The notes under the pieces are model-generated. The model ran no database searches. It was not told the origin of the DNA and saw nothing but the letters and a program-made list of their open reading frames with translations. A stretch of DNA of 64,000 bases from Flavobacteriales bacterium (GTDB lineage: Bacteria > Bacteroidota > Bacteroidia > Flavobacteriales_E > Vicingaceae), in NCBI GenBank assembly GCA_013359255.1, contig JABWCF010000005.1, forward strand, positions 1 to 64,000. Direction: 5' to 3'. A program made the translations under genes and the position numbers. Numbering within the stretch: position 1 is the first letter of the stretch; every line of letters starts with the position of its first letter. Below, piece after piece: positions 1 through 64,000 of the stretch.

Positions 1-209
1 TATTCGCCTTTTGTCAGCGTGTCGTTTCGGTCAAAAGTTTTGTCTTGTATGTATGTTTCTGTCATTTGGAACGGTGTCTTGTTACACTTGCCACTAACTT
101 GTTTATGCCCGATTAAAAATTTCGCTAACGAAACCATTTTGGGTGTATTGCCGCCATAAAATGGCTCCCTCTAATTTCCAATCCACCTCCTCCAAATGTA
201 ATTCTTTTA

Positions 210-1358
210 TCATAAATAATCAAATGGCGACTTAATTTGTTGAATGCTTTTTGTACTTACATGAGTATATATTTCGGTGGTTTTACTGCTTCGATGCCCT
301 AATAATTCCTGTATATACCGCAAATCGGTGCCATTTTCCAATAAGTGTGTAGCATAACTATGTCTCAACCAATGCAAGGTAACAGGCTTTGTTATACTTG
401 TTTTTGCTAAGCTCTGTTTCAGTACGTTTTGCAAACTGCGTTCATCATAACGCATTCCTTTTACCTGTCCTTCAAATAAAAAGTGTTGAGGTTTAGCCGC
501 CTTATAATAATCTCTCAATAGAGTAATAATTTTTTCGCTAAGAGGAACAATTCTATCTTTTTTACCTTTAGCGTTTTTAATATGTAAAATCATTCGGTCC
601 GAATCAATATCGTTCAATTTTAGAGAAAGCAATTCCCCGCAACGCAAACCGCAGGCATAAATAAGGCTAAGCATAGCCTTGTGTTTAATGTTTATAGGAG
701 CATTAAGTATGGCTTTTACATCTTCTTTGCTAAGAACATTCGGTAGTTTTTTTGCACGTTTAGGTCTGTGTATATTTTCTATATTCAGGTGCGAATTTTC
801 TACCGTTTTAAAAAAAAGCTTCACCGCATTTACTACTTGATTCTGGAAAGATTCCGAAAAATGATTAGCCAAAATGTATTCATTGTTATAAATAATCAAA
901 TCTTCGTTGCAGATATCTTGAATATTCTTTTCTGAAAAAAAGCGAAGAAACGATCGCATTGCATCGGTATACGTTTCAATGGTATTAGGGCTATACCTTT
1001 TCGACTGAAGCCAAAACCTGAATTTTTCTATTTTATCCAAAGCTTCTTTCCTTAATTCTTCTTTTTTTAAAGTACCGGAACTGGAAACACTTGGTTTTAT
1101 TACAGCATTTAACTTCTGATGAGCATTTGTAACCTCGCTGTAATCAATCCATGCCTTCCCCTTAAAAAGGGCAAAAACATCCGATACCGAATACTCTTTC
1201 TGAGGTATATGCCATGCACGCAAAGTAAAGCTCCATCGTGCATCTTTAAATTTTTTCACTAGTTGAATAAGCTCTTTATCCTTCGGAAAAAAAAGCAAAA
1301 TACGAGGTTCATTTTTGTGTTCGGCAGGTATTACTTTAACAGAAGTTAATTTTGGCAT
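210..1358 (-). CDS. Tyrosine recombinase / integrase (XerC/D-like)
   Basis: Site-specific DNA recombinase of the phage-integrase family, 382 aa. The catalytic set is complete by eye: Arg239 in CGLRCGELL, Lys264 in the GKKDR beta-hairpin, His329 and Arg332 in HWLRHSYATH, His355 in LLGHRSSKTT and the nucleophile Tyr364. A SAM-like core-binding domain spans about residues 105-190. An extra N-terminal segment of about 90 residues, rich in Lys and aromatic residues, precedes it and is longer than in housekeeping XerC/XerD. Integrases of this layout are common in Bacteroidota mobile or integron-like elements, but no partner gene is visible because the window begins 209 nt past its stop. That flank holds only a weak inverted repeat (134-140 with 158-164). 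The family call is secure; the recombination target is unknown. Confidence 0.9.
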   Translation of the reverse strand: MPKLTSVKVIPAEHKNEPRILLFFPKDKELIQLVKKFKDARWSFTLRAWHIPQKEYSVSDVFALFKGKAWIDYSEVTNAHQKLNAVIKPSVSSSGTLKKEELRKEALDKIEKFRFWLQSKRYSPNTIETYTDAMRSFLRFFSEKNIQDICNEDLIIYNNEYILANHFSESFQNQVVNAVKLFFKTVENSHLNIENIHRPKRAKKLPNVLSKEDVKAILNAPINIKHKAMLSLIYACGLRCGELLSLKLNDIDSDRMILHIKNAKGKKDRIVPLSEKIITLLRDYYKAAKPQHFLFEGQVKGMRYDERSLQNVLKQSLAKTSITKPVTLHWLRHSYATHLLENGTDLRYIQELLGHRSSKTTEIYTHVSTKSIQQIKSPFDYL

Positions 1359-1539
1359 AAGCAGTAAAAATAAATAGATTTATGAAAGTAAAAAATAAAC
1401 TAATTAGCACCTAATAAAAACCAAGTAAATTATTCACAAAACCGAAATAAAAAAGCAAAACCCATCGAAAACAAAAATTAATGGTAAAATTTTAAAAAAA
1501 TTAGTAATCTTGCGTCCGTTTCATTAACAAAAAATATTT

Positions 1540-1614
1540 CGGGGCGTAGCGTAGTCCGGTTATCGCGCCTGCTTTGGGAGCAGGAGGTCGCAGGTTCGAA
1601 TCCTGCCGCCCCGA
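1540..1614 (+). tRNA. tRNA-Pro (anticodon TGG)
   Basis: The 75-nt sequence folds as a cloverleaf. The 7-bp acceptor stem is CGGGGCG with CGCCCCG, including the C1-G72 pair typical of bacterial tRNA-Pro. The anticodon stem CCTGC/GCAGG encloses the loop TTTGGGA, so the anticodon is TGG. The T arm contains GGTTCGAATCC. The discriminator is A and the CCA tail is not encoded. It lies 16 nt upstream of a second tRNA on the same strand, so the two are probably cotranscribed. Confidence 0.97.
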
Positions 1615-1630
1615 CAAAAGCTCAAATTCC

Positions 1631-1704
1631 GGTCCCGTAGCTCAGCTGGATAGAGCAACTGCCTTCTAAGCAGTAGGTCACAAGTTCGAATCTTGTCGGG
1701 ATCA
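1631..1704 (+). tRNA. tRNA-Arg (anticodon TCT)
   Basis: The 74-nt cloverleaf has acceptor strands GGTCCCG and CGGGATC, with one G-T wobble. The D arm contains AGCTCAGCTGGATAGAGC. The anticodon stem ACTGC/GCAGT encloses CTTCTAA, giving anticodon TCT, which reads AGA and AGG codons. The T arm contains AGTTCGAATCT. No CCA is encoded. It follows tRNA-Pro closely and is probably processed from the same transcript. Confidence 0.97.
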
Positions 1705-1796
1705 CTTAATTACTTTCCCGCAAAAAAATATCAAATTTGCTCCCAATCGCAGCGTATGCGTATTTTTAAAAATTTAAAATTCTTACAAAAAAATAA

Positions 1797-2744
1797 ATGG
1801 GCGAACCCTTAATTATAGAAGATAAAAAAATTTATCCGGGAGAAAACAAAATCATCGATTTACAAATAGCCCGTCTAACCTCGGGCACTTGGATAGATAT
1901 GCCGGTGTACGTTTATCGCAGTAAAAAACCAGGTCCGGTACTGCTGTTTATGGGCGGCCTGCATGGCGATGAAGTAAACGGTGTAGAAATAGTGCGTAGG
2001 CTAATTGTAGAAAAAACCCTAGAAAAACTGCATTGTGGCAGCGTGTTGGCTATTCCCATCCTCAATGTATTTGGATTCCTCAATTTTTCTCGCGATGTTA
2101 CCGATGGTAAAGATGTAAATCGCAGTTTCCCCGGAAGTGCAAGCGGTTCACTTGCCAGCAGAGTAGCCTACCGTTTCACTAACGATATTTTACCCGTCAT
2201 CGATGTAGGTATCGATTTTCATACCGGAGGCGGCAGAAGAACAAACTACCCGCAGGTTCGTTTTTGGCAAGAAGATAAAAAAGCCGAAGAAATGGCACAA
2301 GCCTTTGGAGTGAAATATTTACTCCACTCCAAGTTAATACCAAAATCATTTCGTTATCAGGCGGCTAAGATGAGGAAACCAATAGTGGTGTACGAAGGGG
2401 GAGAATCGCTTCGTTTCGATGAGTTTGCCATTGAAGAAGGCATAAAGGGAGCTAAAAGGGTACTTCAACATTTCAATATGAAAGAAGAATACATTTTGCC
2501 CGAAACTGAACCACTATTATTTTCGAAAAGTTCATGGATTCGTGCCAAACGTTCCGGAATGTTTCGCCTGTTTGCCCGCTCGGGCGATAAAGTTTTTCGA
2601 AATAAATTGCTAGGTATAATAAACGACCCTTACAACCAGTACGAAATAAAAGTATATGCCCATAAAAGCGGCCACATCATTGGGCATAACAATAGTCCGG
2701 TAGTGTATCAGGGCGATCCTCTCTTTCATATTGGGCTTCTATAA
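1797..2744 (+). CDS. Succinylglutamate desuccinylase / aspartoacylase family protein
   Basis: Zinc-dependent M14-fold amidohydrolase of the AspA/AstE type, 315 aa. The metal site is visible as His56 and Glu59 in GGLHGDEVNG and His142 in DFHTGG. A substrate-carboxylate motif NRSFPG lies at about 108-113, and a candidate general base is Glu200 in VVYEGGE. Residues after about 235 form the small C-terminal beta domain usual for the family. Relatives remove acyl groups from N-acyl amino acids or act on related amides; the substrate here is not determined by sequence. No arginine-degradation genes are nearby, so a true AstE role is unlikely. The start ATG follows an A/T-rich leader. The gene is followed by a separate promoter for the RCC1 gene. 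Confidence 0.85.
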   Translation: MGEPLIIEDKKIYPGENKIIDLQIARLTSGTWIDMPVYVYRSKKPGPVLLFMGGLHGDEVNGVEIVRRLIVEKTLEKLHCGSVLAIPILNVFGFLNFSRDVTDGKDVNRSFPGSASGSLASRVAYRFTNDILPVIDVGIDFHTGGGRRTNYPQVRFWQEDKKAEEMAQAFGVKYLLHSKLIPKSFRYQAAKMRKPIVVYEGGESLRFDEFAIEEGIKGAKRVLQHFNMKEEYILPETEPLLFSKSSWIRAKRSGMFRLFARSGDKVFRNKLLGIINDPYNQYEIKVYAHKSGHIIGHNNSPVVYQGDPLFHIGLL

Positions 2745-2759
2745 AAATTTGTACCTTTG
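2731..2759 (+). promoter_or_regulatory. Bacteroidota-type promoter for the RCC1 gene
   Basis: A perfect TAnnTTTG -7 box (TACCTTTG, 2752-2759) lies 19 nt before the ATG at 2779. A TTG at 2731-2733 is at a plausible -33 distance. This matches the promoter form described for the Bacteroidota primary sigma factor. The predicted transcript would have a leader of about 13 nt. Confidence 0.5.
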
Positions 2760-2778
2760 GTAATCAATCATACTGTAT

Positions 2779-4176
2779 ATGAAGAAAAAAGTTTACTATT
2801 TCTCGGCTCTACTGATTAGTGTTATATCACAACAGGCATCAGCTCAAAAAATAGCAGCCGGTTTAAACCACTCTCTTATGCTTTGTTCCGATTCTACGGT
2901 TTGGGTCACGGGCGATAATATGTATGGTCAAATGGGCGATACTACTTATTACTTTAAAACGGTTCCTAAAAAAGTTTTTTCTTTAGCAAAAATTATAGCA
3001 GTAAGTGCAGGAGGGCATCATTCGATAGCCTTACATAAGGATAGTACCGTATGGGTGTGGGGACGTAACGATGACGGACAGCTCGGCACTGAAAACTATA
3101 ACGGTACCACCTTTCCGGTAAAAGTACCCTTTATAAAAAATGCGGTTGCCATTTCGGCAGGCGATATGTTTACCCTTATTCTTAGAAGAGACAGTACCGT
3201 TTGGGCTACCGGCAACAACCAATACGGGCAACTGGGCGACAGTACCTTTGTATCAAAAAATAAATTTACCAAAGTAAAAGACCTAAGCGGAGTGGTACGC
3301 ATTGAAGCCGGAGGCCAACATGCATTTGCCATTACAGCCGATGGCACTCTATATGTTTGGGGAAGAAACCAGCACGGCCAAGTAGGCGATTCTACAACCA
3401 TAAACCGTTTTGCTCCAATTAAAAATAATACCATAGAAAATGTAATTGACGTAGCAGGAGGATACTGGCATAGCCTAGCATTAACCATTGATGGCAAAGT
3501 ATATTGCTTTGGTTATAATAATGACGGGCAGCTTGGATTTGGAAACTTTTTAAATTGCGTTTTCCCAAAACAAGTAAATACACTTGGCGGAATTATTATT
3601 TCTGATGTTGCAGCCGGGTATTACCACAGTATGGCAGTAAGCGGAACCGGAAGTTTATATGCTTGGGGGCAAAATGGCGATAGTCAATTAGGCGATGGCA
3701 CCACTACGCCCAGAGATATTCCGGTAGTTATTGCCGGAATAAATAATTTACAAAATACCGATGGTGGGCATGGGCATACGCTTGCTAAACAAACATCGGG
3801 TGGGGTTTACAGTTGGGGCAAAGGTGTGAATGGGCAATTAGGTTTGGCGTTTACAAACACAAAACAAACTCCACAGCAAATGATGGATCTAGGTAACTGC
3901 TCACTTGTTTTTTCTATAAAGGAAGAAAACGCGTTAACCGATGTGCAAGTTTATCCTAATCCGACCAACGATTTAATAAATATAGAGTGGAAAGGAAATT
4001 CAACACAACTGTTGATGCAGATTTTTACTCCTGAGTTAAGAATAGTACAAGAAAATCGAATTACAAAATACGATAATCAAATTAATCTTTCAAGATTACC
4101 TAGCGGCACCTATTTATTAAAAGTAAGTGATGAGCTAGGTTTTTCAAACTACCAAAAGTTTATAATTACCCATTGA
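2779..4176 (+). CDS. Secreted RCC1-repeat protein with T9SS C-terminal sorting domain
   Basis: A 465-aa exported protein. It has an N-terminal signal peptide ending around QASAQ. Seven RCC1-type blades follow, each with a GxNxxGQxG-like core (for example WGRNDDGQLG and WGRNQHGQVG), which predicts a seven-bladed propeller over about residues 25-370. From about 390 comes a type A secretion-sorting domain beginning VYPNPTNDLI and ending with a SGTYLLKV strand. That domain directs passage through the type IX secretion system and attachment to, or release from, the cell surface. RCC1 propellers in bacteria are usually protein-binding or adhesive surfaces; the ligand is unknown. It converges with the TonB-dependent receptor gene 2 nt downstream, with no terminator seen between them. 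Confidence 0.88.
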   Translation: MKKKVYYFSALLISVISQQASAQKIAAGLNHSLMLCSDSTVWVTGDNMYGQMGDTTYYFKTVPKKVFSLAKIIAVSAGGHHSIALHKDSTVWVWGRNDDGQLGTENYNGTTFPVKVPFIKNAVAISAGDMFTLILRRDSTVWATGNNQYGQLGDSTFVSKNKFTKVKDLSGVVRIEAGGQHAFAITADGTLYVWGRNQHGQVGDSTTINRFAPIKNNTIENVIDVAGGYWHSLALTIDGKVYCFGYNNDGQLGFGNFLNCVFPKQVNTLGGIIISDVAAGYYHSMAVSGTGSLYAWGQNGDSQLGDGTTTPRDIPVVIAGINNLQNTDGGHGHTLAKQTSGGVYSWGKGVNGQLGLAFTNTKQTPQQMMDLGNCSLVFSIKEENALTDVQVYPNPTNDLINIEWKGNSTQLLMQIFTPELRIVQENRITKYDNQINLSRLPSGTYLLKVSDELGFSNYQKFIITH

Positions 4177-4178
4177 TT

Positions 4179-6590
4179 TTAAAACTGAATACGGTAATAA
4201 AACAGGGGTAAAAAGCCTAGCTGGTAATTCTTTCTGAAGGGCGTAGCACCAGGGTTTCCAGGTATAGGGGCATAGGTTAGGCTTAAAATATTTTTGTGGT
4301 TGGTAAGGTTTACCATATCTAATGCAAATTCGTGCATGGCTTTTTTGCCGTTAATAACATAATTCACTTTAAAATCAACTCTAAAATAAGGTTCAAATTG
4401 AAATTCGTTTAATAAGCTATCGCGGTACACAATTTCTTTTTGGAAATTAGAAAGCAAGGTATCAACCACCCCGAATCTTCGTCCACCGGTAGTAGTAAGT
4501 TTGGAACCTAAGCCAAGCCTGTTTTTGTTTTTAAAGGTAAATTCCTTACCCAGTAAAATGTTTCCGGCATAGTTTCCGTTAAAATCGGTATTTCGTTCAA
4601 TGCCATCACTTCCTTTGTACTTTGATTCAAAAACCGCCCCTGTAACAAGCATAAAAAATTGGTGACTGAAAAATTTTTCTAACGTAATTTCTGCTCCATA
4701 GTTATAAGCCGTACCCATATTGATTACTTTATTAGGAAAAAAACGACTAAATCCGCTTCCCTGATTTATCATAGAAAAAGCGGAAGAAAAGGTTTCTACC
4801 GGGATGTTGTATAGGTATTGGTAATACGCTTCGGTTTTAATCCGGGAGTTTTTTCCTAAATAAATTTCGTGCCCGACTACGTAATGGTTGCTCTTGGAAA
4901 AACCCATGTTCCGGTTATGCAAAATCGAATTACCCAAAGGGTTATACTGCCTGTAAAAATAAGTGTAATAAGGCTGTAGCTGACTGTGAACACCGGCAGC
5001 AGCCGTAAAAAAATGTTTTTCGCTTACCTGCCATTTTATTCCTGCACGGGGCTCAAACCAAGAGGCTGTTCCGTTTAAACTAAAATATGCACTGTGCAGC
5101 CCAAGACTTAAAGAAAAAGTTTCTGTAAAGCGGTGTTTCCATTGGGCATAGGGTTGCAATAAGGCTGCATTTTCAGAGTGGTTCCACCGAACGGTCCATT
5201 GCGGAAAGGGAATGGCTTTAACGCTATCAACCATATTAAAGAAAAGATAATCGAGAGTAAAACCTACTTTAAAAATATTTTTTGCGGAAAATTTAAAATC
5301 GAAAAAAGAGTGATGCGTTATTTTTTGAGTGCTGAATTTAAAATCGAGCAGAGGCGAAAGACTATCTACATGAAAGATGCCAAGCGAATCTACTTTTCTG
5401 TAAATGTAATCGTGATGGCTGCGTTGTTGCTCGTGTGTAAAGGCTGTAGTAGTTTTAAAAAATATTTTTTCGGAGAGAGGTTGAATAAAACTGATACCAA
5501 CAATACTCATTTGAGTGCGGAAGTATTGGTCTCGGTCGTTTTCGCCATACAAATCAATTTCGCTGGTATCTTTTTGTTGGCTTATTATAATGTCTACTTT
5601 ACTTTTTCCACCCATGGCAAAAACAGAAATGTTTCCGCCTTTAGAAGTGGGTAGGTTTACTTTGGCAAAAAAATCCTGATACTGCGGAATAGAATTCGTT
5701 CCAATGGGAATGTTTAATGCCCCAAACAAAGCAAGGGTAGAGTAGCGGTAGTTGAGCAGGTAAGAAGCTCCGCTTTTTTTGTTTAGAGGTCCTTCGGCAA
5801 GAGCTTCGGTGCCTAAAAATCCGAATTGCCCTGTAAATTCGTGTTTTTGGGCATTTCCGTTTCGCAGTTTAATATCAAATACACCTGCGAGAGCATTGCC
5901 GTATTCCGAAGGAAATGCTCCAGTAAAGAAATCGGAGTTGGCCATTACTTTATTGTTCAAAATAGAAACAGGTCCTCCGGTGCTTCCCGATACGGCAAAA
6001 TGATTAGGGTTGGGAATGTCTATACCTTCTACTCGGTACAAAACACCCAATGGAGAATTTCCTCGAATAATTAAATCGTTTCTAGAATCATCGGCACCTT
6101 GTACTCCTGCGTAATTTGCTGCCATTCGTGCAGGGTCGCTACGGCTTCCGGCATAGCGTTCGGTTTCTTCAATAGAAAAAGTGCGGGCACTCACAGTAGC
6201 CATTTGATTTCCGGCTTCTCCTTTGTGTTGAGTAGAACTTACTTCTACTTGTTGAAGCTGGGTAATGCTTTCTTCCATGGTAATATCTAAAAATACTTCT
6301 TTGCCCGATTGTACCAGCACGTTCCCGTTTTTGTGTGTGGCGTATCCAATCATGGAGGCTACAAGTCGATAGCGGCCAATTTCAACTTCTTCGAAAAAGA
6401 ACAGCCCTTTTTCGTTGGTAGAGGTGCATTTATATTGCAGGGTATCTTTGAATAAACAAACGGTAGTTCCGGGTAGGGGTATGCGGGAATCGGTGTCTTT
6501 TATAAAGCCTTTTACTACCTGCGTGTTTGATTGTGAATAGGAAAAAATAGAAATTAGAAGGAAGGACGCAAACAGAAAATAACATTTCAT
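4179..6590 (-). CDS. TonB-dependent receptor with carboxypeptidase-regulatory-like N-terminus
   Basis: Outer-membrane receptor of 803 aa. After a signal peptide (about 1-19, ending FSYSQ) comes a carboxypeptidase-regulatory-like beta-sandwich (about 27-110). The plug domain follows (about 130-240, with RSDPARMAANYAGVQG and NDLIIRGNSP), then a long aromatic-rich beta-barrel ending in the Phe-terminated strand YYRIQF. It has no SusD partner, so it is more likely a transporter of an iron chelate, vitamin or small ligand than a glycan-uptake SusC. It is the last gene of a leftward group: the class V aminotransferase-like gene ends 14 nt upstream and the acyl-CoA ligase lies before that. The substrate cannot be read from sequence. 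Confidence 0.9.
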   Translation of the reverse strand: MKCYFLFASFLLISIFSYSQSNTQVVKGFIKDTDSRIPLPGTTVCLFKDTLQYKCTSTNEKGLFFFEEVEIGRYRLVASMIGYATHKNGNVLVQSGKEVFLDITMEESITQLQQVEVSSTQHKGEAGNQMATVSARTFSIEETERYAGSRSDPARMAANYAGVQGADDSRNDLIIRGNSPLGVLYRVEGIDIPNPNHFAVSGSTGGPVSILNNKVMANSDFFTGAFPSEYGNALAGVFDIKLRNGNAQKHEFTGQFGFLGTEALAEGPLNKKSGASYLLNYRYSTLALFGALNIPIGTNSIPQYQDFFAKVNLPTSKGGNISVFAMGGKSKVDIIISQQKDTSEIDLYGENDRDQYFRTQMSIVGISFIQPLSEKIFFKTTTAFTHEQQRSHHDYIYRKVDSLGIFHVDSLSPLLDFKFSTQKITHHSFFDFKFSAKNIFKVGFTLDYLFFNMVDSVKAIPFPQWTVRWNHSENAALLQPYAQWKHRFTETFSLSLGLHSAYFSLNGTASWFEPRAGIKWQVSEKHFFTAAAGVHSQLQPYYTYFYRQYNPLGNSILHNRNMGFSKSNHYVVGHEIYLGKNSRIKTEAYYQYLYNIPVETFSSAFSMINQGSGFSRFFPNKVINMGTAYNYGAEITLEKFFSHQFFMLVTGAVFESKYKGSDGIERNTDFNGNYAGNILLGKEFTFKNKNRLGLGSKLTTTGGRRFGVVDTLLSNFQKEIVYRDSLLNEFQFEPYFRVDFKVNYVINGKKAMHEFALDMVNLTNHKNILSLTYAPIPGNPGATPFRKNYQLGFLPLFYYRIQF

Positions 6591-6604
6591 TATTCAGAAA
6601 AAAA

Positions 6605-7888
6605 TTAGCTGTTGGTTAGTTCTTTGAACGCGTTTACCAGTCGGTCTAAATCGGAAAGTTTAGTGTACACATGGGGCGTAATGCGAACCCCGTTCACTTT
6701 TTCGTATTTGACAGGCGTGGTGTGAATGTTGTATTTAGAAAGTAAAGAACTTTCCAATTCACCGGCATCTTTTCCTTCAATGCCAATGGTGGTTAAAGCA
6801 CAAGAAAATTCGGGTTTGGCAGAGGTGTAGAATTTAACACCCTTCATGGGTTTTACTTTTTCCATCCAATAATTTTTTAAAAACCGAAGGCGATCCTCTT
6901 TTCTTTTAGCCCCGATGGCGTTGTGAAAATCGATGGCTTGAGAAATGGCTTGTTCGGTGGCAAAAGAGCGTGTGCCGAGAGCTTCGAACTTTCTGATATC
7001 CTCACTTTGAGGATTATCGGAGGGAAAAATAGGCCACAGATTTTTTATTTTCTCTTTTCTAACGTACAGTAAACCTGAGCCAAAAGGAGAACATAACCAT
7101 TTATGTAAACTGGAGCCAAAGTAATCGCAGTTTAGCTCGTTTATTCTAAATTGGAGGTGAGCAAAAGAGTGAGCCCCGTCTACCATTACTTCAATGCCTT
7201 TTGCTTTTGCTGTATCGGCTATTTTTTTTACAGGAAGTATCTGGCCTGTCCAGTTAATAATATGGGTAATTAAAACGAGTTTGGTATTAGGCGTAAATTG
7301 TTCGGTGTATTTTTTTACAATGAGTTCTTCGTTTTCTGTGGGCATATCAAGTTCTACCCATTTCAACACAATACCATCTCTTTTTTCTCTTTGCTTGAGG
7401 GCGTTCATCATGTTGGGGTAGTCGTATTTTGAAAGAACTACTTCGTCTCCTTTTTTGAGGTTGATCCCAAAAACTACTGTTCCCAAGGCTTCGGTGGTGT
7501 TTCGGTTAATGCAAATTTCTTCGGTGTTGCAACCGGCTAAATCGGCTAGTTTGGTGCGTAAAGACTCTCTGCCCTTATCTAAAATACGCCACATGTAATA
7601 AGAGGGCGCTTCGTTGCACATGCGGTTGTAGTGCTCAAATACTTCCTGAACTGTTTTGGGTTGTGGACTAACGCCTCCGTTGTTTAGATTAATGAGTGAA
7701 GGTGATTCGGTATATGCTTCTTGCACCCATGCCCAGAAATCATTGTCGGCACTTGGTGGCGAGAGCGGAATGCCAGTTAAACCTAAAGAACCGTGTGTAA
7801 ACGAAGTGGCCATGCTGCTAAGTGGAGCTAGACTTAAAAGACTTCCGGCAATTCCGGCTTGTTTGAGAAATTCTCTTCTTTTTTGCAT
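6605..7888 (-). CDS. Class V aminotransferase-like PLP enzyme with Tat signal
   Basis: A 427-aa PLP-dependent enzyme of the class V (isopenicillin-N epimerase/cysteine-desulfurase-like) superfamily. The N-terminus has a twin-arginine signal, KRREFLKQAG followed by a hydrophobic stretch, so the folded cofactor-loaded enzyme is predicted to be exported. The PLP site is visible as MVDGAHSFAH (Asp and His stacking on the ring) and the Schiff-base Lys in SSLHKWLCSPFG. The region NNGGVSPQP near residue 70 fits the substrate-side loop of the epimerase group. Exported relatives are common in Bacteroidota, but their reaction is poorly defined. It starts 9 nt after the acyl-CoA ligase and precedes the TonB-dependent receptor, suggesting one transcript. 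Confidence 0.85.
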   Translation of the reverse strand: MQKRREFLKQAGIAGSLLSLAPLSSMATSFTHGSLGLTGIPLSPPSADNDFWAWVQEAYTESPSLINLNNGGVSPQPKTVQEVFEHYNRMCNEAPSYYMWRILDKGRESLRTKLADLAGCNTEEICINRNTTEALGTVVFGINLKKGDEVVLSKYDYPNMMNALKQREKRDGIVLKWVELDMPTENEELIVKKYTEQFTPNTKLVLITHIINWTGQILPVKKIADTAKAKGIEVMVDGAHSFAHLQFRINELNCDYFGSSLHKWLCSPFGSGLLYVRKEKIKNLWPIFPSDNPQSEDIRKFEALGTRSFATEQAISQAIDFHNAIGAKRKEDRLRFLKNYWMEKVKPMKGVKFYTSAKPEFSCALTTIGIEGKDAGELESSLLSKYNIHTTPVKYEKVNGVRITPHVYTKLSDLDRLVNAFKELTNS

Positions 7889-7897
7889 AAGGAGATA

Positions 7898-9664
7898 TTA
7901 ATTAGAGGAGTAAATGTTGTTATAAAGATTTTTGTATTTTTTTAAAATATTTTTCCGTTTTAGTTTAAGAGTAGGGGTAAGTTCTTCCCCTTCAATACTC
8001 CAAATGGTGGAAGTTAATTCTATTTTTTTAATTTTTTCGTACTGGGCAAAATCTACATTGCATTTTTCTACTTCTTGCATTATTCGTTCCATTACCTTGG
8101 GGTGCTGTGCTATTTCTTCGTTGGTATGGCAGGCAATTTGTTTTCGTTTACACCATTCTTTAATGTATTCAAATGCGGGCTGAATAATGGCTGCAGGGTG
8201 TTTTTCTCCTTCGCCTACTACCATTATTTGTTCAATAAAAGGCGATTCTTTTAGTTTGTTTTCTAGCACTTGTGGGGCAATGTATTTCCCTCCACTAGTT
8301 TTGAAAATTTCTTTTTTACGGTCAGTTATTTTTAAAAATGCTCCGTTTACCAGTTCTCCAATATCTCCTGTATGCAGCCAACCTTCGGTATCTATTACTT
8401 CGGCTGTGGCTTCGGGTTTATTGTAGTAGCCCATCATTACGCTTGGTCCTTTTACTAAAATTTCTCCGTCATCGGCAATTTTAACTTGTACATTTTTCAA
8501 TGGTCTTCCCACAGTGCCAATCATAACGCCCTTATTTTTTTCGCAGTTAACGGCTACAACTGGCGAGGTTTCGGTTAATCCGTAGCCTTCCATAACCGGA
8601 ATGTTGGCCGATAAAAACACTCTAGCTAATCTGGGCTGAAGGGCTGCTGCTCCCGAAGCAATGGCTTTTACGTTTCCTCCGAGGGCTTCTCTCCATTTAT
8701 TGAAAATGATTTTGTTGGCAATGCGTAGTTTAAATTCGTACCATGCACCATTGGCTCTGTTAAGTTCGTACTTTAAACCTATATTTAGAGCCCAAAAGAA
8801 TAGGGCTTTTTTTATTCCGGTTAGCTCGGTGCCTTTGGCTACAATTTTATCGTACACTTTTTCTAACAGCCTGGGAACAGCTGTAAAAATATCGGGTTTT
8901 ACCTCGCGAAGGTTATCGCCAATGGTTTCCATATTTTCGGCAAAATAAATCGAAACTCCAGAGTAGATGTAGAGGTAACAAACCATACGTTCGTACACAT
9001 GGCATAGGGGTAAAAAACTGAGGGCTTTGGCATTTTCGTTAACAGGTAATCTTTCTCGGCTTGCCATGGCATTGCTTACCAAATTAAGATGAGAGAGCAT
9101 AACGCCTTTGGGTACGCCTGTAGTTCCCGATGTGTAAATAAGAGTAGCCAGGTCGGTTTCTTTAATTTTTTCTTTTCTAATTTCAACTTCGTTAAGTAAC
9201 TCAGAATTATTAATCAAAAGTTCTTTCCAGTAAACAGAGCCTTCCATAGGGGCAAAACCGTAGACTCCGAGGAGGGAAGGCACTTCGTTTTTAATGCTTG
9301 TTACCTTTTGAAGTAATTCTTTATCGGAGACAAAAACCAATTTACATTGAGAATCGTTAAAGATGTACTTGTAATCATCGGGGGTAATGGTGGGGTAAAC
9401 CGGAACATTAACGGCCCCAATTAACAAAATGGCGAGGTCTGTAATGTGCCATTCGGAACGATTATTTGTAGAGATGATGGCCACTTTATCACCCGGCTTG
9501 ATTCCTTTTTGTATTAACCCGCAGGCTAGTCGGTTTGCCGTTTCAATAAGCTCTTTGGTCGAATATTTTATCCATTCTCCGTTTTCCTTCGTACAAAGAC
9601 AATCGGACTTTGGGTAGTGAGCAAGTTGGTGGTAATGTAAATCAAAAATGCGGTAATGATTCAT
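7898..9664 (-). CDS. Long-chain fatty acid-CoA ligase (AMP-forming)
   Basis: ANL-superfamily adenylating enzyme of 588 aa that should activate fatty acids to acyl-CoA by way of an acyl-AMP. The P-loop LIYTSGTTGVPKG lies at about 178-190. Further motifs are GYGLTETSP, the hinge region GWLHTGDIGE with DRKKEIFKTSGGKYIAP, and the catalytic Lys near the C-terminus in LTPTLKLKRK. Length and motifs match the FAA1/long-chain ACSL branch rather than acetyl-CoA synthetases. It is the first gene of the leftward group at 9.7-4.2 kb and is divergent from the small membrane protein at 9766. It supports fatty-acid import, degradation or lipid remodelling. Confidence 0.92.
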   Translation of the reverse strand: MNHYRIFDLHYHQLAHYPKSDCLCTKENGEWIKYSTKELIETANRLACGLIQKGIKPGDKVAIISTNNRSEWHITDLAILLIGAVNVPVYPTITPDDYKYIFNDSQCKLVFVSDKELLQKVTSIKNEVPSLLGVYGFAPMEGSVYWKELLINNSELLNEVEIRKEKIKETDLATLIYTSGTTGVPKGVMLSHLNLVSNAMASRERLPVNENAKALSFLPLCHVYERMVCYLYIYSGVSIYFAENMETIGDNLREVKPDIFTAVPRLLEKVYDKIVAKGTELTGIKKALFFWALNIGLKYELNRANGAWYEFKLRIANKIIFNKWREALGGNVKAIASGAAALQPRLARVFLSANIPVMEGYGLTETSPVVAVNCEKNKGVMIGTVGRPLKNVQVKIADDGEILVKGPSVMMGYYNKPEATAEVIDTEGWLHTGDIGELVNGAFLKITDRKKEIFKTSGGKYIAPQVLENKLKESPFIEQIMVVGEGEKHPAAIIQPAFEYIKEWCKRKQIACHTNEEIAQHPKVMERIMQEVEKCNVDFAQYEKIKKIELTSTIWSIEGEELTPTLKLKRKNILKKYKNLYNNIYSSN

Positions 9665-9765
9665 GTTTTTCTAATTAGAACTCTAAAAATACCAAAACAA
9701 GTTTATATACAAGCAAGGTGGGTAAAGAAAATTAATTTATTTTTATGTTTTATTAAATTAGCGAC

Positions 9766-10218
9766 ATGAAAAAAATCATTCTCATCATTAATCTGCTTAT
9801 TGTAGTTGGGGCATCTGTCTTTGGGTATTTGTATTTAATAAAACCAGGGTTAATGAATTACCATTATGCCTATTTGCAAATGAACGAAACTGAGATTATA
9901 GATTTTAACCTGCACATATTCGATTTGATGATTACCTTTAAGAAAATAATTGGAGGAATGTTTTTCTGTGTAGCTCTATTTACATTAGGTATAATATACT
10001 TAAATCATAAAACAACGTACGATAAAGCCAATAGTTTTATATTGTTTGCAGCTTTGTGCTTTGCCACTATTCCTCTTACCATTCTTAGTCATCGTGTAGC
10101 AGAAGCCATACCCGATGGAGAACCTAAACCGTTATGGTATTTACCGGTATTATTAATTGTGTTAGCCTTTGTTTCTACGTTAATTGCACAGTTTTCTAAA
10201 TCAGAGTCTCGTTCTTGA
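9766..10218 (+). CDS. Small four-helix membrane protein of unknown function
   Basis: A 150-aa protein not recognised as a named family. Four hydrophobic segments are visible at about 4-25, 58-80, 90-108 and 124-143, with charged loops between. A short hydrophilic loop after the third helix contains HRVAEAIPDGEPKP. The start ATG lies at the end of an A/T-rich leader. The stop codon overlaps the TTG start of the following membrane phosphatase gene (TTGA), which indicates translational coupling and suggests that it works with that phosphatase, perhaps as a membrane sensor or partner. This functional link is inference from gene order only. Confidence 0.65.
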   Translation: MKKIILIINLLIVVGASVFGYLYLIKPGLMNYHYAYLQMNETEIIDFNLHIFDLMITFKKIIGGMFFCVALFTLGIIYLNHKTTYDKANSFILFAALCFATIPLTILSHRVAEAIPDGEPKPLWYLPVLLIVLAFVSTLIAQFSKSESRS

Positions 10219-11590
10219 AAAAATATTTCGATATAAAAGAAACCCCATTTGGGTACGATGAAGCTGCTACATACCGAGCTTTATGCCTTTTTTCGGGCAT
10301 TATGCATCTTATTTTTCATTACATCTACATTTTTACCATTAAAGAGGCCATAGACCCTTTTTGGCAACGCATGTTAGTAGGGTTTGTTCCTCTTATCGTG
10401 CTTTGGTTGGAATCGAATATTGCTTGGGTAAAAAAACACTTTATTCTACTTTGTATGATTATGATTCATGCAAATAATTTTTGGTTTATCTACTTAATGT
10501 ATATTAACCAATTTATGCCCGAGTATTATACGGGGTATTTTATTGTGGTAATGGCTATTGGTTTTACTTTTTCTCGTTTATCTCAGCTATTTTGGTTTGT
10601 GATTTCTACAATGGTGTATTTAGTAGTGGCATTTCTTTTATCTACGGAAATACATATTTCTCCAATTCCTGCTTTTTCAATTATAGCAGCAATTTTTTTA
10701 TTGGCTTGGATTCTTTTGCATTTAAAAATTACATTCAATAACCGATTGAATGAGAAAAATTTGCAGTTAGAAATTAAAAACAAAGAAATAACCGATTCTA
10801 TCAACTATGCTAAACGAATACAAGATGCTATTCTGCCCTCGGCAAATCAACTGAATAAATACCTGAAAGATGGTTTTGTTTTGTATGTTCCAAAAGATAT
10901 AGTAGCCGGGATTTTTATTGGATGGAACACGTAAATGGTATTACATATTTTGCAGCAGCGGATTGTACAGGACATGGAGTGCCCGGAGCGATGGTGAGTG
11001 TGGTTTGTTCAAATGCACTCAGTAAAGCAGTTACCGAAGAAGGGCTTAGTGAGCCTGGAAAAATATTGGACCGTGCTCGTGAAATTGTGGTATCGAGTTT
11101 TGCCCGTAATGGAGAAGATGTGAAAGACGGAATGGATATTTCCTTTTGTAAAATAGATTTAGAGAACTTGAAAATGGAATGGGCAGGAGCGAACAACCCT
11201 CTATGGATTTTTAGAAAAAAAACAACAGCAGAAAAAGAAACAGAACAAAATAGCCAAATGATAACAGAACGTTCTTCGGAGTTTAAATTAATGGAAATAC
11301 GAGGAAATATTCAGCCGATAGGAAAAATAGACAACCCAAAGCCTTTTACAACTCATTTAATCGATTTACAAAAAGGCGATTCTGTTTATCTGATTACCGA
11401 TGGTTATGCCGACCAGTTTGGAGGAGAAAAAGGAAAAAAACTAAAAAGCACCAATTTAAAAAAATTGCTCATGGGTATGCAACACGTGCCTATGAACCAG
11501 CAAAAAGAAAGATTACTTGGGGCTTTCCTTAAATGGAAAAGCGACTTTGAACAGGTCGATGATGTATGTATTATAGGTGTTCGGATATAA
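10215..11590 (+). pseudogene. Membrane-anchored SpoIIE-type PP2C phosphatase, frameshifted
   Basis: Two overlapping reading frames together give one family member of about 458 residues. The first part has six predicted membrane helices (about residues 24-172), a coiled coil, and the linker ITDSINYAKRIQDAILP. It then enters the phosphatase domain at KDIVAG and breaks. The rest continues from about 10911 in another frame, with AAADCTGHGVPGAMVS, DGMDISF, LITDGYADQFGG and QVDDVCIIGV. The paralogues at 13.9 and 18.5 kb read KDIVAGDFYWME here. Adding one G to the GGG at 10908-10910 restores exactly that, so one base is missing. With the break, the metal-binding Asp of DFYW is lost. Start is TTG, coupled to the preceding stop. 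It is either a real null mutation or a sequence error. Confidence 0.8.
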
Positions 11591-11754
11591 CACAGTCTGT
11601 TAATTGTATATACTTTGTTTATTTAATTCGTCTAAAAAATCGGTTTACTTCTCATATTACGACCCTGTACTCTGCCAAAATATATTTTTGTTATTCTAAA
11701 ATGTTTTTACAAAACCATTTGATATTTAAACAAAAGAATGTAGTTTAGTGGTTT

Positions 11755-13815
11755 ATGAAACTTCTTATTCTTCTTTCCTTACTCACTTTTGGCAAGGTAA
11801 GTGATTTAAATTCGCAGAATACCTCAAAAATAGATTCTCTTAAAAATGAGATTGCACATTCGCCCGAAGATACGAATAAAGTAAATCAACTAATAGAGTT
11901 ATCTTCATGTTACAACTATCTTGCTTCTACAGAAAAAATGTTGTATTTGAACGAGGCTTACCTTTTAGCTAAAAAAATCGGCTTTAAACGAAAAGAAGAG
12001 TTTACTCTGTACGTTGTATCAAAAGTATACTTTGAGAGAGGAATGTACGACCTTTCTTTTGCCTATGCCATAAAATATATTGAGTTTTTAGAAAAAGAAA
12101 AACTTACAGATAAACTGCTTTCTGCACAAAATCTATTAGGCAATATTTATCAGAAACAAGGGAAATTTAATGAAGCGAGGCAGTGTTTTTTAAAAGCAGC
12201 CCAATATTACCAATCAACAGAAAACTACCAACGATTAGGGGTTGTCTTAAACAATATGAGTATTCTATTTCTCGATTCATTTAAATTGGATAGTGCACTT
12301 AGTTATTCTGTGAGCGCATACAAAATATTCACTCAGTATAAACAAGACAGTTCTTCTATTGCCAATTCGCTAAATTTAATATCGAGCATAGAAATATTAA
12401 AAGGCAATTACCAATCGGCTCTTAGTAAATCGAATGAAGCTCTTTCTATTTATTCGAAAATTGGGATAAAATTAGGCGTTGCTCTTTCTTATATGACTAT
12501 AGGAGACGTTTATTTTAAAATACAGCACTATTCCGAATCCCTAGAAAATTATAATTTGTGTTTACAAAATTTATCAGGCGAGCATTGGTTGGTTCAACTG
12601 AGAGAATGTTATTCTTCACTGGCAAAATTGCATGCCATAAAAGGCGATTTTAAGGAGGCATACAAAAATTTAAGCCTTTATAATATGTATAATGATTCGA
12701 TTGCCAAAAACGAAACTTCTTCTAAATTTTTAGAAATGGAAGTGAAATACGAGTTGTCGAAAAGCGAAAAATTATTGGCAGAAAAAGAAAAAGAAGTAAT
12801 AGAAAAAAAACTTGAAATTTCTAAGAAGAATACACAAAGAAATATTCTTGTTTTATCTGTGCTTGGCATCGCTCTTTTGCTTTCTGTAAGTATTAAAGCA
12901 TATTACCAAAAACAAAAAGATAATGTGTTAATTAAAAAACAAAAAGAAATAGTTGAAAATAAGCACAAAGAAATTACCGATAGTATTAACTATGCCGAGC
13001 GAATACAACGCAGTTTTTTGGCCACCACCGAAATATTAGATAAGTATTTAGGCGTTACTTCGAGTAGCCCGAAGCATGAGGGTGTATCGAGAAGTAAACG
13101 CAATTACTTTGTATTCTTCCGTCCCAAAGATGTGGTAAGTGGCGATTTTTACTGGGCAGCCGAATTAAATAACGGAAACTTTGCCTACTGCTGTGCCGAT
13201 AGTACCGGGCATGGTGTACCCGGAGCCATTATGAGCATTTTAAATATTTCGAGTTTAGAAAAATCCATAGAAACCCAAACCGAACCACACCAAATACTTT
13301 CAGAAACAAGAAGAATCATCATAAACCGATTGAAAAAAGACGGTAGCAAAGAGGGTGGTAAAGATGGCATGGATTGCAGCTTGTTGGTGCTAGATAAAGA
13401 AAGAAAAAAGCTTTCATTTGCCTTAGCCAACAATCCTGTTTTTATTGTACGTTCTGTTGCTCCGAGTAGTCCGAAGAAAGAGGGTATATCGAGAAGCAAT
13501 GCCCAAGAACTTCTCGAATTCAAAGCCGATAAGATGCCCGTAGGTAAACACGAAAAAGATACCGAACCTTTTAATCTGCACACTATAAATGTGCAACCGG
13601 GCGATACCATTTACACGCTTACCGATGGCTTTTCCGATCAGTTTGGTGGAGCTAAGAATAAAAAATACATGATTAAAAATGTAAAAGAATTGCTTTTACA
13701 AATAGTTCATCTTCCTATGTCCGAACAAAAACAAAAACTGTCTGAAGCATTCGACCAATGGAAAGGAACAAACGAGCAGGTAGACGATGTGTGTGTGATT
13801 GGTGTGAGAGTATAA
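11755..13815 (+). CDS. TPR-SpoIIE PP2C phosphatase, subtype A
   Basis: Predicted Ser/Thr phosphatase of the SpoIIE/RsbU class, 686 aa. A signal-like N-terminal segment is followed by TPR repeats (about 25-330), one membrane helix (about 365-382), and a coiled-coil linker with HKEITDSINYAERIQRSFL. The catalytic domain spans about 440-686. Metal-binding acidic residues are present in KDVVSGDFYW, CADSTGHGVPGA, DGMDCSLLVLD, TLTDGFSDQFGG and QVDDVCVIGVRV. The layout predicts an extracytoplasmic TPR sensor controlling a cytoplasmic phosphatase, probably acting on an anti-anti-sigma-type or response-regulator partner, though none is nearby. Two loops carry copies of a 37-nt repeat (13058-13094 and 13460-13496) translated as SSPKHEGVSRS and SSPKKEGISRS. 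It is the first TPR member of a four-gene row. Confidence 0.9.
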   Translation: MKLLILLSLLTFGKVSDLNSQNTSKIDSLKNEIAHSPEDTNKVNQLIELSSCYNYLASTEKMLYLNEAYLLAKKIGFKRKEEFTLYVVSKVYFERGMYDLSFAYAIKYIEFLEKEKLTDKLLSAQNLLGNIYQKQGKFNEARQCFLKAAQYYQSTENYQRLGVVLNNMSILFLDSFKLDSALSYSVSAYKIFTQYKQDSSSIANSLNLISSIEILKGNYQSALSKSNEALSIYSKIGIKLGVALSYMTIGDVYFKIQHYSESLENYNLCLQNLSGEHWLVQLRECYSSLAKLHAIKGDFKEAYKNLSLYNMYNDSIAKNETSSKFLEMEVKYELSKSEKLLAEKEKEVIEKKLEISKKNTQRNILVLSVLGIALLLSVSIKAYYQKQKDNVLIKKQKEIVENKHKEITDSINYAERIQRSFLATTEILDKYLGVTSSSPKHEGVSRSKRNYFVFFRPKDVVSGDFYWAAELNNGNFAYCCADSTGHGVPGAIMSILNISSLEKSIETQTEPHQILSETRRIIINRLKKDGSKEGGKDGMDCSLLVLDKERKKLSFALANNPVFIVRSVAPSSPKKEGISRSNAQELLEFKADKMPVGKHEKDTEPFNLHTINVQPGDTIYTLTDGFSDQFGGAKNKKYMIKNVKELLLQIVHLPMSEQKQKLSEAFDQWKGTNEQVDDVCVIGVRV
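13058..13094 (+). repeat. 37-nt imperfect inverted repeat, copy 1 (inside coding sequence)
   Basis: The left end is CTTCGAGTAGCCCGAAG and the right end GGGTGTATCGAGAAG, which are imperfect inverted complements around a short centre. It is translated in frame as the loop SSPKHEGVSRS just before the NYFVFFRPKDVV strand. Subtype B paralogues have no such loop there. By eye 32 of 37 bases match the copy at 13460. Confidence 0.75.
13460..13496 (+). repeat. 37-nt imperfect inverted repeat, copy 2 (inside coding sequence)
   Basis: A second copy of the same unit in the same gene, about 400 nt downstream and in the same translation frame (SSPKKEGISRS). It sits between FIVRSV and ELLEFKADKMPVG, where the 18.5-kb paralogue has only a short IIRNNE turn. 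Its presence at a second, structurally unrelated loop cannot be explained by gene duplication alone. Confidence 0.75.
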
Positions 13816-13926
13816 TGTATATAAATTTTTAGTTGTTTTATTTTTAAAATGCCGGATAATTTTCTAAAAAGTAAATCTATATAACAAATTAACATAACTT
13901 AGTCTAAACCCTTATTGAATAGAACC

Positions 13927-16122
13927 ATGTTAAATAAAAATTATTTACGATTAGTGTTTTTGTACTTATTGGTAAGTTGTTCTACACTTTTGTTGGCAAA
14001 TACTGCAAAAAGGGATAGTTTAATTCAAAAGTTGAATAACTCTAAACAGGATACAACAAGAGTTAATATTCTTAATGAATTAGGAGAAATTACGAGTAGA
14101 ACAGATTTAAATACCAAACTCAAGTATACAAAAGACGCATTAGGATTAGCCGAGAGATTAGAATTTGCAAACGGAATAGCAAGAGCATGCTTAGGGATGT
14201 CTAATTATTATGCGATACTTGGTGTTACCGATTCAAATGAAATTTATTTATTGAAGGCTGAAAAAATATTGCTAAAAACGAAAAACAAGAGCGGGTTAGC
14301 AAAGGTATACGGAAATATTGGTGCATTAAATTACGGCTTAGGTAATTTAGAAAAATCACTTTCCTATTTTCAAAAGGCATCTTCATATTTTGAACAAACA
14401 AACGACAAAGCTAATCTAGCTAAAGCTCATATACTAATAGCCGGCATACTTCAGGGTATAAATAATTTTAAAGATGCCATGGTACACCTCCAAAGTGCCG
14501 AAATAATAAATAAAGAATTAAATAATGAAATGGGTTTAGTCGAAACCTATTTAAATGTAGGAATCATTTATAAAAAGATGTTGAGTTTAGATACCGCTCT
14601 CACCTACTACAACAAAGCATTGGTGTTTGCTGAAAAAAAAGTCGATAAATTTTATTTAGCGAAACTATATAATAACATAGGAAATGTATATTTAGAGAAA
14701 AAGGATTTTAAAACAGCTATATCTTATTATGATAAATCAATTCCTCTTCGCCATGAAATGAACGATTGGTCAGGATTAAATATCACATACAATAATTTGG
14801 CACTTATATATTCTGATATGGGTAAATATGATCAGTCTATTAATTTATTAAAAAAATGCGAAGAAATTTCTTTAAAGGAAAAAGATAAAAGGGCCCTGAT
14901 GGTTACATATAAAGTTTTTTCAGAAGCTTATTCCGGAAAGAAAGATTTTAAAAATGCATTTGAATATTTTGCCAAATACAGTGCTTTGCGCGATACATTA
15001 TTTAATGATCAAAGCAGTAAAGTAATAACCGATTTAGAGAAAAAATATGAAACAGAAAAAAAAGACCAAGAGATTCAATTATTAAATAAAAATAACTTAT
15101 TAAGAGAATCCGAAATAGAAAAAAAGAATTTAGATTTAAAAAGAAGAAAAACCCAAAACTATGCATTAGCAGGGGGATTTGGTTTTATGATTATCTTATC
15201 AGTATTAATTTTTAAAAGCTACAAACGAAAGAAAAAAGATAATGAACTTATAACACAACAAAAAGATGAGGTGGTAAAGCAGAAAGAAATAATAGAACAC
15301 AAAAAAAATGAAGTGGACGAAAAAAATAAAGAAATATTAGATTCAATTAAATATGCCAAACGTTTGCAAGAAGCCATTTTACCTCCAAAACGACTCGTAA
15401 AGGAATGGCTTCCTAATTCTTTTATTATATATAAACCTAAAGATATTGTTGCAGGCGATTTCTACTGGATGGAAAGTTACAATGAAACAATCTATTTTGC
15501 CGCTGCAGATTGTACCGGACATGGTGTTCCCGGAGCCATGGTAAGCGTTATTTGCTGCAATGCACTTAATAAATCATTAATAGAAGAAAATATTACAGAA
15601 CCAGCAAAAATTCTAGACCGAACACGCGATCTGATTATTGAACGATTCAGCCGAAGTGAAGAAGACATGAAAGACGGTATGGATATTAGTTTGTGTTCTA
15701 TTGATTGGAAAAAGATGGAACTAAGTTGGGCGGGAGCCAATAATCCGGTTTGGATAATAAATCCAAATCGTTTAAGTTGGCCGGAGAATGTAATTCTATT
15801 TCCCGATAATAATTTAGGGGTAGAAATAAAAGCTAATAAACAGCCTATTGGAAATTATGTGAATAATGCGATTAGTTTTACCAATCATTCTTTAAAATTA
15901 GAACCGGGCGATACCATCTATATTTTTACCGATGGCTTTCAAGACCAATTTGGTGGCGAGATGGGTAAAAAGTTTAAAGCATCAAATTTGAAAAATCTAC
16001 TATCATCTATCTATTTAAAGAATATGGACGAACAAAAAAATATTATCTCAGAAACTTTTGAAGATTGGAAAGGAAATTTAGAACAGATAGACGATGTGTG
16101 TGTAATTGGAGTAAGGGTATAA
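13927..16122 (+). CDS. TPR-SpoIIE PP2C phosphatase, subtype B
   Basis: A 731-aa protein. I prefer ATG 13927 to an in-frame TTG at 13915 because it begins directly with the signal sequence (MLNKNYLRLVFLYLLVSC); the Cys could be lipidated, but a hydrophobic stretch follows, so this is uncertain. TPR repeats fill about 45-370, including several NNIGxxY and ALxYYxKAL units. A membrane helix (about 412-432) and a coiled coil follow. The phosphatase domain has KDIVAGDFYWME, AAADCTGHGVPGAMVS, DGMDISLCSID, IFTDGFQDQFGG and QIDDVCVIGVRV, so the acidic metal ligands are intact. It belongs to the subtype found at 10.2 and 18.5 kb. It has no copy of the 37-nt repeat. It is probably cotranscribed with its neighbours. 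Confidence 0.9.
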   Translation: MLNKNYLRLVFLYLLVSCSTLLLANTAKRDSLIQKLNNSKQDTTRVNILNELGEITSRTDLNTKLKYTKDALGLAERLEFANGIARACLGMSNYYAILGVTDSNEIYLLKAEKILLKTKNKSGLAKVYGNIGALNYGLGNLEKSLSYFQKASSYFEQTNDKANLAKAHILIAGILQGINNFKDAMVHLQSAEIINKELNNEMGLVETYLNVGIIYKKMLSLDTALTYYNKALVFAEKKVDKFYLAKLYNNIGNVYLEKKDFKTAISYYDKSIPLRHEMNDWSGLNITYNNLALIYSDMGKYDQSINLLKKCEEISLKEKDKRALMVTYKVFSEAYSGKKDFKNAFEYFAKYSALRDTLFNDQSSKVITDLEKKYETEKKDQEIQLLNKNNLLRESEIEKKNLDLKRRKTQNYALAGGFGFMIILSVLIFKSYKRKKKDNELITQQKDEVVKQKEIIEHKKNEVDEKNKEILDSIKYAKRLQEAILPPKRLVKEWLPNSFIIYKPKDIVAGDFYWMESYNETIYFAAADCTGHGVPGAMVSVICCNALNKSLIEENITEPAKILDRTRDLIIERFSRSEEDMKDGMDISLCSIDWKKMELSWAGANNPVWIINPNRLSWPENVILFPDNNLGVEIKANKQPIGNYVNNAISFTNHSLKLEPGDTIYIFTDGFQDQFGGEMGKKFKASNLKNLLSSIYLKNMDEQKNIISETFEDWKGNLEQIDDVCVIGVRV

Positions 16123-16177
16123 ACAACAATCATGCAGCTTAAGAAGAATCTAATCGAGGTATAATTGAGTGGTATAT

Positions 16178-18478
16178 ATGGTTTTTAAAAACATAAATAA
16201 TCAAATAATAATAGCAACCATAATTGCTTTATTATTTCTAAACCAGCAAAATTGCTTGGCCCAATTTTCGGACGAACAGCAAAATCAAATCAATGAGCTA
16301 AAAGCAATTATTGATAATAAATTAAGTAACGATACAGCTAAAGCCAAAGCTTATGTTAAATTGAGCACTTTTTTCGGAACATCTAATATAGACTCAATGT
16401 ATACTCTATCTGTATCGGCCCAACAGATAGCGGAGGCCGCTTTAAAAACAGCAAGAACAAACGATATTACTAATTCACTTAAAATTTCATTAGCTAGTGC
16501 ATTAAGTAATATTGGGTATTACTTTAAAAATCTAGGAAAATTTCCTTTAGCTCTAGAAAATTATCAAAAAAGCATTAAGATACTAGAAGAAATAAATTAT
16601 CAAAAAGGTTTAGGAGTACCATACAATAATATTGGCTTATTATATTACTTGCAAGGAAACATTCCTTTAGCAATTGAATACTATCATAAAAGTTTAAAAA
16701 TTCGAGAGACAATTAACGATAAAAGCGGTATTGCGGCTGTTTTTAACAATTTAGGAAGTTTATATAAAAGGCAAAACAATATTCCGCTAGCAATTGATTT
16801 TTATACAAAATGCCTCAGAATTTGTGAAGAAATTGGCGACAAAAGAGGACTAGCATATTCTTATAATAATATGGGAATGCTTCATTTTATTCAAAATGAT
16901 TTTCCCACAGCAATTAATTATCACGAAAGAAGTCTTAAGTTAAAAGAAGAGATTGGAGACAGAAGAGGTATTTCAGAATCGTATCACAATATTGCAAAGA
17001 CTTATCAAAGCATGAATTCCATTTCAACGAATAAAGTCGACTCTCTTTCTGATTTAGCAATGAACTATTTTTTAAAATGTTTAATCATAAATGAAGAGAT
17101 AAATGATAGAATAGGAATGGCTACTACCCTTAATAGCATTGGACAATTATATTTATCTAAAGGCTTATACAAAAAAGCAAAAGCCTCCGGAGATAACGCA
17201 TTAACTATTGCAAAAGAGGTTGGTTTTGTAATGGGAATACAGCAGGCGGCCAGTTTGTTGTACGAAATTGCACTTCAACAAAAAAAGTGGAAAGAGGCAC
17301 TTGAAATGAGAAATTTAGAATTACAAATGAAAGACAGTATCGATTCTGAAGAAGCGATGAATGTTGCAATCAGCCTGCAAGCCAAATATGAATATGAAAA
17401 ACAACAGGCTATTGATAATGCCGAATTTGAGAAATTAATTGTTATAGAACAAGAAGAAAAACAAAGACAAAAAATTATTACCTATACCACTGGCGGTGGC
17501 TTAGCATTAGTTGTATTGTTTTTAGTGTTTGTGTTTAATCGTTTGCAAGTAACACGTAAACAAAAAATAATTATAGAAGAAAAAGAGAAAGAAACACAAA
17601 AGCAAAAAGAAATTATAGAAGAAAAACACAAAGAAATTACCGATAGTATTAACTATGCCGAGCGAATACAACGCAGCTTTTTGGCCACCACCGAAATGTT
17701 AGATAAGTATTTAGGTGTTACTTCGAGTAGCCCGAAGCATGGGGGTGTATCGAGCAATGAACACAATTACTTTGTATTCTTCCGTCCTAAAGACGTAGTA
17801 AGTGGCGATTTTTACTGGGCTTCAGAACTTAACAATGGGCACTTTGCATACTGCTGTGCCGATAGCACCGGGCATGGTGTACCCGGAGCCATTATGAGTA
17901 TTTTAAATATTTCGAGTTTAGAAAAGGCCATAGAAATAGAGGTAAGTCCTGACCAGATTTTAAATAAAACCCGAAAAATTATTATTGAACGATTAAAAAA
18001 AGACGGCAGTCTTAAAGGCGGCAAAGATGGCATGGATTGCAGCTTGTTGGTATTGGATAAAGAAAGAAAAAAACTTTCATTTGCTTTAGCCAATAGTCCA
18101 GTTTTTATTGTACGTTCTGTTGCTTCTAGTAGCCTAAAGCAAGAGGGTATATCGAGAAGCGATGCCCAAGAACTTCTCGAATTCAAAGCCGATAAAATGC
18201 CCGTAGGTAAACACGAAAAAGATACCGAACCTTTTAATCTGCACACTATACAATTACAACTGGGCGATACCATTTACACGCTTACCGATGGCTTTTCCGA
18301 TCAGTTTGGTGGAGCTAAGAATAAAAAATACATGATTAAAAATGTAAAAGAAATGTTTTTACAAATAGCTCATCTTCCTATGTCGGAACAAAAACAAAAA
18401 TTATCCGAAGCATTCGATCAATGGAAAGGAAGCAACGAGCAGATAGATGATGTGTGTATAATAGGTGTTAGAATATGA
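16178..18478 (+). CDS. TPR-SpoIIE PP2C phosphatase, mosaic of neighbouring paralogues
   Basis: A 766-aa protein. ATG 16178 is chosen over GTG 16169 because a normal signal peptide follows (ending NCLAQ). At least five 40-residue TPR units of the NNIGxLYYxQGNIPLAIEYY kind cover about 105-300. The membrane segment ends FVFNRLQVTRKQK, which is identical to the segment in the 18.5-kb gene, and the sensor half also resembles that gene. From ITDSINYAERIQRSFL onward, however, the phosphatase half is nearly identical to the 11.7-kb gene, including both 37-nt repeats. All acidic metal-binding motifs are present (GDFYW, ADSTGHG, DGMDCS, TDGFSDQFGG, DDVCIIGV). The gene therefore looks like a recombinant between two paralogues, with the junction near 17.6 kb. 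Confidence 0.9.
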   Translation: MVFKNINNQIIIATIIALLFLNQQNCLAQFSDEQQNQINELKAIIDNKLSNDTAKAKAYVKLSTFFGTSNIDSMYTLSVSAQQIAEAALKTARTNDITNSLKISLASALSNIGYYFKNLGKFPLALENYQKSIKILEEINYQKGLGVPYNNIGLLYYLQGNIPLAIEYYHKSLKIRETINDKSGIAAVFNNLGSLYKRQNNIPLAIDFYTKCLRICEEIGDKRGLAYSYNNMGMLHFIQNDFPTAINYHERSLKLKEEIGDRRGISESYHNIAKTYQSMNSISTNKVDSLSDLAMNYFLKCLIINEEINDRIGMATTLNSIGQLYLSKGLYKKAKASGDNALTIAKEVGFVMGIQQAASLLYEIALQQKKWKEALEMRNLELQMKDSIDSEEAMNVAISLQAKYEYEKQQAIDNAEFEKLIVIEQEEKQRQKIITYTTGGGLALVVLFLVFVFNRLQVTRKQKIIIEEKEKETQKQKEIIEEKHKEITDSINYAERIQRSFLATTEMLDKYLGVTSSSPKHGGVSSNEHNYFVFFRPKDVVSGDFYWASELNNGHFAYCCADSTGHGVPGAIMSILNISSLEKAIEIEVSPDQILNKTRKIIIERLKKDGSLKGGKDGMDCSLLVLDKERKKLSFALANSPVFIVRSVASSSLKQEGISRSDAQELLEFKADKMPVGKHEKDTEPFNLHTIQLQLGDTIYTLTDGFSDQFGGAKNKKYMIKNVKEMFLQIAHLPMSEQKQKLSEAFDQWKGSNEQIDDVCIIGVRI
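17721..17757 (+). repeat. 37-nt repeat, copy 3 (inside coding sequence)
   Basis: Equivalent in position to copy 1 in the paralogous domain, translated SSPKHGGVSSN. The right end has decayed (CGAGCAA instead of CGAGAAG). It was probably inherited with the duplicated phosphatase half. Confidence 0.7.
18123..18159 (+). repeat. 37-nt repeat, copy 4 (inside coding sequence)
   Basis: Equivalent in position to copy 2, translated SSLKQEGISRS. The left end has drifted (CTTCTAGTAGCCTAAAG) while the right end GGGTATATCGAGAAG is intact. It was probably inherited with the duplicated phosphatase half. Confidence 0.7.
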
Positions 18479-18520
18479 GTTTTGCTACGAAGTATAACAA
18501 ATAAAAAGGAAACAAAAAAC

Positions 18521-20317
18521 ATGAATAAAACAACATGTGTTTTAGCATTGCTTATTAGTTTAATACTTATTAAAAGTGGCATTGCTCAAAATTTTACCAT
18601 AGAAGAACAAAGAAAATTAGATAGTCTTAATGCAATTATTAATAACCCTAACAGCCACGACACATCTATGGCAAATGCTTATGTAGGTTTAAGTAAGCTT
18701 TTTCATGTTTCAAATATTGATACGATGATGTTCCTTTGCACCAAAGCAAAAAGTATTGTGGAAAAAAAACTAGCCACCCACCCACCAGACAAAATTGCAC
18801 TCGCTTTGCGAAAATCATTATCCGCTGCTCTAAACAACCTTGGGTATGTTTACGAGAATAAAGGACAAATTAAAAATTCCCTTATATACTACCAAAAGGC
18901 TTTAAAAATTGACGAAGAAATTGGAGACAAATATGCAATGGCTTATAATCTAAACAATATTGGGGGTGTTTATCTAAATAGAGGGCAAATTGAAAATGGG
19001 CTAAAATACTATCATAAATCATTAAAAATAAGAGAAGAAATTGGGGATAAAACGGGTATGGCTAATAGTTTGAACAATATTGGGATTATTTATAATAATC
19101 AAGGGCAAATCGAAAATGCCTTGGAATATGCACATAAAGGCATGTTACTAGCTAAGGAATTGGGCTTTCCTAAATTTATTAAAAGTGCATCTGAATTACT
19201 TTATAAATTATATAAAAAACAAAATAAGGGAATGGAGGCTTTGGAAATGTACCAACTGTATATTGCCATGAGAGATAGCACCAATAACTTAGAAACACAA
19301 GCTATAGTTATAAAACAACAAACACAATATGAATACGAAAAACAAAAAGCATTAGATGATGCTGAACATGAAAAGCAATTAGCCATAGAAAAAGAAGCAA
19401 AAGCCAAACAAAAGGTAATCACATTTGCAACAGTAGGAGGATTGATTTTGGTTGCTATTTTCTTAGTTTTTGTATTTAACAGGTTACAAGTAACTCGTAA
19501 ACAGAAAAATGTTATTGAAGAACAAAAAACAGTAGTAGAAAAAGCCCACCATGAATTGGAAGAAAAGAATAAAGAAATAATGGATTCTATTACTTATGCC
19601 AAAAGGATACAATCGGCTATATTACCACCAACCAAACTGGTAAAAGAATACCTAAGGGAGAGTTTTATATTATATAAACCCAAAGACATTGTGGCAGGAG
19701 ATTTTTATTGGATGGAGCATAAAAATGGTAAAATACTTTTTGCAGCTGCAGACTGTACAGGACATGGTGTGCCTGGCGCCATGGTAAGTGTGGTTTGTAA
19801 CAATGGTTTAAATAGAAGTGTGCGAGAGCACGGTTTAACCGACCCAGGAAAGATACTAGATAAAACCAGAGAAATAGTAATACAAGAATTTGAGAAGAGC
19901 GATGAAGACGTAAAAGACGGCATGGACATCTCGTTATGTGGATTAGACTTAAACAACAAAACCTTATCTTGGTCTGGAGCAAATAACCCATTATGGATTA
20001 TTAGAAATAATGAAATACTTGAGTACAAAGCCGACAAACAACCGATAGGCAAATATGCAGAATCAAAACCCTTTACTACCCATCAAATTCAACTAGGAAA
20101 AGGCGATAGTATTTATATATTTACCGATGGTTACCAAGACCAATTTGGCGGTGAGAAAGGCAAAAAGTTTAAAGCAGCCAAACTAAGAGAATTGCTACTT
20201 TCGATACAACACGAGCCGATGGAAAAACAACGAGAACTCATCGACCAAGCTTTTGAAGCATGGAAAGGTAGTTTAGAGCAGGTTGATGATGTGTGCGTGA
20301 TAGGGGTAAGGGTTTAG
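18521..20317 (+). CDS. TPR-SpoIIE PP2C phosphatase, subtype B
   Basis: A 598-aa protein. ATG 18521, preceded by AAAAAGGAAAC, opens a clear signal peptide (MNKTTCVLALLISLILIKSG, then IAQ). An in-frame TTG at 18482 is less likely. Three TPR units in 40-residue phase (about 100-225) each carry LNNIGxxYxNxGQIENxL. The membrane helix ends FVFNRLQVTRKQK, then comes a coiled coil and the phosphatase domain with KDIVAGDFYWME, AAADCTGHGVPGAMVS, DGMDISLCGLD, IFTDGYQDQFGG and QVDDVCVIGVRV. It lacks the 37-nt repeats found in subtype A and so shows the ancestral loop lengths. It ends the row, and 43 nt separate it from the convergent helicase gene. Confidence 0.9.
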   Translation: MNKTTCVLALLISLILIKSGIAQNFTIEEQRKLDSLNAIINNPNSHDTSMANAYVGLSKLFHVSNIDTMMFLCTKAKSIVEKKLATHPPDKIALALRKSLSAALNNLGYVYENKGQIKNSLIYYQKALKIDEEIGDKYAMAYNLNNIGGVYLNRGQIENGLKYYHKSLKIREEIGDKTGMANSLNNIGIIYNNQGQIENALEYAHKGMLLAKELGFPKFIKSASELLYKLYKKQNKGMEALEMYQLYIAMRDSTNNLETQAIVIKQQTQYEYEKQKALDDAEHEKQLAIEKEAKAKQKVITFATVGGLILVAIFLVFVFNRLQVTRKQKNVIEEQKTVVEKAHHELEEKNKEIMDSITYAKRIQSAILPPTKLVKEYLRESFILYKPKDIVAGDFYWMEHKNGKILFAAADCTGHGVPGAMVSVVCNNGLNRSVREHGLTDPGKILDKTREIVIQEFEKSDEDVKDGMDISLCGLDLNNKTLSWSGANNPLWIIRNNEILEYKADKQPIGKYAESKPFTTHQIQLGKGDSIYIFTDGYQDQFGGEKGKKFKAAKLRELLLSIQHEPMEKQRELIDQAFEAWKGSLEQVDDVCVIGVRV

Positions 20318-20360
20318 CTTTTTTATTAAAGAAAGAAAATAGTTGTTTTTACCTTTATTC

Positions 20361-22622
20361 TTAAATTTCGTTTTTATTCATGTTCTTATTATAAGCTACA
20401 CTAAATTTAATATCCGTATAAGTATATTCTTCACCTAATTTTTCCATTATCTCACTTAGTTTGGTACTGTTTATTGTTTTGCAAACAGTAATAATATTTT
20501 TCAACTTTTCTTTATCTACAAAATCGTTTATTGGCAGCATACCTAAGGAAACATAATAAACTAAATGATTTTCTATTGTAAACACGGTGAGTTTGCGATG
20601 TTGGGCAATTTGTTCAATGTTTAAGCCTGATTGATAAAGTTCAAAACTTATTTTTTTGGTATCGGTTTTTTCCTTCTTATCTTTTGTTTGTTTCTTATTT
20701 ATAGTATTGTTTGGCAATGTAGATAGTTCATGAATTACTTTTATTTTTTCTAAATCTTCGTTTCTTGAATGAATAATCTCTTTGGTTAAAAGAGCATTAT
20801 AGCCCATTGATTTACCCATCGCTTCGGCTTTCTTTATTTGTTGAATTTGCTTATAAATAATTGCATCAATTTCGATTAGCTCTTTTATTGTTTTGCTCGT
20901 CTTTCGCTCGTCTTTTAATATTTCTATCTTAGTTAGTATTTTTTTTGATAAATTGTTCAGCAAGGGTAAAAAATGTAAAGTGGCAGCATTTATCCTTTCT
21001 TTCCACTTCAAATGATTTTCTTGAGAGGAGGTATTAAAAAGGGAATTTAATTGAACCAAAAATTTATCGGCTGTTTTTTTTATTTCTTCAAATTCATTAA
21101 TGATTTCATTTATCCATTCTGTAATTTTTTGTTTTCTTTTTTTTTGTTTCTCAGAATCTGAGTTGGGATTGTTTAGCTTTAATCTTATGAGCGAATCTGT
21201 AAAGTTAAAACACTCTAGAATGTATGTTCTTAAAAATATTTTCGATTCTTCGGTTAGTTGCAATTGTAAGTGTGGAAGCTCCAGCTTTGTATTTGAAAAA
21301 GTTTCAATCTCTTTATTGATGTACAAACTATTAAAATTTATTTTAGAGGTAAGTACTAGTCCATTTAAAGAAGTTAAGCGAGACAGTGCTACATAAATTT
21401 GTCCCGGAGCAAATGCATTTCCCACATCAATAATGGCTTTTTCAAAGGTAAGTCCTTGACTTTTGTGGATCGTTATTGCCCAAGCAAGTTTAATGGGATA
21501 TTGTTTAAATGAACCAATTACTTGTTCTTCAATTTCGTTTGTAATTTCATTTACGGTAAACCTGAGGTTTTCCCATTCGTATTTTTCTACTGAAATAATT
21601 TTTCCATTATCAAGTTGTACTAATATTTTGTCTTTATGAAGAGCATGTATTTTACCTATCTTTCCGTTATAAAAGAGTTGATTTCCGCTGGGGTCGTTTT
21701 TAATAAATATAATCTGAGCATCTGTTTTAAGTTCTAATTCCTTTTCAACCGGAAAATTGTTTTCGCTAAATTCTCCTGTTATTTCTGCTTGGTAGAAGTA
21801 GGAGGGAGCCTCTAATTTTTCAAGTTTTTGCTTATTTAAGTTTTCGGCTTTATAATTATGAGTGGTAAGTTGGATGTAGGTATCATCTTTTGACTGAACA
21901 AAATCAGGTTTGTAATACAGGTTTAATAAATCAATATCTTTTTCGCTTATTTCGTTATTTCTTAAGTTATTTAGTACATTAATAAACGTATTGTCAGATT
22001 GTCTGTACACTTTATCAAGTTCTATGTATATGGGTTTGTTTTCCTGTAAGGCCTTGGCATCGAAAAAGAAGGCGCTAGTGTAATAGTTTTTTAAAATATT
22101 CCATTCTTCTTCTTTTACTACCGGTGGCAATTGTAGCAAATCGCCAATAAATAAAATCTGAACTCCTCCAAATGTTAGGTGATTTTTTTTTCGCACACTT
22201 TTAAGCACGGTGTCAATAGCATCAAGTAAATCGGCTCGCAACATACTTACTTCGTCTATAACAAGCAGTTCAATTTCCTGTATTAGTTTTCTTTTACTTT
22301 TATTTAGCTGGAGTTGTTTTAAAAGAGTGTGTGGCGTATTTATTTTATATGATTCGTTGAGTATATTGGGTAGTTTTTTTTCGGGAATAAATGCTCCAAA
22401 CGGCAGTTGAAACAAAGAGTGCAGTGTTACACCACCGGCATTAATAGCGGCAATACCTGTGGGAGCGGCTATTACAGTATTTTTAAAAGTATTTTTAATT
22501 ATGTGTTTCAGAAAAGTAGTTTTTCCGGTTCCGGCTTTTCCTGTTAAAAAAATATGTTTTCTGGTATTGTTTACAAACTTTGCAGCAAGTTCGGCAGGGC
22601 TATTTTCTGTATTGTTCAACAT
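20361..22622 (-). CDS. PIF1-like superfamily 1 helicase with C-terminal HTH
   Basis: A 753-aa ATP-dependent DNA helicase of the PIF1/RecD-like group. Walker A is FLTGKAGTGKTTFLKHI near residue 30 and Walker B is LLVIDEVSML. GDLLQLPPVV is motif III. The C-terminal motifs AITIHKSQGLTFEKAIID and IYVALSRL complete the SF1B core by about residue 415. A long charged coiled region follows. A helix-turn-helix-like segment near the end (SGLNIEQIAQHRKLTVFTIENHL cut at about 690-712) resembles the domain appended to many bacterial RecQ and PIF1-like proteins. Such enzymes unwind forks, R-loops or G-quadruplex DNA. The start lies 3 nt downstream of the mnmE stop, so the two genes are probably cotranscribed. 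Confidence 0.88.
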   Translation of the reverse strand: MLNNTENSPAELAAKFVNNTRKHIFLTGKAGTGKTTFLKHIIKNTFKNTVIAAPTGIAAINAGGVTLHSLFQLPFGAFIPEKKLPNILNESYKINTPHTLLKQLQLNKSKRKLIQEIELLVIDEVSMLRADLLDAIDTVLKSVRKKNHLTFGGVQILFIGDLLQLPPVVKEEEWNILKNYYTSAFFFDAKALQENKPIYIELDKVYRQSDNTFINVLNNLRNNEISEKDIDLLNLYYKPDFVQSKDDTYIQLTTHNYKAENLNKQKLEKLEAPSYFYQAEITGEFSENNFPVEKELELKTDAQIIFIKNDPSGNQLFYNGKIGKIHALHKDKILVQLDNGKIISVEKYEWENLRFTVNEITNEIEEQVIGSFKQYPIKLAWAITIHKSQGLTFEKAIIDVGNAFAPGQIYVALSRLTSLNGLVLTSKINFNSLYINKEIETFSNTKLELPHLQLQLTEESKIFLRTYILECFNFTDSLIRLKLNNPNSDSEKQKKRKQKITEWINEIINEFEEIKKTADKFLVQLNSLFNTSSQENHLKWKERINAATLHFLPLLNNLSKKILTKIEILKDERKTSKTIKELIEIDAIIYKQIQQIKKAEAMGKSMGYNALLTKEIIHSRNEDLEKIKVIHELSTLPNNTINKKQTKDKKEKTDTKKISFELYQSGLNIEQIAQHRKLTVFTIENHLVYYVSLGMLPINDFVDKEKLKNIITVCKTINSTKLSEIMEKLGEEYTYTDIKFSVAYNKNMNKNEI

Positions 22623-22625
22623 ATT

Positions 22626-24035
22626 TTACTTTCCAATACAAAAGCGACTGAATATGGTGCCCAAAATATCTTTATCAATGTCTATAGCCCCGGTGATTTC
22701 TCCTAAATGACGTAATGCATCTCGTATATCTAAGGCCAATAAATCAGAAGAAATATTGTTGTTTAATCCTTGCTGTACATTATGTATTGAGTGTAAAGAT
22801 TTTTGAAGAGCTTCGTAGTGCCTTGCGTTAGAAACAATGCTTTGCTCACTCTGCAACATATTGGCATTGATGAGCGAAAGAAGTTTTTCTTTTAACAAAG
22901 ATAGATTTCTACCTGTTTTGGCCGAAATAAAAAGCGGAGAAAGTGTATTGGAAAAAAATAGAGAGGCTTGCTCCTCTACTTTCTCATCTATTTTGTTTCC
23001 AATAGTTAACAGAGGAGTGTTGGCATCGTAAAGTTTGTTTTTTATTTCAGTTACATCATGTTCTACTTCAGAAGCGGTATCTTTTATTGCATCGAATAGA
23101 TAAAGCACCACAGAGGCCTGTTTAATTTTTTCGTAGGTTTTTTCTATGCCTATTTTTTCTATACGGTCATTCGAATGGCGAATGCCTGCGGTATCAATAA
23201 ACCTAAAATGAATACCTCCGAGAGAAATTTCTTCTTCAATGGTATCGCGGGTAGTGCCAGGTATTTCTGATACAATAGCCCTGTTTTCGTTCAGCAGGGC
23301 ATTAAGTAAAGTAGATTTTCCTACATTGGGTTTGCCGATAATGGCAACCGGCACACCGGATTTAAACACATTACCTAACGAAAAAGATTCGGATAGTTCT
23401 TGTATTTTATTTTTTAAATTCTCTATTAATATTTTTAGTTCTTCACGATTGGCAAATTCAACATCTTCTTCAGAGAAATCTAATTCCAGTTCAATTAATG
23501 CTGCAAAGTGTATTAATTGTTCTCTTAGTTTATTAATTTCATTTGAAAACCCTCCCCGCATTTGTTGCATCGCCATTTTATGAGAAACCTCCGAGTCGGA
23601 AGCAATTAAATCGGCAACCGCTTCGGCTTGCGATAAATCTAACTTTTTATTTAAAAAAGCGCGCAACGTAAATTCTCCCGCACTAGCCATGCGTGCTCCG
23701 TTGTGTATTAATAATTGTATAATTTGCTGCTGAATGTATAAGGAGCCATGACAACTGATTTCAATCATATCTTCACCTGTGTAAGAGTGTGGATTCTTAA
23801 AAATTGAAATTAAGACTTCATCAATGATGGTATTATCCGAATAAATTTCTCCAAAATGAAGAGTATGAGTTTTAACCTCTTTTGCAGTAAATCTTTTTAA
23901 TTTTTTTTTTCTGAATATTTTCTCAATAATGGTGTGGGCCTTATTTCCTGATAGGCGAATGATAGCAATGGCTCCGGTGCCCTGTGCGGTAGCCGGGGCA
24001 CATATTGTATCTTGGTTATGATTTAATTGTGGCAT
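22626..24035 (-). CDS. mnmE: tRNA modification GTPase MnmE
   Basis: A 469-aa protein that, with MnmG, installs the 5-carboxymethylaminomethyl group on wobble uridine. The N-terminal folate-binding domain begins DTICAPATAQGTGAIAIIRL. A helical domain is interrupted by the G domain, with P-loop GKPNVGKSTLLNAL (about 228-241), switch DTAGIR and NKID. The C-terminal signature FCIGK, with the conserved Cys, is present. Length and all landmarks are those of full-length MnmE. No mnmG is in this window. It is divergent from the lipoprotein gene at 24090. The ATG follows a -7-like TACTTTTG box on the minus strand by only about 11 nt. Confidence 0.97.
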   Translation of the reverse strand: MPQLNHNQDTICAPATAQGTGAIAIIRLSGNKAHTIIEKIFRKKKLKRFTAKEVKTHTLHFGEIYSDNTIIDEVLISIFKNPHSYTGEDMIEISCHGSLYIQQQIIQLLIHNGARMASAGEFTLRAFLNKKLDLSQAEAVADLIASDSEVSHKMAMQQMRGGFSNEINKLREQLIHFAALIELELDFSEEDVEFANREELKILIENLKNKIQELSESFSLGNVFKSGVPVAIIGKPNVGKSTLLNALLNENRAIVSEIPGTTRDTIEEEISLGGIHFRFIDTAGIRHSNDRIEKIGIEKTYEKIKQASVVLYLFDAIKDTASEVEHDVTEIKNKLYDANTPLLTIGNKIDEKVEEQASLFFSNTLSPLFISAKTGRNLSLLKEKLLSLINANMLQSEQSIVSNARHYEALQKSLHSIHNVQQGLNNNISSDLLALDIRDALRHLGEITGAIDIDKDILGTIFSRFCIGK

Positions 24036-24046
24036 AATTTCTGCTA

Positions 24047-24054
24047 CAAAAGTA
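24047..24054 (-). promoter_or_regulatory. Candidate -7 box for mnmE
   Basis: The minus-strand sequence TACTTTTG matches TAnnTTTG and ends 11 nt before the mnmE ATG. No clear -33 TTG is visible. If used, the leader would be only a few bases long. Confidence 0.35.
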
Positions 24055-24089
24055 GTAACAAAAGCACTACATATCTAAATCTTAAAACG

Positions 24090-25073
24090 ATGCGTTATTC
24101 TACTCTTTTACTGTTAGCCATTCTTTTTTCCTTATTCTATTCTTGTAAATCTTCTTTAAATATTTCTATACTTAGGCCTGCAAGTGTAGATATTCCTAAA
24201 AATGTGAAAAAAATGGTAGTGTTAAACAATACCTTATTGCGAAACAAAACCAGCAACGCAGTGGTAGAAGGTATTTTAACCGGAGAACAATTATATGGAG
24301 ATAAAAACGCTTCCTTGGCTTGTGTAAACGCTTTGGTACGCGGAATTAACAACAGTAAAATGTATACGGCAACCTACCGTGGCGAAAAAGAAGTATTGAA
24401 TTTCGATAATAGCGTTAACTGGGATGCTGTAAAAGAAATTTGCGATAAAGAAAATGCAGAACTTCTGGTATCTCTCGATTTTTTCGATACCAACTCAGGT
24501 TTAGGAGCCAAAGTATTAGGTGGGGTAAATCAGGTGGCGGGTACGGCTCATTTTTCCATATATTTCCCTATAGAGCAACTTTTAATAAGCGATTTTGTGG
24601 TAACCGACTATAAGGCCACGGGGGCAGCATCTCCTAGTTTGCATCCTTTAGCTGTTATAAACGATGCAGTAGTTAAAAGTGAGTTGCTGGTAGCTGTGGG
24701 CGAAACGGTTGGAGCCAAGGCCTCTTCGGAAATTGTACCAACATGGATTTGGGTGAATAGAATGTTTTATATAGGAGGTGGTAGGGAATTGCGTTTTACT
24801 AAACACCTTATTAGAAACGGAAACTGGGATATGGCAGAACAAAAATTGATGGAACTTACAGGTTCTATTAAAGACCGAAAAGTAAGGAAAGCAAATTATA
24901 ATTTGGCTATGGTAAAAGAAGCCCAAGGCGATTTGGAATCGGCTATCAAGTATGCCGAAACCGCTGCATTTACATTTAATGATAAACATGCAGCCGCATA
25001 CCTGCCCATATTAAAAATGAGGCAGAATGATGAAGCTCGTTTGGCCCATCAGTTACAGCCCGAAAATAAATAA
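24090..25073 (+). CDS. Lipoprotein, DUF6340-like
   Basis: A 327-aa lipoprotein. The correct start is ATG 24090, opening a lipoprotein signal ending LFSLFYSC. An upstream in-frame TTG would add 21 residues that overlap the divergent mnmE start and mask the signal. The mature part begins KSSLNISILRPASVDIPKNV and continues with KKMVVLNNTL. This layout (a short strand such as ILRPA, then conversion to a GNA1162-like fold, with a TPR-like C-terminus WDMAEQKLMEL...YNLAMVKEAQGDLESAI) resembles the Bacteroidota-specific DUF6340 family as I remember it. Function is unknown; the predicted location is the outer or inner membrane, facing the periplasm. The convergent gene ends 9 nt downstream. Confidence 0.7.
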   Translation: MRYSTLLLLAILFSLFYSCKSSLNISILRPASVDIPKNVKKMVVLNNTLLRNKTSNAVVEGILTGEQLYGDKNASLACVNALVRGINNSKMYTATYRGEKEVLNFDNSVNWDAVKEICDKENAELLVSLDFFDTNSGLGAKVLGGVNQVAGTAHFSIYFPIEQLLISDFVVTDYKATGAASPSLHPLAVINDAVVKSELLVAVGETVGAKASSEIVPTWIWVNRMFYIGGGRELRFTKHLIRNGNWDMAEQKLMELTGSIKDRKVRKANYNLAMVKEAQGDLESAIKYAETAAFTFNDKHAAAYLPILKMRQNDEARLAHQLQPENK

Positions 25074-25082
25074 TCAAGTATT

Positions 25083-25550
25083 TTATTTATTCAAAAAAGT
25101 GGTTATACTTTCTTTATCACCTTCCTTGTTTAAAATGAAAGTTTTAACTAGTTCATTTTTGTAAGTCAAAAAGAAACCAACATTTACAATGTTAAACTTT
25201 AACTTATCTACTTTTTTTTCTGAATCTATATAGAAACTAATTTTTTTATTGAACATTTCTTCTTTGATTGTACTATTTGATGACACTACTATGATATTTT
25301 TATTAAATTCAGTTATCAATTTTTTAATATTATTTATCGAATTAGAAACACATCCCTTACAATTAAAAGCAGAAAACATAATTATTAAAGTACTGTCTGA
25401 GTTTAGTTTGATATTATGTTGTGTTGATAAATAGTTACTTAATACGGCAAAATCTTTTTTCTTATCTAAAATTATTTTTTTTGCACAAACTTCAGAGGTA
25501 GGCATCATATGTGAAAAGCATATAAATAGAATTAAAAGGGAAGTTTTCAT
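25083..25550 (-). CDS. Small exported thioredoxin-like protein
   Basis: A 155-aa protein. An N-terminal signal peptide (about 1-24, ending EVCAKK) is followed by a compact domain with strand-loop FSAFNCKGCVSN. This places a CxGC pair where thioredoxin-like peroxiredoxins and thiol oxidoreductases have CxxC. The following alternation of strands and helices (NIIVVSSNS, KISFYIDS, VGFFLTYKNELVKTFIL) fits a minimal thioredoxin fold, although the cis-Pro is not obvious. Similar proteins accompany 6-bladed propeller or DUF4221 lipoproteins in Bacteroidota. The start overlaps the upstream gene's stop (ATGA), so it is translated from the same message as the DUF4221-like gene. Confidence 0.55.
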   Translation of the reverse strand: MKTSLLILFICFSHMMPTSEVCAKKIILDKKKDFAVLSNYLSTQHNIKLNSDSTLIIMFSAFNCKGCVSNSINNIKKLITEFNKNIIVVSSNSTIKEEMFNKKISFYIDSEKKVDKLKFNIVNVGFFLTYKNELVKTFILNKEGDKESITTFLNK

Positions 25551-26572
25551 TTATACACAATTTTGAAAGCTGAATATGTAACTGAATTTGGTTTATTCTC
25601 TCTATTTAGTAGATATATTTTGTCGTCTTTAGTAAAGCAGTGATAGTATAAATATTTTTCTTGGTCAAATATGAACTCACTTATAAAATTAAAATCTTTA
25701 TCAAATATGATAAGCGAAAATGGTTTATCTTCAAATTCGTTTAAATAACCATCTTCATTATAAAAATTAATCCTATGTATATAAATTCTAAAATATAAAT
25801 TATGAAACTTGTTGTACAATATTTTGTCATATCTTGGTTCTTCAATAATGTATCTTTTTAAAAAGGCAAAATTCCCCACACTATCATTTGGATAGACTGT
25901 AGGATCTGAATGATAACGGCTAGTGATATTTTTTTTCGATATTTTATTTTCTTCATTGAGTTTAAGTAATTTCCCTACACTACGAAACCCATACACTAAA
26001 TCCTTTGTGTGTGTGTTCAATACCGAATAAATATAATAGTCCCTATAATTCATTTTTCCGTTAAATTCTTCAGGCCATTGGGCTGTTAATTTTGTTTCGA
26101 AAGGTTTTTGTATAGAAATTGCCATATCGGGTTTTGTTCTGTAGTAGAGTTCTCTCTCAGGGTCTGTTCTGACAGAGATATCTGTACGTATAGCTTGAAC
26201 ATATATATTGTTGCCAACTTTTCTGATAGGACAAAATGAAGCACTAAATGTGAAATTATCATTAAAATCATAATTTGAAGAGGAATAAAGAACACTCTTT
26301 AAGCTACCACTTTTTAAGTTTAAAAGATAAAGTTCATTTGTAGACTCTGGTATAAGAAATATGGAGTCGTAGGAATGAAAATAAAAATTATACTTTTTGT
26401 CATACAAACTATCATTCCAAAGCGTAAAACTGCGATTTGATATAGCATTTTGGTTACCCACGTTATAAATTAAAAAGGATGGTATTTTTTTTCTTAGAAT
26501 AATAAGTTCCTGATTATTACTTGACTCTTGAACTTGCCTTATATCAGAAACGTCTAATGAATCAATAATCAA
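25547..26572 (-). CDS. DUF4221-like lipoprotein, N-terminus apparently broken
   Basis: A frame of 341 codons opening at TTG 26572. It resembles the Bacteroidota DUF4221 family by its sequence style: repeated short strands, an RTDPERELYYRTKPDMAISI segment and a C-terminal KDDKIYLLNRENKP strand. The frame stays open upstream to a stop at 26618-26620 and there reads LLCSKKKIEIYEDSF, which looks like a lipobox. No start codon lies between that stop and TTG 26572. A signal-peptide-like start, ATG 26657 (MLKLTNLIILLSLTF), is in another frame and would join if one base of the T run after ACT were surplus. I infer a frame break near 26613, real or technical. Function is unknown. Confidence 0.6.
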   Translation of the reverse strand: MIIDSLDVSDIRQVQESSNNQELIILRKKIPSFLIYNVGNQNAISNRSFTLWNDSLYDKKYNFYFHSYDSIFLIPESTNELYLLNLKSGSLKSVLYSSSNYDFNDNFTFSASFCPIRKVGNNIYVQAIRTDISVRTDPERELYYRTKPDMAISIQKPFETKLTAQWPEEFNGKMNYRDYYIYSVLNTHTKDLVYGFRSVGKLLKLNEENKISKKNITSRYHSDPTVYPNDSVGNFAFLKRYIIEEPRYDKILYNKFHNLYFRIYIHRINFYNEDGYLNEFEDKPFSLIIFDKDFNFISEFIFDQEKYLYYHCFTKDDKIYLLNRENKPNSVTYSAFKIVYK

Positions 26573-26672
26573 AAATGAATCTTCATATATTTCTATCTTT
26601 TTTTTTGAGCATAAAAGTTAAAGATAAAAGTATTATTAAGTTGGTTAGCTTTAACATTCTAAAGTTGAATTA

Positions 26673-26707
26673 TTAAGGCACAAATAGAAACTCTATTTGT
26701 GCCTTAA
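26673..26707 (-). terminator. Hairpin terminator
   Basis: A perfect 15-bp stem (26673-26687 with 26693-26707) with a 5-nt loop. A/T pairs at the base give a short U tract on the minus strand. It lies 8 nt beyond the stop of the minus-strand broken lipoprotein gene (26716-27233) and before the DUF4221-like gene, so it should end that transcript. Confidence 0.7.
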
Positions 26708-26715
26708 ATTACTAA

Positions 26716-27233
26716 TTATCTACACTCACAATTTGCATCATCAGTAACATCTACAGCAAATCTAACATCATTTAATGTATAATTTGTTGGCGAGGCACTT
26801 GAATCTATTGCAATATAAAAAATATCAGGACTCATAGCACTAGTCTCTTTAACCAAATGAACTCTTCCTAGTTGAAGTAAGAGCAATTCTTCTTCTTGTT
26901 TATAGAAGTTTGGAAACTGAGCACTCCAATTTTCTTCATTGCTAAAAAATAGTGATACTGTGTCATTCAGAATAGCCAAATCTAGGTTATAAAGAATGCT
27001 TGTATTACAGGGCTTTACTTTAGAGCAATCTGATTTTGAGTGTTGCAAGACCACTCTCCCTCAAAAACGTCTAAATTGTAATTAAAATCAACACATAAAT
27101 CTCTTTGTTGATTTTTATTAGTTAAGGCTATTATTTTTTGATTTGTATCGGTTGATAGTTTCTCTTTTGAACAAGCATAAGCTAATATTGGTATTATTAT
27201 AGTGTAGAAATATATATTCTTAAAAGGTTTCAT
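26716..27233 (-). pseudogene. Small lipoprotein gene, frameshifted
   Basis: The first frame (27233 down to 27015) opens with a lipoprotein signal, KNIYFYTIIIPILAYACSKE, and runs to LDVFEGEWSCNTQ before a premature end. A second frame running to 26716 carries HSKSDCSKVKPCNTSIL and a plausible folded remainder ending VDVTDDANCECR. Together they make one protein of about 172 aa if one base is missing. The AAAA run of the coding strand (27034-27037) is a good site, giving the join CNTQKSDCSK; the GGG at 27058-27060 is another. The protein is Cys-rich at the join and the C-terminus. The family is not recognised. It may be a decayed gene or a homopolymer error. Confidence 0.55.
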
Positions 27234-27644
<411 letters not shown>

Positions 27645-30164
27645 ATGCACTTATTATTAATAAACTTTTGTTTTCTCTCAATATTTTTACTTTGTAGTAA
27701 ATTTCTTGCTTCACAATCTTTAAGTGGTGTAGTGTTCGATGAAAACAATCAACCTCTTTCATCGGTAAATGTTTACATTAAATACACCGCCACCGGAACC
27801 AGCACTAACTCAAAAGGCGAATACTTTATTACATTGCCACATACAGGCAATTTTGAAATTATTTTTTCAAGTATTGGATACCAAAATAAAATAATAGAAA
27901 TTACAGTTCGTAAAAATGAACGTATTATTAAAAATATTTGGCTGCAACCTGCGGTAGTAAATCTGAACGAGCTAACCGTAAGTGCCAAAAAACGAGACCC
28001 TGCTTATGATATTATTAAAAAATGCATTGATGAAAAGGACAACTATTTAAATCAATACCGCAATTCGGTTTCCGAAGTTTACATCAGAGCTACCGAAGAA
28101 GGCGACCTTTCGGATAAACAGAAAGCCAAACTAGAGCAGCAAAAGTTAAAGCAAGCCGAAAAAAACAAAAAGAAAAACAATGCCGATTCGCTGTGGGTGG
28201 TCGATACGCTGCAAACATTGGAAAACATACAGACGGATAAAAAAATGAACATCACCGAATCCAAACTAGTGCGATATTGGCAAGAGCCCAACTCAATGAA
28301 AGAAATTAAAACCGCCTATAAAAAAACAGGCAGTAGTTATGGTTTGTTTTATTTAACTACCACCGATGGAGATTTTAATTTTTACCATAATATATTAAAC
28401 ATTGAAAGATTGAGCGAAACCCCATTTATTTCGCCCCTTAGTCGTTTAACTTTTCTTACCTATAAATTTTCCTTAGAGGAAACCATAAAGCAAAATGAAA
28501 AAATAATTTATAAAATAAAAGTATGGCCGTGGAAAACAGGCGATGCCACATTAAAAGGTTTTTTGTGGATAGAAGATAACTCTTGGGCAATAGATAGTTT
28601 GGAACTTACTATGGAAAAAGGCACCTTACTGATTTACGACCGATTTACAATTCGTCAAAAATATAACTTGTTTAATGATAGTATTAGAGCATTAACTAAA
28701 CAAGAGTTTACTTATTTTTCTAAAGACGGGAAAAACGAGTATAACGGAAAAACCATTGTGGTTTATTCAAACTACAAGTTTAATCAGGAGTTTCCAAAAC
28801 GCTTTTTTGGAAATGAGTTAGGGGTTACAGAAAAAGATGCCCTTAAACGAGATGCTGTGTTTTGGAACAATGAGCGACCTGTTCCACTTACACGAGAAGA
28901 GCAAATTTATATTGCCAAACAAGATAGCATTTACGAAAAAGTCAATTCTAAAGAATATCAGGATTCGGTTGATGCTCGCTTTAACAAAGTTACATGGGGT
29001 AAAGTGTTATACTGGGGGCAGGGCTATCGTAAGCGTTCAGAAAAAAAAGAAATTTGGTTTGGTTCACTGGGGGAATACTTAGAGCCTTTTCAAATAGGAG
29101 GCTTTCGTTTTGGTCCTTACGTATCCTATTTTAAGAAGTGGAAAAATGAAAAATATATAAATACCAATGCCTCCCTTAATTATGGTTTTAGAAACGAAGA
29201 TTTTAAAGGGGGATTATCTACCACCTTTAGATATAATCCGTACAAGTTATCTGAAATACGCACATGGCAGGGGCACCTCTTTGATGTTATAAATCCATAC
29301 GATGCTTTCTTAAATCTAATAAAAAGAGCTAATTATTTCGAAAAAACATATTTGGGCTTAGGTCATAAAACTGAATTACTGAATGGTTTATATTTTGATA
29401 TTTCGGGCGAATACACCTTTAGAAAGCCAATCTCGGGCTATAAGTTTGGAACAGTAATGGATGACGTATTTACTAATAATGTTCCGGTAGATTTTATAGC
29501 ATTTAACAGTTTTATAACTACAACATCGCTTTCGTATACCATAAACCAAAAATACATTCGCGAGCCCTTCCGAAAAATGGTGCTTGGCAGCAAGTGGCCC
29601 ACCTTTTCTATCGTTCACAAAAAGGGCATAAGTGGTATTTTTTCTAGTGCGGTAAATTTCGATTACTTAGAGGTGTTAATGAATCAGTCTTTTAAAGTAG
29701 GAACCTTGGGTACATCGAATTATCGTCTAAGCAGCGGAAAGTTTTTGAATACTAGGCAACTTAGTTTTATTGATTTTAAATACCATCGGGCTGGCGACCC
29801 GTTTTTGTACTCAAACCCCATGTATTCCTATCAACTCCTCGAATCTACCATGTCTACCATAGATATTTATTACGAATTACATTATATTCATCACTTTAAC
29901 GGAGCATTTATAAATAACATTCCTCTTGTTAAAAAAACAAGAATACAAACCGTGATGGGAGGTGGGCTTTTGTACATGACCGACCGGAAATACCAGTATG
30001 CAGAAGTATATGCCGGTGTAGAAAGATCTTTTCGTATAGCCCGCAGGCGTTTTCGATTTGGAATATATGGTGTGGCAGCAGAAGCCAATCAGGCTAAACC
30101 GAAATACGGAATTAAGTTTTCGTTAGAGGAATTTAATCATCGCGAAAACAGGTGGAGGTTTTAA
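27645..30164 (+). CDS. DUF5686 outer-membrane protein with carboxypeptidase-regulatory-like domain
   Basis: An 839-aa envelope protein. A signal peptide (about 1-24, ending FLASQ) is followed by a carboxypeptidase-regulatory-like beta-sandwich (about 27-115: SGVVFDENNQPLSSVNVYI, then STNSKGEYFITLP). The large DUF5686 region follows, starting YDIIKKCIDEKDNY and ending in amphipathic strands with C-terminal GIKFSLEEFNHRENRWRF. A Lys-rich insert lies at about 165-185. The family is restricted largely to Bacteroidota and is predicted to form an outer-membrane barrel; its role is unknown. The promoter region holds the (GTAT)n tract, so expression could vary with tract length. It ends 3 nt before the convergent NUDIX gene. 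Confidence 0.88.
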   Translation: MHLLLINFCFLSIFLLCSKFLASQSLSGVVFDENNQPLSSVNVYIKYTATGTSTNSKGEYFITLPHTGNFEIIFSSIGYQNKIIEITVRKNERIIKNIWLQPAVVNLNELTVSAKKRDPAYDIIKKCIDEKDNYLNQYRNSVSEVYIRATEEGDLSDKQKAKLEQQKLKQAEKNKKKNNADSLWVVDTLQTLENIQTDKKMNITESKLVRYWQEPNSMKEIKTAYKKTGSSYGLFYLTTTDGDFNFYHNILNIERLSETPFISPLSRLTFLTYKFSLEETIKQNEKIIYKIKVWPWKTGDATLKGFLWIEDNSWAIDSLELTMEKGTLLIYDRFTIRQKYNLFNDSIRALTKQEFTYFSKDGKNEYNGKTIVVYSNYKFNQEFPKRFFGNELGVTEKDALKRDAVFWNNERPVPLTREEQIYIAKQDSIYEKVNSKEYQDSVDARFNKVTWGKVLYWGQGYRKRSEKKEIWFGSLGEYLEPFQIGGFRFGPYVSYFKKWKNEKYINTNASLNYGFRNEDFKGGLSTTFRYNPYKLSEIRTWQGHLFDVINPYDAFLNLIKRANYFEKTYLGLGHKTELLNGLYFDISGEYTFRKPISGYKFGTVMDDVFTNNVPVDFIAFNSFITTTSLSYTINQKYIREPFRKMVLGSKWPTFSIVHKKGISGIFSSAVNFDYLEVLMNQSFKVGTLGTSNYRLSSGKFLNTRQLSFIDFKYHRAGDPFLYSNPMYSYQLLESTMSTIDIYYELHYIHHFNGAFINNIPLVKKTRIQTVMGGGLLYMTDRKYQYAEVYAGVERSFRIARRRFRFGIYGVAAEANQAKPKYGIKFSLEEFNHRENRWRF

Positions 30165-30167
30165 TGT

Positions 30168-30719
30168 TTAAAGTTCTCCGTTTAGCATCATTAGCTTTAT
30201 TTTTAAAACGGCTGTTACTGTGAGGCTGTCTAAAATAGTACCATTTAATACTAGTTGGTATAATTCTTCGAATGGAATTTTTTTAATCTGCAAAATCTCA
30301 GATTCTTCAGGTTGTGGAGCAACAAATTCTAATTTTCTGGCAAGGTATAAAATGGCTCGTTCATCACTTGCTGAGTTGCTTAAATACATTTCCTGAATTT
30401 TTGTATATTCTTTAGCTATAATTCCTGTTTCTTCCATTAATTCACGTTGAGCGCTTTCTAATGCCGTAACCTTTCTGCTCCCCCCACCTTCAGGAATTTC
30501 CCAACTGTATTGCTTAATAGGAAAGCGGTATTGCCCTACAATCCATGTATTATAGTGCTCATCGAGGGGTAGTATGCCTATGGCTAAATTTTTAAAGTGA
30601 ATAGTACCGTATATACCTTCATTTCCTTTGGAGTTTAACACTTTGTGTTCATCTACCTTAATCCATGGGTTTTGATAAATTTCTTTGGTGTTTAATATCT
30701 TCCAAGGGTTGGTTTCCAT
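30168..30719 (-). CDS. NUDIX hydrolase (ADP-ribose pyrophosphatase-like)
   Basis: A 183-aa hydrolase that should cleave nucleoside diphosphates linked to another moiety. The NUDIX box is complete, with Gly84-85 region GGGSRKVTALESAQRELMEE followed by TGI; the REL and EE residues bind the metal. The upstream PIKQYSWEIPEGG is typical of the ADP-sugar pyrophosphatase subgroup, as is the later segment YLSNSASDERAILYLARKL. It is separated from the sigma-factor gene by a strong terminator, so it is upstream of a different transcript. The substrate is inferred only to subgroup level. Confidence 0.88.
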   Translation of the reverse strand: METNPWKILNTKEIYQNPWIKVDEHKVLNSKGNEGIYGTIHFKNLAIGILPLDEHYNTWIVGQYRFPIKQYSWEIPEGGGSRKVTALESAQRELMEETGIIAKEYTKIQEMYLSNSASDERAILYLARKLEFVAPQPEESEILQIKKIPFEELYQLVLNGTILDSLTVTAVLKIKLMMLNGEL

Positions 30720-30756
30720 ATTTCTTTTTTTAGGTACGATTCGTATATTTTAAACA

Positions 30757-30784
30757 AAAAACCCCGAAAATTTTCGGGGTTTTT
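30757..30784 (-). terminator. Rho-independent terminator after rpoD
   Basis: A perfect palindrome, AAAAACCCCGAAAA with TTTTCGGGGTTTTT, lies 20 nt beyond the sigma-factor stop on the minus strand. It could end transcription in either direction, but only the leftward sigma-factor message needs it. Confidence 0.9.
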
Positions 30785-30803
30785 ATTTGGAGGTTATTAA
30801 AAA

Positions 30804-31667
30804 CTATAAATAGGTTTGAAGATTATTTACTCTAGACATTCTGCGTAATCTGCGAAGTCCTCTTTCTTTAATTTGGCGTATTCTTTCTCTGGTTAATCCA
30901 AAATTATTGCCAATTTCTTCTAGGGTCATTTCGTTTTTTCCGCCAAGACCAAAAAATAATCGGATAACTTCTGCTTCTATTCCTTTTAGGTGTTTTAGCG
31001 ATCTTTCTAAATCATTTGCAAGAGACTCTTTATAGAGCTCATCTGATGGAGTAGGTGTATCACTATTTTCAAGAACATGTACCAAAGAGTTGTTATCTTC
31101 ATCGTTTGCTAAAGGGGCATCTAGCGAAACTTGTTTTTTCGACATCATCATTGATAGTTCTACCTTTTCAGGGTCCATTTCAATAAGAACAGAAAGCTCG
31201 TCAGCAGTAGGTTCTCTTTCAAATTTTTGCTCAAAATCAATGGTTGCTTTATTTATTTTTTGAATTTCACCCAAACGATTGTGTGGTAGCCTGATGGTTC
31301 TAGAATTATCTGCTGCAGCTTTTAGGATGGATTGACGAATCCACCATACCGCATAAGAGATAAATTTAAAACCTTTGGTGGGGTCGTACCTACGGGCAGC
31401 TTCGATTAGACCTAAATTCCCCTCATTAATCAAGTCTTCTAATGTTAAACCGGTATTTTGGTATTGTTTGGCTACACTAATAACGAAACGGAGGTTGGCT
31501 CTTACTAGTCGGTCTAAAGCATAATCATCACCTTTTTGTATGCGGTGGGCTAATTCTACTTCTTCCTCGGGAGTAATCATGCCCTCTTTAGAAACCTCCT
31601 GAAGGTATTTTTCTAAAGAGCGACTTTCTCTTTTGGTAATTTGTTGCGTAATCTTTAATTGTCTCAT
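30804..31667 (-). CDS. rpoD: Primary RNA polymerase sigma factor (RpoD/SigA, short Bacteroidota form)
   Basis: A 287-aa sigma-70 family factor. Region 1.2 (SLEKYLQEVSKEGMITPEEE) is followed by region 2 (LVRANLRFVISVAKQYQ, LIEAARRYDPTKGFKFISYAVWWIRQ), region 3 and region 4 (EVIRLFFGL, MTLEEIGNNFGLTRERIRQIKERGLRRLR). The acidic N-terminal region 1.1 is absent, as in the primary sigma of Bacteroidota, which recognises TTTG/TAnnTTTG promoters. Such boxes occur at several genes in this window. It has its own terminator downstream and a 189-nt A/T-rich leader region upstream with no clear gene. Confidence 0.95.
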   Translation of the reverse strand: MRQLKITQQITKRESRSLEKYLQEVSKEGMITPEEEVELAHRIQKGDDYALDRLVRANLRFVISVAKQYQNTGLTLEDLINEGNLGLIEAARRYDPTKGFKFISYAVWWIRQSILKAAADNSRTIRLPHNRLGEIQKINKATIDFEQKFEREPTADELSVLIEMDPEKVELSMMMSKKQVSLDAPLANDEDNNSLVHVLENSDTPTPSDELYKESLANDLERSLKHLKGIEAEVIRLFFGLGGKNEMTLEEIGNNFGLTRERIRQIKERGLRRLRRMSRVNNLQTYL

Positions 31668-31856
31668 TTTATGTTGATTGGTTTGTTGTTACAAAGTTTA
31701 TTTTATGTATTGGTCGGCTAATATATAACAGTTTTTTTAACTTGCAATATGTTTTTAGACGGTTGTTCAACGAGAAAGGTTGAATTATGTTATACATTTA
31801 ACAAAATTTATAATAAAAAGTTTAATGAACACCATACTGTATAGTATCAGCAATAA

Positions 31857-32336
31857 TTAGGCCTTATTTTTTCTTGAAATAATGATTCTGTTTCCTTCGG
31901 TGGTAACACCCCATTGTTTATCGAAAACTTGACGAATGTAGCGTGTATAAAGTTTTATTCGAACCGTTGGTTTTTTACCGTCTTCTTGTTTTTTAGGCTC
32001 TCCTGTAAATTCATAGGTATGTATATTCGGGTGTTCTTGCATATAAGATTGTACAATAAGCACAATGGTTGACATTACCTTATACATTTCACCTTTATTG
32101 GTTTCGGAGTATTCTTCGCCCTCAAATTCATCATTGGTTACTCCAAAAACGATGGTAGCACTAAGAATGTCGTTTTGCTTACGACCAAAACGTACTTCGT
32201 AAAATATTCCGGTATCTGTGGTAAAAGTAAACACACTCCCGCTTTTTATGGGCGGAAATACAACGGTATATGGTTTTACTAAGCCAGACATTCCTATTCG
32301 GGAAAAAACATACAAATATGCAAACATTAAATCCAT
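31857..32336 (-). CDS. Hypothetical protein
   Basis: A 159-aa soluble protein not assigned to a family. Strands such as FTFTTDTGIFYEVRFGRK and ATIVFGVTND are followed by a helix with NKGEMYKVMSTIVLIVQSYM, then KPTVRIKLYTRYIRQVF. This suggests an alpha/beta fold, and I have seen this style in Bacteroidota proteins of unknown role. The start is uncertain. ATG 32336 would add a hydrophobic leader (MDLMFAYLYVFSRIG), whereas ATG 32291 (MSGLVKPYTVV) has a -7-like CATATTTG shortly before it and gives a better soluble N-terminus. It is divergent from the DnaJ-like gene, with 71 nt between. Confidence 0.55.
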   Translation of the reverse strand: MDLMFAYLYVFSRIGMSGLVKPYTVVFPPIKSGSVFTFTTDTGIFYEVRFGRKQNDILSATIVFGVTNDEFEGEEYSETNKGEMYKVMSTIVLIVQSYMQEHPNIHTYEFTGEPKKQEDGKKPTVRIKLYTRYIRQVFDKQWGVTTEGNRIIISRKNKA

Positions 32337-32407
32337 TAAACAAGCAGAACTATTTTTATTACTCTTTTTATGTTTTTCTTGTACTTTAGCTCTTTGAATT
32401 AAATAGA

Positions 32408-33142
32408 ATGAAAATTGGCAAATGGATTGGCGGTGGCTTAGGTTGGGCGTTTGGCGGGCCTATAGGGGCATTAGTTGGTTTTGCTTTAGGTAGTGTGCTA
32501 GATGGAGGTGGAGCAGAAAATAATACACAAACTAAAGAACGAAAAAGAGCAGTGCAAACCGAACCGGGCGATTTTGGGGCTAGCTTGGTGGTATTGGCTT
32601 CGTGTGTAATGAAAAGCGATGGAAAGGTTCTGCAGTCTGAACTTTCATATGTGCGTTCTTTTTTACTGAAACAATTTGGTGCCGAAAAAGCAAAAGAGTA
32701 TCTACTGATACTAAGAGAAGTACTTAAAAGAGACGTGCCTGTACGCGAGGTGTGTTTTCAAATAAAGCAATATATGAACCTTAGCTCTCGTTTGCAACTG
32801 CTTCATTTTTTGTTTGGTATTGCTGCTGCCGATGGTGCTATATCCGAGAAAGAGTATAAGGTATTGTTTTCCATTTCGGGTTATTTGGGGGTTTCGCAGC
32901 AAGATTATCTTTCAATAAAAAGCATGTTTGTGCAAAGTAGCACAAGCGATTATCAGATTTTAGAAATTGCCAAAGACGTAAACGATGAGGAGGTTAAAAA
33001 GGCTTACCGCAAAATGGCTATGAAATATCACCCTGACAAAGTGGCGCATTTGGGGGAAGAGGTGCAAAAGGCTGCAAATGAAAAATTTCAGAAAGTACAA
33101 AAAGCCTTTGAAAACATTAAAAAGAGTAGAGGAATAGCGTAA
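32408..33142 (+). CDS. TerB/DnaJ-domain protein (DjlA-like co-chaperone)
   Basis: A 244-aa protein with three parts. A Gly-rich hydrophobic N-terminus (KWIGGGLGWAFGGPIGALVG) may anchor or insert in the membrane. A TerB-like helical domain spans about 55-170, with the acidic motifs CVMKSDGKVLQSE and IAAADGAISEKE that bind metal in the family. The C-terminal J domain spans about 180-242, with the HPD motif in MAMKYHPDKVAHLG. The order matches DjlA, which recruits DnaK at the membrane. The J-domain helix IV region is truncated, ending FENIKKSRGIA. It is followed by the rhomboid protease gene on the same strand. Confidence 0.85.
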   Translation: MKIGKWIGGGLGWAFGGPIGALVGFALGSVLDGGGAENNTQTKERKRAVQTEPGDFGASLVVLASCVMKSDGKVLQSELSYVRSFLLKQFGAEKAKEYLLILREVLKRDVPVREVCFQIKQYMNLSSRLQLLHFLFGIAAADGAISEKEYKVLFSISGYLGVSQQDYLSIKSMFVQSSTSDYQILEIAKDVNDEEVKKAYRKMAMKYHPDKVAHLGEEVQKAANEKFQKVQKAFENIKKSRGIA

Positions 33143-33197
33143 TAAAATATGTTGTACTTAGCTTAAACTAATTTAAACAGAAGCAGCCACTCAAAAA

Positions 33198-33935
33198 ATG
33201 GTATTCATATTGATAGGGTTGAATTATATGAATACTGTGCATTCTGTTTCCAAAAAGCAAGATAAAGCTTCAGTTCGCTTATTTTTCTTTACTTCGGTAT
33301 TACCGGTTTTATTGCTCCTAATTCCTATGTTTTTATTAAAATTTATAGAAAGTTATTATCATCTTTCTTTTTCAGATTATGGAATTTTTCCCAGAAAAAT
33401 AAGTGGGCTATCGGGTATTTTATTCTCACCTTTTATACATGGAAACTGGGCTCATCTTATAAATAATGCAATTCCCTTATTTATTATGGGTATTGCCTTA
33501 TTTTATTTTTATAAGGAAATAGCATGGAAAACATTTTTTTGGATATGGATAATGCAAGGGATTTGGACTTGGCTGGCAGCCAGAGAATCTTTTCATGTTG
33601 GAGCAAGCGGAATTTTATATGGATTGTTCGGCTTTTTGCTTTTAAGTGGAATTATTAGGATGAATAAGGCCTTATTGATTATTTCCTTGCTGGTTGTTTT
33701 AGAATATGGCAGCATGGTTTGGGGAGTGTTCCCAATTAAATACGAAATAAGTTGGGAATCGCATTTATGGGGTTTGGCTGCAGGTGTGGCACTTGCTTTT
33801 GTTTTTAAAAAACAAGGAATGCAAAGAGAAATTTATAAGTGGGAAGAAGACGAAGAAGAGGTTGAAAATTCTTTAAATGAGATAAAAATTAGCTATGAAT
33901 TTATAGAGAAAGAAAAAAAAGAAGAGAATCTTTAA
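33198..33935 (+). CDS. Rhomboid family intramembrane serine protease
   Basis: A 245-aa membrane protease. The Ser of the dyad is in HVGASGILYGLFGFLLLSG, and its His partner is in the last helix, WESHLWGLAAGVALAF. The L1-loop region is FIHGNWAHLINNAIPLF, with the family HxNxxH variant. Six helices are predictable. The hydrophilic C-terminus is strongly acidic. The start may be 33198 or the in-frame ATG 33228; the latter removes ten hydrophobic residues and gives a more usual cytosolic N-terminus. The stop overlaps by 4 nt the stop of the convergent dltA-like gene. Confidence 0.9.
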   Translation: MVFILIGLNYMNTVHSVSKKQDKASVRLFFFTSVLPVLLLLIPMFLLKFIESYYHLSFSDYGIFPRKISGLSGILFSPFIHGNWAHLINNAIPLFIMGIALFYFYKEIAWKTFFWIWIMQGIWTWLAARESFHVGASGILYGLFGFLLLSGIIRMNKALLIISLLVVLEYGSMVWGVFPIKYEISWESHLWGLAAGVALAFVFKKQGMQREIYKWEEDEEEVENSLNEIKISYEFIEKEKKEENL

Positions 33936-35431
33936 TCTTTTCTAGAGGCATAAAATTCTATTAATTTATTTTTATCTATTTTATGACTGACATTGTAAGG
34001 AAACTCTTCAAGCACGATAATCTCCGATGGAACCATATAGTAGGGTAATTTTTTTTTCAAAAAATCAGTTAGCTCACTAATCGCATTGCCTACATTCTGA
34101 TTTAGTATTACGAATGAAATTATTTTTTTTACCTCTGCATTTCGTTTTAGAGGAATGGTTACGGCATCATTAATGAGGTAGTGGGTTGAAATAACGTGGT
34201 TTATTTCGTTTATTTCAATTCTAAAACCGTGTAACTTTACTTGGTCATCATTTCTGCCTAAGAAAAAAAATAAACCTTCTGTTTGATAAGATAAATCGCC
34301 TGTTTTAAAGCTTTGGTGTTTATTATGTGTAAAAAACTTTAGATTGTTTAGAGATTCATTCTTAAAGTAACCTGCCGACACATGGGGGCCGTTTATAATA
34401 AGCTCTCCCTCTTTTTTATCTGCAGAATTAAAATCTATAAATAATTCTGCATCTGGTCTACAATAGCCTATAGGTAGTGTAGTGTATTTCGCTATGATAT
34501 CATCGGTAATTTCTATAAAAGTGGTTACAATGGTGGCTTCAGTTGGTCCATATGCATTATAAATGGAGCATCCAGGAAACAATGTTTTAAGTTTTTTGCA
34601 AGTAACATTCGGAAGTTCTTCTCCCATAAATAAAAATTTTTTTAGTGATGGTATTTTGTTTTTCTCAAAAGAAACATTTCGCAGAAAAATAAAAATAAAA
34701 GAGGGGGTGGATGTCCAAACAGTACAACGGTACTTTATTAATCGGTTTATAAAATCTTCCTGATTTTTTGCTATATCGTTAGAAGTTAAAACCAAACTTC
34801 CTCCAACAGAAAAGGCGTTAATAACATCGCATAAAGAAACGTCAAACGAAAAAGGAGCTTGGTTTAGGAATACATCGTTTTGATGAAAGCCAAAGTCTGA
34901 GGTAGCCCAATTTACAAAAGAAATAATGTTGTTTCGGGTTATTTGAACACCTTTAGGTTCTCCGGTAGAACCGGAAGTAAACATAATATATTGTAAAAGT
35001 TCGTTTTTAATGTAGTAGATATAGTTTTCGAATTTGGGTAAGGTATTTTCTTTAACTATTAATTCGCTATTAATAGATATTGGAATGGAGAATGGTAATG
35101 GGAGTTGTGTGCAATTAATGGCAACTTGGGTACCCGTTTGTTCTATTATTTTTTCAATTCTTTGCGGTGGGTATATAACGTCTATCGGAACATAAGTGAT
35201 TCCTGAAGAGAAACAAGCAAGAATAGAAACGGGAAAAAAATGTTCTTTATGTCCATAAATAAGAATAGGGTGCCCTTTAGGAATACCTATTTTATTAAAT
35301 AATTCGGATAATTGTTCTACTTTGTTTTTTAATTCATCCCAGTTTAAATCTACATCGCTGGCAGAAATTGCCAATTTATGGGGTTGATTTTCTAACTCGG
35401 TAAATTCATTGCGAAAAAAGTTAAAATTCAT
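33932..35431 (-). CDS. dltA: DltA-like aminoacyl-carrier-protein ligase
   Basis: A 499-aa adenylation enzyme matching the size and motifs of D-alanine:carrier-protein ligase. The P-loop FTSGSTGEPK is at 151-160. Asp197 (FSFDVS) would bind the substrate amino group. Further motifs are YGPTEAT, KTGDL, the hinge GRNDDQVKLHGFRIE and a C-terminal catalytic Lys in NVSHKIDKNKL. It should load an amino acid on the DltC-like carrier encoded in the same operon. In Bacillus DltA the FLFCGE motif carries a Cys (about residue 269) that packs against D-alanine. Here the motif is FLFMGEELP, with Met269, so the amino-acid choice may differ. It is the last gene of the operon, 10 nt after dltB. Confidence 0.88.
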   Translation of the reverse strand: MNFNFFRNEFTELENQPHKLAISASDVDLNWDELKNKVEQLSELFNKIGIPKGHPILIYGHKEHFFPVSILACFSSGITYVPIDVIYPPQRIEKIIEQTGTQVAINCTQLPLPFSIPISINSELIVKENTLPKFENYIYYIKNELLQYIMFTSGSTGEPKGVQITRNNIISFVNWATSDFGFHQNDVFLNQAPFSFDVSLCDVINAFSVGGSLVLTSNDIAKNQEDFINRLIKYRCTVWTSTPSFIFIFLRNVSFEKNKIPSLKKFLFMGEELPNVTCKKLKTLFPGCSIYNAYGPTEATIVTTFIEITDDIIAKYTTLPIGYCRPDAELFIDFNSADKKEGELIINGPHVSAGYFKNESLNNLKFFTHNKHQSFKTGDLSYQTEGLFFFLGRNDDQVKLHGFRIEINEINHVISTHYLINDAVTIPLKRNAEVKKIISFVILNQNVGNAISELTDFLKKKLPYYMVPSEIIVLEEFPYNVSHKIDKNKLIEFYASRKD

Positions 35432-35441
35432 TTATTTATTT

Positions 35442-36605
35442 TTAAAACAAGGTACAATAACCACTAAAAATATAGAGAGAAAATGCGGCCAAATGAAACA
35501 TTATAAATATGCTTAAATATTTTACAATAGAAGAGTTCATATTTCCAAAAACAATATCGCGATTGTATTTTTTGCAATAATAAATGTACGTATTATATAC
35601 TGCCGAGTAAATAGCAAAAAGAACACCGCTAAGTATAAAGTTTAATGAAAATCCATTCCAACACCCCATGAGGGTAAAAGTTAAAAAAAGAGATACATTT
35701 TGGCGAAAGAGAGGCATTTTTTTTAATTTTTTCTTTCTGGTAAAAAATAAATATAGGGGTGAAAAAAAATTATCTTTTAGCCAAGTTCCAAGACTTATAT
35801 GAAAACGATTCCAAAAGTCTTGTGGGTTTTGAGCTAAATAGGGTTTATTGAAGTTTAATGGTAAATGAATGCCCATCATTTTCCCTACTCCCAACGCCAT
35901 AAAAGAGTATCCTGCAAAATCAAAGAAAAGATAAAAATAGTATGCATATATTGTATTTAAAGTGCTTAGAGAATAGAGGGAATCGGTTTCAGAATCATTT
36001 AGCCAATATCTGCTAACTAGTTCGGCAAGAATAAACTTAAATGCAATTCCTTTAACTAAATAATTCCACGCGGAAATAAAATTTTCGGGAATTAAATTTC
36101 TAAATCCAAGGTCTTCTGATTTTTTAAAATTACTGTAACGGTCTATTGGCCCTATGAGTAAGGAGGGGGTAAATGCTAAAAAATTAAAATACGAAAACAG
36201 GTTAGGCATATTTTCGTTGTTCGCCTTTTCCATGTAAAGTCCCACCGTTTTAAAAGAAGCATAAGATAAACCCGCAAATGAAATAATATCATTTAAACGA
36301 AAAGGGTAATAGTGTACCCGTATATCGGATTTTACAAGAACGAGTGGTAAAAGCAAAAGTAATATGCCCCACAACTTAATATTAAACCTAAAAACCGATA
36401 AATTTAAAAAGGTAACAACGTATGAAAAAAGTATAAGTAGAAGAAAGTGTGTGGGCTTAGGAAACACAAGCACCAAAAAAAGAGCATTTAGAAAAAAGAG
36501 TACTTGTTTATAGAACTTATTTGGAACAAAAAATTTAGAAACATGTAGCAGCAATATAAAGATGCCCATTAAAATAAAAAACTCGTATGTAGTAAAAGGA
36601 AGCAC
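35442..36605 (-). CDS. dltB: DltB-like MBOAT acyltransferase
   Basis: A 387-aa multi-pass membrane acyltransferase. Over the whole length it follows DltB: GPIDRYSNF, FFDFAGYSFMALGVG, NFNKPYLAQNPQDFWNRFHISL, and the C-terminal FHLAAFSLYIFSG. His371 in that last motif corresponds to the catalytic His (336 in the solved DltB). The second conserved position, WHG in most DltB, is Asn317 here (MGCWNG), as in many eukaryotic MBOATs that use Asn/His pairs. It should move an aminoacyl group from the carrier across the membrane to the DltX-like peptide. It starts 3 nt after the dltX stop. The full-length C-terminus indicates an intact gene. Confidence 0.9.
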   Translation of the reverse strand: MLPFTTYEFFILMGIFILLLHVSKFFVPNKFYKQVLFFLNALFLVLVFPKPTHFLLLILFSYVVTFLNLSVFRFNIKLWGILLLLLPLVLVKSDIRVHYYPFRLNDIISFAGLSYASFKTVGLYMEKANNENMPNLFSYFNFLAFTPSLLIGPIDRYSNFKKSEDLGFRNLIPENFISAWNYLVKGIAFKFILAELVSRYWLNDSETDSLYSLSTLNTIYAYYFYLFFDFAGYSFMALGVGKMMGIHLPLNFNKPYLAQNPQDFWNRFHISLGTWLKDNFFSPLYLFFTRKKKLKKMPLFRQNVSLFLTFTLMGCWNGFSLNFILSGVLFAIYSAVYNTYIYYCKKYNRDIVFGNMNSSIVKYLSIFIMFHLAAFSLYIFSGYCTLF

Positions 36606-36608
36606 GGC

Positions 36609-36758
36609 TTAAAATTGCTGATAAATAAATTGTACCGATGATTTAGTTTGGTTATCAGGGTGTATGTTTAATGGATTGTACAACCAATACAAGAGAAACG
36701 CAATTGTTGTATATAACAAGAGGTTTAAAACGAAACGAATCAAAATATTATTTTTCAT
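36609..36758 (-). CDS. dltX: DltX-like microprotein
   Basis: A 49-codon gene not usually called because of its size. ATG 36758 lies inside the 3' end of dltD (11-nt overlap), and the stop is 3 nt before dltB. The protein has a basic N-terminus (MKNNILIRF), one membrane helix (about residues 9-27, ending YWLYN), a short extracytoplasmic stretch and the C-terminal end FIYQQF. Gram-positive DltX has the same plan, with the C-terminal signature FIYN(E/D)F. Its Tyr has been proposed as the acyl relay between DltB and DltD. Tyr46 and both flanking Phe are kept here. Position between dltD and dltB, coupling, size, topology and C-terminus all agree. Confidence 0.85.
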   Translation of the reverse strand: MKNNILIRFVLNLLLYTTIAFLLYWLYNPLNIHPDNQTKSSVQFIYQQF

Positions 36759-37968
36759 AAAATAGTTTATAATAGCTTGCAATTTCCTTGTTTACTGTTA
36801 GCCATCCGTATGAAGAAAGGTGCATAATGTCGCTTAACATTGCTTTATCGTATAACTCGGGACGGCTTACATATAAGTTTAAACAAGGCATGGCTTCTCC
36901 CGTTTCAGGCTTTGTAATTTCCTTTACCACTTGTTGTATAATGGGTTCTAATTCTTCTGTATTTTTATAGTACAGAGGGTTGATGGGTTGAATGATAAAG
37001 TATGCATTTATGTTTTGTTCTCGCACATACTTTACAAGCATTTCAAAGTCTTGCCATTCGGTATTAAATTTTCTGTTAACCGCACTAACACGGCCTTTTT
37101 TGTTTTTTATGTAGGAAGTATAATATGCGTTATTGATACCCATTTTATTATTATTAGCCTTATTGTTAACCTCTTTTCTCGCATTTTCAAGGAGGGTATT
37201 CCATTCTATGTTCTGCTTACTGTTTAATGAATTATTGGAATATTTAATTTTTACAGAAGTGAATTGATTGCTGATATGGTTAAGTAAATTGTATTTTTTT
37301 GAAAGTAAGAAATTAGATATGTTGCAGAGAGGATAATAAATACCCTTGTGTAGAAAAGATTTCTGAGACTGGTGTTTAAGAAATATTGTTTTAAGTTCTA
37401 AAGAAGGATTATTAAATTCTGGAAAAAGTTGTGAAATTCTGGAACCTACGTAAGCAGAATAAATACTGTTTTGGGTAGAAATTTTGTAGAAAAAAATAGT
37501 AGAGTTGTAGTTTAAGAGAACCTCGGAAGAAGTTCCCTTACTAAAAGTAGATTCAAACCATCCCGGAGAAATAATAAATACAATATTTTTTTCTTTTAGT
37601 TTGGCTTCATTGGCCATAAGTTGGCAAAGTATTGACAGGCTTTGATTGCCCGCAGCACCATACGAAAACACATTGGTATTAAAATTTTTATTTAAAAAAA
37701 CATGCGGAACTTCCGGTTCACTAGAGGTTAATTCCGATGAGCCTATGATAAACACAGATTTTTGTTCATTATCAGGTATATTTAGAAACGAGCTTTCTAA
37801 AAGGGGGTTTGATTTAAATGTGGGAATAAAATTAGGGGGTAGAAAGAGGGTATCTTTGGGAGCAGAGGTAAAAAGTAAATGATTTAAACCTTTAGAGTGG
37901 TATAAAAACAAAGTAAAAATGAAAGATAAAATAGTAGGAATAATACATGTTAGAAGGAAATTCTTCAT
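36748..37968 (-). CDS. dltD: DltD-like extracytoplasmic acyl-ester hydrolase/transferase
   Basis: A 406-aa protein with an N-terminal membrane anchor (about 5-22) and an SGNH/GDSL-like domain outside the cytoplasm. The catalytic Ser lies in FIIGSSELTSS (Ser77/78), and the Asp-His pair in LSDIMHLSSYGW (Asp380, His383), matching DltD. YGAAGNQSLSILCQL matches the conserved glycine-rich strand after the nucleophile. In the Gram-positive pathway DltD completes transfer of D-Ala to teichoic acid; the acceptor in a didermal cell is unknown. It begins 2 nt after dltC, and its 3' end overlaps dltX. No truncation is seen. Confidence 0.87.
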   Translation of the reverse strand: MKNFLLTCIIPTILSFIFTLFLYHSKGLNHLLFTSAPKDTLFLPPNFIPTFKSNPLLESSFLNIPDNEQKSVFIIGSSELTSSEPEVPHVFLNKNFNTNVFSYGAAGNQSLSILCQLMANEAKLKEKNIVFIISPGWFESTFSKGTSSEVLLNYNSTIFFYKISTQNSIYSAYVGSRISQLFPEFNNPSLELKTIFLKHQSQKSFLHKGIYYPLCNISNFLLSKKYNLLNHISNQFTSVKIKYSNNSLNSKQNIEWNTLLENARKEVNNKANNNKMGINNAYYTSYIKNKKGRVSAVNRKFNTEWQDFEMLVKYVREQNINAYFIIQPINPLYYKNTEELEPIIQQVVKEITKPETGEAMPCLNLYVSRPELYDKAMLSDIMHLSSYGWLTVNKEIASYYKLFYEK

Positions 37969-37970
37969 TC

Positions 37971-38201
37971 TTATGGTTCAACTTTTTTTATGGTTTCAAT
38001 AATATTTTCAATGGTATCAAAGTTTTCTTCCACAATTAAGTGTTGAGGTATTTTTTTTCCAATATATTCTTCAATAGCTACAATCAACTCTACGGTTGAG
38101 ATAGAATCCAGTAGCTTAGATTTAATAATAGACTCATTGTCATCTACCTCTCTAAAGGAAAGATTCTTAATTTCATTTTTCAAAAAATCTTTTATTTCCA
38201 T
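37971..38201 (-). CDS. dltC: DltC-like acyl carrier protein
   Basis: A 76-aa carrier protein. Ser33 in LLDSISTVELIVAIEEYIG is the phosphopantetheine attachment site, and LLDS(I/M)xTVxL is the DltC form of the motif. Four helices are predictable and the acidic surface is typical. It should receive the amino acid activated by the DltA-like ligase and present it to the DltB-like membrane enzyme. It is the first gene of the operon, preceded by a promoter-like sequence. The gene order C-D-X-B-A differs from the Gram-positive X-A-B-C-D order. Confidence 0.9.
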   Translation of the reverse strand: MEIKDFLKNEIKNLSFREVDDNESIIKSKLLDSISTVELIVAIEEYIGKKIPQHLIVEENFDTIENIIETIKKVEP

Positions 38202-38228
38202 TTTATAGGTATTCTAAATTATACTGTG

Positions 38229-38236
38229 CGAAAGTA
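38229..38236 (-). promoter_or_regulatory. Candidate -7 box for the dlt operon
   Basis: The minus strand reads TACTTTCG (one mismatch to TAnnTTTG), 27 nt before the dltC ATG. A TTG (in AATTGGG) lies about 16 nt upstream as a possible -33 element. This is weak evidence, but it is the best promoter-like site between the M23 peptidase gene and dltC. Confidence 0.3.
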
Positions 38237-38263
38237 TAAATTATATACCCAATTTTAAAATGC

Positions 38264-39994
38264 TTATTTGTAAAACCAGGCCTGATAAATTGCACAATTT
38301 CCGGTAGCATCTTCTACTTCAAGGGTAAAAAAGTTTTTTCCTTGTACGGTTTTTTCATCGAAGTAGTAAATTACTTTGCCCGTTTTAGGTTGGTACTCCA
38401 TTAATATCCATTTCCCGTTTAGGTATCCCTTATAGCTTTTAAGTCCGGAAAGATTATCTTTTACGGTTAGTTGAATACTGGATGCTTTGGCCATATTTTT
38501 TCCCGAAACAATATTTATGGGTTCTATTATAGGTGGAACAGTATCTAAACGAATAAAAAAGGTTCCAAAGTATTTAGAAGAGGCTGCAATATAATCGCCA
38601 TGCCATGTTCCTCCAATTGCTTGCCATTTTTCCTTGGAATCCATACGTATAATAGTGGCTTTTTCTTTTAGAGAGGGAGAAAGGGTTATGTTCTTAATGC
38701 TAATGTTAATAGGGGTATGCAGGGGAGTATAGTCGTTATGAATGGCATATGCCGCACCAACCGACCCCCATACTTTATCTATTTTGTTGTATTCAAATTT
38801 TAAATCATTGTATAATGCGTTAGCCGGAAAACTTACTAATATTTCATCTTGCATAAAAGTATGAGGTTCGTTGCATTTTAGATAACGAGAGGGTTTTGCC
38901 GCAATTTTTTCTTCTATCTTACCCTTATATTCGGGATTTCCTGCCAGTTCAAAAGTTAATGAAGAGGTATTTCCATTCAAATCCTTGGCAATGCATTTAA
39001 TTTTGTATGTAGCTGATGTTTTAGCGTTAATAACTCCTTTTTCGTTGTAATGAGTGTAGATGTTTAAAGGGTTACATTCCTCTATAAAGCACTGTTGAAT
39101 GTGTTGTCCTTTATCTGTGTAATACTTATAGTCAATGTGAGAATTGATAGCCCTGGTTTCATCAAATGAAATTTTATCTAGAGAGTGTGAATACGTAGTT
39201 GTGTTGTTGGCAGTAACTTCTACGTAATATGTGCCATTTTGATTGCTTGCTTCATTGGCTCGATCGTAAGTACTAATACCAATACCAATGTTTCCGTATA
39301 CCTGAATAGGAGCCGAACTTTTAAGTAAATACATTCCATTAGTGTACACCACATCGAGTATCATTTTTGCGTTTTTGCCGTTTACAAAACTCTCTTCGTT
39401 TAACGGGTAAACGGCTACTTTTGAGATAACAGGAGGAACATTATCTTTTACATCGAAGCCAAAATGCAATGGATTGATTGCCTGCTCCGAAGCAGTCTCT
39501 CTTATTTCAAAATGTAAATGCGGAGCAGCCGAACTGCCGGTGTTCCCTGAAAAAGCAATACATTCTCCTTTAGCTACCCATAAAATAGAATCTTTTGGGA
39601 AAAGTTCAATTTCCCAAGTTTCGTTAAGGTATTGGGCTTTTTTTACATAGGCTGTAATTTTGGCATTAAACTTTTGAAGGTGTGCATAAACGCTGGTAAA
39701 ACCATTTGAGTGGGTAACATATAAAACATTTCCGTACCCCCATGGAGAAACTTTAATACGAGAAATATACCCCTCTGCCACAGAATAAACTTTATACCCT
39801 TCTACACCTTGTGTTTTTATATCAATGCCGCTATGAAAATGATTGGAACGCAACTCCCCGAAATTACCGGATAAGAATATCGGAATATCTAAGGGAGAAA
39901 CAAAATAATTTTTCGGATACCCTTTATTTTGGGCATAAACAGAAATAAAACATAATGAAATGCTTAATAATATAAGGATTCTATAAACTTTCAT
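38264..39994 (-). CDS. M23 family metallopeptidase (LytM-like)
   Basis: A 576-aa exported peptidase. The start is set at ATG 39994 because it opens a clean signal peptide (MKVYRILILLSISLCFISVYA); an upstream in-frame extension of 15 residues is less likely. The catalytic domain comes early (about 25-190), with HFHSGIDIK (HxxxD zinc ligands) and SAAPHLHFEIRE (HxH), so the zinc site is complete. The remaining 380 residues form beta-rich domains, including an Ig-like PPIIEPINIVSG... segment, and may bind envelope ligands. The family cleaves peptidoglycan cross-links or regulates amidases. It lies 62 nt upstream of dltC on the same strand. Confidence 0.88.
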   Translation of the reverse strand: MKVYRILILLSISLCFISVYAQNKGYPKNYFVSPLDIPIFLSGNFGELRSNHFHSGIDIKTQGVEGYKVYSVAEGYISRIKVSPWGYGNVLYVTHSNGFTSVYAHLQKFNAKITAYVKKAQYLNETWEIELFPKDSILWVAKGECIAFSGNTGSSAAPHLHFEIRETASEQAINPLHFGFDVKDNVPPVISKVAVYPLNEESFVNGKNAKMILDVVYTNGMYLLKSSAPIQVYGNIGIGISTYDRANEASNQNGTYYVEVTANNTTTYSHSLDKISFDETRAINSHIDYKYYTDKGQHIQQCFIEECNPLNIYTHYNEKGVINAKTSATYKIKCIAKDLNGNTSSLTFELAGNPEYKGKIEEKIAAKPSRYLKCNEPHTFMQDEILVSFPANALYNDLKFEYNKIDKVWGSVGAAYAIHNDYTPLHTPINISIKNITLSPSLKEKATIIRMDSKEKWQAIGGTWHGDYIAASSKYFGTFFIRLDTVPPIIEPINIVSGKNMAKASSIQLTVKDNLSGLKSYKGYLNGKWILMEYQPKTGKVIYYFDEKTVQGKNFFTLEVEDATGNCAIYQAWFYK

Positions 39995-40076
39995 TCGGCA
40001 AATATATGATGAGGCTTGGTTTAGGTGCTTTTGCCTCAATTATAGATATTCACATTACAACGTGTAAAAAAAATGT

Positions 40077-40084
40077 TAACTTTG
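40077..40084 (+). promoter_or_regulatory. -7 box for the coiled-coil/zapA/rny genes
   Basis: TAACTTTG matches TAnnTTTG, 33 nt before the GTG start at 40118. A TTACA about 22 nt upstream is a possible -33 element. It probably drives the small coiled-coil gene and zapA. Confidence 0.5.
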
Positions 40085-40117
40085 CCTTATTGTTTAATAA
40101 TAAAAAAGGTAGTTTGA

Positions 40118-40402
40118 GTGGAAAATTTGTTGGACATTACTTCGAAGTTGAAGGATAAAATTCTGATTCTGATAGAAGCACATAACCGGCAAAAACAAAT
40201 AACCTATTCTAAAGAGCAAGAAATAAAGGCCTTAGAACAAAAGATTGAAAACTTAAACCTCCAACTAAAACAACAAAAAGAAAATTATGAATTAAAAATT
40301 ACCGAGGGAGCAGAGAAAAATAAAAGCTCAGAAAACGCCAAGATGTTAATAGAACAATTGGTTGCCGAGGTAGATGCGTGTATTGAAATGTTAGAAAAAT
40401 AA
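40118..40402 (+). CDS. Small coiled-coil protein upstream of ZapA (ZapB-like)
   Basis: A 94-aa almost entirely helical protein starting at GTG 40118, with AAAAAAGG as a likely ribosome site. Heptad-like leucines and long charged runs (EQKIENLNLQLKQQKENYEL) predict one continuous coiled coil, with a short amphipathic end, MLIEQLVAEVDACIEML. Size, coiled coil and position directly before zapA suggest a divisome or ZapB-like scaffold role; this rests on context, because coiled coils are poorly diagnostic. It is 14 nt upstream of zapA. Confidence 0.65.
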   Translation: MENLLDITSKLKDKILILIEAHNRQKQITYSKEQEIKALEQKIENLNLQLKQQKENYELKITEGAEKNKSSENAKMLIEQLVAEVDACIEMLEK

Positions 40403-40416
40403 GTAAACCAATTTAA

Positions 40417-40707
40417 ATGCCAGAAGTATCTCTTAAAATAACCATTGCAGGAAGAACATACCCTATTACCGTTCAAACCAACGAACGAGAAAATGTATTG
40501 AAGGCTGCGAGTGTATTGTCGGAAGAAATTATCCGATTTGAGAAAGAGTACGATGTTAGAGATAAACAGGATTTATTGGCAATGGCGGCACTTAAAATAG
40601 CCACTTTATTGGTTGAATTAAAAGATAAACACAACAACACCGAACCTACCTTGTTTAATCAGTTAGAAGATTTACATCACCTAATAAATAGGGAATTACC
40701 TATTTAA
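40417..40707 (+). CDS. zapA: Cell division protein ZapA
   Basis: A 96-aa FtsZ-associated protein. The N-terminal small alpha/beta domain (VSLKITIAGRTYPITVQ, then ENVLKAASVLSEEI) and the C-terminal helix (KQDLLAMAALKIATLLVEL) match ZapA, which bundles FtsZ filaments at midcell. It follows the coiled-coil gene by 14 nt and precedes rny, a grouping seen in other Bacteroidota. The interval to rny (56 nt) is too short to hold a 6S RNA, which sits next to zapA in some other bacteria. Confidence 0.9.
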   Translation: MPEVSLKITIAGRTYPITVQTNERENVLKAASVLSEEIIRFEKEYDVRDKQDLLAMAALKIATLLVELKDKHNNTEPTLFNQLEDLHHLINRELPI

Positions 40708-40763
40708 ATCATCTTGTTTTCTTTCTTTTTCTCTACTCTATGGTAAGCTAAATTAACGTAACC

Positions 40764-42305
40764 ATGGAAAACCTATTTGTAATTATTGCAGCAGTGGTCG
40801 GTATTTTTATCGGATCATTGCTCGTTTGGCTTTTTCTCAAGAAAAATATAGAAAAAAGAGCTAATCAACTACTGATTGATGCAAAAAACGAAGCAGAGGT
40901 CATTAGAAAAGAAAAAATACTTCAGGCAAAAGAAAAGTTTTTGCAACTTAAAGAAGAGCACGAAAAGGCCATAATTGAAAGAGAAAAGAAAACCGTTGAA
41001 GCCGAAAACAGAATTCGACAAAAAGAATCCTCTTTATCACAAAAACTAGAAGAAGTTAAAAGAAATGAACGAGAGGTTGAGGGTAGTAAGAAAACACTGA
41101 GTTCTCAATTGGAGTTACTGGATAAGAAAAAAGAAGAATTAGAAAAAGCCCACAGAAAACAAGTGGAGCAGCTTGAAGTGATTTCTGGATTAACCGCAGA
41201 GCAAGCAAAATCGCAGTTAGTAGAAGCGTTAAAAGCCGAGGCCAAAACGGAGGCCATGGCTTCTATTAAAGATATTGTAGATGAAGCAAAACTTACAGCA
41301 TCGAAAGAAGCAAAGCGAATTGTGGTGCAATCCATTCAGCGTGTTGCCACAGAAGTAGCCATTGAAAATTCGGTATCGGTTTTTAATATAGAAAATGATG
41401 AACTAAAAGGAAGAATAATAGGCCGAGAAGGAAGAAACATTAGGGCTATTGAGGCGGCAACTGGCGTAGAAATCATTGTAGATGATACCCCGGAGGCCAT
41501 TATTCTTTCTTGCTTCGACCCGGTTCGAAGAGAAGTGGCTCGTTTGGCTCTTCATCAACTAGTATCCGATGGAAGAATACACCCGGCTCGTATCGAAGAG
41601 GTGGTTAGTAAAGTGCATCGCCAACTGGAAGAAGAAATTATTGATACGGGCAAAAAAACATGTATAGACTTAGGTATTCATGGTTTACATCCTGAGTTGC
41701 TTAGAATGGTAGGTAGAATGAAATATCGCTCCTCTTATGGTCAAAATCTTTTGCAACACTCGCGAGAGGTTGCCAATTTATGTGCAATAATGGCATCAGA
41801 GTTAGGCCTAAATGTGAAAATAGCGAAACGTGCTGGTTTGTTACACGATATAGGAAAAGTACCCGATGATGAACCCGAATTGCCACATGCTATTTTAGGT
41901 ATGAAATTAGCCGAGAAATACGGAGAAAAACCTGAAGTATGTAATGCCATTGGAGCTCACCACGATGAAGTAGAGATGACCTCTATCATTTCGCCTATTA
42001 TTCAGGTGTGTGATGCCATTTCCGGAGCAAGGCCCGGGGCAAGAAGAGAAGTGGTAGAATCGTACATTCAGCGATTAAAAGATTTGGAAACTATGGGAAT
42101 GGCATTTCCTGGAGTACAAAAAACGTACGCAATTCAGGCAGGAAGGGAATTGCGTGTAATTGTAGAAAGCGAAAAAGTGAGCGATCAAGAAGCAGATACT
42201 ATATCTTTTCAGTTAGCACAAAAAATACAAACAGAAATGACCTATCCGGGGCAAGTGAAAGTAACTGTAATTAGAGAAAAAAGAGCTGTGAACTATGCAA
42301 AATAA
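40764..42305 (+). CDS. rny: Ribonuclease Y
   Basis: A 513-aa membrane-tethered endoribonuclease that starts mRNA decay. It has an N-terminal membrane helix (about 3-24), a long coiled coil (about 30-200) and a KH RNA-binding domain with [15 protein letters not shown]. The HD domain has [13 protein letters not shown] and AHHDEVE as metal ligands. The C-terminal segment [14 protein letters not shown] is typical. The full family length is present. The glycan cluster begins 29 nt downstream on the same strand, but there is no sign of coupling. Confidence 0.97.
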
Positions 42306-42334
42306 AAAATAGTTTCTCTATTCAGGTAGTAAAA

Positions 42335-43636
42335 ATGAGTCACTTTTTTAACTCAAGAATTGCAAGCATAGCAAAAACGTTGTTTTTGAGTTACTCATTT
42401 TACTTTATCTATCTGTTTGTTTTTATCTTAGTTTCATATGGTATTATTTATTCTACCGGAAGTAAATTTTTAAACGAATTACTTATCTACTTCTTATCGT
42501 TTACACTTTCTTATTTTATTCTTTCTAAAAAAATTAAATTTGGTTTTGTAGGTAGAATTATTGAAAAGTATTATCTTCTCAACAATAGAAACGAGAGATT
42601 ATTTAACATATCAGCTTATATCCTTGCCTTTTTTGTGGTTCTGTTTATAATTTTTCATTTTTGGTTTTTAGGTCATATACCCGCTTTGTCTTCTTATTTA
42701 AGCTTAGATTACTATGGAATAGCTCTCATTAGACAAAGCATTATTGAGCATAATAGCACTTTTATTAAATATATGAGTGCTTTTGCATTAAAAGGTTTTT
42801 TGCCTTTCTTATTAATTTATTTTTTATTCAAAAGTAAACCAGTTTTTATTCTTCTTACGCTTGTAGCAGTACTGTACAGTTTAGCCTTAATGCAAAAGGC
42901 TTATATCGTTACAGTTTTAGCACCTCTAACCATCTACGCATTTTTAAATCGCAAATATATTTTAACGGCAGTTCTTTCTATCATTCCTTTTATAGGTATA
43001 TACCTTTTGGTATATATTACCAATCCTCAGTTAAGAGCTACCGAAGAAGAAATTGCATTGTATTTAAGTGATAAAGATTCCACATACTTAAATAAGATGT
43101 ACACGGATATGTCGGCAAGCGGTATAAAGAAAAACAAATCGGCTATAGAGAACCTTAAAACAGCAACAGAAGGAGTAAGCGAACGTGTTTTTGTTACTAC
43201 AGGAAAAGCCTCTTCCTACTGGTTAGAGCTTATACCTGATACCTTTGCCTATGCATACGGATGTGGGTATAATTTTTTAGCTCCACTATTGGGCTGTGAT
43301 TATAAAGATTATAATTACAGTCGAAAGGTATATGATATTGTTTATGAAAGTAATGCAAAAAAAGGATTAGAAGGAACGGTAACGGTAGCAAGTTTTATAT
43401 ATGACTATGCTAATTTTGGTAAAATAGGATTAATTTTTTCGGGTGTTTTATTATCCGTTCTTTTCTTGTTTATACAATTTCTTTTTAAAGAGAATGCAAA
43501 ACATCTTATCGCATTAAATTTTTTGAATATTTGGTGGTTATCATCGGCTTATTATACTACTCTGCTGCTTTCCGGAGGCTGGGCATTATTAATTTTGTTA
43601 TACATTTTATTTAAACCTCAATTAAAAAAGAAATAA
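42335..43636 (+). CDS. O-antigen/oligosaccharide repeat-unit polymerase (Wzy-like)
   Basis: A 433-aa integral membrane protein with about eleven hydrophobic helices. A large hydrophilic loop lies near 235-320 (residues TYLNKMYTDMSASG and onward). Topology and position at the head of a glycan cluster, directly before a flippase, fit a Wzy-type polymerase, which joins undecaprenyl-linked repeat units in the periplasm. Wzy proteins share little sequence, so the call is from topology and context. One base separates it from the flippase gene, showing a common message. Confidence 0.7.
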   Translation: MSHFFNSRIASIAKTLFLSYSFYFIYLFVFILVSYGIIYSTGSKFLNELLIYFLSFTLSYFILSKKIKFGFVGRIIEKYYLLNNRNERLFNISAYILAFFVVLFIIFHFWFLGHIPALSSYLSLDYYGIALIRQSIIEHNSTFIKYMSAFALKGFLPFLLIYFLFKSKPVFILLTLVAVLYSLALMQKAYIVTVLAPLTIYAFLNRKYILTAVLSIIPFIGIYLLVYITNPQLRATEEEIALYLSDKDSTYLNKMYTDMSASGIKKNKSAIENLKTATEGVSERVFVTTGKASSYWLELIPDTFAYAYGCGYNFLAPLLGCDYKDYNYSRKVYDIVYESNAKKGLEGTVTVASFIYDYANFGKIGLIFSGVLLSVLFLFIQFLFKENAKHLIALNFLNIWWLSSAYYTTLLLSGGWALLILLYILFKPQLKKK

Positions 43637-43637
43637 A

Positions 43638-44909
43638 ATGTTGAAAGATCTTTTTAAAAAAGATAAGGCAAACATTAATGTGGTTATTTTAATGGCAGGA
43701 ACGGTTGTTTCTCAACTGATACCCATTCTTATTTCTCCGCTTCTAACTCGCTATTTTACGCCCGAAGAATTTGGAGTATTTGGTCTGTATTTTAGCCTAA
43801 CTATGATCTTAAGTATTCCAGTAACCGGACGGTACGAGTACGCCATTATGTTGCCAAAGGAAGATAATGAGGCAGTAAATATACTTTCTCTTTCAGCATT
43901 TTTAGCTCTATTATTTTCTGTTTTTTTGTTTATTGTATTACTTTTTTTCCACCAACCTATTTTGTCGGTTTTAAATTCAGAAGCCATTGGAAACTGGTAC
44001 TATATTTTAGCACCTACCGTATTATTAATTGGTTTATATCAGGCATTAAATTACTGGTTTAACCGAAAAGGAGATTATTTAAATTTATCCTACAGCAGAG
44101 TGGCCCGAAATACCAATTCGGCTGTTTTTGGTTTGTTTTTTGGGTTTACAAAAATAATTAATAATGGTTTGATTTTAGCTGATACCATTGGGCAAGCTAT
44201 TGCTACCGGTTTTTTTTATTACCGATTTTTAAAAAAATACAATGATGTAAGGAAGCATATATCATGGATAAAAATGAAGGAAATGGCTATTAGATATAAG
44301 CATTTCCCGAAGTATAATATTTTGTCCGGTTTTTTACAGAATGCATCCGTTCATGCACCGGCTATTTTTCTAACCAGTTTTTTCGGAAACACGGTGGTAG
44401 GATATTACGTTCTTTCTTACCGTATTGTGAGTGCTCCGGGCTCAGTTATAGCAAGAGCTTTTGGCGATGTGTTTCGCCAACAGGCTACAGAGGAGTATAA
44501 TAAAACAGGGAATTGTAAAAACCTTTTTATGAAAACATTAAAAAAACTATTAATACTATCGGTTATCCCCTTTTTGTTATTATTTTTTTTGGCCCCCACT
44601 GCATTCGAAATTATTTTTGGAAATGATTGGAGACATGCTGGTGTGTACACTCAAATAATGTTGCTGATGTTTTTCTTGCAGTTTACCATTAGCCCTTTAA
44701 GCAATATGTTTATTATAGCCGAAAAACAAGATTATGATATGTATTTGCAGTTTTTTCTGTTTGTACTTGTTGTATTAAGTTTTGTAATAGGTTATAAAAT
44801 TTTTAATTCTTCCGAAGCATGTTTGTATTTATTTACTTTTGCATATAGTATAAAGTACATTATTGAATTATACCTTTCGTACCAATTTAGTTTAGGAAAT
44901 AAAAAATAA
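43638..44909 (+). CDS. Oligosaccharide flippase (Wzx / MOP family)
   Basis: A 423-aa membrane protein with about twelve helices. The N-terminal pattern GTVVSQLIPILISPLLTRYFTPEEFGVFGLY is the hallmark start of polysaccharide-transport MOP exporters. A second conserved stretch, KYNILSGFLQNASVHAPAIFL, begins the second half. It should flip lipid-linked repeat units made by the glycosyltransferases downstream. It overlaps neither neighbour but abuts the amidotransferase gene with no spacer. Confidence 0.85.
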   Translation: MLKDLFKKDKANINVVILMAGTVVSQLIPILISPLLTRYFTPEEFGVFGLYFSLTMILSIPVTGRYEYAIMLPKEDNEAVNILSLSAFLALLFSVFLFIVLLFFHQPILSVLNSEAIGNWYYILAPTVLLIGLYQALNYWFNRKGDYLNLSYSRVARNTNSAVFGLFFGFTKIINNGLILADTIGQAIATGFFYYRFLKKYNDVRKHISWIKMKEMAIRYKHFPKYNILSGFLQNASVHAPAIFLTSFFGNTVVGYYVLSYRIVSAPGSVIARAFGDVFRQQATEEYNKTGNCKNLFMKTLKKLLILSVIPFLLLFFLAPTAFEIIFGNDWRHAGVYTQIMLLMFFLQFTISPLSNMFIIAEKQDYDMYLQFFLFVLVVLSFVIGYKIFNSSEACLYLFTFAYSIKYIIELYLSYQFSLGNKK

Positions 44910-46028
44910 ATGAGCAATAAAGAATATAAAATGTGTGTCCGTTGCATTATGGACACAAGCGATGAAGAAATTACTTTTGACGAGAAGGGCTACTGTAACC
45001 ATTGCATCGAGTACTTTCAATTAGCCCCTTCTCATTCATATTTAGGCGAAAAAACCGATAGGCAATTACAGGCAATTGTAAACAAAATAAAAGAAGATGG
45101 AAAAGGAAAGCCCTACGATTGTGTTATTGGAGTGAGTGGAGGAGTAGATAGTTCCTTTGTAGCATACAATGCAAAAAAACTAGGATTAAGGCCACTTACC
45201 GTTCATTTCGATAATGGTTGGAACTCCGAACTGGCTGTAAAAAACATAGAAAAAATTGTAACGAAATTAGGGTTCGATTATCAAACCTATGTGGTGGATT
45301 GGGAAGAATTTAAAGACATACAAATAGCCTTTCTAAAAGCATCGGTGGCAAATGCCGAAATTCCAACAGATCAAGCTTTTTTGGCAGCTATTTACCATTT
45401 GTGTAATAAATACGACATAAAATACACCCTAAGCGGCAGCAATTTTGTTACCGAGCAAATACTTCCCAAAAGTTGGGGATACAATGCAAAGGATTTAAAA
45501 CATTTAAAGGCAATTCATCGTCAATTTGGCAAACACCCTTTAAAAACGTATCCGACTCTTGGTATTTTTAAAGAAATATATTACACATATTTTAAGGGTA
45601 TTAAAATGATTCGTTTGCTGAATTATATTCCCTACAATAAACCCCAAGCCATGGAAATTATACAAAATGAATTAGGGTGGGTTTATTACGGTGGCAAACA
45701 CTACGAATCTATTTTTACTCGCTTTTTTCAATCGTATATTTTACCCGTTAAATTTGGAATAGATAAACGCAGAGCACATCTTTCTACGTTAATTTGTTCC
45801 GGTCAAATTACAAGAGAAGAAGCCTTAAAAGAAATGCAAAACCCGCCTTACCCACCTGAAAAGGCCGAAGAGGACAGAAAATATGTGGCAAAGAAGTTAG
45901 ATATGACCGATGAAGAATTTGAGGCCATTTTAAAAGCCCCCATAAAGTCGTACAAAGATTACCCGAATGATGAGAAACTCATAAAGTTTGTATACTCCTT
46001 ATACTATAAACTAAAAGGCAAAAAGTAA
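44910..46028 (+). CDS. N-acetyl sugar amidotransferase (WbpG/PseA-like)
   Basis: A 372-aa PP-loop ATPase. The N-terminal zinc knuckle has Cys9, Cys12, Cys29 and Cys32. The PP-loop SGGVDSS is at 76-82, with later motifs VHFDNGWNSE and YTLSGSNFVTEQ. Family members convert an N-acetyl group of a nucleotide or lipid sugar to an acetamidino group, using ammonia from a HisH/HisF-like pair. No hisH or hisF homologue lies in this cluster, so the ammonia source is unclear. It indicates that the surface glycan contains an amidinated or otherwise modified aminosugar. It abuts the flippase and is followed one base later by the GT4 gene. Confidence 0.85.
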   Translation: MSNKEYKMCVRCIMDTSDEEITFDEKGYCNHCIEYFQLAPSHSYLGEKTDRQLQAIVNKIKEDGKGKPYDCVIGVSGGVDSSFVAYNAKKLGLRPLTVHFDNGWNSELAVKNIEKIVTKLGFDYQTYVVDWEEFKDIQIAFLKASVANAEIPTDQAFLAAIYHLCNKYDIKYTLSGSNFVTEQILPKSWGYNAKDLKHLKAIHRQFGKHPLKTYPTLGIFKEIYYTYFKGIKMIRLLNYIPYNKPQAMEIIQNELGWVYYGGKHYESIFTRFFQSYILPVKFGIDKRRAHLSTLICSGQITREEALKEMQNPPYPPEKAEEDRKYVAKKLDMTDEEFEAILKAPIKSYKDYPNDEKLIKFVYSLYYKLKGKK

Positions 46029-46029
46029 A

Positions 46030-47160
46030 GTGGAAATAAAAAAAAATATAAAAATTTGCCATTTAACCTCTGCTCATCCGCCTTACGATATTCGAATTTT
46101 TCATAAAGAGTGTGTTTCTTTAGCAGAACAAGGGTATTCCGTTTTTTTAATTTGTGCCGGAGCCGAAAATGAGGTTAAAAAGGGGGTTAACATATTAGGT
46201 GTAAAGAAAAATAATTCCCGCTTTGGACGAATGTTTATAACGGTTTGGAGGGTGTATAAAAAAGCTCTTGAAGTTGATGCCGAATTATACCATTTTCATG
46301 ACCCCGAATTAATGCTTGTGGGCCTTCTGCTAAAACAAAAAGGAAAAAAAGTAATTTATGATGTGCATGAAGATGTCCCCAAACAAATTTTAAATAAACA
46401 CTGGATTAGCAACCCCATGCGTTTATTTATTTCCGCAATTTATAAAAAAAGTGAAAATTATTGTGCTGCTCGCTTTTCGGCAGTAGTTACTGCAACCCCA
46501 TCTATTAAAATCAGATTCACTGATTTTAAAATACCTGCATATACCGTAAATAATTTTCCTTTTTTAAACGAACTTAAAACAGAAAAAAAAATATCTTCTA
46601 AAGATAATTCTACCATTAAATATGTTTGTTATTTGGGTGGAATTTCAGAAGTGAGAGGGCTCACATATCTCGTAAAAGCAATGGCGTTATTAGATAACTG
46701 CAAATTAATTATGGCCGGAAAATGTTCTCCTGAAAATTATTTAAGCGAACTACAAAATACAGAAGGTTGGCATAATATAATATACAAAGGCTTGGTGCAA
46801 CGTGGTGAATTGTCGGAAATACTGGCACAATCGGAAGCCGGAATAGTTACTTTTTTGCCTATACCTAATCATATAGATGCTCAGCCAAATAAAATGTTTG
46901 AGTATATGAGTTCCGGAATTCCGGTTATTTCATCTGATTTTCCGTTATGGAAAGAGATTATTTTGAAAAATAATTGTGGAATGTGTGTTGAGCCCACTAA
47001 CCCAAAAGCTATAGCAGAGGCTATTCAGTATATAATTGATAATACAGAAAGAGCAAAAGAGATGGGAAATAATGGTTTAAAAAGTGTTACAGAAAAATAT
47101 AATTGGGAGAGCGAAAAAGTTAAATTGTTCGATTTGTACAATCAAATCTTTAATTCATAA
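46030..47160 (+). CDS. Glycosyltransferase family 4 protein
   Basis: A 376-aa GT-B fold transferase, starting at GTG one base after the previous stop. The N-terminal domain opens IKICHLTSAHPPYDIRIFHKE, a form common in GT4 enzymes. The C-terminal donor domain has YLGGISEVRGLTYLVKAM and the EX7E-like region SEAGIVTFLPIPNHIDAQPNKMFEYMSSG. It should add one sugar to the lipid-linked repeat unit in the cytoplasm; donor and linkage are unknown. Confidence 0.88.
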   Translation: MEIKKNIKICHLTSAHPPYDIRIFHKECVSLAEQGYSVFLICAGAENEVKKGVNILGVKKNNSRFGRMFITVWRVYKKALEVDAELYHFHDPELMLVGLLLKQKGKKVIYDVHEDVPKQILNKHWISNPMRLFISAIYKKSENYCAARFSAVVTATPSIKIRFTDFKIPAYTVNNFPFLNELKTEKKISSKDNSTIKYVCYLGGISEVRGLTYLVKAMALLDNCKLIMAGKCSPENYLSELQNTEGWHNIIYKGLVQRGELSEILAQSEAGIVTFLPIPNHIDAQPNKMFEYMSSGIPVISSDFPLWKEIILKNNCGMCVEPTNPKAIAEAIQYIIDNTERAKEMGNNGLKSVTEKYNWESEKVKLFDLYNQIFNS

Positions 47161-47178
47161 TTTATTTTTTTCGATTAT

Positions 47179-48195
47179 ATGATTAATCCTAGAGTTTCTA
47201 TCACCATACCTTGCCGTAACGAAGAAAAATATATTGCACGATGTTTAAACTCAATTGTTTCCTGTACCTACTCAAAAGAACGGATAAATGTGTATGTGTG
47301 TGATGGGAATAGTAATGACCGAACACAAGAAATTATTTCTGATTTTCAAATAAAATATCCGTTTGTTCATTTGCTAAAAAATGAAAAACAAACTACCCCG
47401 CATGCTTTGAATTTGGGAATAAAAGCAGATGATTCAGATATAAAAATAATTTTGGGAGCACATGCCGAAATAGCCCCGAATTATATTGAAAAGTGTATAG
47501 AAACATTTAAAATTTCTGAACAAATTGCCTGTGTGGGTGGGGTGCTAGAAAATATTACCGAAGATGAAGATACCGAAGTGATAGCAAAGGCTATGTCATC
47601 GGGTTTTGGTGTGGGTAATGCATATTTCAGAACCGGTAATTACAGCGGTTATGTTGATACCGTTGCATTTGGGGCATATAAAAAAGAAGTATTTGAAAAA
47701 ATTAGTTTTTTCGATGAAGAGTTAATTCGTAACCAGGACGATGAATTTAATTATCGTTTGTTAAAAGCAGGGTATAAAATTTATTTAAGTTCCGAGATTC
47801 GTGCAGCGTATTATGTGCGATCATCTTTTTCTAAACTCTTTAAGCAGTATTTTCAATATGGTTACTGGAAAGTGTTTGTAAATAAAAAACACCAATCGGT
47901 AACTACATTCAGGCAGTTAGTTCCTATCTTTTTTGTTTTATTTTTATTGTTTTCTTGGGTGTTTTTTCTGATTCCTATTCCTTTTTTCAGATGGATTTAT
48001 CCTATTGGAATCATTCTTTATTTCACTACATCTTCAGTATTTGCCATAAAAATAGCAGGCTCGATAAATGCTTTTTTTAAAATAATTTATGTTTTTTTTA
48101 TTTTGCATTTTGCCTACGGATTTGGGTATTTATTAGGCATAAAAGATTTTTTTATATTCAACACCAGTCCCAAACATTATTCATTATCTAGATAA
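47179..48195 (+). CDS. Glycosyltransferase family 2 membrane protein
   Basis: A 338-aa GT-A transferase. It opens with VSITIPCRNEEKYIARCLNS. An acidic pair lies in VYVCDGNSNDRTQEI, and the acceptor-side motif is NQDDEFNYRLLKAGYKIYLS. Two or three C-terminal membrane helices (about 250-320) keep it at the inner membrane, as in ExoA-type enzymes of succinoglycan synthesis. The 18-nt gap after the GT4 gene is the largest in the cluster. The sugar donor is unknown. Confidence 0.88.
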   Translation: MINPRVSITIPCRNEEKYIARCLNSIVSCTYSKERINVYVCDGNSNDRTQEIISDFQIKYPFVHLLKNEKQTTPHALNLGIKADDSDIKIILGAHAEIAPNYIEKCIETFKISEQIACVGGVLENITEDEDTEVIAKAMSSGFGVGNAYFRTGNYSGYVDTVAFGAYKKEVFEKISFFDEELIRNQDDEFNYRLLKAGYKIYLSSEIRAAYYVRSSFSKLFKQYFQYGYWKVFVNKKHQSVTTFRQLVPIFFVLFLLFSWVFFLIPIPFFRWIYPIGIILYFTTSSVFAIKIAGSINAFFKIIYVFFILHFAYGFGYLLGIKDFFIFNTSPKHYSLSR

Positions 48196-48196
48196 T

Positions 48197-49276
48197 ATGA
48201 AATTACTTACCATAATAGGAGCCCGTCCTCAATTTATAAAAGCAGCAGCGGTAAGCAGAGCTTTTTCTAAAATTAAATCTATTAATGAGATTATTGTTCA
48301 TACGGGTCAGCATTTCGATAAAAACATGTCTGAAATATTTTTCACAGAAATGGATATTCCTAAACCTTCATACAATTTAAATATCAACAGCCTCAACCAT
48401 GGAGCGATGACCGGCCGAATGCTCGAAGGAATAGAAGAAATTGTTTTAAAGGAAAAAGCTGATATGTTAATGGTTTATGGAGATACCAATTCTACCATAG
48501 CCGGAGCTTTAGCAGCTAAAAAGCTGCATGTGCCGGTGGCTCATGTTGAAGCAGGCTTAAGAAGTTTTAATATGCGTATGCCCGAAGAAGTGAACCGCAT
48601 TCTTACCGATAGAATTTCTGATTTACTATTCTGTCCTACCGATAAGGCGATTGAAAACCTTACGAAAGAGGGTTTCAGTTACTTTCCTTCTAAAATAGTA
48701 AAAAGCGGAGATGTAATGCAGGATGCAGCTCTTTACTACTCACAGAAATCAGAAAAGTTTTCAAATATCATAGCCACACTTTCTTTGTCCGATTTTATTT
48801 TATGCACCATACACAGAGCAGAAAATACCGATACTAAAGAAAGATTGAATGAAATAATAAACGCTATAAATGAGATTAATTCGATTAAAACAGTCGTAAT
48901 TCCATTGCATCCCCGTACCCGTAAATTAATAAGCGATTATGGTTTTACGCTTCAGGCCAAAGTAATTGACCCGGTTGGTTACTTTGATATGATTGAGTTA
49001 TTAAAAAAATGTGCCTTAGTGATTACCGATTCAGGTGGTCTGCAAAAAGAAGCCTTCTTCTTTGAAAAGCATTGCGTTACCCTTAGAGATGAAACCGAGT
49101 GGGTAGAACTAACCGAGGGAGGCTTTAATAAACTTGCAGGAGCAAACTGCAACGTAATTGTACAATCGGTAAACGAGATGTTGAAGAAAACCTCCAATTT
49201 TTCAGTAAATCTATATGGAGGAGGAAAATCCTCGGAAATCATTGCAGAAGAAATTGCAAACGATAAAGCAGATTAA
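48197..49276 (+). CDS. wecB: UDP-N-acetylglucosamine 2-epimerase (non-hydrolysing)
   Basis: A 359-aa enzyme that makes UDP-ManNAc for surface glycans. Family motifs are complete: GARPQFIKAAA at the N-terminus, VHTGQHFDKNMSEIFF, YGDTNSTIAGALAA, HVEAGLRSFNMRMPEE, HRAENTD and TDSGGLQKEAFF. It suggests that ManNAc or a derivative enters the repeat unit. It is the last gene of the cluster, and its stop overlaps the mazG stop by 4 nt in convergent arrangement. Confidence 0.93.
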   Translation: MKLLTIIGARPQFIKAAAVSRAFSKIKSINEIIVHTGQHFDKNMSEIFFTEMDIPKPSYNLNINSLNHGAMTGRMLEGIEEIVLKEKADMLMVYGDTNSTIAGALAAKKLHVPVAHVEAGLRSFNMRMPEEVNRILTDRISDLLFCPTDKAIENLTKEGFSYFPSKIVKSGDVMQDAALYYSQKSEKFSNIIATLSLSDFILCTIHRAENTDTKERLNEIINAINEINSIKTVVIPLHPRTRKLISDYGFTLQAKVIDPVGYFDMIELLKKCALVITDSGGLQKEAFFFEKHCVTLRDETEWVELTEGGFNKLAGANCNVIVQSVNEMLKKTSNFSVNLYGGGKSSEIIAEEIANDKAD

Positions 49277-50040
49277 ATTATTATTTTGGCTTTTTCCCAA
49301 ATCTCGTCCATTTCACTAAGTTTAAGGTCGGAAATTTCTTTTCCTTGTTTTTTCACCTCCTCTTCTAAAAATTGAAATCGTTTAATAAATTTCTTATTGG
49401 TTCTTTCTAAGGCATCTTCCGGATTTACACCTATAAAACGGGCATAGTTGATTAAAGAAAAGAGTACATCGCCAAATTCATTCTCAATTTGGAGGGTATT
49501 CCCTTTTATCACTTCTTCATTTAATTCGTTTAGTTCTTCATTCACTTTTTTCCACACCTGTTCGGTTTTTTCCCAATCGAAACCTACGCCTTTTGCTTTA
49601 TCCTGAATACGTGTTGCTTTAACCATGGCAGGTAAAGATTTGGGTACTCCTTCTAACACAGATTGGTTGCCTGTTTTAAGTTTTATTTTTTCCCAGTTGG
49701 CTTTTACTTCTTCTTCATCAGCTACTTTTACATCGCCATAAATGTGCGGATGGCGTTCTATTAATTTTTCGCACAAATTATTTATCACTTCTTCGATAGA
49801 AAAACTGCCTCTTTCGGAACCTATTCGTGCATAAAACACAATATGCAATAATAGGTCGCCCAGTTCTTTTTTTACCTCATTTAGGTTATCATCTAATATA
49901 GCATCTGCCAACTCGTATGTTTCTTCTATGGTTAAATGCCTAAGAGATTGCATAGTTTGTTTTTTATCCCAAGGGCAATTTTCTCTTAATTCGTCCATTA
50001 TTTTTAAAAGACGTAAAAATGCGGTGACTTTTGCTTCCAT
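49273..50040 (-). CDS. mazG: Nucleoside triphosphate pyrophosphohydrolase MazG
   Basis: A 255-aa NTP-PPase with two MazG helical-bundle repeats. The first has CPWDKKQTMQSLRHLTIEETYELADAI and ELGDLLLHIVF, and the second NEFGDVLFSLINYARF. The EExxE and ExxD metal sites are visible. It hydrolyses non-canonical or excess NTPs to NMP and pyrophosphate. It is a single gene, convergent with wecB and divergent from the PagL-like gene. Confidence 0.95.
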   Translation of the reverse strand: MEAKVTAFLRLLKIMDELRENCPWDKKQTMQSLRHLTIEETYELADAILDDNLNEVKKELGDLLLHIVFYARIGSERGSFSIEEVINNLCEKLIERHPHIYGDVKVADEEEVKANWEKIKLKTGNQSVLEGVPKSLPAMVKATRIQDKAKGVGFDWEKTEQVWKKVNEELNELNEEVIKGNTLQIENEFGDVLFSLINYARFIGVNPEDALERTNKKFIKRFQFLEEEVKKQGKEISDLKLSEMDEIWEKAKIII

Positions 50041-50102
50041 TTAAAATTCGTTTAAAAAATAAAGGTAATACAATACCGCTAATTATACCACGTAAAAATG
50101 GA

Positions 50103-50110
50103 TATATTTG
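50103..50110 (+). promoter_or_regulatory. -7 box immediately before the PagL-like start
   Basis: TATATTTG matches TAnnTTTG and ends 6 nt before ATG 50117. A start point 5-7 nt downstream of the box would fall on the ATG, giving a leaderless or nearly leaderless message. The in-frame TTG at 50108 overlaps the box and is therefore unlikely to be the start. Confidence 0.4.
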
Positions 50111-50116
50111 CTCTAT

Positions 50117-51208
50117 ATGTATTGGAAGCAGGTATATAAAGCAGTTTGCATAATACTATTTGTACTTTATTTTTCGAAGATAAGCTCTCAAATAGTAACG
50201 GGCGGAAATGCACAATATGGTTTTATAATGCCACATCACCCCGAAATGAAAAGCCTTATTAAAGGTCATGTTAAATCATTTGATTTATTTTTAGAATTTC
50301 CAACAAACGGCAAGCAAGAGTGGCATTACCGATACAATTTCCCTACCTGGGGAGTTTCTTTTTACACAGCCGACCTTGCGAATCGAGAACAAGCAGGTTG
50401 GGCTATGGGGGTGTATCCGTATTTTAATTTGCCTTTGTTTGGCGGAAAATCATTTCGGATAAAACAAAAAGTAGGGTGGGGGGTAGGTTATCTTACTAAG
50501 TATTTCCACCGGCAGGAGAATCACAAAAATATTATTGTGGGTTCTGCTATTAATGCCATTGTAAACCTCACTACTTCGGCCGAAATAGATATTAGTAAAA
50601 AAATTAAATCGAGAATAGCATTTTCATTTATACACTTTTCAAATGCATCGTATGCTCAACCTAATTTGGGATACAACCTTCCTGCAGCTTCTCTTGGTTT
50701 TTTGTATTCATTCGGAGATACCGATATCCCTAAAAACTCGGACACTTTAGCTGACTTTAAAACAAAATTTTATTTATCTTCCGTTATTGCTGGAGGCGTA
50801 AAAGAAATTTTGCCGGCAGGAGGAAGAAAATATCCCGCCTTTGTTCATTCCTTAGATGCTGCATACCGTTTTACATACAAAAGTGGAGTAGCTTTAACAG
50901 GAGATTTATATTATAATACTTCTATTAAAGAGCGGCTTGAACGAGATACAATTTCTGTTACAGATGTTGGAATCATGCAGCCCGGAGTAGCCTTGTTTTA
51001 TCGTATTTATTTTGGAAAAATTAATATGTCATTAGGTATGGGAACTTATATTTATTCTCGTTTAAAAGACGATGGAATTTTCTACCATCGCTTTATAACA
51101 CGCTATCAACTGAACGAACGCCTTTTCTTAAATGTAGTTTTAAAAACTCATTTCTTTAAAGCTGATTTTGCCGAATTTGGCATAGGATATCATTTATGGA
51201 AAAAATAA
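50117..51208 (+). CDS. Acyloxyacyl hydrolase / lipid A deacylase (PagL-like)
   Basis: A 363-aa outer-membrane beta-barrel protein. ATG 50117 opens the signal peptide (MYWKQVYKAVCIILFVLYF). The PagL active-site motif is seen as FIHFSNASYAQPNLGYN, with His173 and Ser175. It is longer than Pseudomonas PagL but typical of the Bacteroidota branch. PagL enzymes remove the 3-O-acyl chain of lipid A, altering envelope charge and immune recognition. It is translationally coupled to the following lipoprotein gene. A -7 box just before the ATG suggests a very short leader. Confidence 0.8.
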   Translation: MYWKQVYKAVCIILFVLYFSKISSQIVTGGNAQYGFIMPHHPEMKSLIKGHVKSFDLFLEFPTNGKQEWHYRYNFPTWGVSFYTADLANREQAGWAMGVYPYFNLPLFGGKSFRIKQKVGWGVGYLTKYFHRQENHKNIIVGSAINAIVNLTTSAEIDISKKIKSRIAFSFIHFSNASYAQPNLGYNLPAASLGFLYSFGDTDIPKNSDTLADFKTKFYLSSVIAGGVKEILPAGGRKYPAFVHSLDAAYRFTYKSGVALTGDLYYNTSIKERLERDTISVTDVGIMQPGVALFYRIYFGKINMSLGMGTYIYSRLKDDGIFYHRFITRYQLNERLFLNVVLKTHFFKADFAEFGIGYHLWKK

Positions 51209-51939
51209 TGAGAACATATATTCTTGCATGCGTGTGTGTATTTCTGCTGAATTGCAAAAAGCCAGAAGATAGAACTTGTTTTAAGCCTGCCGGAGAAATT
51301 ACTAAGCAGAAAGTATCTTTATCGGCATTCGATTACATAGAAGTGAAAGATTATGTAGATGTATTTCTTACACCAGACACTATTGAGTTTGCAGAAGTGG
51401 AAGGAGGAAAAAACCTAATAACACATATTACCATAAAGCAAGATGAAAATAAACTATTTATTGGTAATCAAAACAAGTGCGATTGGGTAAGAAAGTATAC
51501 CCAACCAATAAAAATTTATTTACATTATAAGACCTTAAATACCATAGAATATCAGAGTTCAGGAAATATTTATTTTACCGATACGCTTACCGCTCCTAAA
51601 TTTACCATAAACCAAAGAGGAGGCAGTGGTATTTGCTATTTAGTTTTAAAAACAGATTCTTGTTTTTTAAATATCCATACGGGTCCGGGCGATTTCGTTG
51701 TGGAAGGCAAAACGATAAATGCTTTAGTTTTTTGCAATGGAAACGGCTTTATAGATGCCTCTAAACTTATTTCCGATTACAGCTTTGTAAACTCTAAGGG
51801 AACAGGAGATTCGAAGATTTATACAACATTACATTTAGATGCTATTATTAGCTACATAGGCAATATTTATTATTTTGGAAATCCACCTAAGGTAAATAAG
51901 GAAATAAAAGGGAAGGGACAGGTTATAAAGGCTAATTAA
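51208..51939 (+). CDS. DUF2807 (GIN domain) lipoprotein
   Basis: A 243-aa lipoprotein. ATG 51208 overlaps the preceding stop (TAATG) and opens a lipoprotein signal ending FLLNC. A GTG-free alternative at ATG 51196 would place four charged residues before it. The mature part is a regular array of short beta strands (FDYIEVKDYVDVFLTP, then LNTIEYQSSGNIYFTD and FTINQRGGSGICYLVL), as in the DUF2807 auto-transporter-adhesin head-like beta-helix. It is a predicted periplasmic or surface protein of unknown role. Coupling to the PagL-like gene suggests an envelope function. Confidence 0.8.
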   Translation: MRTYILACVCVFLLNCKKPEDRTCFKPAGEITKQKVSLSAFDYIEVKDYVDVFLTPDTIEFAEVEGGKNLITHITIKQDENKLFIGNQNKCDWVRKYTQPIKIYLHYKTLNTIEYQSSGNIYFTDTLTAPKFTINQRGGSGICYLVLKTDSCFLNIHTGPGDFVVEGKTINALVFCNGNGFIDASKLISDYSFVNSKGTGDSKIYTTLHLDAIISYIGNIYYFGNPPKVNKEIKGKGQVIKAN

Positions 51940-51949
51940 TAAAAAAAAT

Positions 51950-51957
51950 TATCTTTG
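51950..51957 (+). promoter_or_regulatory. -7 box for the NqrM-like gene
   Basis: TATCTTTG matches TAnnTTTG, 16 nt before ATG 51974. No TTG is seen at the -33 distance. Confidence 0.4.
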
Positions 51958-51973
51958 TGTTTTATTAAATTTT

Positions 51974-52174
51974 ATGCAGCTATTTATTATAACCATTCTT
52001 TTACTTGCATTGGCCTTTTTAGGGATAGCCGTAAAAGTACTGTTGAAAAAGAACGGAAAATTTGCAGGAACCTGTGCCAGTCAAAGCCCATTTTTAAATA
52101 AAGAAGGAGAGCCTTGTTCTTTTTGCGGAGCAATGCCCGAAGAGCAGTGTAAAAATGAAGAGTCTAAATCTTAA
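51974..52174 (+). CDS. Small membrane protein, NqrM/DUF539-like
   Basis: A 66-aa protein with one N-terminal helix (about 3-22, TILLLALAFLGIAVKVLL) and a Cys-containing tail: GTCASQSPF, then EPCSFCGAMPEEQC. The GxC...CxxCG...C arrangement resembles NqrM, the small Cys protein needed to mature the Na+-translocating NADH dehydrogenase, and similar proteins in Bacteroidota sit near ApbE or Nqr genes. No nqr or apbE gene is in this window, so the link rests on the motif alone. The stop overlaps by 4 nt the convergent HD-hydrolase stop. Confidence 0.5.
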   Translation: MQLFIITILLLALAFLGIAVKVLLKKNGKFAGTCASQSPFLNKEGEPCSFCGAMPEEQCKNEESKS

Positions 52175-52746
52175 TTGCGGCTTTTTAATTTAGCTAAGTT
52201 TGTTTTTTTTGTTTCGAGCCATTCGCTTATTGCTGCTTGAGTATAGTATCGGTGTTTTTCTAAAAATTTTATCTGAACATTTTTCCATTCTACATCGGAA
52301 TAGGAAGTGCCATATAACTCCATTTCTTCTCTTAATGCCATAGCTGAAGAGGTATATTGTTTTAATCCGAAGTTGTAATAGTCGGCATCTTTCAGAATTT
52401 TTTGTAAATGAGAGGTAGGTGTAATTTTTACCTCGGTACTGGCAATGATAGAGGCAATGATTTCGATTTCATTTGCATTATAATCAAAATCGGGTAATAA
52501 TTGACGGGCAAATTCTATGGCGTATTTTTCGTTATGGAAATACTGTTTAATAAATCCGGAATCGTGAAGTAGGGCAGCAGTTTTTAAAAGAGTAATTTCT
52601 AAGGCGTTGCAGTTTTCTTTTTTTCCAATAAATTCGGCAAAATAAGCAACATCAATAGAGTGTTGTAGGTTATGATAAAGCAGTTTTTCAGATAAATTCT
52701 CTTTCATAAAAGCTACAATGTGTAATTCTAATTTTTTAAAATCCAT
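52171..52746 (-). CDS. HD-domain phosphohydrolase
   Basis: A 191-aa metal-dependent hydrolase. HNLQHSIDVAYFAEF provides the first His, and LKTAALLHDSGF contains the HD pair. A later acidic helix, LQKILKDADYYNFG, supplies the last Asp. Small HD proteins like this act on nucleotides or cyclic nucleotides; the substrate here is unknown. It is the last gene of the leftward envelope operon, 1 nt after dacB. Confidence 0.85.
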   Translation of the reverse strand: MDFKKLELHIVAFMKENLSEKLLYHNLQHSIDVAYFAEFIGKKENCNALEITLLKTAALLHDSGFIKQYFHNEKYAIEFARQLLPDFDYNANEIEIIASIIASTEVKITPTSHLQKILKDADYYNFGLKQYTSSAMALREEMELYGTSYSDVEWKNVQIKFLEKHRYYTQAAISEWLETKKTNLAKLKSRN

Positions 52747-52747
52747 T

Positions 52748-54202
52748 TTAATTTTCAGAAATTTTAGTCATGAATTTTTCTAATACTTTTTTTACCTCAT
52801 CGTGTGTGCAGGTGTAATTATTTACAATAATAGCGAAGGCATAGTCTTTTTTCGTGTTGGTTTTAATGTATCCCGCATAACTTTTTATTCTGTCCATAGT
52901 GCCGCTTTTAGCCATTATTTTTCCTGCAGCACTTGTTCCTTTAGCTATATTTTTAAGAGTTCCACTTTTTCCTGCAATGGGTAAAGAGCTTTGAAAACTC
53001 ATAAATTCTTTAGTATTTCTGAAATATTTTAAAGCTTCGGCTAATTGAAGACTGCTTATTGCATTAAACCGAGATAAACCACTGCCATCATAAATAAACA
53101 TTCCTTCGGTGTTTATCCCTTTGCTTTTCCAGTATTCAATAAGAGCAGTGGCTCCGGAGCCTTGATCTCCGCTTTTGTATTTGGCAATGCCTATCCAATA
53201 TAAAAGATGTTCGGCATATAAATTCATGCTAACCATATTGGTAATATTTATTATTTCGCTTAGGCTTGGAGAAAAGGTTTTGGTTATATTTTTTCTGTCT
53301 TTTAGGTTTGCTTTTTCATTTAGTTTTCTTAGCGAAGTGGCTGAGCCGTTTATCTTAATTTCTTTGTTTCTCAATTCCATTTCCAGTTCAAATGCGGCTA
53401 AATAGGCGGGGTCGGGAATAGCTCCTTTTACAATAAACGCTTCCTGATTTTTTGGAATGGCTCCTTTTATTTTTCTTTCATTGTCGTAGGGTGCTCCAAA
53501 AATGTAGGCAAAATCTTTGTTTACGTTAGCCGATTTTACTTTATTGTCAATTTCTAATTCTGGCAGGTATGGATAGAAGCAGGCAATATGAGTAGAATCT
53601 CTGTGTTCTCCTGTGTTAAATTCTATTTTACAGGTATTGTCGTAAATACTCAAGCCCGAAGGAATGGCTCCGTAATACTGTCCTATATCAGCCCATGGCC
53701 AAGTAGCGGGTACATCGTAGCTAAACAAAGAGGCATCGGCAATAATGTTTCCATTAATTTGGTGAATGCCGAAAGCATAAATAGAGTCGGCCCAGTTTGA
53801 AATAAAATTTTTGTAGTGTTTCTCGAAAAATGGAGATCCAAGACAGGGGTCGCCCCCTCCTCGAATATAAATATTTCCGTGCAGTACGCAGTTGCTATCT
53901 ATTTTTCCATTGTACTGAATGGTGGTTTCAAATCTTTTTTTGGGGCCTAGTATTTCGGTAGCAGCAGCTGTGGTAAGTATTTTCATTACAGAAGCCGGAA
54001 CCAGACTTGTATTTTCATTATATTTTGCAATTAGCGTGTTAGCCTCCACATCGATAATAGAAAAAGAAACAGAGGCATTCGTGAATCCTTTTCCTGAGAA
54101 CAGATTTATTAATTCTTTTTCGAGAGTAAGGTTTTGAGAGAATAAGAAGTTTTTAACGCACAGAAAAATGAATAAAAGAATATAGTTCTTCATTATTAAC
54201 AT
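52748..54202 (-). CDS. dacB: D-Ala-D-Ala carboxypeptidase/endopeptidase (PBP4-type DacB)
   Basis: A 484-aa serine peptidase of family S13. A signal peptide (about 1-22) is followed by the catalytic triad of motifs: SxxK in VPASVMKILTTA (Ser71, Lys74), SxN in MVSMNLYAEH and KSG in MAKSGTMDRIKSYAGY. The insert between the first two motifs (about 95-300), typical of PBP4, is present. It trims D-Ala from, or cuts cross-links in, peptidoglycan. The start could be ATG 54202 or 54193. It follows the S9 peptidase by 4 nt and precedes the HD gene by 1 nt. Confidence 0.93.
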   Translation of the reverse strand: MLIMKNYILLFIFLCVKNFLFSQNLTLEKELINLFSGKGFTNASVSFSIIDVEANTLIAKYNENTSLVPASVMKILTTAAATEILGPKKRFETTIQYNGKIDSNCVLHGNIYIRGGGDPCLGSPFFEKHYKNFISNWADSIYAFGIHQINGNIIADASLFSYDVPATWPWADIGQYYGAIPSGLSIYDNTCKIEFNTGEHRDSTHIACFYPYLPELEIDNKVKSANVNKDFAYIFGAPYDNERKIKGAIPKNQEAFIVKGAIPDPAYLAAFELEMELRNKEIKINGSATSLRKLNEKANLKDRKNITKTFSPSLSEIINITNMVSMNLYAEHLLYWIGIAKYKSGDQGSGATALIEYWKSKGINTEGMFIYDGSGLSRFNAISSLQLAEALKYFRNTKEFMSFQSSLPIAGKSGTLKNIAKGTSAAGKIMAKSGTMDRIKSYAGYIKTNTKKDYAFAIIVNNYTCTHDEVKKVLEKFMTKISEN

Positions 54203-54206
54203 CTTA

Positions 54207-57119
54207 TTATTTCTCTTGCGGTATTTTTAATCCGTTATTTTTTCCTTTTTCCAAAGCGGGAACTCCATTTGTCATCCATTCCGGGGCCGGTTTATCCATA
54301 AGATAGTGGTCGAAAAATTGTTTCATTCTTATGCTTAAGTCTACTCTGTTGGGGTATTTTGTAAGGTTATGTTCGTCTCCGTTATAATTTAGCATCCATA
54401 CGGGTTTATTTAATCTGCGGAGAGCTACAAAATACTCTATCCCTTGGTACCATGGAACCGCTCCGTCATTATCATTTGCCATAATCAGCAGTGGAGTGTT
54501 TACTTTGTCGGCATAAAATAGCGGAGAATTTTGAATATATAATTCGCGGGCTTCCCACAAGTTTTTACCAATTCGGCTTTGACCGTGTTCGTATTGAGTC
54601 ATTCTGCTGTTTCCGCTTTCCCATCGTATTCCTCCGTAGGCACTAGTCATATTACTTACAGGTGCACCTGCCATGGCGGCTTTATATAAGTTTGTTTGAG
54701 TAATTAAATAGGCCGTTTGATAACCTCCCCAGCTTTGTCCCTGCAAACCAATCTTATTTTTATCTACAAAATTTTTGGCAATCAGGTATTGTGTTCCGCT
54801 CACAATGTCATCGTAGGCACTTTTTCCTGGATAACCAATCTGGTAGCCAATATCGGGCACAAAAATGAGGTATCCGCTGCTAGTGTATTCACTAATTCCG
54901 ATGGTAGAATGGGAGGGGCGGGGCGAGTGAAACTGGTGTAAATTATCGGAAAATTTTTCATAGAAATAAACCAACATGGGGTATTTTTTATTGGGGTCGA
55001 AGTTTTCGGGTTTGTATAAAAGACCTGTTTGTTCCTTGTTTTTAAAATTTTTCCATTTAATTAATTCTACACTTCCCCACCAATACTCTTTTTGTTGAGG
55101 ATTGGCATCTGATATTTTTTGTTGAATATTAAAATTGTTCAGACTGGTTAGTATAATATCGGGGTATTGAGCAAAAGACATAGGTCTTATAGCAATGGTA
55201 TTGTTGTATTGTGCTTTAATAAAGCCAAGTGTATTGATATTGCATTTGCAATCGTACGTTTTTTCAAAGAAATCTTTCCTCGCAATAGAACTTATAAAAA
55301 TAGAAGCCTCTTTTGTTTGTTCATTTAATCCTGTAACAATAAGAGTATCGTTAAGGTTTACCCAATCAATTTTTGTGTTGGTTTTCTGAAAGCGAAAGGA
55401 TATTTTATTTTTGGCTCCTACATGTTGTGTTAACGAATACGGTTTTTCTTTACCGGAAGGGTCTACAATCCAAATATCATATTTATCGTACAACAAAATA
55501 TTTTTGTCATCTTCTGTCCATGTAGCCATTCCGTAGGGGAATGACGGAGTTGGAACGTCAATATCATCTCGATGAAATGAGGTTTTTATGCCACAGGTAA
55601 TACAGGAGTCTTTTAAATCGGTTGTTCTAACTACATGCCAGTTGTTATTGACTGTATTAAACCAAAGGATATATTTTCCAAAATTTGAAATACCTATAAT
55701 AGGTGATTTGTTTTCTAAAGCCATCGTGGCTTTTCCTGAGTTTACATCTACTAAATATGCATCGCGTTGGCCAATTGCATTCCATGAATATTCTCTTTTA
55801 TAACGGTTGTTGTCATATCCTATTCCAAACTGTCCTTCGCCTTTATTTGAAATATATACGTTTCGCATAGTTGGGTTTTCTAGTTGCACGATTTTGTTTT
55901 CTTTTATATGAAAACAGGCTTTGTACCCTTTTTTTCGGTCTTCTTCCAGTTTTTTTAATTGTTGAGTTTGTAATTCATGGTCTTGCCAGTTCCATATATC
56001 CACCTTTGTTTTTTCGTCATCGGGTAGGGTGTCTTTTTTTTCTTTAGGAAATAAAGGTGAGGTTTCAAAATACAGTCGGTTTCCGAATTCGGAGAAGTTG
56101 AGTTTGCCAAATTCATTTATTCCCCATTTTTCCGGAATTTCAGTAGAGAGGGAGTCGGCCACTTTTTTGGTTTCATTCTTTTTTAAATCGGAATAGTATA
56201 AACTAAAGTATTTCACATTTCCAGTATCGGCCGAAAATATAAAGGCTGCATGGTTTCCGGATTTATCGGTAGCAATGGTTTTCGCCATTCCTTTTTCAGA
56301 AAAAAGGAGGGTGTTTTTTTCAGAAGCGGTGTTGAACCAGTATACGTGGCAAGAGTCGGTTGTATCGGTTGTAAGTTTTATGTAGGTTACTGTTTTGCCG
56401 TTATCGGAAAGGGTGTATTCTGAAACCTGAGAAAAGGTAAATGTTTTTTCCGAAACAGGGTTTGTAATGAGAATATCAGAAACCTCTTTCGGTTTGCCTT
56501 TTGGTTTGGCCGGAGTAGATGCATTGTTTTTAATGGGTTCAGGCGGTGTATTTTTTTTGTTTTTTCTACAGGAGCATTTTTCTTTTTTCTTTTTATCTGT
56601 ATTTTTTTCTTCGGGTTTAGGTTTGGGGGCTACGCTAAGTGGTTTTTCCTTTATTTTATCTTTTTGCCAAACAAACCATGAAGAAGAATCGGCAGGCATT
56701 TTAAAACTTTTTATGTTTTCTTTTTTTATGAACTGGTTTTTTCCAAGTAGAAATATTCCCAACGTGTCTTTCGGAAAATCTTCCGGTTTTTTCTTGTCTA
56801 TTTTTAATTTCCGGATGGTATCTAAAGGGGCTTTAATTTTAAAAACAAGATATTCCGCGTTGGACGAAAACTGAGCGGAATACCCTCTGTTTATAGAGTC
56901 ATAGCGGTTTAGTGTAGCATTATAAATAAAGAGCTTTCCATCGCCTTTGTTGGGGTTTACCTCGAACGATGTCCAGTTGCCCAATGGAGAAATAATAAGG
57001 TTGTTTATCGCATTCCATGAATCGTACACATGGTGGTCTATTTCTTTTTTACTGGTGTTTTGAGCGTAACAGGTAAAAAAAAGAGAGCAAGCACAAAATA
57101 AAAACAAAGTTCGCATCAT
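54207..57119 (-). CDS. S9 family peptidase (prolyl-oligopeptidase-like)
   Basis: A 970-aa exported serine peptidase. The start is set at ATG 57119, which overlaps the DUF3999 stop (TAATG) and opens a signal peptide (ending TCYAQ); the longer upstream extension is inside the neighbouring gene. An N-terminal propeller domain fills most of the sequence and has a Lys/Pro-rich low-complexity insert near 165-210 (with a CSCRKNKK run). The alpha/beta hydrolase domain has the nucleophile in GQSWGGYQTAYL, Asp in ANDNDGAVPWYQG and His in YNGDEHNLT. It probably degrades peptides in the periplasm. Confidence 0.9.
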   Translation of the reverse strand: MMRTLFLFCACSLFFTCYAQNTSKKEIDHHVYDSWNAINNLIISPLGNWTSFEVNPNKGDGKLFIYNATLNRYDSINRGYSAQFSSNAEYLVFKIKAPLDTIRKLKIDKKKPEDFPKDTLGIFLLGKNQFIKKENIKSFKMPADSSSWFVWQKDKIKEKPLSVAPKPKPEEKNTDKKKKEKCSCRKNKKNTPPEPIKNNASTPAKPKGKPKEVSDILITNPVSEKTFTFSQVSEYTLSDNGKTVTYIKLTTDTTDSCHVYWFNTASEKNTLLFSEKGMAKTIATDKSGNHAAFIFSADTGNVKYFSLYYSDLKKNETKKVADSLSTEIPEKWGINEFGKLNFSEFGNRLYFETSPLFPKEKKDTLPDDEKTKVDIWNWQDHELQTQQLKKLEEDRKKGYKACFHIKENKIVQLENPTMRNVYISNKGEGQFGIGYDNNRYKREYSWNAIGQRDAYLVDVNSGKATMALENKSPIIGISNFGKYILWFNTVNNNWHVVRTTDLKDSCITCGIKTSFHRDDIDVPTPSFPYGMATWTEDDKNILLYDKYDIWIVDPSGKEKPYSLTQHVGAKNKISFRFQKTNTKIDWVNLNDTLIVTGLNEQTKEASIFISSIARKDFFEKTYDCKCNINTLGFIKAQYNNTIAIRPMSFAQYPDIILTSLNNFNIQQKISDANPQQKEYWWGSVELIKWKNFKNKEQTGLLYKPENFDPNKKYPMLVYFYEKFSDNLHQFHSPRPSHSTIGISEYTSSGYLIFVPDIGYQIGYPGKSAYDDIVSGTQYLIAKNFVDKNKIGLQGQSWGGYQTAYLITQTNLYKAAMAGAPVSNMTSAYGGIRWESGNSRMTQYEHGQSRIGKNLWEARELYIQNSPLFYADKVNTPLLIMANDNDGAVPWYQGIEYFVALRRLNKPVWMLNYNGDEHNLTKYPNRVDLSIRMKQFFDHYLMDKPAPEWMTNGVPALEKGKNNGLKIPQEK

Positions 57120-58330
57120 TATACTTTTTTTATCATTTTTAGGGTAAAATATCCCATAATTAACACAACTATTACAAGAATAATCCATAGCCAAAGTTCG
57201 TTAGTAATAAGTGAATCTTTGTGTGAAATAAGTACTATATTTTCATTTTTAAGGTTTGCAAATTGAAGCGAATCGGGAATAGATGAAGCGAAATTTGCAA
57301 TGTCGTAGTTGGGTTTGTGAATATTGGGGTTTCCATAAAAAAGAGTGTAGTTATTTTTAGTGCTAAGTTGTGAAATGAGAACAACACTAGGTCTTTTAAT
57401 TACTACACTTTCTATTTTTAGTGGAGGGTTATCTAATTCTTCTACCACCAATTTTACCGATTTTGTTATAAGTGGAGAAAAAGAAATGTAATTCAAATTT
57501 AGTGAGGATAATTGAATACTTGTAACGAATTCCCAGTTTGCTTTATTTCCATTTTTGGTTTTTACAGAGTCTTTTAAAATGTACAATTTTGCATTTCGGA
57601 GGTAGTCGCCTGTATAATTAATTTTTGGTTCAATAGCCGAAAGGACGATGGGCATATTCAACTCTATGTAGTGCGTACTTGTTTTGTTTTCTTTGTTGTA
57701 TTGCGAGCTTGGAATAAGCGTTGAAATTTGATGTTTTCCTTCTTTTTTTTCTTTTATTTTTAAAGTGGTTTTATATAGATCGATATCTTCGGCTTCTTTG
57801 ATGGATACTTTAAAATATCTGAAATTACAAGGAGAGAAATAGAGAGCATTGGAGCGGAATTCATTTTGGTCTATTTTAATATCTACGATTCTAAAATCTT
57901 CTCCAATGGTAAGCCAGTTTTTTAGGTCGTTGCTGCCTTCTAATTTTACTTTGTAGTCAAAGTCTTTGTTACGTAAAAAAATGTTAAGGTAGTTGGTAAC
58001 TTTATTCTCTTTTTGGTCTATTAAATACTCAAAACTGTTCGAGGTGTACCCTTTATTTAGTATTTCGGAATACACCATATTTTCTACCCACTTTTCGTTT
58101 CCGAATTGTAAAAGGTAAGGTGTTTCAAGTGTGTCGGTGGGTGTTATTTTAAATAATCGTAATCCATGTATATTGCGGTATAGCGTTAAAACGATAGAGT
58201 CGTTCAACTCAATGGCGTTCCAACCTTCTGCGGCCGGAATTACCTCTCGGTAATATTTAAAATTTTGTTGTGCAAATAGGCTACAATGTGCAATAAATGC
58301 TAAGAATATAAGAATCTTATTTATTTTCAT
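57119..58330 (-). CDS. DUF3999 family membrane protein
   Basis: A 403-aa protein with a signal peptide (about 1-20), a long extracytoplasmic beta-rich region and one C-terminal membrane helix (about 378-398, NELWLWIILVIVVLIMGYF). This arrangement and its pairing with DUF2339 fit DUF3999. FRYFKVSIKE and related strands resemble a discoidin-like fold. Function is unknown. The gene overlaps the DUF2339 gene by 14 nt and the S9 gene by the TAATG junction. Confidence 0.8.
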   Translation of the reverse strand: MKINKILIFLAFIAHCSLFAQQNFKYYREVIPAAEGWNAIELNDSIVLTLYRNIHGLRLFKITPTDTLETPYLLQFGNEKWVENMVYSEILNKGYTSNSFEYLIDQKENKVTNYLNIFLRNKDFDYKVKLEGSNDLKNWLTIGEDFRIVDIKIDQNEFRSNALYFSPCNFRYFKVSIKEAEDIDLYKTTLKIKEKKEGKHQISTLIPSSQYNKENKTSTHYIELNMPIVLSAIEPKINYTGDYLRNAKLYILKDSVKTKNGNKANWEFVTSIQLSSLNLNYISFSPLITKSVKLVVEELDNPPLKIESVVIKRPSVVLISQLSTKNNYTLFYGNPNIHKPNYDIANFASSIPDSLQFANLKNENIVLISHKDSLITNELWLWIILVIVVLIMGYFTLKMIKKV

Positions 58331-60620
58331 CGTTATTTATTTTCTTGTTTAGTTTCTGATAAAGGAATGAGGTTAAGAGCAATAATACTCCTAAGGAAAT
58401 AAACACAATGGTTTTACCTATGGTTGATGAAACTTGAATATCGCTTATTAATATTTTACATAGTGATGCAAAAAACAATACAAAACCGGCTATGCGGTTT
58501 ACTTTTATGTTTTGTTTTAGACCGTACACTACGAGCAGTAGAGCGTAAATGCCCCATAAAATACTGATGGTTAAAGGGTAGGTTCCGGTAGTAAGTTTCA
58601 TTATGGTTTTTAATTCACTGCTTAAAAGAGTTAAAACAACAAAGTGGGTAAACAACAAAAAATAATATTTATACTTCTCTGAAAATTCTGGAAAAGCAAT
58701 ACTTCTGTTTTTATATTTTACGTACAAAATTCCTGAAATTCCTAATAAAGAAATATACCGAACCAATAGCAAATAGATATTTCTGAAATGAGCAGATTCC
58801 GCATTTAAATATTCTCTGAGCAGTGATGATAAGTTAAAAAGATGATCGGTAATAAACGAGAGAGCATAAATCATCATCAGGCTCCATAACACAATGGCAT
58901 TGATTTTCTGTTTATGAAATCTAAAATTTATAAGGCCGGAAATCAGCAAATAAAATCCGGTAAATGTGTAAATCCACGCTTCTCCTATTTTTCTATAAGT
59001 GTAATCGTATTCGGTATATCCGTTCATTTCGTAGGCAGAATGAATGTATTGGAGTTTCCAGTATAAATCGATTTCGTAATAAATTGAATAGTAAAACAAA
59101 AGAAAAAAGAGCGAAGAAAAAATATAGTTTAATACATTCTGCAGTGGTTTTATACCATCTGCTATTCCAGTTTTATTTTGATTATTTAGTTTCCACAAGA
59201 AGAACCATGTTCCGCAAATAATAAGGGACGATAGAAACTGTATATTAAAAAAAGCATTTGGAGTGTCATTGTCAACATCAAGCACGTTTCCGTAGTATGA
59301 GTAATACTGATACGAGTCGTAAAAAGTAATCCAATCGTAAGCCAGTCCAATTAATCCGGTAAAGGCAAGAATGTAAGAGAGTATTTCATAGTAAAATACT
59401 TTTTGTGAGCGACCAATGTAAAATAAAATCACCGCTTCGCACATCCACGCAATGGTTACCCATGGTCCATTTAGTTGAACGGGGAATGTAATGGTTAAAA
59501 ACATAAGAACCATAGCGGCTGTGAGATAAAACAATTTTTTGTCGGCTAAGTTTTTCTTAAAAATATAAGCCGTTACCACAAAGTGCAATAATGCATTGGC
59601 TAAGCAAAAGGCACCATCCCATTGGCCATTAAATTGGCTGCTTAAGGCGGCCACCATTATTCCGAAGTAGAAAAATGAATTCATAAGAATGACCAAGGTG
59701 TCCCAAATCGAAAATTTTTCATCTTTTTTAACTTTATATGCTAAAACTGCAGTATAAAATATTAGAAAGAACAGAGTGCCAAAAACAGAGAGGAGGGATA
59801 GGTGAATATCACTATTGTAGCTGGTAACGTACCATGTGCACACAATAATCCATGTTAAAAATGAAGAAGTAAGATTAAGGAGTCTCCAATTTCTCAGAAA
59901 TGCTAAAACTAAAATACCTATGTTGGTAATGGTCATATAACTGAAAAGAACAAGCACTTTTCCGGAACCATCGCTAAGCAAAAACGGAACCGCGTATGCT
60001 CCTACCAACGCTAAATGGGCAACAAGCTGAATATTGTACCGAATGGAAGCAAACACCGTAAAAACGGTAAATAATACCATTAAAATAAAAGCCAGTAACT
60101 GAGGAAGTAAATCGTAAAAGCTATAAGCTGCAAAGGTTATAAAATAGAATGAGGCCATAGCTCCGCTTAATAAAACCGCACTGAAGTATGTGTATTTATT
60201 TTTTAGTTTCAAAGCCGTTATGGTAATTGTTAATCCGGCAATATAGCCCAAAACAATACGGGTAAGAGGATTAATTAATTCATTATCGATGGCGTATTTT
60301 ACTCCAATACCTATGCCTATTACAGTTACTGCAATTCCCACAATACTCAATAAATTTTTACCAATAAAATTCTCTAACTGAAAGGTGCTTTGTTTTGCCG
60401 GCTTAGGGATAGGAGGGGGTGTGGGGGTAGGCAAAGGAATCGGTTGAACCGGCTTTTCTTCTTGCTTTTTCGAATAAATTGGAAAGGTTGTATTTTCTGT
60501 TGTAGCCATTCTCCCCCTCAACTCTTCTTTAATAAGGTAAAGCTCTTTTTGCAAGGTATCTATTTTGCTTTCTACGGCTTTTATTTTATCCTCAAGATTA
60601 TTTGGTTCGGTCGTACTCAT
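58317..60620 (-). CDS. DUF2339 family multi-pass membrane protein
   Basis: A 767-aa integral membrane protein. A coiled N-terminus (KIKAVESKIDTLQKELYLIK) is followed by a Pro-rich linker (PIPLPTPTPPPIPKP) and some 20 or more hydrophobic helices. The first, IGKNLLSIVGIAVTVIGIGI, and VKYAIDNELINPLTRIVLGY are DUF2339 signatures. The family often pairs with DUF3999, and the pair has been suggested to act in envelope export or remodelling, but no role is established. It is the first gene of the leftward operon and is divergent from bioB. Confidence 0.88.
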   Translation of the reverse strand: MSTTEPNNLEDKIKAVESKIDTLQKELYLIKEELRGRMATTENTTFPIYSKKQEEKPVQPIPLPTPTPPPIPKPAKQSTFQLENFIGKNLLSIVGIAVTVIGIGIGVKYAIDNELINPLTRIVLGYIAGLTITITALKLKNKYTYFSAVLLSGAMASFYFITFAAYSFYDLLPQLLAFILMVLFTVFTVFASIRYNIQLVAHLALVGAYAVPFLLSDGSGKVLVLFSYMTITNIGILVLAFLRNWRLLNLTSSFLTWIIVCTWYVTSYNSDIHLSLLSVFGTLFFLIFYTAVLAYKVKKDEKFSIWDTLVILMNSFFYFGIMVAALSSQFNGQWDGAFCLANALLHFVVTAYIFKKNLADKKLFYLTAAMVLMFLTITFPVQLNGPWVTIAWMCEAVILFYIGRSQKVFYYEILSYILAFTGLIGLAYDWITFYDSYQYYSYYGNVLDVDNDTPNAFFNIQFLSSLIICGTWFFLWKLNNQNKTGIADGIKPLQNVLNYIFSSLFFLLFYYSIYYEIDLYWKLQYIHSAYEMNGYTEYDYTYRKIGEAWIYTFTGFYLLISGLINFRFHKQKINAIVLWSLMMIYALSFITDHLFNLSSLLREYLNAESAHFRNIYLLLVRYISLLGISGILYVKYKNRSIAFPEFSEKYKYYFLLFTHFVVLTLLSSELKTIMKLTTGTYPLTISILWGIYALLLVVYGLKQNIKVNRIAGFVLFFASLCKILISDIQVSSTIGKTIVFISLGVLLLLTSFLYQKLNKKINNDENK

Positions 60621-60730
60621 ACACTTAAATTAAAGCATGAAGATACAACAAAATAACAATACCCAACCATTTTAGATTTAAAATTAAACTCACTTGTTTT
60701 AAAAAATCTTCACAATAAAGGTCAAACCGC

Positions 60731-60738
60731 TATATTTG
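60731..60738 (+). promoter_or_regulatory. -7 box for the biotin operon
   Basis: TATATTTG matches TAnnTTTG, 22 nt before the bioB ATG at 60761. No clear -33 TTG or BirA-type operator palindrome is visible around it. Confidence 0.45.
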
Positions 60739-60760
60739 TAAATCTAAAAAAGAATGTAGC

Positions 60761-61864
60761 ATGACTGAGAAAAAAATAAGTTATACAAAAGAAATTATTC
60801 AGGAAGTCTATAACCGTCCGCTTATGCAACTTTTGCTGGAAGCATCTGCCATACATCAAAAAAATCATAATCCTTTGGAAGTTCAGGTAAGCACCTTGGT
60901 TTCTATAAAAACCGGAGGTTGTTCCGAAGATTGTGGTTACTGTTCTCAGGCAGCACGTTATCATACCGATATCGAAAAAAACGACTTACTCGATGTAGAA
61001 GATGTAAAAAAGGCAGCCATAGAGGCCAAATCATCAGGTTCTTCTCGTTTGTGTATGGGGGCCGCCTGGAGAAATGTAAAGGATAATGATGAGTTTGATA
61101 GGGTGTTGGAAATGGTTCGAAGCGTAAACGAATTAGGAATGGAAGTATGCTGTACACTTGGCATGATTACAGAAAATCAGGCAAAGAGGTTGAAAGAGGC
61201 AGGTCTCTACGCATACAATCACAACATTGATACTTCAGAAGAACATTACAAAGAAGTAATATCTACCCGCAGCTATAATGACAGGCTGAATACCATAGAA
61301 AATGCCCGTAAAGCTGGCATTTCCGTTTGTTCCGGTGGAATTATAGGAATGGGAGAATCTGAAGAGGATAGAGTAGGAATGTTATACACACTAGCTAATT
61401 TAACACCACAACCCGAATCGGTACCCATTAATGCCTTGGTTCCGGTACCCGGTACACCATTAGAAGATGCCCCAATGGCTTCCGTGTGGGATATGGTGCG
61501 CACCATTGCCACCGCAAGAATAATTATGCCAAAATCGCAAATACGATTATCGGCCGGCCGAAAAGAAATGAGCCTTGAGGGACAAGCATTGTGTTTTATA
61601 GCCGGAGCCAATTCTATCTTTTCGGGCGAAAAATTACTTACTACCGCCAATGCCGATGTAAATGCCGATGCTACACTTTTTAAAATCTTAGGATTAAGAT
61701 CAAAAGAACCTTTTGTTGATGGAGAGAAACCTGCTGTGAATGAAAACTACAAGATAAAACCCGAAACTCAAGAGAAAATAAAATGGAGCCGACCCGGGCA
61801 TTCCATAGAAAAAAATATACTTGCAAAAGAAAAAGCAAATAAACAAAAAAACGAAATAAAATAA
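60761..61864 (+). CDS. bioB: Biotin synthase
   Basis: A 367-aa radical SAM enzyme that inserts sulfur into dethiobiotin. The [4Fe-4S] Cys residues are 54, 58 and 61 in TGGCSEDCGYCSQ. Conserved motifs SRLCMGAAWR, YAYNHNIDTSEEHY, CSGGIIGMGE and LSAGRKEMS (Arg for the [2Fe-2S] cluster) are present. It is the first gene of bioB-bioF-bioD-bioA. The C-terminal tail after about 340 is Lys-rich and variable. Confidence 0.97.
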   Translation: MTEKKISYTKEIIQEVYNRPLMQLLLEASAIHQKNHNPLEVQVSTLVSIKTGGCSEDCGYCSQAARYHTDIEKNDLLDVEDVKKAAIEAKSSGSSRLCMGAAWRNVKDNDEFDRVLEMVRSVNELGMEVCCTLGMITENQAKRLKEAGLYAYNHNIDTSEEHYKEVISTRSYNDRLNTIENARKAGISVCSGGIIGMGESEEDRVGMLYTLANLTPQPESVPINALVPVPGTPLEDAPMASVWDMVRTIATARIIMPKSQIRLSAGRKEMSLEGQALCFIAGANSIFSGEKLLTTANADVNADATLFKILGLRSKEPFVDGEKPAVNENYKIKPETQEKIKWSRPGHSIEKNILAKEKANKQKNEIK

Positions 61865-61873
61865 TTTTCCTTT

Positions 61874-63016
61874 TTGAATACTCTTGATGAATATATACGA
61901 GCTGCCATTCAAGAAAGAAAGCTTCAAAACACCCATAGAAGCCTTACCGTTAATCCCCTCTTAACCGATTTTGCTTCTAATGATTATCTTGGATTTGCCA
62001 GGAATAAATCCATTCATTCTTTAACACATGAGTCTTCAATGGTATCCTTAGGGGGCTCCGGCTCCAGACTTATAACCGGAAATACTTTTGAGTACGAAGA
62101 ATTGGAAAAAAAAATAGCCCAATTTCATAAAGCAGAAGCGTCTCTTATTTTTAATACAGGCTATATGGCTAATATAGGATTGTTACAGACAATTGTTCAA
62201 AGAGGCGATACCATTTTGTATGATGAATTAAGTCATGCCTCAATCCGAGATGGAATAAGGCTTTCTTTTGCTAATGCTTTTGCGTTTGCCCACAACAACA
62301 TAAAAGAGTTAGAAAAAAAACTAAAAGTTGCTAAAGGGAAAATAATCGTAGTAACCGAATCTGTATACAGCATGGATGGAGATGTTGCACCTCTGTTAGA
62401 AATAATAAAACTGTGCGAAAAATTTAAGGCATCATTAATAGTTGATGAAGCTCATGCCACGGGTATTTACGGAAAAAATGGAGAAGGCTTGGTGGTAGAA
62501 TTAGGCATTGAACAAAAGGTTTTTGCTCGAGTAGTTACCTTCGGAAAAGCCTTAGGTTGTCACGGGGCTGCTGTTTTAGGAAGTCAACACCTTGTAGATT
62601 TTCTGGTTAATTTTTCTCGTTCTTTTATTTATACAACCGCCTTACCCCATACTTCTATAATAGCCATTGATAGAGCCTATTCAGAACTAATTGAAAGTAA
62701 AAATATAATGAGCCAATTGCATCAAAAAATAAACTATTTTAAATTGCATACCCAAAACATATCTGAAAAAATTATTCCTTCTACCAGTCCTGTTCAGGCG
62801 TTGATTATAGGCCATATCGAAAAAACAAAACAAATTGCAAAACGAATAAGAGAACAAGGCTTTTTGATAAAAGAAATTCTGAGCCCTACGGTACCCAAAG
62901 GCACTGAACGAATCAGGATTTGTATTCATGTATTTAACACAGAAAATGAAATACAGGAGTTAGCAAACATTCTGAATAAAGAATTAACCCTATCAGAAAA
63001 GGCTACCCATGCGTAA
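61874..63016 (+). CDS. bioF: 8-amino-7-oxononanoate synthase-like PLP enzyme
   Basis: A 380-aa alpha-oxoamine synthase that condenses pimeloyl-thioester with alanine. It probably starts at TTG 61874, because no in-frame ATG gives a complete N-terminus (LDEYIRAAIQERKLQN). Motifs are GSGSRLITGN, the DEAHATG stacking-Asp region and Lys225 in TFGKALGCHG, which holds PLP. Its place between bioB and bioD supports BioF over 2-amino-3-ketobutyrate CoA ligase. It lies 9 nt after bioB, and its 3' end overlaps bioD by 8 nt. Confidence 0.93.
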   Translation: MNTLDEYIRAAIQERKLQNTHRSLTVNPLLTDFASNDYLGFARNKSIHSLTHESSMVSLGGSGSRLITGNTFEYEELEKKIAQFHKAEASLIFNTGYMANIGLLQTIVQRGDTILYDELSHASIRDGIRLSFANAFAFAHNNIKELEKKLKVAKGKIIVVTESVYSMDGDVAPLLEIIKLCEKFKASLIVDEAHATGIYGKNGEGLVVELGIEQKVFARVVTFGKALGCHGAAVLGSQHLVDFLVNFSRSFIYTTALPHTSIIAIDRAYSELIESKNIMSQLHQKINYFKLHTQNISEKIIPSTSPVQALIIGHIEKTKQIAKRIREQGFLIKEILSPTVPKGTERIRICIHVFNTENEIQELANILNKELTLSEKATHA

Positions 63017-63623
63017 AATATTTATAACCGGTATAGGAACCGATGTAGGAAAAACCATCGTTTCAGCTGTTTTAGCCGAAGCATGGATGGCCGATTATTG
63101 GAAACCAGTGCAAGCAGGCAAGTTACCCGAAACCGATTCAGAAACAGTGAAAAAACTACTTATCAATAAAATTTCCAATGTTTGGCAAGAAAATTATTTA
63201 CTAGAAACTCCTGTTTCTCCTCATTATGCAGCATTTTTAGAAAAAAAAAATATACAAGAAACAAACCTTATTCCACCTTCTTCTCCTAATAAAATATTAC
63301 TCATAGAAGGGGCCGGAGGCTTAATGGTTCCTCTTAATGATGAATTTTTGATAATAGATTTAATTTCTAAACTAAATGCCGAAACCATTGTAGTTTCCAA
63401 AAATTATTTAGGCAGTATTAACCACACTCTGCTAACTATTAATACCTTGTTTCACCACAAAATACCTGTATTGGGAATTATTTTTAACGGAGAAGAACAC
63501 TCTGCTTCAGAACAATTTATTTTAAAATACACCGGTTTAAAAATGCTTGGAAGAATTGAAAAAGCTCAACAGATTACTCGAGAGTGGATTGCAAAAGAAG
63601 CTGCAAAATTTAGTACATTATGA
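63009..63623 (+). CDS. bioD: Dethiobiotin synthetase
   Basis: A 204-aa ATP-dependent enzyme that closes the ureido ring of dethiobiotin. The P-loop GIGTDVGKT is at 8-16. WKPVQAG and IEGAGGLMVPL match the family. The start overlaps the bioF end, and the stop overlaps the bioA start (ATGA), so translation is coupled. Confidence 0.95.
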   Translation: MRKIFITGIGTDVGKTIVSAVLAEAWMADYWKPVQAGKLPETDSETVKKLLINKISNVWQENYLLETPVSPHYAAFLEKKNIQETNLIPPSSPNKILLIEGAGGLMVPLNDEFLIIDLISKLNAETIVVSKNYLGSINHTLLTINTLFHHKIPVLGIIFNGEEHSASEQFILKYTGLKMLGRIEKAQQITREWIAKEAAKFSTL

Positions 63624-64000
63624 GTATTACCGAAAAAGATAAAAAATATATATGGCATCCGTTTACACAAATGAAAGAGGCTGTACAAATACCTATAGTA
63701 AAAGGAAGCGGAGTATGGTTATTTGCCGAAGATGAAAAAAAATACATAGATGCAGTTTCTTCTTGGTGGGTTAATATTCATGGGCACTCCCATCCTTATA
63801 TTGCAGAAAAAGTGTATCAACAGTTTCTTGAATTAGAACACGTATTATTTTCCGGATTTACTACCCCTGTGGCTACCGAATTAGCCGAACGATTGATATT
63901 GAAAATGCCGTGGCAACAAAAAGTGTTTTTTTCCGATAATGGTTCTACAGCGGTAGAAGTAGCTGTTAAAATGGCTATTCAGTATTTTAAAAATAAAAAG
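63620..64000 (+). CDS. bioA: Adenosylmethionine-8-amino-7-oxononanoate aminotransferase, partial
   Basis: The first 127 codons of a class III PLP aminotransferase, cut by the window end. The N-terminus KKYIWHPFTQMKEA and GVWLFAEDEKKYIDAVSSWW are typical of BioA, followed by NIHGHSHPYI and FFSDNGSTAVEVAVKMA. BioA converts 8-amino-7-oxononanoate to 7,8-diaminononanoate. Its ATG overlaps the bioD stop. The PLP Lys lies beyond the window. Confidence 0.93.
   Translation, partial: MSITEKDKKYIWHPFTQMKEAVQIPIVKGSGVWLFAEDEKKYIDAVSSWWVNIHGHSHPYIAEKVYQQFLELEHVLFSGFTTPVATELAERLILKMPWQQKVFFSDNGSTAVEVAVKMAIQYFKNKK

Follow-up and report, generated by a model that had tools for sequence, protein, structure and literature searches.

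A probable Dlt-type aminoacyl-esterification operon of the Gram-negative Dlt clade in a Flavobacteriales genome, with asparagine at the position of the invariant MBOAT histidine in DltB

In Firmicutes, the dltXABCD genes encode the D-alanylation of teichoic acids. A complete dlt-type gene set in a member of the Flavobacteriales, a host with an outer membrane, raises the question of which amino acid is transferred there, by which mechanism, and to which acceptor. The set lies in a stretch of 64,000 nucleotides (assembly GCA_013359255.1, contig JABWCF010000005.1, positions 1 to 64,000), referred to as the window. The list of open reading frames confirmed five intact genes for DltC, DltD, DltX, DltB, and DltA on the minus strand between positions 33932 and 38201, in the order C-D-X-B-A that had been claimed in an earlier note on this DNA (Table 1). 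The ATG of dltX at position 36758 falls just before the dltD stop codon. Sequence, structure models, and phylogeny identify five orthologues with the Ser/Asp/His residues of DltD, the serine of DltC, the tyrosine of DltX, and a clade-wide asparagine in DltB. The five genes probably encode a functional pathway for Dlt-type aminoacyl esterification, complete in its components and belonging to a Gram-negative Dlt clade.

Table 1. Features of the dlt-type locus and its upstream neighbor (positions in the window)
Feature	Position	Strand	Description	Basis
dltC	37971..38201	-	76-aa carrier, phosphopantetheine Ser33 (LLDSIS)	ORF, PF00550, NF003464, conserved Ser
dltD	36748..37968	-	406-aa membrane-anchored SGNH acyltransferase, triad Ser78-Asp380-His383	PF04914, TIGR04092, AlphaFold model
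dltX	36609..36758	-	49-aa membrane microprotein, C-terminal FIYQQF, acyl-shuttle Tyr46	Motif and position
dltB	35442..36605	-	387-aa MBOAT, GTG start	TIGR04091, PDB alignment, structure model
DltB Asn317-Gly318 (in MGCWNG)	35652..35657	-	Codons AAT GGA	Counted from dltB start 36605
dltA	33932..35431	-	499-aa adenylation enzyme, pocket code DVCTLMAIVK	NF003417, 3fcc similarity
M23 peptidase-domain gene	38264..40039	-	Directly upstream of the operon, outside the conserved cassette	PF01551 4e-20

Profile searches with each protein, as the earlier note had proposed, matched Dlt families, several of them below the curated cut-offs. DltD matches PF04914 (7e-55) and exceeds the cut-off of TIGR04092 (160.5 bits versus 150). 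Its AlphaFold model (pLDDT 90) is most similar to DltD 6o93 with a Z-score of 28.4; DltDs overall give Z-scores of 27-28.4, whereas other SGNH proteins give 12.4 or less. The invariant alignment columns are G76, S78, E79, D380, and H383. All residues previously named for DltD (Ser77/78, Asp380, His383) are thus present, with Ser78 and not Ser77 as the invariant serine. DltA matches NF003417 (8e-133) below the curated cut-off of 476, and its closest solved chain is DltA from Bacillus cereus (3fcc, 2e-98). DltC gives a weak generic PP-binding match (PF00550, 1.4e-4) and a match to NF003464 (3e-6). Its proposed carrier site is borne out by the alignment, as Ser33, located in a DSI motif, is kept in every aligned DltC. 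The DltC tree is poorly resolved.

DltX reaches 13.3 bits with PF12459, below the cut-off of 25, and a sequence search with DltX alone against solved structures found no match. Its C-terminus fits the published acyl-shuttle motif FXYXXF, and the shuttle mechanism is taken from the same work (PMC12148441). In related loci, dltX likewise follows dltD and precedes dltB. A C-terminal [FY]xYxxF is restricted to 74 of 6,715 small ORFs over all fetched loci, and in 73 loci such an ORF was identified as dltX from its position; the motif is thus not a chance occurrence. In Firmicutes, DltX most often ends with YN[DE]F, in contrast to YQQF in the window.

DltB matches TIGR04091 (1.7e-71) below the curated equivalog cut-off. 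Its predicted model (pLDDT 91) has a Z-score of 40.6 to DltB from Streptococcus thermophilus (8jem/6bug), whereas any non-DltB MBOAT reaches 28.4 or less, the value of PORCN. The O-acetylation systems PatA/PatB and AlgI also combine an MBOAT with an SGNH protein and use an acyl-Tyr shuttle with FXYXXF. However, in these systems acyl-CoA is the donor, the motif forms the C-terminal end of the MBOAT itself, and the MBOAT histidine is retained, whereas the window encodes a carrier and a ligase, has DltX as a protein of its own, and its DltB ends with SGYCTLF without a fused motif. In two other MBOATs of this genome, WHG is retained and FIYFQF is fused. Alginate-type or PatA-like O-acetylation, named in the earlier note as the alternative to a true Dlt system, is therefore rejected based on the folds of DltB and DltD and on the placement of the shuttle motif.

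The window thus shares five components, folds, shuttle motif, and DltD triad with the Firmicutes system, from which it differs in the gene order C-D-X-B-A. Gram-negative dlt genes have already been described in Dickeya, Pectobacterium, and Photorhabdus (PMC3544676), contrary to the novelty that the earlier note had implied. Disruption of dltB in Dickeya led to 99% death in polymyxin (PMC3544676); the cassette insertion in this mutant could have polar effects on dltA and dltC. In addition, the dra locus of Bordetella (BP2987-2991) is cited as necessary for incorporating D-alanine into the outer membrane (PMC9858536). In the DltB tree, the Gram-negative sequences form one clade with a support of 100/99, whose hosts are scattered Bacteroidota, Campylobacterota, Bordetella/Achromobacter, Photorhabdus, and enterobacteria. 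The window falls within its Bacteroidota clade and shares with the other members the D-X-B-A block and an asparagine in DltB, which is also present in DltB of Dickeya (L081) and Bordetella (L037, L077). The order C-D-X-B-A is common to Bacteroidota, Campylobacterota, Bordetella/Achromobacter, and Photorhabdus, and D-X-B-A-C is found in enterobacteria. The Dickeya system comprises dltBAC with dltD.

The invariant histidine of MBOATs is the accepted catalytic base in enzymes from DltB to PORCN, HHAT, and DGAT1. In the window, the position of this core-helix histidine (His336 in S. thermophilus DltB) is occupied by Asn317. All aligned Gram-negative DltBs (59/59) have asparagine there, as do those of all seven further genomes, while histidine is present in 22/22 Firmicutes DltBs and 7/7 other MBOATs. 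With its fixation across three phyla, the asparagine does not represent decay. The partner residue on re-entrant loop 2, His269 (His289 in S. thermophilus), is kept and is invariant in all 88 aligned sequences, which suggests that the dyad is inverted. The window further has Ser326 for Tyr345 and Phe330 for His349 (S. thermophilus numbering for the replaced residues). Besides His269, the only nearly conserved histidine of the Gram-negative clade is in column 337 (58/59); this position is a tyrosine in the window, and a shifted histidine substituting for the lost one was therefore rejected. The histidine has been called universal and catalytic (PMC12148441, PMC12979248), its replacement by alanine abolishes auto-acetylation of PatA, and the residue is reported to be required in DltB (PMC12148441). 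Activity of the Asn-type enzyme would accordingly need compensation, and DltB of the Gram-negative branch probably works in an unusual way. As a natural Asn-for-His clade whose pathways have published disruption phenotypes, these MBOATs offer a ready test of the role of this histidine and of whether the loop-2 histidine can be the base.

The DltA pocket does not match a D-Ala pocket: Val198, Cys201, and Met269 replace Leu198, Met201, and Cys269 of D-Ala DltA, so that methionine and cysteine are exchanged relative to the Firmicutes enzyme. We know of no amino acid that corresponds to the code DVCTLMAIV. The code is shared by DltAs from five genomes (the window, L009, L012, L016, and L143) and is unlike the Bordetella (Cys269) and enterobacterial (Ile269) types. 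In B. cereus DltA, Cys269 contributes to D/L selectivity (PMC4176424, PMC8972799). In addition, DltA is swapped between operons. D-alanine can thus not be assumed as the substrate, and the pocket exchange together with the swaps suggests that the window system may esterify a different amino acid. The exchangeability of DltA suggests that the amino acid may differ from one Gram-negative Dlt chassis to another. Neither the asparagine in DltB nor the DltA pocket of the window was found in the literature searched, which likewise yielded no chemistry for an Asn-type DltB.

In the proposed pathway, DltA would adenylate a small amino acid, D-alanine or a relative, and load it as a thioester onto Ser33 of DltC. 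DltC would dock on DltB, and the aminoacyl group would pass through the DltB channel to Tyr46 of DltX, with His269 as probable general base and Asn317 as polar partner, the reverse of the arrangement in other MBOATs. Subsequently, the aminoacyl-Tyr of DltX would be handed to Ser78 of DltD and from there, as an ester, to a hydroxyl group of an envelope glycan or lipid such as an LPS-type molecule, a surface polysaccharide, or an outer-membrane component. The ester would lower the negative surface charge and protect against cationic peptides. A more far-reaching formulation is put forward tentatively: an MBOAT clade spanning at least three phyla may work without the 'universal' histidine via an inverted dyad, with His on loop 2 and Asn on the core helix, and in the branch of the window a DltA with changed specificity may esterify an amino acid other than D-alanine to an outer-membrane-associated acceptor new to Dlt pathways.

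An alternative with somewhat less than an even chance is that the acceptor is D-alanylated exactly as in Firmicutes, with His269 always having been the base, Asn317 positioning the substrate as histidine does, and the pocket and active-site changes being neutral drift. This would fit with the retention of Asp197 and Lys484 in the DltA pocket and with the D-Ala role for which dra is cited. Furthermore, many Gram-negative DltAs with a D-Ala code are paired with an Asn-type DltB, so that Asn317 alone is compatible with D-alanine. However, the selectivity residue Cys269 is replaced, with a cysteine for Met201, the same changed code recurs in several genomes, and neutral replacement of His336 is difficult to reconcile with a residue reported as invariant and required.

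Loss of this histidine together with Tyr345 and His349 could also mean that DltB of the clade no longer catalyzes transfer to tyrosine and serves as a scaffold or channel, while the aminoacyl group reaches DltX or DltD by way of DltC or another enzyme. This is improbable, as the DltX motif, the DltD triad, and His269 all stay conserved, the operon is not accompanied by an alternative transferase, and the thioester faces the cytoplasm whereas the DltX tyrosine faces the periplasm.

Regarding the acceptor of the proposed pathway, the genome encodes LpxC, and no CDP-glycerol glycerophosphotransferase (PF04464) was found in it. It is therefore reasonable, as in the earlier note, to expect that the acceptor is not a classical teichoic acid; teichoic acid was rejected on the absence of PF04464, and other polyol-phosphate polymers are still compatible. 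The neighboring genes that the earlier note had related to function, for the M23 peptidase, a PagL match (50108-51208), and a glycan cluster (42.3-49.3 kb), are real. However, none of the flanking genes is shared outside the genus, and among the flanking ORFs of 25 Bacteroidota and Campylobacterota loci nothing recurs in more than four; the neighborhood was thus dropped as an acceptor clue. Overall, the Dlt identity put forward earlier stands, while the relevance of the neighbors and the implied novelty do not. The DltB replacement, the changed DltA pocket, and the monophyly of the Gram-negative clade had not been part of that note.

Lipid A modification by AlmEFG gives resistance to peptides. 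This system of Vibrio cholerae similarly uses an adenylation enzyme and a carrier to attach an amino acid, glycine, to an outer-membrane lipid. However, its final transferase AlmG is of the LPLAT type (PMC3783018), whereas the transferases of the five-gene set are, according to Pfam, an MBOAT and an SGNH protein. Formation of a small aminoacylated lipid or metabolite instead of a modified envelope polymer would be in line with the missing PF04464 and with the best NCBIfam match of the carrier, an ornithine-lipid ACP (1e-6, far below the cut-off). It is nevertheless unlikely, even slightly more so than a scaffold role of DltB, because DltD has a membrane anchor and an extracytoplasmic location, as in Dlt systems acting on teichoic acid, and the Dickeya disruption phenotype concerns the surface (polymyxin, PMC3544676). 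Bacteroidota operons of the window type offer a clean comparison for the question of the Dlt acceptor in bacteria without teichoic acids.

Within Bacteroidota, dlt genes are scattered. Of 395 genomes of the class covered by a DltB survey, 13 have them; this survey told more than one of the phylum with DltD, in which no full-length match lay outside the genus itself. The set was absent from 35 other genomes of the family outside the genus. This patchiness would fit with a non-functional recent transfer or Gram-positive contamination, but decay and contamination are contradicted by the position within the Bacteroidota clade and by a second species of the genus (G392), and such a reading hardly merits consideration. 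The congener has the same locus and flanks at 93% DNA identity. All five orthologues are intact there, with dN/dS values of 0.03-0.24 relative to the window, which indicates purifying selection on the set and agrees with the earlier description of the operon as intact.

The operon lies on the minus strand, and re-reading of the open reading frames bore out the coordinates of its five genes and the order C-D-X-B-A proposed in the earlier note. DltD and DltB were assigned unambiguously by profile searches, the former aligning end to end with solved DltDs and the latter likewise with DltB from Streptococcus thermophilus (Sth), and a sequence search of solved chains returned Bacillus cereus DltA as the nearest structure to the window's DltA (2e-98). 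DltX scores below the Pfam cut-off, yet its C-terminus, FIYQQF, fits FXYXXF, the motif of acyl shuttling (PMC12148441). Among the 6,715 small ORFs of all loci, 74 have a C-terminus of this type, and in 73 loci such an ORF is assigned as dltX by operon position. The structure model of DltB (pLDDT 91) reaches Z 40.6 to DltB 8jem/6bug, with Z 28.4 for the best other MBOAT, and the DltD model (pLDDT 90) reaches Z 27-28.4 to four DltDs, whereas no other SGNH protein exceeds Z 12.4. A closer relationship of the MBOAT and GDSL-like proteins to alginate or O-acetyl transfer systems, which would have contradicted the earlier assignment, was thus not found, both models being far nearer to DltB and DltD folds. 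Enterobacterial DltDs (e.g. L006, L040, L072) have GASE where other DltDs have GSSE, which identifies the second of the two serines, Ser78 of the window's DltD, as catalytic.

Coordinates of the operon and of further features
Feature	Sequence	Positions	Strand
dltC-dltD-dltX-dltB-dltA	window	33932-38201	minus
Phage-type integrase gene adjoining tRNA-Pro and tRNA-Arg genes, left end	window	213-1705	
Gene run including three SpoIIE-type phosphatase-domain proteins, two with TPR repeats	window	9766-20317	
Putative RNase Y (513 aa)	window	40764-42305	
dltDXBAC cassette (L006)	Klebsiella electrica plasmid NZ_CP041250	4454-8512	
Carrier protein, AMP-ligase and MBOAT (L099)	Metabacillus plasmid NZ_CP088246	293-4621	

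In MBOATs, a core-helix histidine, called invariant or universal, is the likely catalytic base, and a second residue on re-entrant loop 2 is Asn, Asp or His (PMC12979248, PMC12148441, PMC11035591). The position of Sth His336 is occupied by Asn317 (codon AAT) in the window's DltB. In an alignment of 88 sequences, this position is Asn in all 59 Gram-negative DltBs and His in all 22 Firmicutes DltBs and all seven other bacterial MBOATs, and the loop-2 residue His269 (Sth His289) is invariant (88/88). In the Gram-negative clade, Sth Tyr345 is also replaced by Ser, and His349 nearly always by Phe. The two other MBOATs of the window's genome both keep WHG and a fused FIYFQF tail. Decay does not explain the Asn at this position, because it would leave scattered residues, and here a single residue is fixed across three phyla beside intact DltX, DltD and DltC. 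In Dickeya dadantii, polymyxin killed 99% of cells when dltB was disrupted (PMC3544676), and for the Bordetella dra locus a requirement in D-alanine incorporation into the outer membrane is cited (PMC9858536); the DltBs of Dickeya (L081) and Bordetella (L037, L077) are of the Asn type. In our reading, His269 would serve as the base and Asn317 as its partner, i.e. as an inverted dyad.

In B. cereus DltA, the D-alanyl methyl group sits in a Leu/Met/Cys cavity, and discrimination between enantiomers depends in part on Cys269 (PMC8972799, PMC4176424). The pocket code DL[YF]VLCTVA, close to the Firmicutes code DLM[VT]LCTVA, is kept in Bordetella-, Photorhabdus-, Aliarcobacter- and some Bacteroidota-type DltAs, and the enterobacterial code is DLIV[VI]IS[IV]A. 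The window and L009, L012, L016 and L143 share DVCTLMAIV, in which Met201 and Cys269 are exchanged; D-alanine is a possible amino acid of the window's DltA. In L010, L013 and L014, DltB groups with that of the window (100/99) and DltA with D-Ala-code DltAs of Flavobacteriales, and a constraint keeping the DltAs of the DltB-defined clade together was rejected (AU p 0.0006). DltA therefore appears to have been swapped while the rest of the chassis was conserved.

Another species of the genus (G392) carries the operon at the equivalent place, with dN/dS values of 0.09 (A), 0.10 (B), 0.03 (X), 0.24 (D) and 0.05 (C); DltD is absent from all 35 other family genomes searched outside the genus. DltB-type matches of at least 217 bits occur in 13 of 395 genomes of the class, separated from a general MBOAT background of at most 210 bits, mostly ORFs of ~490 aa. 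Seven of the 13 were new relative to the other searches, and all seven have the operon and an Asn-type DltB, one contig ending inside dltA. Scanning one genome per species gave ~22 further loci in Bacteroidota, and others in Aliarcobacter/Sulfurovum, Photorhabdus, Bordetella/Achromobacter and enterobacteria. Where contigs are long enough, loci of outer-membrane bacteria have the order C-D-X-B-A, except in enterobacteria (D-X-B-A-C); the Firmicutes order is X-A-B-C-D. In the DltB tree, all outer-membrane bacteria sampled fall into a single clade (100/99), with Firmicutes DltB as its sister group. The patchy distribution among phyla suggests that the five-gene cassette has spread by horizontal transfer, and neighbourhood comparison found no flanking gene generally common to the loci. 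The K. electrica cassette is flanked by IS elements and recurs (nearly) identically on plasmids of Enterobacter cloacae (NZ_CP071862) and, partly, K. pneumoniae (NZ_CP063883); two of the three plasmids were typed as conjugative, and the cassette was not found in 5,426 complete Escherichia coli genomes. An operon of this enterobacterial type in Chryseobacterium sp. 18061 (L049) may reflect horizontal transfer or assembly contamination.

The window's genome encodes LpxC and alanine racemase, and CDP-glycerol glycerophosphotransferase (PF04464) was not found in it, so that lipid A is probably made and D-alanine is available. By inference, the acceptor is most likely an envelope glycan or outer-membrane component; the Dickeya authors likewise leave the dlt substrate open (PMC3544676). 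The occurrence of dlt in Gram-negatives is already known, and AlmEFG offers a functional parallel (PMC3783018). In the open-licence literature, neither dlt in Bacteroidota nor the replacement of His by Asn throughout the clade nor the exchange of DltA was found described, and earlier notice of each is possible.

The putative RNase Y gene has 99.9% DNA identity to G392, with 89-96% for neighbouring genes, which may reflect recent exchange, strong constraint or an assembly effect. The integrase/tRNA spot is a possible integration site. In L099, carrier and ligase are followed by an MBOAT whose C-terminus bears a fused FIYGGF motif; it would seem to be a fused-type MBOAT fed by a carrier, unlike the fused-motif pathways stated to lack a carrier (PMC12148441).

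Follow-up and report, generated by a model that had tools for sequence, protein, structure and literature searches.

The 64,000-nucleotide stretch of contig JABWCF010000005.1 analysed here (the window), from a Flavobacteriales bacterium, carries on its minus strand an operon in the order dltC-dltD-X-dltB-dltA (Table 1). X is a frame at 36609..36758 (-) that translates to MKNNILIRFVLNLLLYTTIAFLLYWLYNPLNIHPDNQTKSSVQFIYQQF, then a stop codon. An earlier sequence-only reading had described a hidden 49-residue dltX between dltD and dltB, with one membrane helix and the ending FIYQQF. The frame is indeed there: its 5' end shares 11 nt with dltD (36748-37968) and 3 nt separate its end from the GTG start of dltB (36605), and an alternative TTG start would lengthen the product to 57 aa. 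The translation does end with FIYQQF, and the predicted helix corresponds to a single hydrophobic stretch with a top 19-residue Kyte-Doolittle mean of 2.16 at residues 5-23.

Table 1. Features of the dlt-type operon, with the evidence for each assignment
Feature	Position	Strand	Evidence
dltA: DltA-like adenylation enzyme	33932..35431	-	NF003417 8.4e-133, 443.6 bits (cut-off 476); solved DltA 3fcc 2e-98
dltB: MBOAT, GTG start	35442..36605	-	PF03062 1.6e-12, 47.8 bits vs 27; model superposition on 8jem
dltB S326 codon, aligned with Tyr345	35628..35630	-	alignment
dltB N317 codon (WNG), aligned with MBOAT catalytic His = S. thermophilus DltB His336	35655..35657	-	alignment
dltB H269 codon, aligned with His289; proposed base	35799..35801	-	alignment
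dltX (X): 49-residue microprotein, one predicted membrane helix	36609..36758	-	frame, conservation, selection
FIYQQF C-terminal hexapeptide codons (putative acyl-shuttle motif); Y46 = 36621-36623	36612..36629	-	Y46/Q47/F49 invariance
dltD: SGNH-type transferase, N-terminal helix; S78, D380, H383 kept	36748..37968	-	PF04914 7.3e-55; TIGR04092 160.5 bits (cut-off 150)
dltC: 76-residue acyl carrier protein, phosphopantetheine Ser33	37971..38201	-	PF00550 1.4e-4

Among the partners of X, DltD alone reaches its own NCBIfam cut-off, and DltA, DltB and DltC are clear relatives that stay below theirs (TIGR01734, 427.5 of 559.85; TIGR04091, 241.5 vs 375 bits; TIGR01688, 20 of 52.35). The adenylation motifs are present in DltA, the phosphopantetheine Ser of DltC is found in 82/82 rows, and the DltD triad is kept throughout, with S78 in 74/75 rows (one row has a gap) and D380 and H383 in 75/75. 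The DltD model (pLDDT 88.1) matches solved DltD with E about 1e-12, TM 0.54-0.61 and an rmsd of 4.9-10 A. The DltB model (pLDDT 90.6) superposes on solved DltB 8jem with Z 40.5 and 2.8 A over 376 residues, and its fold also matches PORCN (Z 28.6) and HHAT (Z 26.2).

Conservation and selection of X

We scanned an alignment of three DltB against a genome collection described as covering 84,980 species and kept the best 80 loci, a survey that is a sample of close relatives of the three-DltB query. The 72 loci with dltD upstream of dltB are the Gram-negative survey loci and a Klebsiella plasmid; outside them stand four loci with dltB or dltD absent from the contig (L023, L026, L027 and L030) and five Gram-positive loci. 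Read stop to stop, the dltD-dltB interval contains a frame ending with [FY]xYQ(Q/K)F at the stop codon in 72/72 of these loci, representing 65 distinct proteins; the survey counts include near-copies, as L010 appears to repeat the congener G005, and L005 and L077 share a single DltB. A scan limited by length and start missed 17/72, mostly in Achromobacter and relatives, and the start of X is unsure in loci of this type. The endings were FQYQQF (29 loci), FEYQKF (14), FVYQQF (11), YEYQQF (7), FEYQQF (7), FIYQQF (3) and FVYQKF (1), the first Phe being replaced by Tyr in 7/72. Y46, Q47 and F49 are invariant in the 66 aligned Gram-negative rows (the window and the 65 distinct proteins). The claim that the motif is retained in a distant phylum thus held and could be widened, X being conserved in both Bacteroidota and Pseudomonadota. 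A broken frame or a lost Tyr in homologous loci had been named as grounds for rejecting the gene; comparison of the dltD-dltB intervals found the frame intact in all 72 loci and the Tyr in every aligned row.

Other traits of X are more variable. The overlap with dltD is 4 nt in 64/72 loci when the start nearest the dltD stop is chosen, a rule that favours 4 nt. None of the 72 proteins has a second such hydrophobic stretch, and the single helix reaches a 19-residue mean of 1.6 in 70 and falls below in two. Lys and Arg are richer before than after the helix in 46/72 only, which is weak support for a topology.

The congener of the window carries the same frame, with 48/49 residues identical (by eye) vs 89% identity for DltD, and the pair differs by 6 synonymous and 1 non-synonymous changes (pN/pS 0.04). 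In a chosen subset of loci, with pairs of equal length only being counted, the median pN/pS was 0.08 in Bordetella/Achromobacter, 0.16 in Enterobacterales, 0.11 in Buttiauxella and 0.34 in Bacteroidota, where pS (0.80) is near saturation. The 80 loci contain 15,570 stop-terminated frames of at least 30 codons, and 79 of them end with [FY]xYxxF: 71 are X, one is X on a broken contig, five are Gram-positive DltX and two others look like chance. L026 has a frame ending with FVYQQF on a contig that stops short of dltB. We considered that X might be a chance open frame overlapping the end of dltD, as its small size and poor Pfam score could suggest. This reading is vanishingly improbable and was rejected in view of the motif in 72/72 loci, the pN/pS of 0.04 and the predominance of third-position changes in the three groups where codon positions were tallied. 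Judged from its pattern of change, the frame at 36609-36758 is a real, selected gene.

Relation of X to DltX and to the acyl-shuttle motif

We then asked how X relates to the DltX of Gram-positive bacteria. It aligns over its full length with the Pfam DltX model (PF12459), at E 0.032 and 14.2 bits, short of the gathering score of 25; X is not a member of PF12459 as the model is drawn. This model found 9/25 Gram-negative X at E<=1 (best 5.7e-4), and an NCBIfam search of X returned no DltX match. Compared as profiles, Gram-negative X and Gram-positive X match with E 8.7e-6 and a probability of 83%, along a segment that spans the membrane helix and not the C-terminal motif. Gram-positive DltX (PF12459; S. 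aureus, B. thuringiensis) resembles X in its length of about 40-60 residues, its one helix with a Tyr inside, its [FY]xYxxF ending directly ahead of the stop codon and its place as partner of DltB and DltD. It ends with FIYNEF, FIYNDF or YIYNDF in 7/8 loci, the eighth giving no such frame ahead of dltA, and a passage of PMC11035591 quotes the DltX ending FLYFGF. The residue after the motif Tyr is Gln in 72/72 Gram-negative X, whereas it is Asn in the Gram-positive DltX examined. Unlike Gram-positive DltX, X also scores below the Pfam cut-off and has a partner DltB with Asn at the catalytic His site.

The gene lies between dltD and dltB, whereas Gram-positive dltX lies before dltA. The sequence-only reading had called this order permuted: it does differ from the Gram-positive order, but it is not a local permutation, D-X-B being common to the 72 surveyed Gram-negative loci, with dltA next where it is on the contig and dltC before or after (C-D-X-B-A or D-X-B-A-C). 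Two Bacillota genomes have a DltX-like frame beside a dltD match (L126:2435-2707 and L128:2438-2671, ending with YIYNAF and FIYNGF, respectively), and the position of the gene therefore varies in Gram-positives too. Lactobacillus helsingborgensis has a plasmid-borne dlt copy (L006:1800-2200) in which no DltX-like ending was found among frames of at least 25 codons just upstream of dltA.

Altogether, the dltX identity of the frame is supported by its position, size, single helix, exact C-terminal motif, selection and conservation, and we consider with high confidence that X represents a new, divergent DltX. Gram-negative dlt genes have been noted before, in a paper of which one passage calls DltX highly conserved among firmicutes (PMC5541007). 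In the literature searched, mostly without subscription papers, we found no description of DltX in Gram-negative bacteria. A 2023 paper reportedly set out the DltX mechanism and may already show Gram-negative DltX.

The motif itself points to a function. According to passages of PMC12148441, the Tyr of the C-terminal FXYXXF of PatA becomes acetylated, and acetyl-FIYANF serves PatB as acetyl donor; DltX is described there as giving the same shuttle motif in trans, and other MBOAT pathways are said to be without such a microprotein. Since the motif of X is the published FXYXXF acyl-shuttle motif, X most likely works as DltX. As in the PatA/PatB and AlgI-type MBOAT-SGNH pairs, this motif would shuttle from an MBOAT to its SGNH partner. 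In those pairs it is fused to a WHG MBOAT and the donor is acyl-CoA (shown for PatA), whereas the X system would use a separate peptide and a carrier-protein donor. An MBOAT search of 12 genomes gave 30 matches, comprising 18 non-Dlt genes from nine genomes (one gene matched twice), 1 Gram-positive DltB and 10 Gram-negative Dlt-type proteins; PF03062 at 1e-5 missed DltB in G447, a genome known to have one. FxYxxF stands in cis at the C-terminus of 16/18 non-Dlt MBOATs vs 0/10 Gram-negative Dlt-type proteins, which fits X as a shuttle in trans. No natural X-DltB fusion was found among the surveyed loci.

Alternatively, X could be a real small subunit that assembles or stabilises DltB-DltD, its C-terminal aromatics being an anchor and not a covalent carrier. 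Single-helix subunits often play such a role, and a passage of PMC11035591 suggests that DltX and DltD are regulatory. We regard this as very improbable, given a Tyr invariant in 66/66 rows, a motif placed at the exact C-terminus and, in the published account of PatA, acetylation of the same motif on its Tyr. We therefore return to the shuttle: X is very probably the Gram-negative dltX product and the acyl-carrying component of a Dlt-type system made up of five genes (C-D-X-B-A). Such a role would extend the acyl-shuttle microprotein to Gram-negative bacteria and would explain how Gram-negative dlt loci can work though their DltB has no C-terminal Tyr of its own.

Asparagine at the MBOAT histidine site of DltB

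In S. thermophilus DltB, the active residues are given as His289 and His336, with Tyr345 adjacent (a passage of PMC11035591). According to passages of PMC12979248, MBOATs in general have a helix His that does not vary, and their re-entrant loop provides Asn, Asp or His; in passages of PMC12148441 the catalytic His is called universally conserved and the His315Ala change in PatA is said to abolish autoacetylation. The window DltB lacks this helix His (His336 in DltB). Position 317 is Asn in the window and in 77/77 Gram-negative Dlt-type rows (sampled among the dltB of L010-L088) vs His in 8/8 Gram-positive rows; position 269 is His in 77/77 and 8/8, respectively, and position 326 is Ser in 72/72 Gram-negative rows vs Tyr in 8/8. 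The MGxW and G around N317 do not vary in Dlt-type rows and the DltB model superposes on the solved structure (Z 40.5), so that the register is secure. For the Gram-negative clade as sampled, Asn in place of the MBOAT His is a firm fact of sequence. The non-Dlt MBOAT genes of the same or related genomes are WHG in 18/18. A search of the literature on the MBOAT catalytic histidine and DltB returned no title on a natural Asn at that site.

In a maximum-likelihood tree of DltB (midpoint-rooted, and with a long-branch warning), 72 Gram-negative rows, which differ from the 72 dltD-dltB loci, group in a single clade (100/95) next to that of the eight Gram-positive DltB (100/99), with ten other MBOATs lying apart. 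As WHG is found in both outer groups, a single His-to-Asn change on the Gram-negative stem is the simplest scenario. Loci of Bordetella, Dickeya, Pectobacterium and Photorhabdus belong to the same clade as the window DltB. Published envelope phenotypes exist for Bordetella and Dickeya; the main text of the Dickeya paper (PMC3544676) names no dltX, and reports that a dltB mutant suffered 99% mortality with polymyxin but showed no clear change of virulence in aphids. Passages of PMC9410548 and PMC4448142, one of which names the dra locus, attribute to Bordetella pertussis the addition of D-alanine to a component of its outer membrane; our sampled Bordetella loci are tied to the pertussis gene at the level of the genus. 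WNG and X occur together in 9/9 genomes of the Dickeya genus. A DltB match was found in nine of 15 Bordetella-genus genomes. Eight of these matches are of Dlt type, each with both WNG and X; the remaining one is a different MBOAT, which carries WHG. In one further observation, the dltB of the Bordetella-genus genome G998 is split over two overlapping frames (L139 and L141).

These data bear on whether Gram-negative DltB is an enzyme at all. It could have ceased to be an acyltransferase and now serve another enzyme as scaffold or channel, X being structural; the universally conserved MBOAT His is Asn in 77/77 rows, and Tyr345 is also replaced, by Ser, in 72/72. However, drift would be expected in a dead protein, yet WNG and H269 are invariant over two phyla, and the DltC Ser, the DltD triad and the X Tyr are all kept. 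Moreover, the Dickeya dltB mutant is polymyxin-sensitive and the two Bordetella papers credit the locus with D-alanine addition, the sampled Dlt-type loci of both genera having WNG. We consider a dead DltB quite unlikely. If Gram-negative DltB is active without the helix His, another residue must be the base, most simply the loop His that it has in common with Gram-positive DltB. H337, present in 70/72 rows, was considered as a general stand-in for N317 and rejected because the window DltB does not have it.

Canonical MBOATs (HHAT, PORCN, ACAT, DGAT1 and Gram-positive DltB) share the fold and a two-residue active site with the window DltB, but their helix residue is His and their loop residue Asn, Asp or His, whereas in the window DltB the loop supplies His and the helix supplies Asn. 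The Gram-negative DltB may therefore use a swapped His/Asn pair, and if so, the 'invariant' MBOAT His would be replaceable in a working enzyme. The Asn argues against a plain transfer of the published DltB mechanism. A conserved three-part mechanism (MBOAT, acyl-Tyr peptide, GDSL-like enzyme), as the sequence-only reading proposed, is plausible with a non-standard MBOAT part in which the 'invariant' His is Asn. Whether Gram-negative Dlt forms a separate MBOAT-SGNH branch, with the shuttle peptide as a separate microprotein, the loop His as base and the helix Asn, seems to us evenly balanced. This DltB clade offers a natural test of the invariant-His rule as worded in the cited passages of PMC12148441 and PMC12979248.

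Proposed acyl transfer and distribution of the locus

We propose the following cycle, in which the acyl-Tyr, the topology, the complex and the substrate are inferred. DltA would adenylate the amino acid, most likely D-alanine, and load DltC. DltB would then move the acyl group over the inner membrane to Tyr46 of X, with the re-entrant-loop His269 serving as base and Asn317 assisting, roles that ordinary MBOATs assign the other way round. The hexapeptide that ends X would lie on the periplasmic side, and this short tail would swing to DltD, whose Ser78 would receive the acyl group and hand it to an envelope polymer. To our knowledge, Bacteroidota are without teichoic acids.

The transferred amino acid could be other than D-alanine. 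Position 269 of DltA is Cys in 8/8 Gram-positive rows, Met in the window and Ile in 23/74 Gram-negative rows; we take this Cys to be important for D-Ala selection, and its replacement is a possible change in the amino-acid pocket. DltA and DltC also stay under the NCBIfam cut-offs. On the other hand, the Cys is kept in 42/74 Gram-negative rows, the best named DltA matches are D-Ala ligases and D-Ala is reported for Bordetella in the passages cited above, so that we rate another amino acid as unlikely, and retain D-alanine as the probable substrate.

The locus is rare in its phylum. Within the family, 2/46 genomes have DltD (PF04914, E<=1e-10), and both belong to the genus of the window; a sample of the phylum has it in 1/395 genomes, that of the window itself. 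In a sample of Pseudomonadota drawn by DltD and not by the DltB query, 6/398 genomes were positive (one being the centre genome), and 6/6 had X and WNG. No group of conserved non-dlt neighbours (frames of at least 100 codons, compared between the window and 18 Bacteroidota loci) is present in more than 3/19 regions; of the two groups that reach three regions, one includes the window, the congener and L014, and the other is antisense to dltD. Beyond the genus of the window, hardly any flanking sequence is common to the Bacteroidota dlt loci, so the five dlt genes seem to move as a unit. A contig labelled Chryseobacterium (L042:4552-8602) has a dlt locus that nests with Enterobacterales and an X near-identical to that of the Pseudomonadota locus L123; it may reflect either contamination or recent transfer.

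A megablast of E. coli genomes with the plasmid dlt cassette gave no match. The D-X-B-A-C sets of Klebsiella electrica (L005:536-8325) and Enterobacter cloacae (L151:67-7775) are 100.0% identical over 4,053 bases and flanked by insertion-sequence transposases, the Enterobacter cloacae plasmid being typed as conjugative. In both annotated plasmid records of the clade examined, X is annotated as 'hypothetical protein'.
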